Positions 1 through 64,000 of a DNA stretch of 64,000 bases are shown in pieces. The notes beneath the pieces were generated by a model. The model ran no database searches, was not told the origin of the DNA, and was given only the letters and a program-made list of their open reading frames with translations. This stretch comes from Limonium bicolor. Lineage: Eukaryota > Streptophyta > Magnoliopsida > Caryophyllales > Plumbaginaceae. Each line of letters opens with the position of its first letter. Positions within the stretch are counted from its first letter, which is position 1. Position numbers and translations under genes: made by a program. The stretch spans positions 42,104,171 to 42,168,170 of the forward strand of contig CM041776.1 of the NCBI GenBank assembly GCA_023374045.1. The letters run 5' to 3'.

Positions 1-655
1 ATTCTCTAATTTTACAAAATCATTGAAATTAGAGAAACCGTAAATGAGTAAAAATGATCAGTTCTTAAACATTTAATAATAGAGAGAGACAAAACAAATA
101 TTTATAAGCAAACTCGGTATTATAGATACGCTGAGTTATTTTGGGTTAAACACCCATCCAAGCACAATTATGAGATTACTCAGACATTGACAAAAATAAA
201 AACAGAGTAGAGATTGAAATAGTCATTATTCAGGAACTGCCTGCGAATAACGGGTCTGCACTCGCCTGCCTCTTTCTCTCTCTGTAAAATACTGCTTCTG
301 TTTGAGTACGTACGTGAATGTGGTGGAATGGTAAAAATAAATAAAAGATGGAGAATTGTGGTGTTACGGGAGGAATTAAATGGAAGAGAGTGGAGTGTGG
401 AGCTGTTTGTGATTTCTTCAGCCTCTGGTCGTACGTGGTCAATTTTGCAGTAATGGTGTTGGGTTTATATAGAGGATTGGAGGAGCAGATCCGTACGTAA
501 GAATTGATTGAGCATTGATTGAAGACTGAGTACTTCATTTAATGCAGGGGACAGAGCCGACGAGTGGAGTGATTTAAGGTAGGCGGTGCGGCGGAGTAGA
601 TGGATAACGGAATCAATTTGCAGAACGCGTCGCGAAGAAGAAGACTGCGCGACTG
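1..655. other. AT-rich flank without supported gene
   Basis: No convincing coding region is visible. A 102-codon open frame on the minus strand (230-538) has low-complexity composition and no recognisable domain, so I do not call it a gene. The stretch from about 540 back to 240 reads on the minus strand like a plant promoter and 5' leader: a TATA-like box followed by a C/T-rich, AUG-poor leader. It could be the upstream part of a host gene lying left of the window, or part of another transposable element. The sequence does not decide between these. Confidence 0.35.
463..472 (-). promoter_or_regulatory. possible TATA box, leftward promoter
   Basis: On the minus strand this reads CTATATAAAC, a good match to the plant TATA consensus. 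The sequence downstream of it (toward position 240) is pyrimidine-rich like a plant 5' leader. No gene is visible within the window in that direction, so the assignment rests on the motif and composition only. Confidence 0.3.
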
Positions 656-659
656 ATTT

Positions 660-1289
660 TTGCGCCTGTTTGTCTTGTCCGAGGCGGTAGCCTCATGTGT
701 TGTCCACGAGGCGGTAGCCTCTGTGTTGTCCGCCTGTTAAGAGGCGGTAGCCTCCGTGTTGTCCGCCTGGCGGTAGCCTTCATTTGTTGGTCCGGGTCTT
801 GGGACTGGGGTTAGGTCCCGGACCATGTCTCTTCTAACGCCCGAGAGTTTCATTTCACTTGTTGGTCCAGGACTTAGGATGGTGATAAAGTCCGGACCAT
901 ATATTTGTTTCAGCCGTTGGTTTCTCAATTGTTGTGGTCCGGGACTTAAGTCTTGGAACAAGTCCCGGACCATGTGTTGAAATCAGCCGATAGTTTCTTC
1001 ATATGTTGTCCTAGCTTTGAAGGTTTTAACCAAGCTAGGACATGACTTCAAAACCCTCTAAAATCTTCGTTCTGACTCCGTTTTCTGAGCCGTCTGCGGC
1101 TATGCGTTCGTTTCTTCATGTTCTTCGCTTCTAGCTTGGCTTTTTCTCATGTTTAACTGATAAAACTGTAAGACAACCAATAAAACATAAACTAGAGAAA
1201 AGCTAAGATAAGTGGAGAAATGAGCAAGAAAAGTGCTAATAATATATATGAAATACACCTATAAAACATGCTCATTTGGATACTTATCA
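660..1289. repeat. LTR-like segment with GC-rich hairpin array
   Basis: Four copies of a short unit with the self-complementary core GAGGCGGTAGCCTC or variants lie at about 680-775. They are followed by three hairpins whose arms read GGTCC(GGG) and (GTCCC)GGACC, at 789-824, 863-898 and 936-971. A fourth has arms GTCCTAGCTT and AAGCTAGGAC at 1008-1041. The segment ends at 1289 in ...GGATACTTATCA, which on the minus strand is TGATAAGTATCC, a TG-initiated end typical of plant LTRs. I infer an LTR or LTR fragment; the left border and a matching target duplication were not found. Confidence 0.45.
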
Positions 1290-2501
1290 GTAATGCAGCA
1301 TTCAGGGACGATTAACCAGTCAAGTACGTGAGCGATCAGATATGTGTTCGTAGCAACCATTGGTAAATTTTTCAGTCCTTTTCAGCTTCAGTTAAGAATA
1401 CACACAAGCTCTGCAATCTCATTCTCTTATTTTGACCCCTCCTCTACAGTGATAATAACATCGGGCTGCTGCATCTTCTCTGTGGCATATATTCTCACCG
1501 GGCTGCTGAATAAGGTACATTTAATGTTGCATTATGGAAGATACCGGAAGCTCGTGCGCCCAATTTTGATCCTTAATTGCCTAAGCTACTAATTATTATT
1601 TGGTTGCAATTGCTAGTGATGCGCTTGATGAGTTGAATGGTATCATATTGAGAGAAGTTGTGGAGGTTCTTAGAACCGGGAAAACAAAGAAAAACAGGGG
1701 AGACCATGCCGAAATTTTCTTGTGAAATTTTCTATCTTTTGATTTTTACCTGCACTTGATGATTTGTTAATGCTATTCTTATTTGTTGCTGATTTGCTCC
1801 TAATTTACTGTTGATGAAGAACTGCTGCTGGAAAACTGCTGCTCTTTTTCACTTCTGAAAATTTGACCATTGTACTCCTGCATTTTTAAGGTATGTTACA
1901 ATAATTTTTACCTTCTTAAAACGCACTACTTCGCCTCTGTTTTTGCTGTTTGCATTATTATGTTTTGACTATCACATTTGCACTACAATTGTAGTTACAA
2001 TTTTTCGTACTGTTACTTTCTATTTTCTTAAACAGAGTTAGTCTGATTGGATTTCTCACAATTGTTCATCACCAAACTATTACGCTTATCATCTGCATCG
2101 AATAAGGTACATTTAAAATGTTTTCCTTAAGTAATATATGTTTATGCAACATATATAGTTAGATATATATCTTTTTACTATTTAGTATTAATAGGGCATA
2201 GCTTGCAAATATAACATTTTATCTTCTCTCCTTTAGTTTCTATCATTTAAAGAATAGCTTGTAAATATAACATTTTATCTTCCCACCTTCCATTGAACGC
2301 CTTATTCCTCTCCACAATGAAGTAGACTTCCTTTTGTTCATCCTCGTCGTGACTGACAAAGATACAAAGTCAACAAACTTAACAGTCCATATCCTCGTCT
2401 TCATCACAACAATTCTTTTGCCGTGATTATTGCTTTATTATTCTTCAATTTGCCCTTGGGTTTTCACATGTGGCGCTAAACAATATTTGAAAGGATATCA
2501 G
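1290..2501. other. unassigned AT-rich stretch upstream of CACTA transposase
   Basis: This is AT-rich sequence without a clear gene. A short open frame at 1344-1592 shows no recognisable domain. At about 1617-1723 a run of plus-strand codons looks coding (it includes DALDELNGIILREVVEVL), which faintly resembles the end of an RNA-recognition motif and could be a captured host exon. The string AATAAGGTACATTTA occurs twice (about 1508 and 2101). The region may be the 5' part of the CACTA element, but no terminal inverted repeat matching its right end was found here. Confidence 0.3.
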
Positions 2502-5500
2502 ATGGCAAACTCATGGATGTACAGCGGAAATTTGGATAACAAGTTTCTTGAGGGAGTTGACAAATTTTGCAATGTTTTGGTCGATAATCGACTCCTGCCA
2601 ATAAGGGTTACATATTTTGTCCTTGTATAGACTGCAGAAACTATTTGAAGTATCGAGGGATAGAAAAAATAAAGGAACATTTGATTCGTCATGGTTTTAC
2701 AAAAGACTATGAAGATATAGTCCGGTGGCATGGTCAGAGGGCGGTAGATGTCATGTGTAATGAACAAGAGGAAGTTGAAGATAATCAAACAATTGTGGTC
2801 GATGACCACGACATAGTAGACAATGAACCAGATTACGATGACATTGCTGCAATGCTGGAAGATGTTGAACAAGAGTTTTACAATAGGCCAGACACCTATG
2901 AGACTTTGCTAGATTCATCCAAAACACCGCTGTGTTTCGGGTGTGATCCTACAAAATTGAGTAAATTGAGCGCAGTCTTGAAACTCTTCAATCTAAAATC
3001 GAAATTTGGTTGGAGTGATGTGAGTCTCAGTGCTCTCTTACAAATGATGAAGACCATACTACCAAAGGATAATGTTTTACCAACATCGACTTATGAAGCC
3101 AAAAAATTGATGTGTCCAATGGGTATGGGGTACAAAAAGATCCACGCTTGTCCATCTGGTTGCATTTTGTACTGGAAGGATAATGAATTTGCTGATAGAT
3201 GTCCAGAATGTGGGGAATCACGTTATGCGAGGAAAAACCAAAATGAATGCACTGGTCGTCATAAGGATAAATCCCCTGCTAAAGTGTTGTGGTATTTGCC
3301 CATAATACCACGATTGAAGCGTCTATTTGCAGTTGATAAAGATGCGGAGAATCTAAGGTGGCATTCGACTCACAGAAAAAATGATGGAAAGTTGAGACAT
3401 CCGGCTGATGCGTCCCAGTGGAAAACATTGACATGAAATTTCCTCAGTTTGCTCGCGATCCAAGAAACTTGAGACTCGGTCTGTGTACTGATGGGATGAA
3501 CCCTTACGGTACATTGAGTAGCATACACAGCACGTGGCCGGTATTATTGATGATCTACAATCTCCCCCTTGGTTGTGTATGAAACCTAGACACATTTTGT
3601 TGTCACTTTTGATATCTGGTCCAAAACAACCGGGCAACAAAATAGATGTTTTTCTACAACCATTGATAGATGACCTACAACTCTTGTGGAATGAAGGGGT
3701 GATGGTATATGACTCATTTGGGAAGAGAATTTAACTTGCGTGCTATGTTATATTGCACAATCAATGACTTTCCTGCGTATGGTAATCTTTCTGGTTACAC
3801 AGTCAAAGGTGCATGTGCATGTCCTATTTGTGGTGAGCATAAATCAAATATCCGCTTGAAACATAGTGGGAAGAATGTTTACATGGGTCATCGTAAAATG
3901 CTTCCAAACGGCCACAAATATCGCAAGATGTCGATTGAGTTTGACGGAAAGACTGATCACAGTGTGTCTCGTCCTCCTTTACCAGGTTCAGAGGTGTATA
4001 AAAAGGTGCAAAATATTGTCAACAACTTTGGTCCTTCGACAAGAAACACCAAGAAAAGTGTATGGAAAAAGAAGTCAATCTTTTGGGAACTTGAGTATTG
4101 GCAACATTTAGATGTCAGACATTGTATTGATGCAATGCATGTCGAAAAAAATGTGGGAGAAAAGTGTTATGGGAACCCTCTTGAACATACCAGGCAAGAC
4201 CAAAGATCACATAAAGGGGAGAAAAGATTTGATTGATTTGAAAATAAGGGAGATCTTTGGGCACAAGAACGTGGGAAATGCACGTTCTTGCCTCCTGCAT
4301 GTCACACATTGTCTAAACAGGAGAAGCATAGTCTGTGCAATATCCTCCACAATATCAAGGTGCCATCAGGGTATTCGTCTAACATAAGAAATCTTGTTTC
4401 AATGTCTGATCTGAAATTAGTTGGAATGAAATCCCATGATTATCATGTGTTAATGCAAGACTTTTTAGCTGTTGCAATTCATGGGATCCTACCTGATGCG
4501 GTGAGAAACGCAATCACCAACCTTTGCGTGTTTCTCAAAGCAGTATGCTAAAGTTCACGATGTGGATAATCTAGACAATTTGCAAGCTGTTCTTGTTGTC
4601 ACGATGTGTCAGTTGGAGATGTATTTTCCTCCTTCATTCTTCGACATCATGGTTCATTTATTGGTTCATTTGGTCAGAGAGATTAAAGAGTGTGGACCTG
4701 TATATCTTCGTTATATGTATCCTTTTGAAAGGTACATGGGTATATTGAAGAGAAAATGAAGAATCGTCGTCGTCCTGAAGGAAGTATTATAGAGGGATAT
4801 ATAACAGAGGAAGTTGTTGATTTTTGTACTCACTATTTGGAAGATGTTGAATCCATTGGTCTTCCTAAATCTAGACATGAAGGAAGACTCCAGGGACACG
4901 GTACCGTTGGGAGAAAAATGAAGAGAATTGATATTGAAACCCTTAACAAAGCTCACTTAGTTGTGCTGAGTCACCTTGAAATTGTAGAACCGTATTTTGA
5001 AATGCACCTGACTCTGCTCAGAGCACAAAATCCAACAATGAGTGACATTAGACTAAAAAAGGAGCAGAATAAAACGTTTGTGAAATGGTTCAAGGATAAA
5101 GTTTTTTCGAACACCAGTCAACTACAGTGCCTGCATTAGTGAAGACGTTGGCACTTGGTCCTAATCTTGACGTTGTTTCATACGAAGGGTATGACGTAAA
5201 TGGCTACACTTTTTATACGGAACGGCAAGATCAAAAATCAATGAATCAAAACAGTGGCATCAAGGTTGTGTTACCAGAGTATGTACAATAATGTCACAGG
5301 TATGGGTCAAAATCCAGTGGAGTTGAAACAATCATATTACGGTCGTGTACAAGATATTTGGTTCTAGATTACACCGCATATGAGACTTGTGTGTTTCGTT
5401 GCAACTGGATTGACAACAGAAATGGTTACCGTGAGGAGAACATGGTATGAAACTAGTTCATCTTAGTGGTGCAACACCCACAGTTGAGCCGTTTGTTGTT

Positions 5501-5620
5501 GCAACTAAGGCGAAACAGGTATATTACATTTCTGACCAATCTAATCCTAGATGGTCCTTTGTACTTCAAGGAAAAAGAGGAATAGTTGGTGTGGATGGTG
5601 TGGTCGATGAGGATGAATAA
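2502..5620 (+). pseudogene. TNP2-type CACTA transposase, broken
   Basis: This encoded the transposase that cuts and rejoins CACTA element ends in the nucleus. The N-terminus (from 2502, MANSWMYSG...FLEGVDKF) followed by CPCIDCRNY and HLIRHGF matches the transposase-associated zinc-binding domain. The TNP2/Transposase_21 core follows: DGKLRHPAD near 3390, RLGLCTDGMNPYG near 3474, PPWLCMK near 3565, ACPICGEH near 3820 and CIDAMHVEKNV near 4125. A DUF4216-like C-terminal region (GYDVNGYTFYTE near 5190, CNWIDNRNG near 5400) ends at a TAA at 5618-5620. The frame changes near 2600-2640, 3430, 3700, 4160, 4280, 4550 and 5140. Family assignment is firm; exact exon limits are not. Confidence 0.88.
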
Positions 5621-5855
5621 AACATGCAAGATGAAATACCAAGCCTTTCGATTCAATTACCAGAGTTGGACCGTGTTACAAATTTGTGTGGTCTGACCAT
5701 GGCGAAGGAATTTGGATTGATTAATGTGAGCTTATATCTTCATTTTTTGATAGTTTATTTTTGTATTTATGTCTACTATTATTGATAGTTTTGTTTTCGT
5801 ATTTATAATTTCTTACTTTCATTTACTTGGTAATTAACTAAATCTTCTATTTATA

Positions 5856-7870
5856 TTGCATGCAGGAATCAAAATGGACATCGATATGGATGAGCTAGAC
5901 TTTTATTGTGATGAGCTAGAAAATCCCTCACAGCAGCAAACACAGCAGCAGCCACAGCAGCAGACACAGCAGCAAACACACAGCAGCAGCCACAGCAGCA
6001 GCTACAGCAGCAGCTACAACAGCAGCCACAGCAGCAGCTACAGCAGCAGCCATAGCAGCAGCCACCTGAGCAGCAGCCACAGCAGCAGCCCCAGACAGAG
6101 AAACGTCAACAAACGAAGGGGTAGGGGGCCGAGCAGAGGGGTGAGGTTGAAGAAAGAAATTAATCTAGTTTGGGATAAATACTTCAGAGCCTGGGGAGAC
6201 TGTCAAGCGGAGTTCGCAAGCATGTTAGGAAATCTTGCGAAGTCCCGTTGCTCAATTAATAATATTGGAAACAAAGGACGAGCAAGTGAAAGAAGCAATG
6301 TGGCAGCAAGTACAACAACGGTACAAGATACCAGATGAAGCGCGGGCGACGGTTCTTTCACTCATAGCTGGACGGGCGAGGCAGTTCAGATCTTTCTTGG
6401 TGGCAAATTGGATTAGGAAATCGCGTGATGTGCCACCATGGATATTTTATGATGGCATGATCACAGAGGAAGAATGGAAAGAGTTCGAGGAGTTTCACAC
6501 GACGGAGCAATTCAAGGTATATGCCTTATTAAATTTAAGTTTGAATCTAAATTTTAATAACACCAACTTTAATATGTGTGTATATTGTTTTAATACTTTC
6601 ATTTAATGATTTGTATTAATAGGAGGTTCAAGAAAAGCAAGGGCAAACCGAGGAAAAAATAGATTTTCAGCAGTATATGGGCCGGAAGGGATACACTGGT
6701 AGCATTCCAAGTGGAAAGATGCCGGTTTGCTCACAAAAAAGATGATGATGGCATTGAAGTTCCCATCGACACTGTGTATGAAGCCAACCGAGTTCAGCTT
6801 TACGTTTTGGGTCACTCAAAAGTAGATAAGGATGGGAAGATAGTACACCCGCGACCAGAGACAGCAGAGTTGGCTGCACAGATTGTAAGTGTTTAACTTG
6901 TTCAATAATAACAGTTGTGTTTAACAGTTTATTTTTTACAATTTATAACTTATTGCTTATTTTTTTGGATCATCTTACTAGGCTGAAGCCTCCCAGCGAG
7001 GGGAGATAGATATATTTGCTCCACCAAGTCAAAATGATCCGCTGAATCAACTTCTTGGATTAAAGGATCATCCTGGAAGGGTTAGGGGTTTCGGGGGACA
7101 AGTGCGTCAGAAATTGTTTTTGAAAAGTCCACCTCCAAAAGTCTGTCCGAGCATGAGGTGTCTGCACTTGTAGATCGGAGGGTGAATGAGGTTGTTTCAA
7201 AGGCTTTGGGAGGACGAAACCAACAAACTGATCAAACCCGACCGACTTCTTCATCTAGTTGTACCGCCCCTTCTGATCCGTATCCGTTTGCTAATCTGAA
7301 GGTTAGTATGTCTCTATTAATCTTGTTCGTCATGGTAAATGAATGACTGTAAAAAATACTAGCCTTATTCACATTTAAATTGTAATTTTACTTATTTTTA
7401 GGAACAAAAAACATGTCGTCTGCTGCAAATCACGCTTGATGGTTATCCTGTTGATGCTGCATACGGTACTGTGCTACAATCAGCATCAACTACATTGATT
7501 AATCTCAAGCGTCTTCCCCCATTCTATGCTAGAGTAATCCTGCAGACCATTATTGATGGATTTGAGAATGCTTTTCTTCCCATGGATATTGATGGCAAAG
7601 TGACCCTATTTGATGGGAAGGGTGCAATTGTACCATGGCCAGTCGGTTTTATTGTCATCACTGATGAGGTATGTCTAAATCTTTTATGAATTGTTTTCCC
7701 TTTAATGTATACATTGTTTTAACTTGCATGTTCTTTGTATTATATATGATTGGGTAGATCCCTGATCAGACGAGAAGACTGGGAAACCGTGATGAAGAGA
7801 TCAACCAATCAATGGATGTTGATCGAGACAACACACAGTTGGCTGAGGGCAACCAGAAATCCAAGGGGAA
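5856..7870 (+). pseudogene. CACTA second gene, Transposase_24-like region
   Basis: This is the companion gene usually found after TNP2 in plant CACTA elements, of the Ptta/En/Spm (Transposase_24) type. The first exon encodes an acidic start (MDIDMDELDFYCDELENP) and a glutamine-rich tract. The conserved part follows: NLVWDKYFRAWGD near 6160, KEAMWQQVQQRYKIPDEAR near 6290, ARQFRSFLVANWIRKSRDV near 6380, ETAELAAQI near 6860 and DHPGRVRGFGG near 7070. Exon blocks are separated by AT-rich spacers starting GTA/GTG and ending AG (for example about 6516-6622, 6885-6981 and 7303-7402), so introns are likely. The repeat tract and several later blocks are out of frame. It probably ran on into the protease-like part downstream. 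Confidence 0.72.
5934..6098 (+). repeat. CAG trinucleotide-rich tract in CACTA second gene
   Basis: Runs of CAGCAG(C/A) are interrupted by ACA, CCA and CTA triplets. In the starting frame it encodes Q-rich sequence (QQQTQQQPQQQ). After one slip the same DNA reads as serine/histidine repeats, so at least one indel has occurred inside the tract. Polyglutamine linkers of this kind are prone to replication slippage. Confidence 0.85.
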
Positions 7871-7899
7871 AGAACCTATGCAGACAAGGTAACTACTGA

Positions 7900-9189
7900 A
7901 GCTCAGCGAAAGAAGTTTTGTGTCCCCCCTTTGTGACCAAGCATTTCGCGAAGTATGAGAAGATGCTGTATGAACTGATATTGGAAAAGAGTCTGCATAT
8001 GACTAGCGTGTCAGTTTTGTTACCTGAGTGGCTTTTCCATTACGAAGCGGATCAAGAACAATAATAAATTTTGAGGACATCAAAGATGCTGTGCAGAGAT
8101 TTGTTGAATATATCTATCATCCAAGCATATTCCCTGTAAGTGTTACTTTTAGTTTCTTACATTCAAAAATAAATTTAAATAAAATAACTTGTAATTTAAG
8201 GACTACCTTGTTATGTTTTAGTTTTGCTATTCCACCTTTAATTATTATTATTTTTTGTTGAAGGTATCTGAAAGCTAGATTGCGTCATAAAAAAATTAGA
8301 GATTTGGTGACATTCTTATGCCCTGAAACAACATCACTAGATTCTGCAAACAGAGACTCGGCTGGATACAGGAACTATGTGTCGCATGGATTACGAAGGC
8401 TGTTCAAAACAGTAGTAGATACGTGATGATTCCTTTCCATCAGACGTGCGTAATACTATCCCTCTTGCATTTAATTCGTTTTGTTAGTTTGTGACTTATT
8501 GTATTATTATATGATAACTCTTTCAAAATTACAATCGTAGCAACCATTGGGTACTCCTTCTGTCTCCACGGCAACATCACAATTACTTGTGCTTGACCCA
8601 TTACAATGTATCGTGAGTTGCAAATCGACGACTTGTTCAAAGCGTAAGTGTTAGTTAATGAATGCAACTTATTGTTTGTCTATATAATATGATGAACCGG
8701 AATTAATGATTTAATTTTTGAACTTAACAGTGCTTATATGAAGACGGTTTTTCAACAGTTTGACAACCTTTTCAATTGTTCATCTTGAGGTACAGTTATT
8801 TATCATTATTGTGTTAGTCGTATTTGCTATTTTGACTGTTTGTTTTTGTTTTCTATATACTTGTCAGTGTCCAAGGCAAATGGACTCTAAGAGTTGTGGT
8901 TACTATGTAATGCGATACATGTTAGAAATTGTCTTAACATAGAGAAGCTCACAAAAGATGAAGAGGTATATTATCTTTCCATTACACATATACATTTTAT
9001 AAATCTGTCTATCATTTTTGTTTAAAACAAATAAATATGTGTCTTTACATACATATTTGTTTATCTTGTTCTCTACAGGTTCGAGAACATTTCAAGAACT
9101 CGGGAAAAACTTACTCCGTCAGAGATCTGCAATTAGTTAGAGAGCAGATGTGTTTGTTTATCGTCAAGTGTTTCAAAGGAGGAAAATGA
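7900..9189 (+). pseudogene. Ulp1/C48-like cysteine protease tail of CACTA second gene
   Basis: This resembles the SUMO-protease (Ulp1, peptidase C48) domain that several plant DNA transposons carry. The histidine block NHWVLLLSP is encoded near 8542-8568 (His codon 8545-8547). An aspartate-containing LDP block is near 8595 in a neighbouring frame. The glutamine and catalytic cysteine are in CPRQMDSKSCGYYVMRYM, with the Cys codon at 8895-8897. The final exon (about 9079-9189) encodes REHFKNSGKTYSVRDL and ends at TGA 9187-9189. AT-rich spacers between blocks look like introns. Frames do not join cleanly. Its cellular target cannot be read from sequence. Confidence 0.68.
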
Positions 9190-9529
9190 TATCATGGATA
9201 GCACTGGGAGGTCAAAAAAGAGGTGACTACAAGACTGTCCTGTCCTTATGTGTTTTTACCCCCTGACTTTTTTTGTTTAACTAGTGTAAAAAAATATCGA
9301 TTACTGTTGGGGTAGCTCATGCCGTCATTGTGATAGCTTTTTAAATTGCAATGGTGCACATTTGTTTTGTGAATTATGTCACACATTTACATATTTTGTG
9401 GTTAGAATATGATTGTTGTACAGAGGGCATGCTGCTATGTTACCCGCTTTTGTGGATGTATCATTTGTGATTAAAAATGATTACAGAGGGAAGAGAAAAA
9501 AACATAAATTTTTTTTTTTAAAAAAACAC
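9190..9529. other. 3' flank of CACTA second gene, no gene seen
   Basis: AT-rich non-coding sequence lies between the last protease exon and the subterminal repeats. It presumably holds the 3' UTR. A poly-T/A run sits at about 9508-9527. Nothing else could be recognised. Confidence 0.5.
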
Positions 9530-9882
9530 TAAAAGACGGTTCACAAGAAACCATCGCTTAAACTAAAATTGGCGCCACCGCCAAAAGTCTATAAACGACG
9601 GTTATTGTAAGTGAACCGTGTTATATACTACGATTTAAAAGACGGTTATCATAAACCGTCTCTTAAAACCATGGTTTACGCGCGCTGAAACATGGTATAA
9701 ACGACGGTTTTATTATAACCGTCTTTTAAAGTCCCAAGACGCGCGCCTTAATATCATCTAAACGACGGTTCCGAACCGTCGTTTAAACAATCTCTGATAA
9801 ACGACGACGTTATAAGAGACGGTTCAAAACCGTCGTTTTTAGACAGTTTGAACCGCCTTTTTCCCCTCGCGCCGTACCAGTG
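9530..9882. repeat. CACTA 3' subterminal repeats and putative terminus
   Basis: At least ten direct and inverted copies of a short unit, AAACGACGGTT or AAAGACGGTT and their complements, are packed into 350 bp. Some form perfect local inverted pairs, such as ACGACGGTTCCGAACCGTCGT near 9763. Arrays like this are the binding sites of the CACTA-encoded DNA-binding protein. The putative terminal repeat CGCGCCGTACCAGTG closes the array at 9882. Confidence 0.8.
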
Positions 9883-12152
9883 AGTGTTCTTGAGCGTTTA
9901 AAGGACTTAGGAATTGTCTTGAAAGAATTAGAGTTTAAATGAGTGAGTTTGATACTCTAAGGTTATGATGGGAGTGTGGTTAAGTCTTGTGCAAGTTTGG
10001 GTAAACAAAGGAAGAATAATGCCTTGTGAGAATCTAAGTGTAAGCTTGAGGAAAATAGAAGGAGTTTATGTAGTGGAGGTGTTGTGGAGCAATAATGCTT
10101 AGGAGTGGTGGTAATGTTTGTGACATAACATTTTGGTTAGTTTGAGTTGTAGGTATGATATACCACTTATAAAACCTAAGGAAAATATTACAAGTGTTAA
10201 GAGATTATGTGAGGAATTGGATAACAAGTTTAGATAAGGAATTAGGCAAGTTTGAGATGTTATTTTGGTATTAGAATATTCCTAAGATCATGTATGAACT
10301 TTGGGTAACGCATGGATGAATAGAACAAGTGCAACCACACTTAGAATAATGCAAATGGTGAAAATCTATAGCTGGTCCGGGACCTAGGTCAGGGTAAAGT
10401 CCCAGACCATGCCAAAAATAGAGCCGAGAATTCATTTAACACCTTGGTCCGGGACTTAAGTCTTGTAGGAAGTCCCGGACCACCCTTTAATTTGCACCCG
10501 GGAGATTCAGCCTAGATTGGTCCGGGACTTAAGTCCCATATAAAGTCCCGGACCACAACATAAAATCAGCCGAGATTTAAACCAAGTATTGGTCCGGGAC
10601 TTAAGGTAAGGACCAAGTCCCAGACCACTCTAAAAATGATGTTTAAGCTTGGAAAATGATAGGAAATGATGGGGATTGTCAGGTATTGATGTTATAAAGT
10701 TATTTAGGACATGTTTGGTGGGTATAATGGCTATTAAGTGGGTGAACAAATATAAGAGATAACGAGAAACGATGCACTTAAAAGTTTGAGTTAAAGCCAT
10801 AAGGACTTTGTGAATAATAATGGGTAAATATTGGTGTCTAAGAAAGTTAAGTAAGTTATGTCGGGTTGAGCTAATTAGTAACCTAAAACTGAATGAATGT
10901 TTTAGGACTTGTGAATTAGGACTTGGAAGGAGATTAAACAAACAATCGCCGACGGTGAACGGTATGGTTTTCTTGTAACCTGCTTGCTAACGAGGTGTCC
11001 CTCGGCTTGTGTACTATTTGTTTATGTGTTCCGACTAAACAAGATTAAGCATGCAACTGGTTTATTATATTTGTTGTGTGTTTTTAAATACAACTAACAC
11101 ACTTGACTTGAGTTAACTTGCTAACTATGTTTAGTAAACAATTGGATGAGATACAGTACTCTTGTTAGGATTTGTTGGTTAATACCCGGTAAGGGTTTAA
11201 CTAACAAGACTTGACTTGTAACTTCTGCTAACCTTAACTTGGGGGGAGTGAGGAATCCGGAATGGTACCGGCACATGTGTATTGGGGGAGGTCGGTATCT
11301 GAATCAGGTCTGGCTTCCAAATTAGACTTGTCTTCGGACTCGTTGCCTAGAGTCAACAAAACGACTCGACCACCCGGACTACTGTTTGAGGTGGGAGGCA
11401 CATTAAGGATGGCGTGGGGGGATATAGCCTACATCCCCAACAAACTAAGAGATGTTGCTTATTTTCTGTAAGTGTACTGCTGCAAGCTAGGGTTATCCAA
11501 ACCCTACAAAAAAATACGCAACGAATTAAGGGCTAACAAGTTCTAATAAGAGAACGGCTGGCATACATGAGTGTAAGAGGAATGTGGACCTAAGGGGTTA
11601 AAATCTAACCCACTTACTTAAGGATGGCTTCTAAGTCATTCATTGTCTTGAACTGTTATTGTTTATTGTGGTTGATGTTATTGCACTTCCTATTTATGTT
11701 GTGTATTTAATCAATCTCCATGCTATCGACAATTAGTCGTCGTAGTCCCGTTAGCTTGGGGGCTATAAGAGAATCGTACCAGCAAAGGTGCTGACCCCCT
11801 TGGGGGCTGTTGTTTACATTTTGCAGGTAAGCGCCCTATGAAGACTCATCTTGAGAGTAGGGGTGGTTGGCCTTAGGATGGGTTTCATATTTTGGGTACG
11901 AGATGCGCGTGTGCACCCGTCCGTTAATATTTAAACTCGTGGGGAATTATGTCGTTTATGATGATACTTGAGATACTATAAACTCGATTGGTATGTATAT
12001 TTTGGATTAGCGGTTGTAAATGTCTAAAGTTCAGTAAGTTCTGTTGTTCAGACCGTGGCAAGGTCCTGGTGTTGGTTTAATTCCACTGTGACGTTTATGT
12101 TTAAGTTGTTAAGTTTGCGATAACCACAATTACCTTAGGACGGGGTGTTACA
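9883..12152 (+). repeat. E1 5' LTR (truncated on the left)
   Basis: Non-coding sequence ends in the typical LTR end GGGGTGTTACA immediately upstream of the PBS. The last 450 bp or so (about 11690-12152) match the end of the 3' LTR (about 19725-20185) closely, including CGACAATTAGTCGTCGTAG and the AGGTAAGCGCCCTATGAAG segment. Upstream of 11690 the two LTRs are not alike. The open frame at 11262-11471 has no recognisable domain and is not called. Confidence 0.75.
10374..10627 (+). repeat. array of four GGTCCGGG/CCCGGACC hairpins in E1 LTR
   Basis: Four imperfect palindromes with arms TGGTCCGGGAC and GTCCCGGACCA (or a one-base variant) lie at about 10374-10410, 10443-10482, 10518-10554 and 10589-10627. 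They are separated by about 35 bp that repeatedly contains GCCGAG. Loops are 12-20 nt. As RNA each would form a stable stem. Similar arrays occur at 789-1041, 36995-37180 and, with different arms, at 23170-23440, 31010-31230 and 34070-34265. Confidence 0.85.
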
Positions 12153-12157
12153 AAAAG

Positions 12158-12169
12158 TGGTATCAGAGC
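12158..12169 (+). other. E1 primer binding site, tRNA-iMet type
   Basis: TGGTATCAGAGC lies five bases inside the LTR end. This is the standard plant PBS complementary to the 3' end of initiator tRNA-Met and marks where minus-strand DNA synthesis starts. It overlaps a perfect 9-bp inverted repeat (ATCAGAGCG at 12162-12170 and CGCTCTGAT at 12177-12185, six-base loop). Confidence 0.92.
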
Positions 12170-13028
12170 GCGGTTACGCTCTGATCGAAGAAATATCGGA
12201 CATAAGAAACCACTGAGTTAGGATATGAGCTAAGACATAAGTAATGGGTTAAGGGTGTGAGAAGTTAGAGTGAGTAGAGTCAGATGACCACTAATGAGTG
12301 TGGATCGTCTTTACCGTCTACGGACGTAATAAAATCCGTGAACCAAAACCATGGTGGATACAAATCTAATGTGGGTTGTGCTTATTCAGATGGCAGGACA
12401 TCCACGAGGAGGCCGAGGCCGTGGTCGCGACGATGATGCTACGGAGATACCGGGAGGGCAGACGATCGTAGAGATCGTGGCTGCCGCATTGGGGCACATG
12501 GGCTATTAGCCTGGTGCACCCCCACCTCCACCGCCACAACCCCGGGAACCAAACTGGGTGAAGAGTCTGGCGGACCTTCGACCCGCGTCATTTCAGGGGG
12601 AGACTGATCCCGCCAAGCTTGAGGTGTACATCTCCGAGCTGGAGACCGCCTTCGAGACCCTTGATGTCCCTGCCGGGATCAAGGTGCGTCTGGCTGCGTT
12701 TTATCTGAAGGGAGCAGCAAGCGATTGGTGGAAGCTGGTGAGGGCCGAGCATGTGGCCAATCCAGACTTCAGCTGGGAGCAGTACACAGCTTTACTACGA
12801 GCCAAGTACTACCCCGCCCATGTTCAGACGAAGAAGCGCTTACAGTTGGATGCGCTAAAGCAGACGAACAAGATGACGGTGGACGAGTATTACTCAGAGT
12901 TCACCGCCTTGCTTCGTCTTCTGCCGGGTCTTGGGTATTCAGACCAGATACTGGTGGGCCGCTTCTATGGCGGGCTTAGCCATCGACTCCGCTACGACAT
13001 GAGGCCAACGAGTTATACTACCTTGCAG

Positions 13029-13110
13029 GTAATGAGAATAATTGAGATATAAATAAGTGAATAAGATTTAGACTTTGAGATATAAGGGAAACTAATACCT
13101 TGGAAAGCAG
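13029..13110 (+). other. putative spliceosomal intron 1 in E1 gag (82 bp)
   Basis: It runs from GTAATG after ...TACCTTGCAG to ...GGAAAGCAG, with a CTAAT branch-like motif about 15 bases before the end. It is AT-rich and contains stops. The exons on either side join in phase 0 (…TTLQ / ECYHA…). The E4 copy has a 91-bp intervening sequence at the same protein position (44758-44848, minus). Inferred from sequence only. Confidence 0.8.
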
Positions 13111-13357
13111 GAGTGCTATCATGCCGCTGCTAAGGTTGAGATAACCGTCCAGCTGAGGGACGAGGACAATGCTAAGAGGAAGAATGCTGGTAAAGGTGCT
13201 GAGAACCAAGGGCAGGGCAGGTACAAGAAGCAGAAGTACCAGCCTCAGGCCCAGAAAGGTCATAAGAATAAGATGGAAACTGAGAAGGCTGCTGAAGAGC
13301 CACTGAAGTTGACCTATGCAATCGCTGCTAAACCCTTGCGCTCAAAGGCGCCAAAGG

Positions 13358-13436
13358 GTAAGGAAATATATTTTAAGTGAGCTGAGAATGGTTGAACAAA
13401 CATTGAGACACAATTACTGATGCCATATGTGATCAG
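13358..13436 (+). other. putative spliceosomal intron 2 in E1 gag (79 bp)
   Basis: It begins GTAAGG after ...CCAAAGG and ends ...TGATCAG. It is AT-rich with a TACTGAT branch-like motif. It is a phase 1 intron lying between the basic linker and the zinc knuckles. E4 has an 86-bp counterpart (44392-44477, minus) at the equivalent position, also phase 1. Confidence 0.8.
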
Positions 13437-13911
13437 GTACTGAGACTGGGAAGGAAGCCGGTGGTGGCTACCAATGACACTACTATTGTCAGCGGTGTCA
13501 CAAGGACCACCCCGGGCTTAACTGTAAGGGTAACAAGGTGGAGTGTAATTTCTGTGGTGTGTTCGGGCACCGAGCCTATGAGTGCTATGGGAACCCGGAG
13601 AGCAAGAATTTCAGGCTCGGTTTCAAGGGCAAGGCTAGGACCGATCATGGTGCTGGATCCGGTGGTCAGAAGGCGACACAACCTGCAGCAAATAAGAACC
13701 CTAGAGTAGTCCAGAAGCCAGGACCCTCTCTACACCTGGTGGACCGGGACGATGAGGCTGAACCCTCGTCAAGGCCAGGTACTGCCATAAACCATTTAGT
13801 GATAAAATTGTCTGCTTACCGCATTTTATGCATGCTTGGGTGAATAATTAAGTTAGATAAGATTAAGACAAGATGAGAATTTAAGAGAGATATAACCTAA
13901 TACCACCTTAG

Positions 13912-14650
13912 AAAACTTCAACATTTGCTATCCCATACCTTCAACACTAAACCCGGAAGAGACCGACATCGAAACCCGAGACTTTCCAACCAAACAATGT
14001 TAGGTTATCCGCCCAGGTATGATTTTATTAAGGGAATACCTGACACCCGACGCACAAATAGCCATCATCAGAAGATGCAGTCAGTTAGGAGTGGACCGGG
14101 AGGTTTCTGTACACCGGAGTACCTAGGAGGAGCAAGGATGAAATTAAAGATGATGAGCTTAGGCAAGGATTGGAATCCGTATGCCAAGACGTACCAAACC
14201 ACGAGAGCACAAGATGGAGTCTCACCACCGAGAATACCCAAAGAGTTCCATCCGGTTATTACACAAGTCATGGAGATCGCTCAGCAATTGGAAGCTGACC
14301 CGATTCCAGACATAAAAGCAGACATCTGCATTGTGAATTTCTACGAGAAAGACTGGCGACTCGGACTACACCAGGATAAGGACGAGACAACGGAGTCTCT
14401 CGAAAGAGGGACACCCGTAGTGTCTTAGCCCATTGGAGACGACGCTGAATTTTTGTACGGCGAGCAGAAGCGTGCAGACCGTGCTAATAAGTTAATACTT
14501 AAGTCTGGAGATGTATTAGTTATGGGAGGAGCATCAAGAATGTTATACCATGGGATTAAGAGAATTAAGCTGAATACAACATCGTCAGCTGTAATTAATG
14601 CGACACATATGAGACCAGGATGGTTAAACCTAACCTTTAGACAATATTAG
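13912..14650 (+). pseudogene. E1 AlkB-like Fe(II)/2-oxoglutarate dioxygenase exon
   Basis: AlkB-family enzymes oxidatively remove methyl groups from nucleic-acid bases; ALKBH1 types act on tRNA, RNA or DNA. The frame starts at 13914 after the splice acceptor (NFNICYPIPS). It contains an AlkB N-terminal strand (VIRPGMILL), YLTPDAQIAIIRRC, then LKMMSLGKDWNPYAKTY, IVNFYEKDWRLGLHQDKDE (H-x-D at 14369-14377), KLILKSGDVLVMGGASR, MLYHGI (second iron His at 14549-14551) and MRPGWLNLTFRQY before TAG 14648-14650. Design length is 245 aa. Damage: TAG at 14001-14003, a one-base deletion near 14093-14096 and TAG at 14426-14428. The E4 copy has the same length. It resembles plant ALKBH1-like proteins more than viral AlkB domains, by my recollection of the motifs. 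Confidence 0.88.
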
Positions 14651-14725
14651 CCATGTAATGTTTTAAGAATGATGTAAGGAATGAGATGTAAGAAAGAAGC
14701 ACATGATGTAAACAGGATGGTTATG

Positions 14726-14731
14726 AATAAA
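14726..14731 (+). terminator. AATAAA polyadenylation-like signal after E1 AlkB stop
   Basis: AATAAA lies 76 bases after the AlkB stop codon, before the downstream acceptor at 14808. E4 has AATAAA at the matching place (69 bases after its AlkB stop). The bases that follow are partly conserved (CAGTGTTG in both). This fits an alternative terminal exon with its own poly(A) site. Confidence 0.5.
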
Positions 14732-14808
14732 ATAACAGTGTTGTTCATATTAATTGTTACGACTCTTGTTATACCATCATTACTCATGAAGCTTGTGAAT
14801 ACAATTAG

Positions 14809-17800
14809 GTTATGGACTCGGTACGGAAGGTGCGCTAAGCATATTTACAGAGGCACAGGCCGACGCAAGCGGTACTATCCTCACCGACACCTTTCCGATT
14901 AATGGGATTGAGGCATCTGTTCTCTTCGACTCAAGGGCCTCGCATACCTTTATCTCGTCATCGTTTGCGAGAAGGTTGGGGCTAGATGCTGATGAGCTAC
15001 CCGACTTTACGGTTACACTCCCGTCTAAGGAGAAGGTTCGTTGCACTCGCTACTACCGAGGAGCCATCATTAGAATTAAAGGGGAAGACTTTCCAGTCAA
15101 TTTTATTGAGTTCAGGGAGTTGGGATTTGATGTTATCTTCGGGATGAACTGGTTGGAGCGGCACAAAGGTCGTATCCTCTGCGCCGAGCATCGACTGTTG
15201 CTCAGGAGTCCGTCTGGGGTAACAATATCATACCGCTAGAGGCCTAGAGAGCCTTCGACCAAGATCATCTCCGCTATGACAATGTATAAGGAACTGAGGA
15301 GGAAGGAAGAAGTATATCTCTGCTATGTCCAGGACATAGAGAGGGACCCCGAGTTTGACCCCGACTTACCGGTAGTGTCGGAGTTCCTCGATCTCTTTCC
15401 ACAGGAACTGCCTAGCTTGCCACCCACTCGGGAGGTAGAGTTCACCATCGAGCTGCTACCTGGAACCGGACCTATAGCTAAGGCACCATATTGCATGGCT
15501 CCGGCAGAAATGAATGAGTTAAAAGATCAGTTGAAAGATTTGCTAGACAAAGGATTCATAAGACCGAGTGTGTCACCATGGGGAGCGCCAGTTCTCTTCA
15601 TGAAGAAGAAGGATGGTAGTCTCCGCCTCTGCATCGACTACAGAGAGTTGAATGCAGTGACTGTGAAGAATAAGTACCCACTACCCCGCATTGATGATCT
15701 GTTCGATCAGTTGTAGGGGGCATCCGTATTTCCAAGATTGATCTCAGATCGGGGTATCATCAGATAGCCATTAAGGAGGGAGATATTGAGAATACGACAT
15801 TCTGGACACGATATGGCCACTATGAATTTACAGTGATGTCGTTTGGTTTGTCGAACGCATTGGCAAAGTTTATGGATCTGTTGAACCGCTTGTTCTGGGA
15901 ACAGTTGGACAAGTCGGTTGTGGTGTTCATCGACGACATATTAATATATTCGAAATCGAGAGCTGAGCATGAGGAACATTTGAGGAGGGTGTTAGAGATA
16001 CTGAGGGAGAACCGGCTTTACGCTAAGTTCTCCAAGTGTGAGTTTTGGCTTGACCAGGTCTCTTTCCTGGGTGATGTCATCTCAGATGCTGGGATCTCAG
16101 TGGATCCAATAAAGGTTGATGCGGTGCGTACCAGGCCGAGACCGAAGATAGTTACCGACATTTGGAGCTTTCTTGGTTTGGTGGGTTACTATCGGAGGTT
16201 TGTTAGGGATTTCAACAAGGTCGCGAAGCCGATGACTAGTCTGATGAAAAAAGATGCACCGTTCGTATGGACGGCTCATTGTGAGACTTCGTTTCAGAGT
16301 TTGAAGAACTCACTGACCACTATGCCGGTTCTGACTATTCCAAACGGTACGGAGGGCTTTGAGGTATATTGTAATGCACCCAGCAGAGGGCTAGGTTGCG
16401 TGCTCATGTAGCATGGCAAGGTGGTGGCATATGCCTCACGCCAGCTGAAGAAACATGAGGAGAACTATCCCACTCATGACTTGGAGTTGGGAGCTGTAGT
16501 CTTCGCTTTGAAGATATGGTGCCACTACTTGTACGGGGTTAGTGTGACGATCTACACCGATCACAAGAGCTTGAAATATGTATTCACTCAGAAGGAGTTG
16601 AATCTTCGATAGAGGAGGTGGTTAGAATTTTTGAAGGACTGTGATATTGACCTCTAATACAGAGAAGGGAAGGCCAATGTTGTAGTTGACGCCCTGAGCT
16701 GTCGAGCACACTCACTCCATTTGCTAGTTTCTTTCTTAAGCTTGGTTGATGAGGTGCGAGAGGCTCAGAGGACCGATGAGTATATGAGGGAAGTTAGACA
16801 GAAGTTGACAGAGGGTACCTTTGAGAGTCAGAAATACGACTTCAGACTTCATGATGATGATCTGATCAGACTTAAGGGCCGGTTATTCATACCACGAGGC
16901 AACACGGATCTGAAAAACCGTATACTTAGAGAATCACACTATTCTTCAGTTTTCATTCTGGGAGCCTCTAAGATGTATAAAGACATGACGAGATACTTCT
17001 GGTGGTCGGGGATGAAGACAGATGTTACCGAGTTCGTTTTGAGGTGTCTCACATGCCAGAAGGTAAAATTGGAGCACTGACGACCAGATGGAATGGTACA
17101 GTCAATGCCAGTTCCAGAGTGGAAGTTTCATGATATCTCCATGGGCTTCGTGGTCGGACTCCCGCCTGCCAGGGGAGGTCTGAACATGATATGGGTTGTG
17201 GTGGATCGCCTTACCAAAGTAGCCCAATTCATATCGATGAAGGATATTTGGAAGGTAACTAAGTTATCTAAGTTGTTTGAGAGGGAAATCATGAAACACC
17301 ACGGGATACCAAATACCATAGTGTCAGATAGAGATACCAGATTCCTTTCAAGGTACTGGAGAGCTACACAGGAAGCGTTGGGTACAGAATTGAAGTTGAG
17401 TACCGTGTTCCATCCTCAGACAGATGGTTAGACTGAGCGTACAATTCATACACTCGAGGACATGCTGAGAGCATGTGCCTTGGACTTCGAGGGCAGTTGG
17501 ATTGACAAGTTGCATCTGATCGAGTTTTCATACAACAATAACTATCACACTTCGATCAAGATGGCGCCTTTCCAAGCGTTGTACGGTAGACCATGTCATA
17601 CACCGCTCTGCTGGGATGAGTCGAGTGAGACAGTCATTATAGGACCAGAATACTTAGAGCAAGTTCAGACTGAGGTTTAGCAAATCAGGGAGAATATGAA
17701 AGCTGCTCAAGATAGGCAGAAGTCGTATGCTGATGTGCGACGACAAGACCTGGAGTTCGTAGTGGGCGATCGGGTATTTCTGTGAGTCTCACCGATGAAG

Positions 17801-18184
17801 GGTGTGTTTAGATTTGGGTAGAAGGACAAATTGAGCCCGAACTTTGTTGGTCCTTATGAGATTACGGAGTGGGTGGGCCTAGTTGCTTACAGGCTAAATT
17901 TGCCCGTTGAGCTGGGTAAAGTGCATGATGTTTTTCGTGTTTCACAGCTAAAGAAATACATGCACCACCCCTCCCATGTGTTAGAGCCTGAGAGGTTGAC
18001 GTTATAACCGAATATGAGATCAGTGGAGATTCCTCAAAGAATCTTAGATAGTAAGACTAGGGACACTCGCCATAAGTCAGTGCGACTGGTGAAGGTTCTC
18101 TGGTCTAACCAGGATGTCGAAGAGGCCACGTAGGAATTATAGGATAAGATGAGATTGAAGTACCCCTCGTTAATTACTAACTAG
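14809..18184 (+). pseudogene. E1 protease-RT-RNase H-integrase-chromodomain, broken
   Basis: From the acceptor at 14808 the frame opens with YGLGTEGALSIFTEAQ. An aspartic-protease motif follows in which the expected D-[ST]-G-A reads DSRA (14928-14939), so the catalytic Gly is lost. RT spans about 15380-16400 with FIDDIL (Asp pair at 15932-15937). RNase H spans about 16420-16710 ([11 protein letters not shown]). Integrase spans about 16900-17680 (HPQTDG, FSYNNNYHTSI, ALYGRPCHTPL). A GPY/F and chromodomain-like C-terminus runs to TAG 18182-18184. In-frame stops include those at 15237, 15713, 16409, 16610, 17078, 17429, 17678, 17784 and 17819; a frameshift lies near 15716-15722. Order and motifs place it in the Tekay/Del chromoviruses. 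Confidence 0.9.
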
Positions 18185-18398
18185 ATCGTCTGTATAGGGT
18201 ACGGGGTGTACCCCTTTTTAAGGGGGGTAGAGCTTCCTCGCTTTTGAGTTAGTAAATGAACATGTTTGTCGTTTTGTGTGGTTGGTGTAGGATGCGGTTT
18301 TGTGTAAGTTATTACACTTGTGGTAAGTTTAAGATGTGTGAATGTGAGTATCGTGAATGATTAAGTACATATGTGAACTTTGGGGACAAAGTTCTTTT

Positions 18399-18411
18399 AA
18401 GGGGGGTAGAT
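18399..18411 (+). other. E1 polypurine tract
   Basis: AAGGGGGGTAGAT directly precedes the 3' LTR start (TGAAATACCCC at 18412). It primes plus-strand DNA synthesis. A second purine-rich copy of the same motif lies near 18218-18230, about 180 bp upstream. E4 has the equivalent sequence next to its 3' LTR at 39242. Confidence 0.8.
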
Positions 18412-20185
18412 TGAAATACCCCAAACCTAGATAAGGTGTTTAAATGATAAACTAAGATATAATAAGGCTAAATAATGCCTTATAAACATTAGGAAACAAT
18501 TTAAACCAAAGAAAACACAAGGAAACACCATAAGAGCAATTTAAGCAAAAATGTGCTCTAAGCTTGGAGTAACTTGGGTTAGCACCCAAATATCATTATT
18601 AGACCTTATTAACATCCTAATGGTCATGTTAAATCAATTACCAAAGAAAACCAAGCTCAAAAACAAGTTAAAACACAAATTGTGCTTTAAAGACCCTTAA
18701 AGCACATTTTTGAAAAATTGTCTTAGAAAGGGGTTTTATGTGGCTAAATGCCCATTATTAATCCTTAATCAACTTTTTACTACTTAGTATCACATTAGGA
18801 AGTCTAAATCAATGGGAAATCAAAAATTTCACAAATATGTGCACTAATTTGTGAATAGTGCCCAAATAAGACTAGTTTAGCATTAAGTCAACATAAGTCA
18901 ATTAGTTGGTCAACCAAGACCACAAATATCTTAAAATTAAGAAGGGGCTGGTTTTTGTAGTGGTGAATAACCACATGAGCTAGCATATTAAGGAAAAGAA
19001 GAGAAAACTTGTAATAGTACTATTTGCTTTTTAAAAGAAAATTTTACCTTTTAAGCCTACCTTCTCTCCTCTTCTTCATTCATTCTCTTCTTCCACGTTT
19101 TTCTTCACCTTCTTCATCCTCTAAAACCGTGAGAACCAGCCCCCATTCTTGCTTCATCTTGCTTTGCCTATAACTTGCTCATTTTAGCTCCAAAATGAAA
19201 ACCAAGCACATAGTTCTCTTAGTTAGCTCAAGCTCTTGCTTTCTATCTTTCCAAATATCCAAAAGCTCCATTTTGGTGCCAAGGCAAACCGCCATTAAAA
19301 GAGAAAAAACAAGCTTGAAGACTTCATTAGCTTCTCTATTCTCTTAAGGTAAGGAAAATGTAAGAAAAATCACCTTTCCACCATTTTTCCTTCTTGACCG
19401 AAAATTACCTTCTAATGGGAACATGTTTTACCCCTTTTTCTAGCTTGTTTCCATTCTCCAAGGACTAGAGGAGGTCCTTCTTGATTCATTTCCAAGCTTA
19501 AGTTAAGACTTCAAAGGTAAATATTCATCTTTATACCTTAAAACACATTTTTAACCTAGGCATGATTCCTTAAGGTTAGTGTATTATTTGGCACTCATGA
19601 GAGTCATTGTATATTGCTTAGAACATTGGAAAGGAAAATTTAATTGGTGGCCGAAAGTCAAACAAGGGAAACCTAAAGAGAAAAGTGTGCGGAGCTTGTA
19701 AAAGAACAAGGTAAATGTCTTCCTACTTATGTTATGTATTTAACCAATCTCCATGCAATCGACAATTAGTCGTCGTAGCCCCGTTAGCTTGGGGGCTATA
19801 AGAGAATCGTACCAGCAAAGGTGCTGACCCCCTCGGTGGATGTTGTTTGCATTTTGCAGGTAAGCGCCCTATGAAGACTCATCATGAGAGTAGAGGTGGT
19901 TAGCCTTAGGATGGGTTTCATATTTTGGGTACGGGATGCACGTGTGCACCCGTCCGTTAATGTTTAAACTCGTGGGGAATTATGTCATTTATGATGATAC
20001 TTGATATACTATAAACTTGGTTGGTATGTATATTTTGGATTAGCGGTTGTAAATGTCTAAAGTTCGGTATGTTCTGTTGTTCAGACCGTGGCAAGGTCCT
20101 GGTGTTGGTTTAATTCCGCTGCGACGTTTATGTTTAAGTTGTTAAGTTTGCGATAACCACGATTAGCTTAGGACGGGGTGTTACA
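18412..20185 (+). repeat. E1 3' LTR (1774 bp)
   Basis: It begins TGAAATACCCC after the purine tract and ends GGGGTGTTACA, an imperfect inverted pair. Only its last 460 bp match the 5' LTR. The first 1.3 kb resembles, in inverted orientation, the 35400-36675 part of the solo LTR B, including the long C/T-rich region around 19060-19150. Its outer edge abuts E4 LTR sequence at 20186. Confidence 0.8.
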
Positions 20186-20806
20186 CTAATCCTACCCATT
20201 ACTTAGCTCTTTCTCAAAACTGTTTTCAAGGTGTTTCCTACTTACATTAAGCTCTTAAGTCCTCTAGTTCCTAGGTAAATTTTGACATAGTCTCCCCTAA
20301 AATTTAGCATTCTCACCACATTGTTTTGTTCACAATTATCACTCATAAAACCTGTTTATTCAAGGCACAAATATATAATTCTCCAAACACATTTACAATT
20401 TACCTCACTAAACTTACAAGCACTTATTCATCCTTTTAACATCACTAAAACATTATTACCTTCTTACTCGCTATGTAACAGCCTATGTATTGCTTAGCCA
20501 ACAAAATAATTCTCTCATACTAAGCATAAAAATAAGTTTACATTACTTGCAAAACTAGGTCAAGGTTTGGTCATTACCTTGAATTTGTTAGTTTTTCTTT
20601 CTTTCTTCCTTTCTCCTTTCTTCTTCCTTCTTCCCTTGCTCTTCCTCTCACAACCGGTTATGGGGAGTTCAAAATCCTAATGCTACTGCCCATCAATACA
20701 CAACCATTTCAATTCAAAACCAACCCTTAAATTAACCTAGAGCTTAGGACATGTTTTTAGGGTTTAGAAAAGGCATTACCTTGCAAGTGTATAGAGGAAG
20801 TGTTGG
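20186..20806 (-). repeat. E4 3' LTR, left fragment
   Basis: Non-coding C/T-rich sequence between the end of E1 and solo LTR A. Its continuation lies at 38305-39241, beyond the inserted solo LTR: the duplication GTTGG at 20802-20806 and 38300-38304 shows the two pieces were once contiguous. The TGTAACACC-type outer end of this LTR is missing, replaced by the junction with E1 at 20185/20186. Confidence 0.65.
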
Positions 20807-22748
20807 TGTAACAACCCTACCGATAATCACACAATTATCTCCTAACCCGTCTCTATTACCAGTACACAAGTAGTGGAATTCCAATGCAACCGGGGATGAT
20901 ACAATGCCGTTAGTCGCCCACACGACTAATAAGGCCAATCCAAACTCAAATACAACAAACAAATTACAATATCGGTCTGATGGGTTTTATACCGAGTACT
21001 CTATACAACGATACATTCCATTTCCTTATCGATTCTCAAGCCAAATACAACCTTCAATTCCATAATATACACAAATACATTCCCATGTTTGTTTAATACC
21101 GAGTAACTACAATTCCCAAGTCTATCGATGACCTTCCGGTCTTACAGTTCCACAATACAACAAATACAATCCTTAAACAACTACCCATGCTTAATAATAA
21201 CCCGTCCTACTCTCGAACGGCGATCAGCATCCATGTACCTGGAAAATAAAAACGGTGCCCCTAGGGGCTCAGCAAAACGTTGCATATGAAATTCGCATAC
21301 CCCGCGTGCTAACAGGGGTACGCCAACTACTTTGGTCGAGAACATGTGGTTCATTTTAATTCAAACATCATGCATACACCACACATTATATATGTACATT
21401 CACACAAACACAACATTCAACCAAGGAATGCAACCACACTAACACAATGGTTTATTAGTTAGTATTACTTAATCACAGACCTTGAGGGTTTCTACCTCAC
21501 TATGTCTTACTCAACTACTCATTGCTTTACCCACTCTCTTGGGTACTCTTACTCAAAATCTCTTACTCTCAACCTCAAACAAGTTCTACAATACTCAACT
21601 CAATTCTCCACTCAAACTCAATTTCTCAAGTCTCTCAAGTCTCAACTCACTTCTCAATACTCAAATACTCAAGTTCTCAAATCGATTCTCAATTCTCAAA
21701 GGCATCTTTTAAGTCTTTGCCACGACCTCCGGGCAGGGTCATACACAAGACCCACCACCGGGCTTACAAATACAAAAGGAGCTATGCATTTAGCTCCTCA
21801 AATTCTCAAATGTCCGGTGCTCTACCGGACTACTCAAATTCCCAAAACTCCTCTCTCGGAGTCATTTCACAATCTCATAGATTAGCCTAGAAGTATCTCT
21901 CTCGATATCCTCCATTAGCTTAGGGGATTCTCAATGTCTAGTATTATAAGATTTAAGGTTTTACCCAACTTATCGAATACTCTCATGTTCGGGACATTGT
22001 TTATATCAGTCGGATCCTCTCATTAGGGTCGACTATTTTTCTAAGGGGTTTGGTGATCCCTTACCATTCTTTACTTTTCTCAAGGTTCATTGTTTGAACA
22101 ATTATCAAGTCCTCTAAGTAGAGGTTCCTTATATACTTCCACTATTAATTATTTGTGGATTAAATTGTTCCAGTTCTCTAACCGTTATCGGGAGTTTACT
22201 TCTCCCGTACAATTCTCTCACGCTCTAGTGAGTTCATAGGTTTATGTTTTCGTTTATCGGTTCAATAGCTTTAATGTGTTACCACATTTTCGTTTATTCA
22301 CAACTTGACTCTTTCTTCGAGTCTCTAATTAAACAAGGCTCAACTATGAGTCGAACTACAATACACAATCAACATTCAAGCAATTCATTCACAATTCATA
22401 CATTTCATGAATTATACAAACTTCAGTTCAAATTACAACCCAACAAGCAACAATACAATACAAGCACTAACAAGTGCAAACAGTCCGATTCGTGCATTTA
22501 TCTTGTTAGGTGATCACACAATCAAACAAGCACACAAATCAGAGTAGCTCTTTTAGCATACGGGGCATGAGAAAATCATACCTTTCACCGTGGTTTACTT
22601 TTACTGGGTCACCACTTGTTTCTTGGTTCCCACTTGTTCCTCGAGTCTTACTCTTGAACCACTGATTACATGTCAAATGGTTCTATTAATATTAAGGCGT
22701 TACGGTACGTAATTAATTACTACTCCCGTAATTACCCTCTTATCCCGT

Positions 22749-24529
22749 TGTGAGCCTCGATTTTTAAACCCTATCCTTTGTTGATTAGATTGACTAGGAT
22801 CTAGTCGGGTTTTAGGTCCACTTATAACCTAAGATTAATAACTATGTCATATAACATTAATTATTAAAACCTAAGCTAGCTCACTGGAACCTATTATGAG
22901 TCGCCACCTAATTTTTACCTAGATCAAATTAAGAAAGGAGAGATCGGGTTCGGGGGCTTGATATTCGACTTAATTAGGGTTCAATTACTTTCATTACCCC
23001 TAGAAGTCGTTTTTCCTCTACTTAGTTTAATTACTGCTTAATACGAGTCGTTTTTAACCTAAGTGCGTGCTTCTGATTTTTTATTATTTTTAACATTTTT
23101 TGACAGAAAATTAAAGTGGAAACTAAAAATACCTAAACTAGGGTTTCGAAGGCAGAATTAGGTCAAATTTTATTTACGTCCGTAGCCATGGACCCCATGT
23201 CCGAGACCACGGACCCCGGTTAACCTAGTTATACATAAAAGTTGAATTTAAGAGAAAACGAAATTTTGAAAAGTTCGGGGCCACGGACAACTGTCCGTGG
23301 GCCCGGACATTATTTAGAAGAACCTAAAATTTGAAATTTTAAAAATCCCGCCGCCCTCCGTAGGTGTTCGTGGCCACGGACAACCCGTCCGTGGTCTCGG
23401 ACCATAGGTCCGAGGTCACGGACCACCCACGGATAGGGGTTTTCTGGTGGTTCCCGACGGTGTTTTCGACTCAAATTTTATGGGTACGTAGCCTGAAAGA
23501 TTATAAGCACGTTAGTAATTGAAAGAATTCAATTTGAAGTCAAAATTAATACGAAACTTAGCAAACAAGTAACAAGGCAGTAGCTAAAACAATTAGTAAT
23601 ACAGAGGCCGAAAAGAGTTGGTTTGAACCCAAATTTGAGGCAAGACTGATAAGGTCGTAGGGAGTTAGGAAAGTGGAATTTCTACCTGTTTTACCTTTGA
23701 GTTTACAATGATCCTTCACACCGGGATTCGTCGAGTGCTCTGTTGATGGTAGACCGGAAAGGTTTTCGAACCAAGCTTCTTGTTGTTGGTTTTTCTTGCT
23801 GTTCTTCACGTTTTGGTGGTGTTTATGTGGGGTTTTGATGATTGTTGATGCTTTGGGAATTGGAAAACGAACTTAGATAATGATTTTGGGTGAATTTCGG
23901 TATGATTCGGGTGGCCACATGTTGAAAAACGTGAGAGAGAGAGGGGAGGCTATGCTTTCTAACTTCCTAGGGTTCTTGAGCTTGTGAGATTCTCTAGATA
24001 TATCCCTTTATATAGACTTTCTTAAAGATAAAGAAAATCTAGTAAAAGTGAGATTTTTTGGCATTTTAATTAAGTGACTTCCCAAAGGAATTTTGCTGTG
24101 AAATTTTAGCCATGTGTCAAGGATGGCAATTATGATGTTTCTAAAGTGGAATCGACTTTTTAAAATGTTGGAATGTTTTTAAATTCAATTTCTTGTCAGA
24201 TTCAGTCAAAAATTTCTAGAAAATTATTGGAAATTCGAAAAATCAAAATTCCAATGCCATTATGCTTAAAATGTCATCCTCTATCATGGGATAAAATTTC
24301 AAAGCATTTCAAGTTGATTTGAGCATATTTTGGAGGAGAGAGAAAGCCTATAGGAGGTCTTGGAAGCCTTAAAAATTACGAAAACACCCCTAACGATGAC
24401 GAAACTGCTCCCCATGTCTCGGAATGTGCCGATTGAGCCAGAATCCATCATTACTTGATTGGAGTGCCTCTCACAACACCAAAGCCTTATAGACCCTAAC
24501 CAGGGGGGGTCAACATTTTAGGTATAACA
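22749..24529 (-). repeat. E2 left (3') LTR, 1781 bp
   Basis: It matches 30548-36814 with the nested solo LTR removed (about 1789 bp). Its sequence reads TGTGAGCC...GTATAACA. On the internal side a purine tract (GGGGGGCAATC on the minus strand, 24530-24540) follows. A cluster of self-complementary GTCCGTGG/CCACGGAC units lies at 23170-23440. Confidence 0.9.
23170..23440. repeat. GTCCGTGGCCACGGAC-type hairpin cluster in E2 LTR
   Basis: The cluster contains CCACGGACAACTGTCCGTGG, GTGGCCACGGACAACCCGTC, CGGACCATAGGTCCG and GAGGTCACGGACC, several of them overlapping palindromes. The right LTR copy (31010-31230) keeps most of them, with scattered changes in individual arms. Confidence 0.85.
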
Positions 24530-24657
24530 GATTGCCCCCCGTTAACTAGACTTTGTAATGAATATGAGAAGTCTGGTTGATGCTTGAGTGATGCCCCAAA
24601 ATTTCGGATCGTAAATAGACCCTGCATGCCGTTTGAGACTAACAAGCCACATCGAGC

Positions 24658-24900
24658 TATTCTAAGGCACTGACTACCTATAAGTAAAGTGAAATTAAGT
24701 AATGTCAAGCGATTCTAAGGCATTGACAACCTAACAAAGTAAAAATGAAATAATGTCAAGTGATTCTAAGGCGTTGACGACCTAAAAAGTGAAATTGAGA
24801 TAATGTCAAGCGATTCTAAGGCATTGACAACCTAAAAAGTGAAAATGAGATAATGTCAAACAATTCTAAGGCGTTGACAACCTAAAATGTGAAAAACTAG
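24658..24900. repeat. tandem repeat, about 50-bp period, in E2
   Basis: Four to five copies of a unit containing AATGTCAAGCGATTCTAAGG and ATTGACAACCTAAAAAGTG start near 24701, 24752, 24802 and 24852, with a degenerate first copy before them. A short GATGCTGAT microsatellite follows at about 24930-24970. Confidence 0.88.
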
Positions 24901-25189
24901 GTGGTATGCAAATGCAAGGATGTTGAAATGCTAATGATGCTGACGATGCTGATGATGCTGATGATGCTCAGATGCTTCTAGGGACCGAAAACCCATGCCA
25001 ATGCTCCTGACTGGACCCAATGTGGACTTATTGCCATCACCCCCAAGCCGGTGTGTAGGGATAACTCCTGGTAAAAACCCTGGGGACTTATTGGCTTCGC
25101 CCACTATTCATTAATCCCAAAGTAAGCTGACATAACACAGGAGGATTTATTGCCATCACCTCGCCAACTTTTCTGTCGCCAGGTCTTGT

Positions 25190-25690
25190 GACGCGCCTGG
25201 ATAATGCAACTAGGTCTTATGACGAGCCTATATGAATGAGACAAATGCAATGTGTTTGATGAGAGTGGGTAAGCTAAAGGGTCTTATTACGAGCCTAAAG
25301 GAATGCAACTAGGTCTTATGACGAGCCTAAAGGTTGGTTCTAGGTCTTATGATGAGCCTAAAGGTATGCAACTAGGTCTTATGACGAGTCTAAAGGATGG
25401 TTCTAGGTCTTATGACGAGCCTAAAGGTATGCAACTAGGTCTTATGACGAGCCTAAAAGATGGTTCTAGGTCTTATGATGAGCCTAAAGGATGGTTCTAG
25501 CTAGGTCTTATGACGAGCCTAAAGATTGGATCTAGGCCTTATGACGAGCCTAAAGGTTGGATCTAGGTCTTATGACGAGCCTAAAGGTTGGATCTAGGTC
25601 TTATGACGAGCCTAAAGGTATGTAGCTAGGTCTTATGACGAGCCTAAAGGTAGTATCTAGGTCTTATGACGAGCCTAAAGGTAGTTCTAA
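25190..25690. repeat. tandem array with GTCTTATGACGAGCCTAAAGG core
   Basis: Roughly 18 copies of a 24-35-bp unit occur, most reading TAGGTCTTATGACGAGCCTA. They differ by a few bases and by spacer (ATGCAAC, TTGGATC or TGGTTC). The core CTTATGACGAGCCT also forms an array in E3 (52640-52880). Confidence 0.92.
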
Positions 25691-25739
25691 GTGAAAGTGA
25701 GTAAAATGTATGATGGGTCTAAATGAATGTAGAAGGATT

Positions 25740-25985
25740 CGGGTTTATGTCAAACCTGGAGATGGTAGGGCTCAAGACGGGCCTATGGATGTTTGAATGT
25801 GAAGGTAGGGCTTAGGACGGGCCTGAGGAAATTTGGTGTGGAGGTAGGGCTTTGAATGTGAAGATAGGGCTTAAGACGGGCCTGTGGATGTTTGAATGTG
25901 GAGGTAGGGCTTAAGACGGGCCTAAGGAAATTTGATGTGGAGGTAGGGCTTAGGACGGGACTGTGTGATATGAGGAGGGTTTGAT
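25740..25985. repeat. tandem array with GGTAGGGCTTAAGACGGGCC core
   Basis: About six copies of a 38-45-bp unit read GTAGGGCTTAAGACGGGCCT followed by a GTGGATGTTTGAATGTGGA-like spacer. The unit looks like a diverged relative of the preceding array (GGTCTTATGACGAGCC against GGGCTTAAGACGGGCC). Confidence 0.85.
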
Positions 25986-27795
25986 CCTTTAGGTTTCGGG
26001 TTTTTGGGCCTCAATCGGTCGTTGTTGCAATTGTTGGGACCAACAATTGCCCCCAGTATTTTTCCTTAAGGCGATCTGAGTTTTTTAGTATTTTATGGCA
26101 ATCGATCGGAACGATCTATTGCCCCCAGTATTTTCTTTGATTAATTGCGCAAAAACAAGTCCCACTCTCACAAGGTCGGGGTCTATCTTTATGTGGTGCT
26201 TTCTAGCCTACATTCAAAGTGTTTAATGCTTGCACTCGTGCTCTCCTTTTGGTCAAAACATCTTAACCATTGAATTTGACATTTGTTAGGTTTACGCGTT
26301 CAACCTGTTACTTTCACGTGATTGGGTACACAACTACTAAGTCAGAAGTCTTTTGAGCTTATAACGTGGCTATGGGGTGTGATGAATGACAAAGGACAAT
26401 GGAGGAATGTTTAGGATATGTGGAGCTATAAGGGTGACCGAATCTGCAACTTGCACTGTCTCTCGGATTTGTCTTCTTTTTTTTGAAGTCGTTTGGCTAC
26501 TTCATGATGACTTTGCTTTGGACTTTTGGGTTGTTCCTTGCACCTTCTCTCTTTCTTCCAATTTTAGATTTCTTCGAGGCTTTTCAGGTTTGCCTTTCTT
26601 TGAATCTCTTTTCCTTCGGGGTTCTTGTGTTTCCCGGTTTTGAACTTTGAGAGGTGTTTTTGATGTTAGCTCATTTGGATCCTATGTCACTTTGGGACCA
26701 TTTGAGGATCATTTCGTCATGCTGGTAGCAGTTTTGCTTCTTTGGACTTGTGAAGTTGCTGTTCGGAAGTCGGGCTCCTTGCTTCCTTTGGTCACCGGGT
26801 CAGTTATTCATCATTGGCTAGCTTGTTTGTGGAATTTGTAGCGTTGTAAAAGAGGACGTATACGAAAAGCTCAGTAGGGGTGCCTAGGGTGTAATGTCAG
26901 GGTTCACAAGCTTTTGGCTGTGTGGTGCTGTACCTAGGTGCTTCGTCATCCCTAATAGTTGTGTATCCGTTCTTTGTTACTTTTCATAGGTTTAAGCGTA
27001 AATTTACAAAATGTCTCCTTCGGTCGGAGTTATGCCGTTTACCTCACCTTTGAATGTGATCTCTCTAGAGTCGTGTAAGAATGACATGCTCTTTCTCTCT
27101 TGGTTTTACCACTCAAGACGTTCTCGTGAAGTGTACACTCAGAGACTTGTTTACACGTTTAACAAAGAAATAAACATTATCGTTCCTTAACTCAGATTGC
27201 CCCCAGTATTGTTGTGGGGTTTGTTGACAAGCCTTTTGAATACCCAGGTTATTTGTGGAGGATGGTTGTGTGTGTAATGGTGAGTGGTGATGGGGTACTC
27301 TTGTGAAGAGATGATTCTTTTGTGGCCGCGATTTTGGTTTTATGTGTCTGGTGAAATAGCAAAAATAAAGTGATGTGATATATGTGGTGGCTGCAATGGA
27401 GGTGGTGAGTGTTTGGATGGGAAGGTGGTTTTGTACAAGGGGCTTCATGAAAGACAAAGGTTTTGTTTTTCGATGTCTACGGGCATGCTTCATGAAGGAT
27501 TTTTTTTGGCACATGAACAGATGTACAAACATTAATCCAAGCATATAGAAGAACATGAGCAAAGAAAGGATTTATATTAATAACCAAAAGGAGAAACAAA
27601 AACATTAAGTACCATCCAAAAGGAAAGAACATCTAAACTAACTATAGTAAGAAAGAAGCTATGTAAAACAACTAAAGAAAAATAACAATGATTCCTAATG
27701 ATCCCGAAGCGAGAAATGAATGACTACAAAAACAAAAATATGAAAGATATGCTAACTACTCCTAAACTGTGATCTATTCTTCAAGGAACATCCAA
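25986..27795. other. E2 internal region, no gene recognised
   Basis: Non-coding by all signs I can see. Open frames at 26386-26643 (plus) and 27113-27562 (minus) are short and domain-free. On the minus strand this is the 3' part of the element, where reverse transcriptase and integrase would be expected in an autonomous relative; none is present. Confidence 0.55.
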
Positions 27796-28149
27796 TCAGG
27801 CATTGCCTCCTCCTCTACTGCTCTTACCGTATCCAAGTCCTTGACGACCAGGATTCACTGCTAGAGATAGGACGTCTGGAATCCCTTGGAGATCCTTGCC
27901 AAGGCCCTTACCCTCTTGATAACCATATTTCCCCATGATAATCTTCCCTGGTCCAACTTTAAGTTTCTGAAGAGAAACTGGGTCGGACCGTTCTGGTATA
28001 ACATTGAACCTGTTCAGGTGGGATGAACCCTCTTCTTCAACCATACAAACAGGCAACTCCTTTTGGTGAGGTTCACCCTTGACGACGTGAACCTTCCCGT
28101 TTCTTTTGAACTTCAAACATTGATGCACCGTAGAAGAGACGACCTTCAA
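27796..28149 (-). pseudogene. E2 protease tail and G-patch domain
   Basis: It continues the polyprotein after the protease (DLKVVSSTVHQCLKFKRNGKVHVV). It then encodes a G-patch: IIMGKYGYQEGKGLGKDLQG followed by NPGRQGLGYG before the stop at 27796-27798. G-patches are glycine-rich RNA-binding modules found between protease and RT in plant Tat/Ogre-type elements. Here the frame ends directly after it. The stop between this part and the protease block lies at about 28162-28164. Confidence 0.78.
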
Positions 28150-28164
28150 ATCCTGAAGGAAGTC

Positions 28165-28884
28165 TCATCCCAGAATTAGATTAAAAGAATGGGGAATTTG
28201 CAGAACCAAGAACTTCACGAGATGAATGATTGTCCCAAACTTGAGCGGAAGATCCAGTAGGCCGAAGACATGTCTTGGGTTGTCGTCATATCCCCGTAAC
28301 ACTATTTGGCAAGACTTGAACTTGTCGTAACCCATACTTTTTGCCACTTTCAGAGGGCAAATGCTTACGTCTGCTCCCGTGTCAATGAGGACCTTTGGAA
28401 CCTTGAAGGCCCTGCACCAAACAGTAATATACAGTGCTTTTCCCGAGTGCTCGGAGATCTCACCATCGTGAAAACTGATCTCTTCCTCCTGCTTTTGCCA
28501 AAGAGCTGCGACCATCCTTTCCGGGGCTAAACTTTCCTCAGGCCCGCCTAAATGTTTAGCAATGGCCCGCCGATGCTCTGATGAAATTGTAAGCAAAGAC
28601 CAGATTGCCATGGGAATGGTTGTTGCCTTCAGCTTTCGAAGCAGTTCTCGTTCACCTGGAATTTCTTCAACTATCAGGGGAGGCAACACTGGCTCTTCCC
28701 CTTGTGACGACATTTCGGGGGATCCGTAGTGTTTGCCTGACCGGGTAATATGAGCATTTGTAGGGACAAAGCTAACCATAGGTGTGGGCTTCCGTCCTGC
28801 CCCTCGTGCCGGCTTTTTGTCTTCCCAGATGACAATAAAGGCAGCGCACTGAACTTCGGACTCTGAAGCCTCGAGGTCATCCAA
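28165..28884 (-). pseudogene. E2 retropepsin-like aspartic protease region
   Basis: About 240 codons. The C-terminal half is the protease: KVLIDTGADVSICPLKVAKS with an intact D-T-G-A catalytic motif, then a flap-like stretch and SFNLILG at the end. Retroelement proteases dimerise and cut the Gag(-Pol) polyprotein. The N-terminal half is a spacer from gag containing MVSFVPTNAHITRSGKHYG, a sequence style typical of plant Tat elements. The protein is open upstream through the second zinc finger. The pol genes that would normally follow are absent. Confidence 0.82.
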
Positions 28885-29260
28885 ACGCTGATATCCCTGA
28901 TCGATGAGATCTTGGATCCGATGTCTTAGCGCTTTGCAATCATTGGTATCATGTCCTGCTAGCTGATGGTACCTACAAATTGACTGAGCCTACTCCCCTT
29001 TCGCGTTTCTCCATGGCAAGGAATGAGTGGTCGTATGAGCCCTTCGTCCTGCAGCTCCGCGAAGGCCTGGCTTAAGGGACAACCAATGGGTGTGACTTCC
29101 CTTTTGGCTTTGCGGGGAAGTTCCTGTATTGGGGTCGCAATCTGGATTTTTCCTTCTTGGGCCAATGACAAAATCTTAGACCTCAAATTGCGACAATCAT
29201 CAGTGGAGTGGCCCGTGAGTAGGTGGAAACGACAGAACTACTCGGGATATGCCCCTAGAT
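28884..29260 (-). pseudogene. E2 gag C-terminus with two CxxxH zinc fingers
   Basis: Two fingers of the pattern C-x3-H-x4-H-x4-C are encoded about 80 residues apart: CRFHLLTGHSTDDCRNL (near 29180-29232) and CRYHQLAGHDTNDCKAL (near 28932-28985). Both are followed by an I..L helix. They occur in neighbouring frames, with a stop just before the first. This finger type belongs to Tat/Ogre gag proteins. The frames and a 29187-29331 gap show decay. Confidence 0.7.
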
Positions 29261-29331
29261 GTCGCCCGCGAAACCGTGGGGCTTTGATTTGGACTAACCT
29301 CCGCCCTAAAAGCACTCTTGGAATCTGACTT

Positions 29332-29613
29332 TTACGGCTGCTGCTGATCCACGATAGGCACCTGTGCGGCCTGCTCTTGTCGCGGTTCTTGGTTCTCCGG
29401 TGGCTTGACCTCGTCCTCGTTGGGGGCTAGATCTAAAGGGATAATTTCTCCAAGAGCATGAATGTGAGCTTTTGCTTCCCTTGCAGCCGACACAAATCCT
29501 GAGCTTAGCTCTTCCAAGGCACTCCTGTGGACAAATTCTAACTCAGCTAGTTTCCCTATCAAATCCACAAGCTCAGCAAGCTGAGTGCTTCGATCGTTAA
29601 CTCCAGACGACAT
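29332..29613 (-). pseudogene. E2 short N-terminal ORF of unknown function
   Basis: Ninety-three codons from ATG 29611-29613 (MSSGVNDRSTQLAELVDL) to a stop at 29332. It is rich in Glu, Leu and Ala (predicted helical or coiled coil), with a Pro/Gln-rich end (QEQAAQVPIVDQQQP). It is the first ORF after the PBS, where the N-terminus of gag would be expected, but most of the conserved gag core found in E3 is missing, so an internal deletion is likely. Confidence 0.5.
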
Positions 29614-30526
29614 CCTAGCTGCGAGGGGTGCTACCTGTTTTGAGTAAAAAAAAAAGATAAGTCAGCATTGCGGGAGTGAAGCTGGGACTAAACTTAGGAA
29701 TACAGGCCGAGAGCCAGTGCGCTTGAATTGAATGCATGTAATGAATGCTGCACTCTAAAATTTTGGAAAGGTTCGCTTTGGACTAGAATTTTGGGTTATG
29801 AGATACGTTGGTCTTACAAGTGTGCGTTCCATTTTGCATTACGAGAATCGGGCTTGTAACCTCAACGAGAACCAACCTGAGGGATTTTTTTGTTGGGGTG
29901 ATAGAAGTATTTGGACCATTGAAACTCTTTAAATGTTTTATTTGGACTAGAAGAGGTTGAAGGGTTGATACTGATATTGGGCCTGAGGACCAGAAAGACA
30001 TACACACAAAAGTCTTACATAGAGAGTTAATGCAAATGTCCTCACAAAATGACTCAGTCCAACGGGTACAGATCGATCTGGAGAGGTGCTTGGGGCACGG
30101 GCCCAGGTCACCACAATAGGGCTTGCACGCTATTCTCTTTGGGTTTCCCCACTTTTTTCACATCACCTGAAGGTGTGCGTCTACGGTCGGGTCTTTGACT
30201 GACCAAACAATGGGCTAGGTAAGGACACTGCTAGGAAAACGCTTGGGGCTAAGGCCCAGGTATTAAGGGGATGTGGTTAGACGACATCCTCCTCTTTTCA
30301 CCCGCTTATTCACATCACCTAAAAGGTGCGAGTCCCTGAAAGGAGACCTTCAAACGGGTCCCGGGGTGAAATTGGTTTGCGTGGACCCTCGTTCTCACAT
30401 GATGCAAAGGTGCAGAAATTAAAGTGCGCACAAAAGTAAATAAACAAAGTAATAAAGCCATAAATAAACATTTTTTCCAGTTAAGCCCTTTTTCTTAAAA
30501 TTAAACAAGTTAATATTAAGAAGTTG

Positions 30527-30544
30527 TCCCCAGTAGAGTCGCCA
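30527..30544 (-). other. E2 primer binding site, tRNA-Arg type
   Basis: Read on the minus strand: TGGCGACTCTACTGGGGA, three bases inside the right LTR. It matches the complement of the 3' end of plant tRNA-Arg (ACG-type, from memory) with one or two differences. Ogre/Tat elements commonly use tRNA-Arg. Confidence 0.8.
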
Positions 30545-32202
30545 GTCTGTGAGCCTCGATTTTTAAACCCTATCCTATGTTGATTAGATTGATTAGGATT
30601 TAGTCGGGTTTTAGGCCCACTTATAACCTAAGATTGATAACTAAGTCATATAACATTAATTGCTAAAACCTAAGCTAGCTCACTGGAACCTATATGAGTC
30701 ACCACCTAATTTTAACCTTGATCAAATTAGTAAAGGAGAGTTCGGGTTTAGGGGCTTGATATTCGACTTAATTAGGGTTCAATTACTTTCATTACCCCTA
30801 GAAGTCATTTTTCCTCTACTTAGTTTAATTACGGCTTATTACGAGTCGTTTTTAACCTAAGTGCGCGCTTCTAATTTTTTTTGTATTTTTAACATTTTTT
30901 GATAGAAAATTAAAGTGGAAACTAAAAATACCTAAACTAAGGTTTCAGAGGCAGAATTAGGTCAAATTGTATTTACGTCCGTAGCCACGGACCCCATGTC
31001 CGAGACAACGGACCCCGGTTAACCTAGTTATACAGAAAAGTTGAATTTAAGAGAAAATGAAATTTTGAAAAGTTTGGGGCCACAGACAGCTGTCCGTGGG
31101 CCCGAACATTATTTAGAAAAACCTAAATTTTGAAATTTTAAAAATCCCACCGCCGTCCGTGGGTGTCCGTGGCCACGGATAACCCGTCTATGGTCCCGGA
31201 CCATAGGTCCGAGGTCACGGACCACCCACGGACAGGGGTTTTCTGGTGGTTCCCGATGATGTTTTCGACTCAAATTTTATGGGTACGTAGCCTGAAAGAT
31301 TATAAGCACATTAGTAACTGAAAGAATTCAATTTGAAGTCAAAATTAATATGAAACTTAGCTAACAAGTAACAAGGCAATAGCTAAAACAATTAGTATAT
31401 AGAGGCCAAAAAGAGTTGGTTTGAACCCAAATTTGAGGCAAGACTGATAAGGTCATAGAGAGTTAGGAAAGTGGAATTTCTACCTGTTTTACCTTCGGGT
31501 TTACAATGATCCTTCACACCGGGATTCGTCGAGTGCTCCGTTGATGGCAGACCCGAAATATTTTCGAACCAAGCTTCTGGTTGTTTTTTGTTCTTGCTGT
31601 TCTTCACGTTTTGGTGGTGTTTATGTGGGGTTTTGATGATTGTTGATGCTTTCGGAATTGGAAAACGAACATAGATGGTGATTTTGGGTGAATTTCGGTA
31701 TGATTCGGGTGGCCGGGTGTTGAAAAATGTGTGAGAGAGAGGGGAGGCTATGCTTTCTGACTTCCTAGGGATCTTGAGCTTGTGAGATTCTCATTTGATC
31801 AAAAGATTTATCCCTTTATATTGACTTTCTTAAAGATAAAGAAAATCTAGTAAAAGTGACATTTTTTGGCATTTTAATTAAGTGACTTCCCAAAGGAATT
31901 TTGCTGCAAAATTTTAGCCATGTGTCAAGGATGGGAATTATAATTTTTCTGAAGTGGAATCGAATTTTGTAAATGTTGGAATGTTTTTAAATTCAATTTC
32001 TTGTTAGATTCAATCGAAAATTGCTAGAAAATTATTGGAAATTTGAAAAATCAAAATTCCAATGCCATTATGCTTAAAATGTCATCCTCTATTATGGGAT
32101 AAAATTTCAAAGCATTTCAAGTTGACTTTAGCATCTTTTGGAGGAGAGAGAAAGCCTATAGGAGGTCTTGGGCGCCTTAAAAATTACGAAAACGCCCCTA
32201 AC

Positions 32203-35200
32203 TGTAACACCCCATCCAACATTAACACACTTACAATAAACTGCAGCGGAAAGTATACTACTTCACATAACTTAACTCGTTGGTGTTACACGCCGTTAAC
32301 CACCCACGTGGCTAACAAGGCTATTACATTTACATTGTACCGGTCTGATGGACTAGATTCCCGAGCGACTACACCTTACTATCCCTTTCCATTAACACAA
32401 CAACAACATACACCTTCCAACTATACCGAGTATTTATTACTAATGCCGATAACAATTTCGGTCTTACTACGCCTACTGTATATATACTACATAAACGATT
32501 ACCCATGTACAACGACTACCCCGTCCTACTCTCGAACGGCTTCCAGCTCCTTGTACCTGAAATAGGAAAAGAAGAGAAAGGGTGGCCCCCAAGGGGCTCA
32601 GCACCTTTGCTGGTATGGTAATCCCGCAGCCCACATGCTACCGGGCCACGCACAACTACTTGTCGTCTTAGCATGCGGTTGATTATATTTAAATCATGCA
32701 TGTAACAGTGAACACACATCACATAACGTTCGCCTCAACGGGCTCAACAAACGGATAATATATCCTTACTTAATAAGTCACTCATGGTATTCATCATCCC
32801 TAGAGTGTTCCTCCTCTAATGGAGCTACTTCCTTAATAGACGACACATACCCTTAAATCGGGTTATCCTTAAACGCCTCTTATCACAAACTGGGAATCAT
32901 ATCCATGATCCACACACTCCACATTATACAACCTACAACATACACTACATACAACACTTAACAACACTTTGCACGTTTTCACGTGCACAACATAATACCA
33001 CAATAGATATTGCATCACAACAAAAATACATAACATAACGGGAGTGGTCTCTTAGGAACCGACCCAAACATTGTTTATACACTGGTGAGCCTAGAGAATG
33101 TTGCCAGTCTCATGATAAGCTCGTTATACAATAACAACAACACTCATTACCGTCCTAATAGTTGGACGAGTAACTTAAGTTAAGGCGGTTCGGGTTTGGA
33201 GGCCCGAACACACCACACGAACACATGTTCCCCCTAAACCGATCATAAGTCAGAATAGCTAAGCTTTGGAGTAAGCTAATGGGAGATCATAACCCGTGAG
33301 GGAAACAACCATAACAAAGAGAAGGGTAAGGCTAGGAAGGATACCCTCTCCCAAACAACGCGCGACCGGCCAAACCGGGTTCCTCACTACTGTTAGTACA
33401 TACTTACTTTAGATATTAGTTAGAACCCCACTATGGAGTCTATCATGACTACACACCATACAGTATTACAACTGGGTTAAACACACAAGGGAGATCCCTA
33501 CATTCACATACACATATCACACAATTAACACACACATAGCCGTGGTTAGTACGTCCCATGGTACGGGTCGTTTACTCCGAATACCGAAAGTTAACTAAGG
33601 TTAACACTTCCGAGGTTAAATGGTATCGGAGTTGTACACGCCACATAAATGAATTACTGTAAACTCATTACATGTTTAATCTTACAACGTGGCAAACATA
33701 CAGAAAAACACATTGGCATACAAGCCGGGTAATCCGGTAGGACACAGGTTGCAAGAAAACCATACCTGCACCGGAGTCCACTTTACCACGTCCACTTATG
33801 TTCCTCGAGCGATTCTCGAACAACTGTTAACATCACATGTGTTTTTATTAACATCGGGGTTTGCTTGATATTTAATGTCTAATGCTTAACTTTCCCCGTT
33901 AACTTTGTTACATAACTTTACATTTTAACTTGTTTTACTTTTACATTTTGATACAACTTTCACCCACTTAATTGCCATTAAACTCACCTAACATGTCTTA
34001 ACAACCTATAACATCATTACCTATCAATCCCCATCATTACATATCGTTCATAACCTTAAACCATGTTTTTGGTCCGACCGGACTTGCCGACCGGACTTAC
34101 CCAAGTCCGGTCGATTCTAGAACACATTTTCGTCAAAATTTTTCTACTCCGACCGGACTTGTAAGTCCGGTCCTATGTCCGGTCCATTCCAGAAACTAAT
34201 TCCCACAGGGTAAACTGGGCCCGACCGAACTTGCAAGTCCAGTCGCAAGTCCGGTCTGCCCCAGATCTTTGTTTTCCTTTTTACATTCAACTCCAAACTT
34301 ACCCCATATATCCTAGTATACCCTAACCTCATTTGGGCACTTCAAACACACCTTAAGATATCCTTAAACACTCACAAAACTCTTTTTCTAATTCCTTAAA
34401 CCTTTACTTCTTTCACAAAATTTCTAACACTTACAATGTTTTATCCTGGTTTTCCAAGTGGTGTTTCATCCTTAATAACCTTTATACCAAAGTTTCACCA
34501 TCATAACATCATCTCCCAAGCATCTTCTCTTACTAACCAAATCTTCTCTTTCAAACTCCTTAAAGTTCCTTTCTCAAAACCTTCTCTATACATTATTCCC
34601 ACCTTGCACATCACATAACCTAAACCTCAAACAAACTTCTTCAAGACTTTAATACATTCTCAAAACACACATTGAACTCCTAGAACTTCCAAGATAACAC
34701 CTAAATCCTTGCATCACTCTAACATCACCTAACACATGTTTTCTCTAAGTAAACATTTATTCACCTTTAACACTTCCTAGTTCACCAAAACTTTCTTAAA
34801 ACACTTAGAACTTCTTACACATTTCCCAAATTTGGCCATAGCTTCTTGTTATACTCACATCCAAACACTTAGGTTTTTACCTTATTTCATTCAAGAACAC
34901 CTAAAATCCATCAAGAACATTTTACACAAACTTCACACATTAAGCACTACATCACATATAGTGCATAACTTAAATGCTTGGCACTTAGGCCCTTAAATAA
35001 CATGGCTCTTAGGCCCTTAAATTGCAAAACCTTAAACACTGAATTTCCCACATCATAATTCCTTTGACCTGCAAATACCACACCAAGACATATGTTCCTT
35101 TACTAGTCTCCTTGAGAACACCTTACTAAGTCATTCACCATTTGCTCTTTAGGTAGTTTTAGCAAGCATTATGAGCTCATTTCTCCTAAGGCATTAAACC

Positions 35201-36675
35201 ACATAAGATAGCATATTTACCTCTTTTCCTCCCAAATTTCTTTCTTGTTTCCTTACAAAACCGGTTAAGGCATTTGGTTCCTTGCCAACTACTAAACATT
35301 ATACAAACAACATAATGAGTATTCAAGCTTTAAGCTCCATCTCATTGTAAACCCTAGGTTTACATTATTTCAAACATTAATGTAGTTGTTTTACCTTAAT
35401 CTTTGAAGGGTGTTTGAATATCTATGAAGAGAGGACTCCACCTAGTCCTTGAAAGATTCAAATGGAGCTAGAACAAAGCACACACAAGGAGCTCCATCAA
35501 TGAATATTTTCGGTCACACACAAAACATGGAGGAAACTTGATTTTTCTTTGAGATTCCTTACCTAGGAGTAAGGAGATCAATAATATGTGGAAAGACAAG
35601 CTCAAGCCCCTTCAATGGTGGAACTCCATGGCACCGAAATGGGGCTCTTGAAGTTTTGAGAAGGTAGGAATGAAGAGCTTGATGAGAGGAAGAGAATGGT
35701 GGTGTTTGTTTTTGATTTGGTTAAGTGAGTCATGAGATATTGACAATGGAAGATGGTGAATGGTGCTGGTGCTGTAGCTTCACCGTGAGAACAGAAGAGA
35801 AGAGAGGTAGAAGAAGAAGGGAACCGTGTGAAATGAAGGGAGAAATGAGAGGAGTGAGTTTGGTTTTGTTTTTGAAGATATTTATGACTTAAAGCAAATA
35901 GTAACTTATGAGTCATCTTTATTTACTTAATAAGTTAACATGTTTGGTGACTCATTACTACAAAAACCGGCCCCCTTTTAAGCCTAGGGGTAATATAGTC
36001 TTTATTGACTCATTTAATTACTTATAACATCATATGTTACAAACTAGCTTATAAAAATCACTATTCACTAAAACAAGGCACATAGAAGTGAAATTTTTGA
36101 TTTCCCATTGATATAGCCACCCAAATGTGATACTATATAGTACACATGTTAATTAAAGAGTAATGATGGACATTTAGCCATTCAAAACTCATTTACAAGA
36201 CAATTTTTCAAAAACGTGCTTTAAGACTCCTTAAAGCACATTTTGTGTTTTAACTTGTTTTCAAGCTTGGTTTTCTTTGGTAATTGATTTAATATGTTCA
36301 TTAACATATTTATAAAGTATAGGTATGACCATTAGGTCTTATACACATTTATCCCAAGCTTAGAGCACATTTTTGCTCATATTGACTTTAAGGTATTTTC
36401 TTGTGTTTTATTTGGTTTAACTGTCCACCAAAGTTTCCTAAGGACTTATTTAGCCCTATCAAATCATAATTAAATGTTATCAAGTCTTGGTAGGCTCTTT
36501 GGGTCCTAACCAAGTTCACTCATAGCTTAGAGCATGTTTTTGCTCAAACTGTGTCTTAATGCTTTATTGCATTTATTATGGTCTAAATTGTTCACTGATG
36601 TTACTAAGGCACTTTTTAGCCTTTACATACCATAGTTTGATATTTAAACCACATATCAAGGTTTGGGGTATTTCA
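32203..36675 (-). mobile_element. solo LTR B (4473 bp) nested in E2's right LTR
   Basis: It begins TGTAACACCCC at 32203 and ends TTTGGGGTATTTCA at 36675, with a perfect CTAAC duplication at 32198-32202 and 36676-36680. It has no internal coding region. Near 32600 it carries the LTR landmark CAGCACCTTTGCTGG, which in reverse complement matches the E1 LTR near 11780. It is thus a long LTR of the same Tekay-like superfamily. The small open frames inside it (for example 32062-32565, 35602-35916) cross the boundary or have no domains. Confidence 0.9.
34070..34265. repeat. GACCGGACTT/AAGTCCGGTC hairpin cluster in solo LTR B
   Basis: Units such as CCGACCGGACTTGTAAGTCC and AAGTCCGGTC repeat about six times within 200 bp. 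They are separated by TTCTAGAACA/TTCCAGAAAC-like spacers that themselves recur. Arms differ from those in the other LTR hairpin arrays but keep the GTCC/GGAC core. Confidence 0.85.
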
Positions 36676-36994
36676 CTAACGATGATGAAACTGCTCCCCA
36701 TGTCCCGGAATGTGCCGATCGAGCCGGAATCCCTCATTCCTTGATTGAAGTGCCTCTCACAACACCAAAGCCTTACAGACCCTAACCAGGGGGGTCAAAA
36801 TTTTGGGTATAACACCCGTTATCTCGGTTTACTTAAGTGTTCTTAAACTCACAGCTTTCTCAATCACTTCTCAAACTTGTTTACACTTCTTAGGACCTTT
36901 AAAGGTCACCAAACAACTCCTAAACATCATCTAAAACCAATACCATTTAAACCCCCTTCTTTTAAACCCTTAAAAACACTTACGGTTGAATTCT

Positions 36995-37185
36995 GGGGGT
37001 GGTCCGAGACTTGGTCCGGACCCAAAGTCCCGGACCAACACTTCTGTGTAATCTTGGCCATTTTTTCCTTCTGGTCTGGGTCTTGGTCCTGGACCTAGGT
37101 CCCGGACCAATGTCTGTTTTTACTCTCGGCTTGTTTTCTGGTGCGGTCCGGGACTTGGTTCCTAACCTAGGTCCTAGACCCTACT
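36995..37185. repeat. GGTCCGGGAC hairpin cluster in solo LTR A
   Basis: Three imperfect palindromes occur at about 37000-37037, 37074-37110 and 37144-37180. Their arms are of the type GGTCCGGGAC and GTCCCGGACC, spaced by sequence containing CTCGGC. It is the inverted-orientation equivalent of the E1 array at 10374-10627. Confidence 0.85.
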
Positions 37186-38304
37186 AAAAACTGTTACTTA
37201 GTGGGTTTTCAACCCCAAATGAACCCTTAATCCACCCCTAATCATTTCATAAACTTTCCACAAGTTTTCTACATAATTAAACACCTCAAAACATGCTCCA
37301 ATCCACTCTAAATCCTTGGTTTAATCCTTACTCAACTTCTTGCTCTAATTCTACAAATTTCATTCTTATTTTTGCATCTTGCACCCTTGTGCATTTCCTA
37401 ACTTCTCTTTCCACTTTGCATCTTGTTATAACTCCATTTGACCATTCCAATTCATCACTAGACAATTGCACTTCTAAAACCCACGTTCACTCCTTGTTCA
37501 CAAGTTATACACACTAACTCTTTTTCTAAAAATTCCAAGTTTCTCACATGCTATTTGCTACAGATTTATACATCTTTCAAACCCCTTCCCCATTCACCAT
37601 TTCAAGGCTATTAATCCACTCTACCCAACACTACAAACACCTAGGTTCTCCCATTCACCAAGCCATCTAAAAACACTCATTTTCTACCAAAATTTTGCCA
37701 TAACCTCCCCATAAACCTAGCATACCCAATTTCACCAATTCTCATCCTTTTCATTCCTAATCAAGCCACACCCTTAAAGGGTCCTACCATAATGTGTTGG
37801 TTGTGTCTACAGAAAACGCTCGTTAATTTACCCGATTTTAGCACTATTCACTAACCGGGCCCGTTTTCTAGAATTCTCTCGTTTCTTTAATTTTAATGGC
37901 TCTTAAGCTTCCATTAATGTTTAATTATTGTTATTTGGTGAACTATAATTTTTACGGGTTCATTTGACCACTCAAAGTCACGTTTCTAGGTTTTCTCGAA
38001 AAATATGCGCTAAAGCTTTATTAGCGTTTTTAATTCATTTTATGGATCTGTTTCCTTCGGGAATTGTTCCCATATATTAATTAGGCGTTATTAATCCTTG
38101 GAAATCCATTTAATACTCTAACCAAGGTCGTATTCCTCCTATGGTCATATAACCCTTCTTTTAGCGTTTTTTGCTTTTTAAGCGTTTTCTCTTTTCTTTT
38201 TTGGATTTATTTTCTTTACCAAAATTTATTAGGCACTAGTGGGCCCTCAAATATTGTATTAGAGTAATTTAATCACCCTAATAGGTTCGGGGTATTTCAG
38301 TTGG

Positions 38305-39241
38305 ACAGCAAGAATAACAAGATTCCTACTCCAAAAGTGAAGCCAATATCAGCTGGAGAACAAGGAACAAGAAGCTCAAAACTTAGAAATTCTTATTTTA
38401 CAAATGAGAGCTAGAAATGATGGATTTTTGAATTTCTTATTACCTCAAAACAACAAGGAGAGGGAGGAGCTTCCAATGGTGGTCTCAAGCTTAAAAAAGA
38501 GTCATACCAATGGAGATGAAAGTGGACTTTTCGATTTTTGAAAAGAGGAAGATGATCTCCTTGACAAAGGATTCCAACGGTATTATTTTTGTGATTTTTG
38601 GACAAGGATTGAGTGCTCAAAAGTGAGGATGAAGATGGAGGCTGTATGGGTTTCTTCGAATCGCCATTAAGGTGCTTGGCAGGAAGAAGAAAATCAGAGA
38701 GAACACGGAGGGAGTACGGTGGAGTGTGAGAGAATTGGAGAGAGAGAGCCATTTTGCTTTTTTACTTTATTAATTTGTCTTGTAGTGTATTAGGAAAGTA
38801 AAGAGAGTGAGAGGGGGGGGGGGATAAAACCGGCCCCATACACACACATACAGATTTTTTATTTTTATTTTCAAAAGGGGACATGTTAGTTTAGCTTATT
38901 TACACTCACACCCACAACTTCCTGGTTTTTACAAATTTACTAACCGGAACCCGTTTTCTGGAATTTCCTTGTTTAATTAATTTTATTGGTTCTAATCCTT
39001 CATTAGGGTTTAGTAATGACTATTTGGTTGACCAAAATTATTACGGGTTTATTTAACCCGCTAAGGTCGCGTTTTCCCGGTTTCCTCAAAAAAAGAGCTT
39101 TAAGGTTCGTTTGTGTTTCTAATCCGTTTTAAGGAACCGTTTTCTCCGGGATTTGTTCCCTCATGTTTATTTAGGCCTAATTAAGCTTCTAAAATCTTCA
39201 TTAGCCTAATTAATCACTATTTTTTGTTTCAAGGTATTTCA
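38305..39241 (-). repeat. E4 3' LTR, right fragment
   Basis: It continues the fragment at 20186-20806 after solo LTR A. It ends AAGGTATTTCA at 39241, adjacent to the purine tract (AAGAGGGTAGAT on the minus strand, 39242-39253). The open frame 38411-38752 (minus) has no recognisable domain. A G-run of ten bases lies at 38813-38822. Confidence 0.7.
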
Positions 39242-39644
39242 ATCTACCCTCTTAAGGAACTTTGCCCTCAAAGTTGCTCAAGGTTAACGGTTTACTATTC
39301 CTACTCATTTGGCAAACCAATTGCTACAATGTACCTTACTACCACCTACAAGGTGTTCACTTTCTCTACATTACAAGCACTACACAATTAAAGCACAATA
39401 CACACTTACCATACGTAATACACAATTTCAATACACATCATTCCACCATACACATTGAGTTAATACCATACAACACAACTACACATTGTACACACATAAA
39501 AACACACTTCGCACTACATGTGCCCACAAAATATACTACAATACATACATACTATGCAATGCTAATCCCAAAGCAATGCAAAAACAAAACGGCTCTACCC
39601 CCCTTAAAAGGGGTACGCCCCATACCCGCTAAGCACTAGACAAT

Positions 39645-42600
39645 CTAGTCTATAAACAACTGTGGGTACTTCACCTTCATGTCGTCTTCTAACTCCCATA
39701 TCGCTTCTTTGACATTGTGGTTGGACAATAAGACCTTCACCATTCACACTGACTTATGGCGAGTGTCTCTAGTCTTAGTATCAAGGATTCTCACGGGAGT
39801 CTCGACGTATCTCATCGTCGGCTCAATGGATAATTGCTCGTGCTCTAGAACATGATAAGGATCAACAATGTACTTCTTGAGTTGTGACACATGAAAGACA
39901 TCATGGACACGCCCCAACTCCCTAGGTAAAGCTAACCTGTAGGCTACAGATCCAACTCTCTCAGCGATGGTGTATGGCCCTACAAATTTTGGGCTTAGCT
40001 TGCCTTTCTGGCCAAATCGGATTACGCCCTTCATAGGTGAAACGTGCAAGAACACCTGGTCGCCCACGGCGAACTCAAGGTCTCGTAGTCTCACATCCGC
40101 GTAGGATTTCTATCTATCTTGGGCTGCTTTCATATTAGCTCGGATTTGCTGAACTTCCGCTTGTACTTGCTCGAGATACTCTGGTCCTATGATGACCACT
40201 TCACCCGACTCATCCCAATACAACGGGGTACGGCAATGTCTACCGTATAAAGCTTGGAAAGGCGACATCTTAATCGAAGCGTGATAACTGTTATTATATG
40301 AAAACTCGATAAGATGAAGCTTATCTATCCAGTTCCCCTGAAAGTCTAAGGCACATGCTCTAAGCATGTCCTCGAGTGTCTGGATGGTTCTTTCTGTCTG
40401 ACCGTCAGTTTGTGGATGAAAGGCGGTACTAAGCTTCAATTCAGTACCCAGCGCTTCCTGTGTAGCTCTCTAGTATCTCGAAAGAAACCTGGTGTCGCAG
40501 TCAGATACGATAGTCTTCGGGACTCCGTGATGTCGGATAATCTCCTTGTTGAATAACTCTGCGAGTTTCACCACCTTCTAGGTGTCCTTCATCGGTATGA
40601 ATCAGGCAACCTTGGTGAGGCGATCGACTACTACCCAGATCATGTTGAGTCCTCCCCTGGCAGGTGGGAGTTCTACAACAAAATCCATGGAGATATCATG
40701 GAATTTCCACTCCGGGATTGACATAGATTGTAACATTCCGCCCGGTCTTCTATGCTCAAATTTTACTTTCTGGCACATAAGGCATCTCAGGACATATTCA
40801 GTCACGTCGGATTTCATCCCTGACCACCAGAAGTACCTCTTCATGTCTTTGTACATCTTGGAGGCTCTCCGATGGGCAGATAGTGTAGAACAGTGTGACT
40901 CTCGCAAGATACAATCCCTCAGCTCACCATTGCATCGGGGAACGCATAGCCTACCATTCAGCCAGACCAGACCATCTTCATGCAGTTTGAAGTCATACTT
41001 CCTTTTCTCGAATGTGCCTTCTGTGATTTTCTGTCTGATATTGGTCATATAAGGGTCGCTCAACTACGCGTCTCACACCTCATCAACCAAGCTAGAAGAA
41101 GCGAGTAGCGAATGGAGCGAGTGTGCTCGACGGCTCAGGGTGTCGGCTACAACGTTTGCCTTCCCTTCTTTATACTGTAGGTCGATGTAGTAATCTGATG
41201 AGAAACTCCATCCACCTTCTCTGTCTTAAATTCAGTTCCTTCTGTGTGAAATTGTAAACTTTTGTGGTCGGAGTAGATGGTGATGCTTACCCAGTAGAGA
41301 TAGTGTCGTCATATCTTCAAGGCGAAGACAATGGCTTCTAACTCTAGATCGTGTGTCAGGTAATTCTCCTCATGCTTTTTCAGCTGGCAGGAGGCGTAAG
41401 CTACTACCTAGCCATGTTGCATGAGTACGCATCCCATGCCCTTGCCTGATGCATCACAGTATTCCTCAAATCCCTCTGTGCCCTTTGGAAGAGTGGGAAT
41501 GGGCGCTGAGGTCAATGAGTCTTTTAGGCTCTGGAAGGATACCTCGCACTCGTTTGTCCACACAAACGGTGCATCTTTCTTCATCAATGTTGTCATGGGC
41601 TTAGCAACTTTAGAGAAGTCCTTTACAAACCTCCGGTAATAACCGGCTAGACCAAGAAAGCTCTGGATGTCAGTAATAGTCTTTGGTCTAGGCCATGATC
41701 GTACTGCTTCAATTTTGGATGGATCAACTGAAATACCCGTGATCGAGATGACATGACCGAGGAAAGATACCTGATCTAGCCAAAACTCGCATTTGGAGAA
41801 CTTCGCATACAACTGGTTCTCGTGCAGTGTCTCAAGTACTTTCCTGAGGTGGTTCTCGTGCTCATCTCTGGATTTTGTGTAAACAAGGATATCGTCGATG
41901 AAGACTACTACAGAAGTGTCTAACTGCTCACTGAATAGCCGGTTCATCAAATCCATGAACTTAGCTTGTGCGTTCGACAAACCGAATGGCATGACTGTGA
42001 ATTCGTAGTGACCGTATCTTGTACGGAGTGCCATTTTCTCAATATCCTGCTCTCTGATAGCAATCTGGTGATACCCTGATCGGAGGTCAATCTTGGAGAA
42101 GACTGAAGCTCCTTTCAACTGATCAAACAGATCGTTGATGCGCGGCAATGGATACTTATTCTTTACAGTGATCGCATTCAATTCACGGTAGTCGATGCAG
42201 AGTCGGAGGCTACCGTCCTTCTTCTTCACGAAGAGGACCGATGCTCCCCAGGGTGATACACTCGGGCGTATTGTCGGGAAGGTCACGCAATTGTTCCTTA
42301 AGCTCAGTCATTTCTGCAGGTGTCATACGGTATGGTGCCCTGGCAATGGGACCAGTACCCGGTACGAGATCGATCTCAAACTCAACAACTCTCTGAGGTG
42401 GCATACCAGGTAGCTCTTTCAGGAACACATTTGGAAATTCTGGCACAACTGGCACATCGGCACTGAATTATGGATCTCTCTCCAGATCTTGTACATAACA
42501 TAGATACACGTCATACCCTTTTCTGAGCTCCCGGTACATAGCCATAGCGGAGATGACTATAGTCAAAGGCTCTCTCACTGGCGGTATGAAACAGTAACCC

Positions 42601-43008
42601 CAGACGGACTCTTGAGCAGCAGTCTATGCTCAGCGCAGAGAATTCGCCCCTTGTGCTGCTCCAACCAGTTCATCCCGACTATCAAGTCGAATTCCAACCC
42701 ATTAAATTCGATGAAGGAGATGGGAAACTCTTCGCCCTTGATTTGGATCGTGGCAGCTTGATAATATTTGGTACATCGTACTCGCTCCTTCGACGGGAGA
42801 GTAACCAAGAAGTTTGGTAGCTCATCTGCGTCCAGCCCCAACCTCTTCGAAAATAATTGCGAAACAAAGGTATGAGAGGCGCTGGAGTCAAATAGTATGG
42901 AGGCATCAATGCCATTTACCGGGAAGGTTCCCGTTAAGATGGTACCGCTCTTACCGACTTGTGCTTTGGTGAGGATACTCAGGTTACCTTCGTTACCGAG
43001 TCCACAAC
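39645..43008 (-). pseudogene. E4 protease-RT-RNase H-integrase-chromodomain, broken
   Basis: It opens after the acceptor at 43009-43010 with CGLGNEGNLSILTKAQVG. The protease motif reads DSSASHTF where D-[ST]-G-A is expected. A stop lies just before 42575. RT is best preserved (42286-41408): [48 protein letters not shown] and [12 protein letters not shown]. RNase H is degraded at about 41410-41100. Integrase spans 41063-40110 ([53 protein letters not shown] segment). The C-terminal GPY/F-like part starts at 40094, has a stop at 39744-39746, and a chromodomain-like end (EAIWELEDDMKVKYPQLF) runs to the TAG at 39645-39647. Confidence 0.9.
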
Positions 43009-43076
43009 CTATTGATTCACAAGTTTGTAAGTAATGATGGTAGGACACAAGTGGAATTTAATAATCAACACTGCTC

Positions 43077-43082
43077 TTTATT
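43077..43082 (-). terminator. AATAAA polyadenylation-like signal after E4 AlkB stop
   Basis: AATAAA on the minus strand lies 69 bases past the AlkB stop and before the pol acceptor at 43009-43010. It corresponds to 14726-14731 in E1. Confidence 0.5.
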
Positions 43083-43150
43083 GATAAACCAACCATCATA
43101 CACACCGTGTCTCTAATAACGTTACTAATATGTTGCATGCTACTACAAGA

Positions 43151-43890
43151 TTAATACTTCTTAAAGGTAAGGTTCAAGCATCCTGGTTTCATGTGTGTGG
43201 CATTGATTATTTCCGGTGGTGCCGTATTCAACTTGATCTTATTGATCCCGTGATACAGCAACCTTGGTTTTCCACCGATGATTAGGACATCTCCTGATCT
43301 CAATACCAGTTTCTCTGCGAGGTCCACACGCTTCTGCTCGCTATACGAATATACAACGTCATTACTAATGGACCAAGACACTACGGGCACTCCTTGTTCA
43401 AAAGATTCCGTTGTCTCGTCCTTATCGTGGTGTAACCCAAGCCGTCCTTCTTTCTCATAGAAGTTGACGATACAAAGATCCACTCCAAGTGCGGGGATTG
43501 GATCATATTCACATTGTTGTGCAAGTTCTACAGCTTGTGTAACAAGCATTTGGAACTCAGTGGGTATTGTTGGTGGTGTCGCTCCGTCTTGCGTTCGTGT
43601 CTTTTGGTATGTCCTGGTATAAGGATTCCAATCCTCTCCCAAGCACATCATCTTCAGCTTTATTTTCGCTCCACCGGGGAATTCGAGTGTGTAAAATCCT
43701 CCTGGACCCGCTCCTAGTTCGTTACATCGTCAGATGATGGAAATTTGTGCTTCCGGTGTCAGGTATCCTTTTAATAAAATCATACCTGGTCAGATAACCT
43801 GACACTGTTCGTTGGAGAAATGGTGAGTGATGATGTCGTCGTCTTCATGGTTTGGGTTTGAAGGTATCGGGTAGCAGATATTAAATCTAC
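43151..43890 (-). pseudogene. E4 AlkB-like Fe(II)/2-oxoglutarate dioxygenase exon
   Basis: Better preserved than the E1 copy: 245 codons without frameshift, broken only by TGA codons in the N-terminal part (within VI*PGMILL and within SII*RCNELG). From 43651 the frame is open to TAA 43151-43153. Motifs in order: GPGGFYT, LKMMCLGEDWNPYTRTY, IVNFYEKEGRLGLHHDKDE (H-x-D), PVVSWSISND, KLVLRSGDVLIIGGKPR, LLYHGINKIKLNT (second His) and MKPGCLNLTFKKY. The last conserved Arg of the NLTFR motif is Lys here. It follows an acceptor ...CAACCATAG| at 43891 in a frame that continues from gag exon 3. The predicted activity of the ancestor is oxidative demethylation of a nucleic acid; substrate unknown. Confidence 0.88.
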
Positions 43891-44046
43891 CTATGGTTGT
43901 AAATTTTATCTACCGTGAGTTCTAGTTTCAACTTGTTCATTTCATGCTCAAATACGTACTTCAACTCTACTTACTCATACATTCATTCAAACAAGTACTT
44001 CGATACTTAGACATGCTTTTCCAGGATTAAGGGTTATAGTCAATAC

Positions 44047-45187
44047 CTAGGCCTGACTTAGTACCGGTCCCGTCACGGTCAATAATGTGCAAGGCCGGCT
44101 GCCTCTGCGGTGCGCCCTTCTGAGGACCTCGGGACCCCTGACCCTGTGAGGCCTGCTGGGCTGGAGCATTGCCATATACAACCTCCTTGCCTTCCTTCTG
44201 CTTGTAGCCCTGGTAGTTGCCCTTAGGCTTCGAGCTCTCCGGGTATACATTAGCACGGTGCCCTGGTTTCCGACAGTTGATGCACCAGATTTCTCTACCT
44301 TGGCAATCTATGCCGGGGTGATCTTGGTTGCACTTTCTATAAACATAGCTACGGCCGTCAGAGTAGTTCTTGCCATATCCGGAGCCAGAACCTGTGGCTT
44401 TGAGTGTTAGCACAATTGGTGCGGTGATATTAATTATTGTATTTACACATATACGAGTTTAAATTTAGGAGTTTTACCCTTGGGCGGGTGTGATCTCAGT
44501 GGCTTTGCAGCCACCAGCGTAGAGTAAGCTAGCTGAAGTGCCTCAGCTGCTTTTCCCTTCTCAGCATGGGCACTGCTCTCACTGGGGGTGTTCTTCTGTG
44601 ATTGTTGAAAGAATTTTCCCTACTTCTTCTTCCAGCTCTTGCCCTAGTTCTGCTCCTCTGAGTTAGTGTTCTTGCTATTGGCTTTGCGCTTAAGCGCCTG
44701 CTCCTCATCTCTTAGCTGACAAGTGATTTCCATGCGAGATGTAGCGTGATAGCACTCCTGAAGTTTCAGGTATTTGGTGATGCTCTTGCTCATTACAGTA
44801 ATGATTTAAATATTGACAATGGCATTAAGGGTTCGAACCAACGTTTACCTGAAGGGAGGTAAATCAGGTGTACCTCATACCGTACCGAAGGCGATGGCTC
44901 AGACCACCATAGAAGCGATCGACCAAGACCTGGCCGGTGTACCGAAGGTCGGGTAGGAGACGTAGAATGGAGGTGAAGGTGTGGTAGTACTCATCCACTG
45001 ACATCTTTTCTGTCATCCTCAAGGCGTCAAGCTCTAAACGCTTCTTGGTTTTGACGTGTTCGGGGTAGTACTTTGATCGGAGAATTACGGTGAAAGATTC
45101 CCAATCAAATGAGGGGTCATCAACGTACTCATGCTTCACTAGCTTACACCAATCCATAGCAGCATCTTTGAGGTAGTATATTGCTAT
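44047..45187 (-). pseudogene. E4 gag, 5' truncated, three exons
   Basis: Exon 1 remnant runs from 45187 to 44849 (open from MDWCKLVKHEYVDDPSFDW through LRLLPDLRYTGQVLVDRFYG). Exon 2 is 44757-44478 (ECYHATSRMEITCQL, basic/Gln-rich, with stops near 44650 and 44625). Exon 3 is 44391-44047 with CNQDHPGIDC and CINCRKPGHRANVYP, where the last zinc-knuckle Cys has become Tyr. Introns are 44758-44848 and 44392-44477. Exon 3 ends in phase 1 at CCTAG|GTATTG. The start codon and N-terminus are missing because an LTR is inserted at 45188; the five bases GCTAT (45183-45187) are its likely duplication. Confidence 0.83.
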
Positions 45188-45731
45188 TGTAACACCCCAA
45201 CTGTAAACTTAACAATAAACAACAATCACAGCGGAAACTGATAACATAAACATTAGCCAAAACGGGACAGTGTTACACGCCGTTAGCCACCCACGTGGCT
45301 AACAAGGCTAAATACGTACAAATGTATCGGTCTGATGGACACAGACTCCCGAGCATTAGTTACTAACATCCCATTACTTACAAGCCAACTATACCGAGTG
45401 TATATATACAAACATCACTTCAGTCTAACTCCATCAACTGTATAAACATCCACAAGTGCACAGGCACAACTCGGGCTCACTATCCAAAAGCTAACAAAAG
45501 TATTCATCGTACTTAGAATCGAAAGCCACTCTGCTTCCTCGATCCTCATTCTACAAAATAAAATATGGTGCCCCAAAGGGGCTCAACAACCCTTTGCTGG
45601 TATGATAAACGTGCAGCCCGTAGGCTACCAGGATACACGCAACTAATTGTCATGATAACATGACATTAATTTAACATACAACATACATAAGCATAGCAAT
45701 GAACATTGCATAGCAACAACAACACATAACA
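45188..45731 (-). repeat. LTR fragment C inserted in E4 gag
   Basis: It starts TGTAACACCCCAACTG and shares the TGTAACACCCC...CAGCGGAAA beginning and the GGGGCTCA...CTTTGCTGGTATG landmark with solo LTR B. It is therefore the 3' end (minus orientation) of a Tekay-like LTR. It is interrupted at 45732 by another LTR, so its far end lies beyond the window. Confidence 0.75.
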
Positions 45732-47586
45732 TGTAACACCCCTATTAAATAAAAATGCAGCGGAAAATAAAATAATATGGCGTTTACAGATCATTGGGTT
45801 CCAAACACCCGTAACCAAACCTCACCAATTACAACTTATAAAATTACAAAAGCTACTGTCTGAACCTCAAGAAAACTTAATGTAAACATAATAGTAATAA
45901 AATACATTAACTCTCCACAAAACCTAATCCCATCCCAATCACTCATTCCCTTCGTGGCCACCTGTATATCAACTCGTATCTGCAAGATGAAACCAAGCAG
46001 CCCACCCCGAGAGGGGTAAGTCAGTTCCCTGGAATGGAACTGGTACGGTTCTTCAAATCAAACTCATAAACATAAATCTTTAATAAATAATAACTTGAAG
46101 ACAAACACTTAAAACAACACAGAGGAACAAGACACTTTAAAATCACCAAGTCAAGATAACAAGTTGAGAAAAGAGATAAATAACAGAAAGTTAAAGTTAG
46201 TCAATCAAAAGAAATCACACCATAAGTTAGTGAACATCCATTGCTTGTGTTAGATTCAGTTCCAATTAGGAGTCGAAAGACCCAAGTACTCACAAGGACT
46301 AGGAATGAAAGAATATATCCAAGAACCAACAACTCAAGATTGAAACAACACCAATTGGGAGAGATGGCCCCCACCGCCAGATATAAATGTCTATATGGAC
46401 GAGGGATATACAGCCCCCTACTGTCATACACCTCCTTTTTGGACAAGGGATATACAACCCTTTGCAGTTATTCACGACCGCCAGATATAAATGTCCATAT
46501 GGACGAGGGATATACAGCCCCCTACTGTCATGCACCTCCTTTTTTGGACAAGGGATATACAACCCTTTGCTGTTACTGGAGAAGACGCGCGCACGTCAGA
46601 ATAAAGACTCAGCTCATGGATGAAACGATATCCAAAGTCAAAAGAAGAATTTACCAAGATTGACATTTCCCATATTCCCACTAGATTAATAACTGCACGA
46701 GTGCAATACCAAAACACTCAGTCCTACAGAGTGCAGAGGCGTAAACCCTCAGCAGTTAATATCTAATGAGACAACCTGATAAGAGGAACCAATGATCATG
46801 TGAGTTGTACATTCATGGCTTAGTTAGTCACATCAAGCTGAGTTAGTCACACAAACATTTTCCTTTTGAAAACCATTCAATGTCAGTTAGCGTTTTCCAA
46901 AACATTCCATAAAGTCTGTTAGCAAAAGTATCTGAGTACGAGAAATCATACCTGGTATGTGAAGAAGCAGTAACTAACTCGAATGAGTGATCCCCCACTA
47001 ATAACCTATAATTAAGGTGTTCCAAGTATTGATTAGTTAAGGAACTTATAAACTAAACATCTTCTATTCTTACTGATTTATAGTTTCAGGTTTACCATTA
47101 TTCTCCCACAAAGATTTGGGCTAGATTTTGTTAATTAAATCTTTTGTTAGGCCCATTTCATTTAATCTGGAATGATTTAGGATTTATCCCGAGGGTGGCC
47201 CAAACTCTCGTTGAATTGTTTAAGTGGGATTTTTTGGAGTTCATGGACTTAGGCCCAGTAGGATGGCCCAAGTCCGCGTTTACCTTTCCGTTAGTTGATG
47301 AAACTTCCTAAAAAGAGCTTGTGAGGTTTCAAACGTGAAACCTCGATTTAATTCTAGGTTTGACTTGACCATATACGCCATTGAATTTGTATGTCTTGAG
47401 GGTACATTTAATTTTATTTCAATCACCTACTCTTAGTCATAGGGTTAACTTAATTAAGCTCTTAAGTAAAAGTGGATTAATTTTACTTTAATACATGACT
47501 AAGGTTTAGGATCTATATTTCTCCTAATAGTCTATCTATATGTCAACTAACATTTAATGTTTTGATTGTTGCGTATGAACTAGGTC
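45732..47586 (-). repeat. LTR fragment D inserted in LTR fragment C
   Basis: It starts TGTAACACCCCTATTAAAT and ATGCAGCGGAAA, again an LTR 3' end on the minus strand, of a different subfamily. The preceding TAACA (45727-45731) may be its duplication. It is cut at 47586 by E3, whose own duplication candidate is AGGTC (47582-47586). Nothing coding is recognised apart from repeat-derived open frames at 46200-46720. Confidence 0.65.
46374..46580. repeat. two-copy tandem duplication, 104-bp period
   Basis: Two near-identical copies start CCGCCAGATATAAATGT at 46374 and 46478. Each contains GGACGAGGGATATACAGCCC and GGACAAGGGATATACAACCC, which are themselves related half-units. The duplication creates open frames in several registers with repetitive translations, so these are not genes. 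Confidence 0.88.
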
Positions 47587-49549
47587 TGTGGAGGGTGATT
47601 TTTCGGTATGAGGGGGGTCTATTAAAATATGGTCTAACTAAGAAGTCTAGATCCCAGGAATTTGCCATTCTGTGGGGGGTGAGAACCCGTTATTCTGGCA
47701 TCCCTCAAATACCTACTAAATCGTCCGTCTTTCCCGGAAAGCATGAAGGGAGTGCAAGTGCACTACACCCGCTCTCGATGGGCTCCACGCGGACTATGCC
47801 CTAAAGGCGGAAGTTGACTAGAGTCGCCACCTAGTTTGACCTAAGGAACTAGGAAGGGAGGAGAAGGGTTCTAGGAACCGTTAATTGACTCTGTGATTTA
47901 TTGCCTAGGATAGGACTTATCTGATCAAGCCAGAGATTCTGTTGTGGGTTCGCACTGGGTTACACCCTTTAGAAGTGGCAACGACCACGACTTCAGATTG
48001 GTGCCCGAGGAAACCTCGGTCTCCAATTGTCGGGATTACCTTCTTTCAAAACCTTATAGAAGAGATTCAGTTAAAAAGCCAAGGATAGGATTGAGTGAGG
48101 GGTGAGGATGAGGCCGGTATTGGAGTTGGTCTGGTTGAAGTGTTTGAGAGGTTTTAAACGCTCTGAGAGATTTGAGGTTGTTTTGGGCCTTCATGGGATT
48201 AAGAGAATGATGGGAGTTTTGAGTAAAGGGGCATTTTGGTCATTTTGGTGGAGTCAAGAGGTATTTGGATCACTTGGTTGATTTGAGGAGTTTTTCGTGT
48301 TTGCGAAGTTCGAATTTTGAAATGGTCGGGTTCTTGAGGTGTCTTGGAAAGTTGAATGTGTTGAGGAGCAAATCGGGTTTTAAGGATGATCGAGTATGGA
48401 AGAGAATATTTGGTTTGTAGGTATTCGGGTTTTGAAGATGTATAAGGTTTCTAGGGGTCCTCAAGAAATGGAAGTCCTATGTGACTTAGAATTGGTTCAG
48501 AGGAAGGTTGAGAATTGTTTATGGGTCCTAGAGCTCTAATGGAGATGTTGGATTGGGGTATTCAGAATTGTCTCTCTCAAAGTTTTTAAGACAGAAAAAA
48601 ACAATTTTTATTGTAAAAGGGCGGATAATCCCAAGGGATTACCCTATGTACCCCCTCGAACACGACACTTTATTAATGGAAAGTGCCGAGGCTCGAAAGA
48701 TGGGGCAATGAATTTATGTCGAAAGATAGGATTCAGAGAGAAACACCATGAATGAGATGTTCTCGGTCGAACCCTAATAACGTCTCTAACTCCCGGGTTT
48801 TAAAACATTAAAAACCAAAAAAACATTGTAATCGAGCGGAAGGGAGTTAGACGATTCTAAAATCCCGGCTGCAACTAGGAAGGTTGTTACTTCCCTAGCG
48901 CCCCGCCTTGTAGAAATCTAGGCTGCAATTAGGGGAGGTTTGTCACCCTAATGCCCCGCCTAAAGAGATCCAGACTGCGACAAGGGAAGTTATGACCCCA
49001 GTGCCCCGCCTCGGATTTTTATTTTTGGAAGGGAGACAAGTGATGTCTAACAAGGAAGAAAACGTTCTTTGAAGGTGTTAGACATTACCTGTTCCCCGAA
49101 AATGGTTTATTTTTGAGCTGAAAACTAAGTTTTGAAAACTTTTTGAAGTTGTTCGGAATTCTCTGTGAAGAAACACTGATTTTGAGAAATATTTTAGGAG
49201 AAAACTTTCTGTATATGTGAGAAGAACTTTCTGCATTTGAGAAGAGTTTTCTGTGATGTGAGAAGAGTTTTTCCTTTAAAATTCTACAAAATGGCTTCTT
49301 TAAAAATTTGAATAAAATGATTTTGAGAAAGAACATTTTTGGGATTATTTTGAATTTAAAGTTGAATAATGAGGAATGTTTTTTGGATTTTTGGAGTTTG
49401 AATGGAATTTACAAGTTGAGTTTGAATTGGATGCGTTGAAATTGGGTTTGAATTGAGTGGAATTGGGTTGAATTGAAGTAATTGGGTTGAATTGAATTTG
49501 GTTGGGACTGGATTTAGGCCAACATTGGAAAACGGGCCGAGTCAAAGCT

Positions 49550-49770
49550 AGGACAAAGTCAAAGTCGATTGGTCAAAATTAGACCGGGTCAAAGTTAGGT
49601 CAAAGTTGAATTGGTCAATGTTCGGGTCAAAGTTTGATTGGTCAAAGCTTGGGTCAAAGTTTGATTGGTCAAAGCTTGGGTCAAAGTGGGGTTGGTCAAT
49701 GTTCGGGTCAAAGTTTGATTGGTCAATGTTCGGGTCAAAGTTGGATTGGTCAAATCGGTTTGACTTTGGT
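49550..49770. repeat. GGTCAAAGTTTGATT minisatellite in E3 left LTR
   Basis: About nine copies of a 24-27-bp unit, GGTCAAAGTTTGATTGGTCA or GGTCAATGTTCGGGTCAA, occur here. The paralogous place in the right LTR (62697-62870) holds a different unit, GGTCAAGGTCAACGTTTT, so the array turned over independently in the two LTRs. Confidence 0.85.
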
Positions 49771-52072
49771 GGGCTTGATTGGACTTGGGCCGGGTCTGGG
49801 CCTGGATAGGATATGGGTTGAGTTGGGTTTGGATTGGTCTTAGGTTTGGGCCTTAAGTTTGGGCCTCGAATTGGATTGGGCCAAGCTTTTAGATATTGGG
49901 TCAATTGGGCCTTGTTGGGCCTTATTCAGATTTGGGCCTTAATTGGGCTGAAGATTGTTTTTGGGCTGAAATGGGCCTTAGGCCTTTTTTATTTAAACAA
50001 TTTGGGCTTTTGAGAAATGGGCCAAAGATGAGGCTTATTGAGTTGAAGATTATTTTTGGACTAAAATGGGCCTTGGGCCTTTTTATTTGGGCTGAAATGG
50101 GCTTCCCTATTATGAATTGATCTTGGACTTGAATTTTGAAATGGATTGTTTTTCCTCTTTTTTTTTTTGGCTCTTTTTTTTATTATTATTAAAATAATAA
50201 GATGTGGTTTGGATTTAGGGATCACCCAATTTATTAGGTGGGACCATGGCTCACCTAAATCTTAGGGTTCACCCTCTATCCTAAGGTTTGGTCCTAAGGA
50301 ATAATAACTAGGGCTTAGTCATAGATATCAACTAAAAGATGGCAATGACAGATTGAGCAAGGATGATTCATGCGCCAAAGCAGAAAATCATGACGAACAT
50401 CGATCAAATTGATGGAAAATGCCACCCGAACTCAAAGGGAGTATTTCCATTTTAGTGTTTTTAGATTGTGCGGACCATGGTCAAATCCAAACCAAACCAC
50501 ACTAGGTATGCCCACACCAGAGTCCTCGGTACCTCATCCAAAACATGAATTTACTGGATGAGAAATCAGTTCAATAAAGCAAACACAACAAAGGACTAAC
50601 ATAAACCTACAAATTATATCGAAACAACAGCAATACGCAGACAAGGAGTCATAACGAGGCACATAATGAATCAGTTTCCCACACTGGTGAAATGATAAAG
50701 AGCTGCTTAAAACACAAAAGAAACCAAATCAGACGGCCATGAACAAAGCCTCGGACCATCAAAGGGTGCTCTGGAAAAACAAGCCGAATTGGATCTCCCA
50801 AACCCGTCAACACAGGGGAGAACCATTACTTCCAGATTTAATCAACGCAGAGAAACATCATTCTTACAAAGTTCAGGCAACAGGCAAACCGCATTAAACT
50901 CCCAATCCATATTTAATCAAAGAGACAGGCGTCCAAGCTCGAGTCAGATAGCAGAAGTGCATAGTTCCAGTCAGACCAGACAAACGAATCAGTAAATAAT
51001 CATCCGACGAAATCAGAATAGAAGACATAAAGCCGAATCGGTAATAACAGGGAAAACTTCCATGGGGAGCGAGTGCATCAGAGGCGGTGGTGAAACCCCA
51101 AGGCCGGTAAGGGCTCACCACCTCAGAGAGCAAAGGGGTATACAATCATAGGTATTAATCAGAGATTTCACGAGAGATTTGCGGATGAAATGTGTCTCAC
51201 CATGTACTGTGGTAGGGAAACGAGAGAAGAGACGAAAAGAAAGCACAACCTTACAGCGTGGTGGTTCATAGCCCAGACCCGTCTTCAATCCAAGAAGGCC
51301 GGGACTTCGATTGAGACGGTGGCGGTGAATTCACTAGCAACTACGAATCAGTGAGCGAAGTGAACGTCGACAATTTTGAATCTCCGACGAGGACTGAGAG
51401 ATTTCGACGGGATGATTTGGTTGAGGTAGTAACGGAAGCATGATGACGAGAATGGATGATGGTGATGGAAGTGGGTGAGAGAGGTGTCGGAGATGGATAG
51501 AGAGGTGGAAGGGGATAGTCGGTGGTTCTGTTTGAAACTGGGAGGGGGTACTCGCTAGGTTTTGTTTCAACTACTAATGACAACGACCTACAGCTTCGCG
51601 CCGCAGAAGAAGGAGAAGGAAGGGCCGGTGATGGTGGCGTTCCTGGGTGCAGACCGAAGGTCCAGAAGCAGAAGAACGCTTCGGCTGGGTTTTTGCAACG
51701 AAGAAAATGAAGATGTCGGATCTGAAGAGAATGGAGGCAGCGTCGATTAACGAGAGAAGTGTAGAGAATCGATTTTTGATGTTGGGAATGGATTCAGAAG
51801 AAGGGATCGAGCGACAGAGATGGAGGAAGGAGACCGATGGTGAGCTAGACGAAGGAGATTGAGTTGCAAAATTTCAATCGATGGTGATTGAAGAAGGACC
51901 GCGGCTACTGTGGTTGTCCCCCTAGGGTTTGTTTGTTGGAGTCTTTTTATAAGCAGAGGGGTGGGATTAGGGTTTTATTTAGTTTCAGGGTCGGGCTTGA
52001 CCCGGGTCAAACGGGTCTTGTTTGGTTGAAAAGGACAAGACTCAAAAAAAATAAAAACGTCCTCTTTGCTCA

Positions 52073-52137
52073 TTAAGGGAATCGAACCCGGGACCACATG
52101 CCTCTCTTCAGAGAACACTAACCAGCTAAGCTAGTGC
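52073..52137 (-). other. tRNA-like sequence with box A and box B in E3 LTR
   Basis: On the minus strand TAGCTTAGCTGG (52133-52122) is a perfect RNA polymerase III box A (TRGCNNAGYNGG). GGTTCGATTCC (52088-52078) is a perfect box B, at tRNA-like spacing. The acceptor arms do not pair and the anticodon arm is abnormal, so this is a tRNA-derived relic or internal promoter, not a functional tRNA gene. Confidence 0.6.
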
Positions 52138-52198
52138 GAAACTCAATACATAAGTGTAAAAGTTAATAATTGAGCTAACACCAGCTGAAAGAAAATAA

Positions 52199-52265
52199 AA
52201 TGCTCCACCGAGATTCGAACCCGAGATCTATTGAGACTTAGACAAATGCACTAACCAAAAATGCA
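52199..52265 (-). other. second tRNA-like sequence (box B) in E3 LTR
   Basis: On the minus strand GGTTCGAATCTC (52221-52210) sits in CTCGGGTTCGAATCTCGGTG, a typical T-arm with its stem. Upstream GGTTAGTGCATTTGTCTAAG resembles D- and anticodon-arm sequence, but box A is degenerate. It lies about 120 bp from the first tRNA-like unit, in the same orientation. Confidence 0.45.
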
Positions 52266-52619
52266 AACTCAAAACGCAAATAGGCAATGAGACAAAAGGG
52301 ATGGGTTTAAAATCAAATGGTCATTTTAAAATTCATTTTCGGAAAATCGTGTTTTTACGAAATGCTTTGAAAAAGATTATAAAACGACGGTTTCATTATG
52401 GCACGCACGCTAATATGTTTTTAAAAAGAAAGGCGACGACCCCTCTTATTTCGTTTCTTATTTCGGAATTTGCTTGATGGGGTGAGAATTTTTGGTGTCT
52501 ACAGATGGCTCCCCTTGATTCAATTTTGCAAGCCTTTGTAGAATTGGATCAAGGTTGACGGGGCGCCAAAAATTCTCACAATGGTTTAGTGGTGCATAAG
52601 GATGCGACCGTGAGTGTAT

Positions 52620-52895
52620 GAATACGATTGAAAGTACGAGGACTTATGACGAGCCTCAGTTAGACCTCTTGACATCTAACCCTAGGACTTATGACGAGCC
52701 TAGGATACTGACAATAGGGTTGGCTTGGGGTGCACGAGGACTTATGACGAGCCTCAACTAGACCTCTTGACATCTAGCTATAGGACTTATGACGAGCCTA
52801 TAATACAATTGAAAGTATGAGGACTTAGGAGTGCCTCAACTAGACCTCTTGACATCTAGCTATAGGACTTATGACGAGCCTATAATACTCTAATG
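52620..52895. repeat. tandem array with ACTTATGACGAGCCT core in E3
   Basis: Six to seven copies of (A/T)AGGACTTATGACGAGCCT alternate with CTAGACCTCTTGACATCTAG spacers, giving a two-part unit of about 75-95 bp. The core is shared with the array at 25190-25690 in E2, and lies at the same relative place (just inside the 3' LTR). Confidence 0.9.
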
Positions 52896-53600
52896 GAGTA
52901 CCGTACTAGTAGCGTAATAGCTGCCTAGCAGGCGGATGTGAAACAATCTCGCACTAGTAGCGTAATAGCTTGCCTAGTGGAGGAAAAGTGGTGGGACCGT
53001 ACTAGTAGCGTAATAGCTGCCTAGCAGGCGGATATGAAACGATCTCGCACTAGTAGCGTAATAGCTTGCCTAGTGGAGGAAAATGTGGGACCGTACTAGT
53101 AGCGTAATAGCTTCCTAGCAGGCGGATATGAAACGATCTCGCACTAGTAGCGTAATAGCTGCCTAGTGGAGGGAAATGTGGTGGGACCGTACTAGTAGCG
53201 TAATAGCTGCCTAGCAGGCGGATATGAAACGATCTCGCACTAGTAGCGTAATAGCTGCCTAGTGGAGGAAAATGTGGGACCGTACTAGTAGCGTAATAGC
53301 TGCCTAGCAGGCGGATATTAAACGATCTCGCACTAGTAGCGTAATAGCTGCCTAGTGGAGGGAAATGTGGTGGGACCGTACTAGTAGCGTAATAGCTGCC
53401 TAGCAGGTGGATGTGAAACGATTTCGCACTAGTAGCGTAATAGCTTGCCTAGTGGAGGAAAATGTGGGACCGTACTAGTAGCGTAATAGCTGCCTAGCAG
53501 GTGGATGTGAAACGATTTCGCACTAGTAGCGTAATAGCTAGCCTAGTGGAGGAAAATGTGGGACCGTACTAGTAGCGTAATAGCTACCTAGCAGGTTGTG
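52896..53600. repeat. higher-order satellite array, about 94-bp period, in E3
   Basis: About eight units occur, each made of two half-units that share ACTAGTAGCGTAATAGCT. The A half reads GGGACCGT-core-GCCTAGCAGGCGGAT and the B half reads ATCTCGC-core-TGCCTAGTGGAGG. Unit starts are near 52900, 52994, 53088, 53184, 53277, 53374, 53467 and 53560. Copies differ by a few substitutions and one- or two-base indels. Confidence 0.93.
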
Positions 53601-53699
53601 AATATTTGATTGTGAACGAACTTTGTGGGTACATGCAAATGATCTGCGATGTAAGATGTTCAAGAATAAATGTATTAATTGAATCAAACTCCCTGTTTA

Positions 53700-54540
53700 T
53701 GGATGTAGATTTCTGTGTGAGCAGACGGCTCCAGAGTTGTTTCAAATTTTGAGATGACTTTGGCAGGTGGTGATGGCTCCGGTATGAACTGATGGCTCCA
53801 GATTACGTTGATAGCCCCAGTGCGGTCGGGTGGCTCCAGTGTGGTCGGAGGGCTACGACATGATTCATGACCCCATTATGAGCAACGGCTCTGGGGTGGT
53901 TAGTGGGTTGATGTGATTGGTGGACTGTGTCGTGTTTGACGTATTTTGATGTGGTAGATAAACTCTTGGTCATGTATGGACGGCTTCGGCCCGGTTATGA
54001 CTTCAGGGTTCTCTCATGATGGCTCCAGGATAGCTCAGGATGGCTCCGGAAAAGGCTACAAGATGGCTCAATTTTGTGATAGCGAGGAAGAAAGGGGCAT
54101 TTTTCCTTTGAGGCGGTCGCACCCTGGGCGGGCTGCCTACGTACTCAATTCTGTATTGAGATCAGACCTGACGTAGTTCGAAACTCTTTAGGCACGACCC
54201 TGGTGGCGAAATGGCTCCAATATGGATTTGAGGTGGCTCTCGTATTGTTCTCGGACTGTTAGGATGACCCCCGTGTAGTTCCAAGGATGGCTTCAATGTC
54301 GGATGATGGCTCCAGCTTGGCTTTGGGAGTGGGGTTGATGAGACTCGAGCATGACGCTGGATGGCTCCATAATTGTCTTCGTACGGCCTCGGATGGCTTT
54401 AATTTGATTCGATGTAGCTCGAGGATAGCCCAGGATAGCTCGGAGATGGTTCGAGGTGGCTTGATGATGGTCTGGGATGGATCTGGTTGACATCTTTTGA
54501 TCAAAAGTTACGCTTCAACAACTGTAACTGAAGTCGATTT
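53700..54540. repeat. degenerate GATGGCTCC repeat region in E3
   Basis: Loosely repeated GATGGCTCCAG, GATAGCTC and GGATGGCT units are spread over 0.8 kb without fixed period. It is probably an old, decayed array. Near 54100 the phrase GGGCTGCCTACGTACTC resembles a sequence often seen in plant Tat elements. Confidence 0.55.
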
Positions 54541-56625
54541 TCAGCGAGACTAGGTAGAGTTCTTACCAGTCGGATGTTGGAGGTGGAATGGTTATGATGC
54601 ATGCAAATACTAAGTGCTAGTTGAGATGCAAGATGCATATGTAGTTTCTTTTTGGATAGAAGGTATGGCTCTATCTCTATTACTATGAGGTTTACGAATA
54701 TAAGACATCTTCGGTTCGATCTTGAGTGACTGTTGAACTGAAATGCGTGAATCGCTTTCCTCTCATGGGGGGATGTGGGTCAATCTCTCGTGAATATGGC
54801 CGTGTGTGCTAACGTTGTGATGATACTCTTGATGCTCGGAGCAATATTTTTCCTGAGAATTTCTTTTCGAGGTATTGGACTTTCCGACCCTTACAAATTT
54901 CTCACCTGCAATAGGGTAGGCTGTTTATGATTTGTTGCTCAAACTGGAGATTCACTCGCACTCAGAAACCGCGCGGGGTGAGGTCATACTCATTCGCTCA
55001 TGGTCCATTTGGTATGATGGGACAGGTTGACAACAAGTACAAAGCTTATGATTCATGTTTCAGATCCGGTACTTTCAGTTAACGCTCATTAACTTATGAG
55101 TCAGAGGTCTTTTATTGGGTCATAACGGGGCTGAAGGGTATGATGTATGTCATACGGGGCTGGAGGATTTATTTGGGAATTGTGGAGCTTTTTGTGCAAT
55201 AGAGGATATGTTTCGCCTTCGCCATGGGTGGAATGATTAGACAGGTTTTGATAACCTCTTTTTTGGTTTCTATGGGACATTATTGGTCCTTTGGATTTAG
55301 ATTTCTCCTTCGTGCTCTTCTGGTGCACGGTTTGAACTTTTTTTTTTTTCATTTTTTTTTTGGAATTGCATTTGGCTCATCGCCTTTCTCAAGCATTCTT
55401 TGCTTTGTATTTTGGCAGCTTGGATTGAGCATTTTGGGGGCTCTTTCTTTGGCTTTGGAGTTGCATTGACTCGCTGATCTTCTTGAACATTTTTGGTGTT
55501 CTTTTTTGGTGTTTGACTTTGGAGTTTCATTGACTCATTGATTTCTCTGAACATTTCATTTGTTGTGTTTTGTGAAAAATGGTGGGGGAGAGACCATGGC
55601 TCCGGCTCTTTTGAGATCCTCTATTACAAGGGCAGACAAAGTATATGTGGGTGGCGTATTGTGGAGTTTCTGAAGAAAGAGTTTTTCATGAATGGCTCAG
55701 TGGGGCTCACTAAGGGATTATGTACAGGGTAGCCAAAGCTTTTGGTTTGTGGAGATTTTTATTCCTAAGTGCCTCATCATTCTCATTAGTGAATGATTGT
55801 TTTCTTACTACTTCTCGGATCTTTGCATGAATCACAGTTTGTATCTCGTTTATCAACATAGATCTCGCTATGAATTGTGCCTCTCCATGTGATGAAGGAA
55901 TACACAAGTCGCTCATGGTTTTACCTCTATGGGCTCGCTCTATCTACCCTCATCGCTCGGTGGATTGTCCAATATCCTCATTCAAAATTCAAGGGAAAAT
56001 ACCGCTCTTCGCACACTACTCACTTGGTATGTGGGGCTGATTTTAATTAGACCCACTTGTTCATCGACGGGTCAAGAGTTTAGTGGTTCACGCACCCTGT
56101 TCAATCAATCTCTTAAGATTTTCGCCAAAAATGTCGCTTCGATACGAATATATGCAAATGCAACTATCTACAATGCAATTTATTTTGGTAACATGGAATT
56201 ACTATGTATAAGATGCATGAAATGCTGAAAAACGATGAATGGAAATGGTTGACTTTGGATTTTGACCGAATGATTTTTTTGTTCTATGGTTTTCTTTTGG
56301 ATGCAATACATGCGTGGTAAGGCTACACCTAATCTCGCTTGAGTCGGTTTCAGTTGAGGATCCACGATGTTCATCTCGCCAATAATGGTTCTTTAGGCGG
56401 TCAATTGCTGAGTGGGTTCCGGAAGAAACGTGACCCCACATGTTTTAGCTGTAAATCGAACCTTGACCGCTTAAGGAATGGTGATCCCTATACTACGCCA
56501 GTCAACATGATAAAATTGTCTTGTTCTTCCTGTGATTCCTGGATAGGTTAAACCAAAAGGGGGAGGGATGGGATGCAACCCTTCAAACACTTTCATTACA
56601 ATAAAATATGACTCGACTTCGTGGT
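54541..56625. other. E3 internal region downstream of gag, no gene recognised
   Basis: The minus-strand region where protease and pol would follow gag shows only short open frames and no protease, RT or integrase motifs. T-rich runs lie at about 55338-55362 (plus strand). Confidence 0.6.
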
Positions 56626-57870
56626 CTAGGATGAACGTCTTAACTCTGAAGAAGATACCTCTCCTCTGTCTATCAGCTCTTGGATTGCGTTCTTTAGTGT
56701 GGTACACTCATCGGTGGTGTGTCCCCGGATTCTATGATAGTCACAGTATTCATGCAAATGTGGCCCAAGTTTCTTGATTCTTGACCTTGTATTGAAAAGT
56801 GCTAGATGACCTCCCTCGACTAAAATTTTCAATGCTTCGCTGAGCGACATTCCGAGGTTCGAAAGTTGTCCCTGTGAGCTTTGTCCGAGTGTACGTTCCC
56901 TTCTTTCCATGATTTCGGGTTGCTCTGTCAATTTGATTTCAGTGTCCTCCAAAGCAATCACGGCCGCCATCAATCGTTTGAAGTCACAAATACCCAGGTA
57001 TCTCAACTGGCATTGGTACTCTTCTCTCAGGCCAGAAATCACCATTCGTATTTGTTCTTCCTCATTTGGTCGATTATTCATTTGTCCTGCCTTCACCCTC
57101 CATCTTTCTATGAATTCCCTCACAGTTTCGCCATGGTTTTGACGGGTGATTTCTAAATCTCTGTGTGTAACTTCATGATGAAAGTTACCACCGTATTGAG
57201 TGAGAAATTCAAAGTACAGGTCTTTGCTTGACTTTCCTTTCAAATCCAGACCCATAACCCAAGAGTAAGCAGGCCCCTCTAAGTAGAATCTAAAGCACGC
57301 GGCCTTCAGCTCATCGGATAGACCATGTAGATCCATGAGCTTATCATACCTATCAATGTGATGCCTTGGGTTTCCAATCCCTTGATACTTCTTCATTTCA
57401 GGCAGACTCATGCCTTTTTGCAGACGAGCATCAGGATACGGGTTAGCTGGCTCCCAACCTGCAGACTTAAAATGTTGGGCTAGCTCTAGTTCCGCCTTCA
57501 GCTCTTTCACTAATTCTTTCATTGGACTCGCTCTGAGATCAAGGTTTTGGATTGAAATGGCTTTCTCAGGGTAGCCGGTGTCAAGAGATTGAGAGGGCAG
57601 TATTGTTCCTGGTTGAAGGTGTTGGCTAGAATTTGATGAGTGATGAGGTACTTGCCAAGGAAGGACATATTTTTGCATGGGCAAGGAGAGGTTTAAGTCG
57701 GAATGCATCATGGGGGAAGATGGGCCTTGGGTCTTACCCTCGTCACAGACCAATTGTGGTTGCCAATTTCCTCTCATGGCGGTTGGGGTTCTCAGAGTTG
57801 CACTGTACATAGGTGAAGAAGGCATGCTTGGTGTGGTTCGGGCTTGGACAGAGAGAGTGTGATGATCCAT
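56626..57870 (-). CDS. E3 gag polyprotein (414 aa), Ogre/Tat type
   Basis: The longest intact ORF in the window. Residues about 1-130 are Pro/Ser/Gln-rich. Residues about 150-330 form the retrotransposon gag domain: MSLPEMKKYQGIGNPRHHID, GLSDELKAACFRFYLEGPAY, WVMGLDLKG, LYFEFLTQYGGNF, REFIERWRVKAGQMNNRP and IRMVISGLREEYQ. A C-terminal finger, YCDYHRIRGHTTDECTTLKN, follows near residues 380-400 with the C-x2-H-x4-H-x4-C pattern of Tat/Ogre gag. It would form the particle that packages the element's RNA, with pol supplied by another element. The open frame suggests recent activity or selection on gag. The ATG is at 57868-57870. Confidence 0.85.
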   Translation of the reverse strand: MDHHTLSVQARTTPSMPSSPMYSATLRTPTAMRGNWQPQLVCDEGKTQGPSSPMMHSDLNLSLPMQKYVLPWQVPHHSSNSSQHLQPGTILPSQSLDTGYPEKAISIQNLDLRASPMKELVKELKAELELAQHFKSAGWEPANPYPDARLQKGMSLPEMKKYQGIGNPRHHIDRYDKLMDLHGLSDELKAACFRFYLEGPAYSWVMGLDLKGKSSKDLYFEFLTQYGGNFHHEVTHRDLEITRQNHGETVREFIERWRVKAGQMNNRPNEEEQIRMVISGLREEYQCQLRYLGICDFKRLMAAVIALEDTEIKLTEQPEIMERRERTLGQSSQGQLSNLGMSLSEALKILVEGGHLALFNTRSRIKKLGPHLHEYCDYHRIRGHTTDECTTLKNAIQELIDRGEVSSSELRRSS

Positions 57871-60760
57871 TGCTTGAAACTCATAGGCATCGTATGCAGA
57901 GTAAGTTGGAGAGTCCTTGTAACTGTTATCCGACCCCGCTAGACCCTATTTATCTTCTTTGGACAATTCTTCTATCTTAGGTTTTTCCCAAGTCATCAGC
58001 AAGGTCATGGATCAATCTTTCGGGAAACAAATCGACCTTCAACTGTTTGATCATGTCGAGGGGCTCGCTCCATCTTTTTGCCGTTGTTATAGGTAGACTG
58101 GTCTTCTTTCTTCTAGTTGCCAACTGTCACAAACACCTGCATGAACAAGGATTAGAATGAAGAAGAGGTAAATCAGTAGTTGTTAAAAAAAATTTTGTTG
58201 TGTGAGAATGAATGAAGGTGGTGCGAAACGATTTATCTTGAAAATGTTGAAAGATAGGCGTCCTTTATTTCATCAATTTTTTTTATTTTTATTATTATTA
58301 TTTTTTAAAAGGGGATGTATCCGTAGACACCGAAAATTTCACCCCATAAAGCAAAGTTTTGCGAGTGATAGATAAAAGTGAAGGGTCGTCATGTTTGTTC
58401 CTTTCTTAACAAGACGGCATGCCAAAAGAAACTGAGTTTTGGAAACAATTTAAAAAACCGTGTTTTCAAAGTGGCGGATTTTCTCAATATGAAATTTTGA
58501 CACTCGGTCATTCGCAAATAAAATAGGGAGTGGGAACCCTATACACATTTGTTCTATAATAATTCAAAGGGAATATATAAAGCCTATACACCTAATTATT
58601 CAGAAATGGAACGAGAGAGAAAAGAAACATAGAGGAAAATCCTATACATCATCAATCCTAAAAAGTCATAAAAGGGAGGGGGAATTTGAGCTAAACTTCT
58701 TCCGAACTCCTTTGGTCCGTCTTCGGGCTGCTGACTAATGCTCACGCTCGAACTCTAGTGGCTGCACGCTCGTTCTGACCGGTACTTGCTCGTCTTTGAG
58801 CTCTGATGACGGCTTGCTCATCTTCGGGCTCTTGAACGGTTTTGCGCGATTGTTTTGGGTGCTTGACGACTGCCGGCTCATTTTCAGGCTTTTGCAGTGA
58901 AGCAACATGTGATCAAAAACAAAGCGGGTGGTGTTCTTCTGATTTCAATAGTTGAACTCGAACCGGTGTGTCTCTAGTTCATGTCGTTTGGCTCAGGTTG
59001 GTACGCATCTGATTTGTAATTGAACGGTTGGTGTCAGTTTCATGTCGGGCTAGCCCAACGGGTTGGTGCGCCTCTGATTTTTAGCTCGATCCGCTCCGAG
59101 AGGAGAGAGGGATATTCTTGAGAAAGGAAAGGTGAATGATCGAGCACAAAATCTTATGTGAAAATCCACCACTTTTGTGAAAACACGAAATGACTAGTAC
59201 GCTCCACAGTAATGACCGCTGCTCTTGAAGGTGGGTAGAACTTCAAAAATAGCGGGTCACAACATGGGACTAAATCATTTATTTTGAAATACATTTGTGA
59301 AAATCAACTTTGAAAACTGTCGAAAACTATTTTGAAATAATGTTGGTGAAAAATGTTGTTTGAAATTCGTTGTAGAAAGTAGGTTTGTAGAAAGTAGGCT
59401 TTCGAAATCTATTTATGAAAATTGTTTTGGAATAACGTTAAAGATGAAGTGACAAGATTAAAACCGCAAATGTTTATGAGTAAAATTTAGGGTGGGATCT
59501 GAAATAAACGAGCTCGTAAAAAGCTTTAAGAGATGTGCAAAAGAGAAGTCGAACGTTTTGAAACAGATTGGTTTGAAAAAGTGGTTTGCACACATGTATA
59601 GCATAAAAGAAATCGTGGCTATGTTTGATGTGGAGCTGTAAGTGTTAATGTGGGATAATCACTTTCCAGGTCAATTATGACCCTGTCTCACCGGGGGAAC
59701 CATCGTCCCTTCACTGTCATCTCTCGGGGTTTTTCTCTGCTATACCCCTTGCGGGGCACGTCATCAAGAAAGTCCGGAGTGCTTAAGTTCGAAAGGTCAG
59801 GATACCCGAAGTGATAAGGAAACATACACCACGGCCAGTGATGATCCGACAACACCCCACTTTCGGGAAACTCTGGGAAAGTACTGCATGGGAACGGGTC
59901 TCTCGTCATCTGCACGGTCAGGTGTGTCTAAAGTCCAAATTATTCACTGACTACGTTGTGCCATGTATGGGTATCCGGTAAATACGGGATCCTCTATGGA
60001 CGGTAGCGTGACATTGGGCTTTAGAGACACCCGTGGTGCAGAGGAACAAAGGAGAAATGAGCCCATGCAATCTTCAGGGTAAGGCATAAGGGTGGTCAGA
60101 CACAGGCGACATACAAGGGGGTGACTACCCAAAAAACTCGTCCTAGACACCGGATTAGGCAGCTGGACAATGAAGGCTCATGTTCACTATATGCTGGTTC
60201 GGACTCGTTATAGAGGATAATTTTGGATCATGAGCCTGCAGGGCGTAGGTCGATGACCATCTTGCCCGTGGGTTTAAGCATTCGGATGAATGACCAGCTC
60301 ATGGGAAATCAACCGTGGACCGGTCGGGATTCCGTGACTCGTGGATTAAATCGGGTGACACAGAGGAATGCATGTCCTAAACTACCCTCCCAATGCACCC
60401 CACAATCATAACATGAATATAAAAGTGAAGAAGTCAGTATCAACCTATTTTGCTAAGAATTTTATCTAAAAAGTGATTCCAAATTGGTTGTTTATTAACC
60501 TAAAGGGAAGTTAGCTTCATTCAAAGTGTCTCTTTCTCTTTCTAAATCGTGAGCTAATTATTAACCCAATTGTTGCCATGTTTGTCGAGGATGTAATAAA
60601 TCCTATCTGTCCTCATCAGATACACACTCTAAGTGTGGAGTGGAATAATCCTAAAGGCTTTGAAAAGAATCTCTTAAAGGTTCTAGAAGAAGTTGGGGAA
60701 TTCCGACAATTTGAATGGAGTTCAGTCTTCCTTGAGTTTGAGAAAAACTTACTCAAGTTT
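57871..60760. other. E3 5' untranslated/internal region upstream of gag
   Basis: About 2.9 kb lies between PBS and gag with no convincing coding region. At 58322 the plus strand reads GTAGACACCGAAAATTTCAC, which resembles the minus-strand start of the E3 LTR (TGTAGACACCAAAAATTC). The following 150 bp keeps partial similarity, so a relative of the LTR may be present in inverted orientation. ORFs at 59688-60150 (minus) and 60223-60411 (plus) have no domains. Confidence 0.5.
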
Positions 60761-60778
60761 TCCCCAGCGGAGTCGCCA
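60761..60778 (-). other. E3 primer binding site, tRNA-Arg type
   Basis: On the minus strand TGGCGACTCCGCTGGGGA lies three bases inside the right LTR. It differs at two positions from the E2 site and matches the complement of plant tRNA-Arg 3' ends closely (from memory). Confidence 0.82.
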
Positions 60779-60781
60779 TTC

Positions 60782-63700
60782 TGTGGAGGGTGATTTTTCG
60801 GTATGAGGGGGGTCTATTAAAATATGGTCTAACTAAGAAGTCTAGATCCCAGGAATTTGCCATTCTGTGGGGGGTGAGATCCCGTTATTCTGGCATCCCT
60901 CAAATACCTACTAAATCGTCCGTCTTTCCCGGAAAGCATGAAGGGAGTGCAAGTGTGCACTACACCCGCTCTCGATGGGCTCCACGCGGACTTATGCCCT
61001 AAAGGCGGAAGTTGACTAGAGTCGCCACCTAGTTTGACCTAAGGAACTAGGAAGGGAGGAGAAGGGTTCTAGGAACCGTTAATTGACTCTGTGATTTATT
61101 GCCTATGGATAGGACTTATCTGATCAAGCCAGAGATTCTGTTGTGGGTTCGCACTGGGTTACACCCTTTAGAAGTGGCAACGACCACGACTTCAGATTGG
61201 TGCCCGAGGAAACCTCGGTCTCCAATTGTCGGGATTACCTTCTTTCAAAACCTTATAGAAGAGATTCAGTTAAAAAGCCAAGGATAGGATTGAGTGAGGG
61301 GTGAGGATGAGGCCGGTATTGGAGTTGGTCTGGTTGAAGTGTTTGAGAGGTTTTAAACGCTCTGAGAGATTTGAGGTTGTTTTGGGCCTTCATGGGATTA
61401 AGAGAATGATGGGAGTTTTGAGTAAAGGGGCATTTTGGTCATTTTGGTGGAGTCAAGAGGTATTTGGATCACTTGGGATTGAGGAGTTTTGTGTTTTTCG
61501 TGTTGCGAAGTTCGAATTTTGAAATGGTCGGGTTCTTGAGGTGTCTTGGAAAGTTGAATGTGTTGAGGAGCAAATCGGGTTTTAAGGATGATCGAGTATG
61601 GAAGAGAATATTTGGTTTGTAGGTATTCGGGTTTTGAAGATGTATAAGGTTTCTAGGGGTCCTCAAGAAATGGAAGTCCTATGTGACTTAGAATTGGTTC
61701 AGAGGAAGGTTGAGAATTGTTTATGGGTCCTAGAGCTCTAATGGAGATGTTGGATTGGGGTATTCAGAATTGTCTCTCTCAAAGTTTTTAAGACAGAAAA
61801 AAAACAATTTTTATTGTAAAAGGGCGGATAATCCCAAGGGATTACCCTATGTACCCCCTCGAACACGACACTTTATTAATGGAAAGTGCCGAGGCTCGAA
61901 AGATGGGGCAATGAATTTATGTCGAAAGATAGGATTCAGAGAGAAACACCATGAATGAGATGTTCTCGGTCGAACCCTAATAACGTCTCTAACTCCCGGG
62001 TTTTAAAACATTAAAAACCAAAAAAACATTGTAATCGAGCGGAAGGGAGTTAGACGATTCTAAAATCCCGGCTGCAACTAGGAAGGTTGTTACTTCCCTA
62101 CGGCCCGTGTAGAAATCTAGGCTGCAATTAGGGGAGGTTTGTCACCCTAATGCCCCGCCTAAAGAGATCCAGACTGCGACAAGGGAAGTTATGACCCCAG
62201 TGCCCCGCCTCGGATTTTTATTTTTGGAAGGGAGACAAGTGATGTCTAACAAGGAAGAAAACGTTCTTTGAAGGTGTTAGACATTACCTGTTCCCCGAAA
62301 ATGGTTTATTTTTGAGCTGAAAACTAAGTTTTGAAAACTTTTTGAAGTTGTTCGGAATTCTCTGTGAAGAAACACTGATTTTGAGAAATATTTTAGGAGA
62401 AAACTTTCTGTATATGTGAGAAGAACTTTCTGCATTTGAGAAGAGTTTTCTGTGATGTGAGAAGAGTTTTTCCTTTAAAATTCTACAAAATGGCTTCTTT
62501 GAAAACTTGAGATCTTGATAAAACATGGATAAAATGATGGTTTGAAATTCTTTTTTTGGATTTTGGAGTTTGAAAAGAATTTACAAGTTGAGTGTGGATT
62601 GGATGAAATGTATTTGGGTTTGAGTTGAATTGAGCTTGATGAAATAGGTTCGGTTTGGATTGAGGTTCAGACTTGAACTAGATTGAATTTTAAGTTGGGT
62701 CAAAGTTGGGTCAAGGTCAACACTTTTTGGTCAAGGTCAACGTTTTGGTCAAGGTCAACGTTTTTTGGTCAAGGTCAACGTTTTGGTCAAGGTCAATGTT
62801 TTGGTCAAGGTCAACGCTTTTTGGTCAAAGTCAACCTTTTTGGTCAAAGTCAACCTTTGTGGACTTGGGCCAACTTTGGGGTTGGGCTTAGTTTGACTTG
62901 TGCGGACTTGGGCCAACTTTGGGGTTGGGCTTAGTTTGACTTGTGCGGACTTGGGCCAACTTTGGGGTTGGGCTTAGTTTGACTTGCGCGAACTTGGGTA
63001 ATGGGCCTTGAGTTGACTTTTGTGGGTTTGGTGATGAGCCGAAATGGGTTGTTGGGCCGAGATTGAGTCTAGGTCATGGATTTTGGGCTTGAATATTGGG
63101 CCGAACTTGGGCTAATGGATTTTGGGCTCGGGTATTGGGCCGAACTTGGGCTAATGGATTTTGGGCTCGGTGTGTTGGGCCGATGTGGGCTTCTGAGCAT
63201 GGGCCGTGGGCCTTTTGGGTTTGGGCCGAGAGTGGGCTTCTTGAGCAGGGCCGTGGGCCTTGGGTTTGGGCCGAGAGTGGGCTTCTTGAGCATGGGCCGT
63301 GGGCCTTATGGGTTGGGCCGAGAGTGTGGACTTAGGGCTTCAGGTTTTTTTTTTTTGGGCTTGGGCGGGTTTTTTTGGGCTTGGGCCGGGCGGAATCTGA
63401 GTGGGTTTGGGCCTCGAATTTTTTTTTGGGCCAATTGTGGACTTGGGATGAGCTGAGTTTGGGAGTGGGCCAAGGGTTTTGGACTTGGGCCGAGTTTCGG
63501 AGTTGGGCCGAGTGTGGGCTAGAGGGCCGGATTGGGCTAGGGGGCCGAGTATGGGTAAATGGGTCGGATTGGGCTGGTTTTTGTATTGGGCGGGGCAAGT
63601 AATGGGCCGGGTTTGAGTGGTTGGGCTTCGAATTTAGGTCTGGTTTCACGGATTTGGCCTTCGGGCTTTGAGGGCCGGGCTGGGCTTCAGACTTTGGGCC

Positions 63701-64000
63701 GGTGGTAGACTCCTAGGCCGATTGTGGACATTGGGCTGGTCAAGACAATTGGGCCAGTTTGAAGAAATCAGAGGAGGTTTTAAAAAGTTAACCAAGGTGG
63801 GAATAGAGGCGAGTGATAAAAAAATAAAGAATGAACTTAGAGAGACAAATTTGGGCTTGGTTTAAGCTTTGGAGGATTCGAAAAGAAAAATGGATTGTAT
63901 TAGAATGAAATTTGAGGAAGGTGTTTAAATTAATACAAATTAATACAAGATGTGGTTTGGGTTTAGGGATTACCCAGCTTATTAGGTGGGACCATGGCTC
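60782..64000 (-). repeat. E3 right (5') LTR, incomplete at window end
   Basis: It starts TGTGGAGGGTGA and follows the left LTR closely to about 62505, then diverges through GGTCAA- and GGGCC-rich arrays. It becomes alignable again from about 63945 (AAGATGTGGTTTGGGTTTAGG) to the window end, which corresponds to about position 50252 in the left copy. The remaining 2.2 kb or more lies outside the window. Confidence 0.85.
62697..63330. repeat. successive minisatellites in E3 right LTR
   Basis: Three consecutive arrays occur. GGTCAAGGTCAACGTTTT units lie at 62697-62870. About three copies of a 60-bp unit with GACTTGGGCCAACTTTGGGG lie at 62860-62990. Units with GGGCCGAACTTGGGCTAATG and GGGCCGAGAGTGGGCTTCTT lie at about 63055-63325. 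They give repetitive translations in several frames but no protein signal. Confidence 0.87.

Follow-up and report, generated by a model that had tools for sequence, protein, structure and literature searches.

The window (the whole 64,000-nucleotide stretch of Limonium bicolor DNA that was analysed) contains a damaged Ty3/gypsy element, E1, at 11686-20185 on the plus strand, in which an AlkB-type segment lies between the zinc-knuckle region of gag and the protease:

11686-12152, plus strand: 5' LTR, the portion that pairs with the 3' LTR (94.6% identity to 19719-20185)
12158-12169, plus strand: primer-binding site, TGGTATCAGAGC, 5 bases past the LTR end, which we take to be of the initiator-tRNA-Met type
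12390-13028, plus strand: gag exon 1, capsid region, with a probable start at 12390, a stop at 12507-12509 and the intron donor at 13029
13029-13110, plus strand: gag intron 1, GT..AG
13111-13357, plus strand: gag exon 2, Lys/Arg-rich by eye
13358-13436, plus strand: gag intron 2, GT..AG
13437-13778, plus strand: gag exon 3, zinc-knuckle region (weak zf-CCHC_3 match, 14.9 bits, below the cut-off)
13779-13911, plus strand: intron 3, between gag exon 3 and the AlkB segment (GT and AG in 5/5 E1-type copies)
13912-14651, plus strand: putative AlkB exon coding for a 2OG-Fe(II) dioxygenase; two stops and a frame change interrupt it
14809-15236, plus strand: protease exon (RVP_2, 90.7 bits), behind a conserved alternative acceptor AG at 14807-14808
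15240-16411, plus strand: reverse transcriptase/RNase H, in pieces (RVT_1, 78.4 bits on 15698-16408)
16658-17680, plus strand: integrase, in pieces
18053-18190, plus strand: remnant of a chromodomain region, end approximate
19719-20185, plus strand: 3' LTR, the portion that pairs with the 5' LTR

The capsid region matched the Retrotrans_gag (71.8 bits) and Ty3_capsid (57.3 bits) profiles over 12510-13049, and gag and pol carry additional stops. The paired LTR portions diverge by K2P 0.056, which corresponds to an age of about 2 million years at a substitution rate of 1.3e-8.

An earlier note, made from the letters of this DNA, had recognized an AlkB domain here, and profile comparison bears this out: the translated segment matched PF13532 (2OG-FeII_Oxy_2; gathering cut-off 31.2 bits) in two separate pieces, 13901-14425 (E 7.8e-15, 56.0 bits) and 14429-14647 (E 6.6e-17, 62.8 bits), both above the cut-off. 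The H-x-D motif (His 14369-14371, Asp 14375-14377), the distal His (14549-14551) and the terminal NLTFRQY, followed by a stop at 14649-14651, stand where that note had placed them. It had read the domain with one frameshift; a frame change does occur near 14090, but two stops interrupt the segment besides, at 14001-14003, which lies in the gag-joined frame, and at 14426-14428. The start that it gave, 13912, directly follows a conserved intron acceptor; the splice sites that could join the segment to gag had gone unnoticed.

A second element, E2, lies on the minus strand:

44047-44391, minus strand: gag exon 3, zinc-knuckle region
43891-44046, minus strand: intron 3, between gag exon 3 and AlkB
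43151-43890, minus strand: putative AlkB exon, in which 43154-43729 is a single open frame of 192 amino acids (PF13532, 106.1 bits)
42578-43008, minus strand: protease exon, behind the alternative acceptor

AlkB is damaged in both window copies, in E2 by two in-frame stops upstream of the 192-residue open frame; LTRs of E2 were searched for and not found. At the amino-acid level, E1 and E2 are ~62% identical in AlkB, 65% in the aligned part of gag, 74% in the protease, 66-92% in the reverse transcriptase pieces and 66-81% in the integrase pieces. On these values, AlkB has travelled with the rest of the element.

The E2 AlkB was searched against the 2.92 Gb L. bicolor assembly (2,686 contigs), yielding 47,781 loose first-look candidates; the best 150 were scored and all 150 were significant. 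By our own count of the listing, which is biased to intact copies, 140 of these 150 have no internal stop. Independently of AlkB, a pattern made only of E2-type gag exon 3 and the intron-3 donor was found at 3,759 places with up to two mismatches (reversed control, 0). When 10 kb around each of 20 AlkB loci was inspected, a zinc-knuckle-region match was present upstream in all 20, a gag capsid match in 19 and a downstream protease in the same orientation in 19. The arrangement first described in E1, zinc-knuckle region, PF13532-matching domain and protease in that order within a Ty3/gypsy element, is thus found in 19/20 loci, and further genome copies score higher with the profile than either window copy (147.9 bits in L002, 158.6 bits in L009). 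At least three element groups could be distinguished, E1-like, E2-like and a third at 57-58% AlkB identity to E2, with one further AlkB (L038) standing apart from all three at 54% identity to E2. Among individual loci, L027 runs into N, L036 holds a nested element, L038 is rearranged and, by eye, gag exon 1 is replaced by other sequence in L037. Behind the integrase of L021, the one copy scored, the Chromo profile PF00385 gave 24.2 bits (E 3.2e-5) against a cut-off of 25.1; the name Tekay for the clade is the earlier note's and is provisional. No family LTR pairs were found within the 10-kb loci, the sole pair (in L036) framing the nested element, so that E1 is the only dated copy. The earlier note had named two outcomes as fatal to its proposal, failure to match AlkB profiles and a one-off insertion of AlkB, and neither occurred. 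The one-off insertion is rejected: AlkB is common to many gypsy copies with gag and protease context and bears the marks of purifying selection described below.

Alignment of the copies suggested how AlkB is connected to gag. E1-type and E2-type gag have three introns of about 79-156 bp. Both the GT and the AG of intron 3 are present in all intron-bearing E2-type copies (16/16) and all E1-type copies (5/5), and the AG acceptor of the protease is equally constant (16/16 readable E2-type copies, 5/5 E1-type copies). Elsewhere in gag, the intron 1 acceptor reads AA in L026 and L030 and, among E1-type copies, the intron 2 acceptor is changed in L041 and L044 is unaligned there. An intron also precedes AlkB in the third group (L037, L039) and in L038, with the frame kept in 3/3; L039 lacks intron 1 and has, by eye, another gag intron. 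Reading frames were counted for 14 of 17 E2-type copies, two being set aside for a changed residue in the counting motif (L030 and L036) and one because the intron is absent (L033). The join from gag exon 3 to AlkB is in frame in 14/14 of these and in 5/5 E1-type copies, and the join from the same exon to the protease is in frame in 12/14 (L027 has N, L031 a stop) and in 5/5, respectively. AlkB thus looks like an exon, and gag exon 3 has two possible partners that keep the frame, AlkB and, with AlkB skipped, the protease and Pol.

If such RNAs are made, some might have returned to the genome as spliced copies. The junction of exon 3 with the protease, predicted before the genome was searched, occurs at 9 places (4 exact, 5 with one mismatch), and the junction of exon 3 with AlkB at 3 places including L033; reversed controls gave 0 in both cases. 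In L033, introns 1 and 3 are absent exactly while intron 2 is kept, and gag exon 3 and AlkB form one open frame; in L034, intron 2 is absent to within one base. Six of the nine exon 3-protease places were fetched (L045-L050): L047, L048 and L050 are without introns 1 and 2 and without the whole AlkB part, L049 is without intron 2 and the AlkB part, and L045 and L046 lack the AlkB part and keep introns 1 and 2. These junction copies very probably descend from reverse-transcribed spliced RNAs.

The opposite order of events, in which the exon 3-protease copies were never spliced and come from ancestors without AlkB, AlkB having later been inserted exactly at that point, would agree with one part of the gag exon 1 tree (28 rows), where all other E2-type rows make up a clade that leaves out L045-L047 as a separate subgroup (100/100, with the root placed by us on the E1 type). 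Yet AlkB is present in the E1 type as well as in the third group, which is more distant, and its loss in L045-L047 is therefore the simpler reading; L048-L050 are scattered among the AlkB-bearing copies (with starred support for L049 only); and the missing introns 1 and 2 of L047, L048 and L050 are left unexplained by an insertion of AlkB. We therefore regard late insertion as very improbable, and the simplest account of the sequences would be that spliced RNAs were retrocopied several times and that a small subgroup without AlkB (L045-L047, 3/3 sampled) descends from one of these copies. The existence of that subgroup implies that AlkB is not strictly needed by the element or is supplied in trans.

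Substitution patterns were then compared between AlkB and other parts of the element. Mean dN/dS for AlkB was 0.151 in the E2 type (21 copies, 210 pairs) and 0.129 in the third group (10 copies, 45 pairs), values that are biased down because these copies were chosen by AlkB protein score. The protease, which was not used for choosing, gave 0.179 in 12 of the same loci (66 pairs), the AlkB of those 12 giving 0.123, and the first reverse transcriptase piece gave 0.078 (10 loci, 45 pairs). The E2 AlkB, which had not been chosen by AlkB score either, gave 0.249 against the 21 copies. Duplicates were dropped from these sets (L002, the same place as L021, and L009, the same place as L037), and in L036 the second reverse transcriptase piece and the integrase belong to the nested element, which raises their pS values. 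Between groups, synonymous sites are saturated: E1 and E2 AlkB differ with dN 0.21 and a saturated dS of 2.5, and over 185 codons 42 first, 32 second and 94 third codon positions differ. By these measures AlkB is under purifying selection (dN/dS 0.13-0.15). LTR elements commonly capture pieces of host genes, and AlkB could in principle be such a fragment, a functionless passenger spread with the element, to which the AlkB-less subgroup would lend some colour. The dN/dS of AlkB lies near the protease value, however, the active-site residues are kept and a single AlkB clade spans element groups that share only about 54-62% AlkB identity, so that a passenger seems highly improbable.

The type of enzyme was examined by sequence, fold and phylogeny. 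In a search of PDB sequences with the E2 AlkB, the nearest entry was rice 5xeg (OsALKBH1, E 3.1e-55), followed by E. coli AlkB (1e-15 to 1.7e-13) and mammalian ALKBH1 (about 1e-6), and no ALKBH5 or FTO chain in PDB matched up to E 10. An AlphaFold2 model of the L002 AlkB (pLDDT 92.1) was compared with solved folds: OsALKBH1 was best (TM 0.91-0.92 by target, 50-51% identity), E. coli AlkB reached TM about 0.84-0.89 by target, and human ALKBH1 was distant at 19-22% identity. A classification as ALKBH5/9/10 type is not supported, OsALKBH1 being the best match and ALKBH5 giving none up to E 10. The link to flexivirus AlkB domains drawn in the earlier note did not hold up: viral structures share 11-20% identity with the model among the 50 viral matches listed, against 50% for OsALKBH1, and a viral origin is rejected on these figures; an IMG/VR scan with the E2 AlkB found no relative.

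The catalytic residues are conserved far beyond the window. In an alignment of 37 rows (5 retroelement copies, 5 unnamed database proteins, 21 plant or algal and 6 bacterial-type proteins), H160, D162 and H220 are invariant and R250 nearly so. A second set of copies (35 rows, with two places entered twice and 6 of 40 loci dropped out) retains the distal His in 35/35 and the Arg of NLTFR in 33/35; only these two residues count as independent there, as the set was picked by its first-His/Asp motif and the HxD score of 35/35 follows from that choice.

In a tree rooted on a green alga and one eukaryote row, 13 retroelement rows and the 5 unnamed proteins (P0001-P0005) group together (100/100) on a long stem (0.55), and this retroelement side is sister to 23 angiosperm host rows (host support 94/92), within land plants. 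With bacterial-type rows included, the retroelement side with P0001-P0005 comprises 24 rows (86/77), the angiosperm hosts form a clade (98/92) and the bacterial rows fall outside. Nesting of the retroelement AlkB inside the angiosperm host clade was not seen in either tree, both of which were built without ALKBH5/9/10 rows. Many of the 120 host relatives listed are named DNA N(6)-methyladenine demethylase and a few ALKBH1C- or ALKBH1D-like, and the captured part starts near the FDIC motif, without the host N-terminal region. On these relationships, the family probably acquired its AlkB once, from the plant ALKBH1C/D lineage, and may have done so before the sampled monocots and eudicots diverged, with a long-branch effect possible; as the trees hold no ALKBH1 gene of L. 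bicolor itself, the tree is the one source for the time of capture.

Altogether, we consider it reasonably probable that a Ty3/gypsy family carries an ALKBH1C/D-like AlkB, that alternative splicing joins Gag either to AlkB or to Pol, and that the product serves as a packaged self-demethylase. Three RNAs would be made, an unspliced genome, a Gag-Pol mRNA and a Gag-AlkB mRNA. With AlkB fused C-terminally to Gag, after the nucleocapsid, the enzyme would enter the virus-like particle, where it could demethylate the element's own RNA or single-stranded cDNA. Rice ALKBH1 reportedly acts on 6mA in R-loops and in DNA that is single-stranded or unpaired (PMC10469495), and E. coli AlkB on m1A and m3C (PMC544882); a particle that copies RNA into single-stranded DNA would be a source of such substrates. 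For the separate parts of this proposal, it is likely that the family AlkB is an active demethylase, and fairly probable that a Gag-AlkB protein is made and packaged; we lean slightly towards the element's own nucleic acid as the substrate, removal of methyl groups from it being plausible. Among annotated proteins of 539-1,715 aa, 24 matched (547-1,128 aa), and in their Pfam column none joined the family AlkB to a retroelement domain.

The enzyme might instead work outside the particle, Gag-AlkB or free AlkB erasing m6A on the element RNA in the cytoplasm and so freeing it from stress granules. There is precedent for such activity, in that the protein of an orchid Ogre element is described as removing m6A in vitro, with release from stress granules proposed for that element (PMC9289625), and a comparable course is reported for the host enzyme AtALKBH9B, which is cited as demethylating ONSEN RNA (review PMC12786077). 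Nevertheless, the Limonium enzyme is nearest to ALKBH1C/D-like proteins, its best fold match is OsALKBH1 and no ALKBH5 or FTO entry of PDB matched up to E 10, and its joining to Gag points to the particle; we regard cytoplasmic m6A erasure as rather unlikely.

The closeness of the AlkB fold to OsALKBH1 and E. coli AlkB, the latter described as acting on m1A and m3C (PMC544882), would also suit an enzyme that repairs these reverse-transcription-blocking lesions in genomic RNA. A variant in which it acts on m1A58 of the initiator-tRNA-Met primer would fit the primer-binding site at 12158-12169, if our assignment of the tRNA is right, and the action on tRNA ascribed to ALKBH1. Human ALKBH1 is a distant relative, however (19-22% identity). 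Removal of m1A58 from the primer would, as retrovirus biology indicates, lengthen plus-strand strong-stop DNA and may harm the element, and we hold repair of this kind to be of low probability.

A further alternative has the enzyme acting on DNA, either once the element is integrated or at the R-loops of its own copies, where removal of 6mA or a change of chromatin would allow the copies to be expressed. Such a role requires nuclear entry of Gag-AlkB, and there is dispute over how much 6mA plants contain and what it does. What speaks for it is the rice enzyme, ALKBH1, which is reported to remove 6mA from R-loops and to weaken PRC2 repression (PMC10469495). On balance an action on DNA appears improbable.

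Returning to the packaged self-demethylase, its boldest form is one that we put forward tentatively and would not call probable: an old Ty3 chromovirus lineage, perhaps predating the split of the sampled monocots and eudicots, would use a splice switch between Gag-Pol and a Gag-ALKBH1-type protein and would carry the first packaged retroelement demethylase, acting on genomic RNA, the tRNA primer or nascent cDNA. If the enzyme is indeed spliced onto Gag, its site of action (particle, cytoplasm or nucleus) and the effect of methylation on plant retrotransposons become directly testable, and controlling how much enzyme is made per structural protein through a choice of splicing, Gag-AlkB or Gag-Pol, would be unusual.

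The earlier note knew of no LTR retrotransposon with an AlkB domain, and here the literature corrects it: Ogre-type elements of the orchid Phalaenopsis, whose ORF2 encodes an ALKBH5-like protein that removes m6A in vitro, were described in 2022 (PMC9289625). As summarized in that paper, the domain was not detected in consensus sequences from the remaining plant genomes of its set of 121 assemblies, and a 2025 review names, in the sections on which we draw, only the orchid case (PMC12786077). Among open-licence PMC papers, no further AlkB-bearing LTR retrotransposon was found in print. The Limonium family would accordingly be the second, with another type of enzyme at another position in the genome. 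A single case might be dismissed as a curiosity, whereas a second raises the possibility that erasing methyl groups pays for retroelements.

Like the Limonium family, the orchid element Gypsy_Pa_2799 belongs, by its description, to the Ty3/gypsy elements of plants, codes for a dioxygenase of the AlkB family and has risen in copy number together with it (PMC9289625). It is reported to be of Tat/Ogre type, 25.5 kb long, with a dual RNase H and a tRNA-Arg primer, whereas the Limonium family has a chromodomain match (below the cut-off) and, presumably, a tRNA-iMet-type site. The orchid AlkB is placed at the C-terminus of a separate ORF2, with Gag-Pol as a single ORF; in Limonium, by contrast, AlkB lies between the zinc-knuckle region and the protease (19/20 loci). 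Finally, and with the orchid element compared by its description, its enzyme is ALKBH5-like, whereas that of Limonium is ALKBH1C/D-like and intron-joined to Gag. The Limonium element is thus probably of another type than the orchid Tat/Ogre element, the chromodomain match speaking against Ogre, and since enzyme type and position (and probably element type) differ, a capture separate from the orchid's is likely. Sunflower Tekay elements offer a likeness of another kind, being chromodomain Ty3/gypsy elements with a conserved extra protein (500/523 elements); the extra ORF is described as located at the 5' end, largely disordered and without similarity to known domains (PMC11728184), while the Limonium family has a catalytic-type AlkB behind gag.

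Among enzymes, rice OsALKBH1 (5xeg, 5xoi) shares 50-51% identity and the fold of the catalytic domain with the family AlkB, and the FDIC motif (or a close form) and the HxDxDE site are kept. Plant ALKBH1C/D-like host proteins, in the sister clade, mostly have a long N-terminal region (among those listed), whereas the retroelement copies start near FDIC. The place of AlkB in the polyprotein has a parallel in the dUTPase of betaretroviruses, which sits between nucleocapsid and protease and is carried in the particle. It too is an enzyme of nucleic-acid care, in the same polyprotein place as the Limonium AlkB; the two differ in the enzyme itself and in how it is made, by frameshifting in betaretroviruses and, as we propose, by splicing in Limonium. 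As to splicing, plant LTR elements are described as generally intronless, with exceptions such as Ogre and EVADE (PMC12786077). In Ogre, EVADE and BARE, according to the same review, introns and alternative splicing yield different Gag and Pol proteins, as we suggest for Limonium, but through subgenomic or short-Gag RNAs, whereas in the Limonium family one of the splice choices would add an enzyme to Gag.

E1, the damaged Ty3/gypsy element that carries an AlkB exon in the window, has E1-type relatives elsewhere in the genome. An E1-type AlkB copy is found on the minus strand at G000:C1:42042920-42043258 (genome contig coordinates), ~61 kb upstream of the window start; its protein identity to the E1 AlkB is 93%, the highest after E1 itself among the matches listed. 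At another locus, L044, the frame of an E1-type AlkB is open, and in the stretch around gag introns 1 and 2 the upstream gag region does not align to that of E1. The family also contains a small AlkB-less subgroup (loci L045, L046 and L047), in which the protease is joined exactly to gag exon 3, the zinc-knuckle region; gag introns 1 and 2 are kept in L045 and L046.

At L038:2962-4554 (+), a natural open frame of 531 aa runs from AlkB continuously into the protease, which has lost its N-terminal part. Behind the AlkB stop of some third-group copies (L014, L018, L037 and L039), the Pol frame, which differs from that of AlkB, is open to or past this stop; frameshifting could operate in these copies in place of splicing, with a pattern that varies among the four.

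Two other LTR elements lie in the window, each with a tandem-like internal repeat:

22749-32202, LTR pair, LTRs 93.0% identical
25182-25683, tandem-like internal repeat inside 22749-32202
47585-62510, LTR pair, LTRs 98.6% identical
52636-53596, tandem-like internal repeat inside 47585-62510

By eye, frames inside both pairs have an Ogre/Tat-type gag or zinc-knuckle look, and the window comparison gave no match to AlkB or to an E1-like RT within either.

Among the host relatives, the ALKBH1C/D-like proteins P0188 and P0202-P0209 (from liverworts, algae and other sources) carry an extra PF23134 domain, and several of them PF06221 in addition; both extra domains are absent from the angiosperm proteins among the matches listed. 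Five database proteins (P0001-P0005), encoded on contigs of at most 26.6 kb, fall within the retroelement AlkB clade and likely represent the same kind of element elsewhere.
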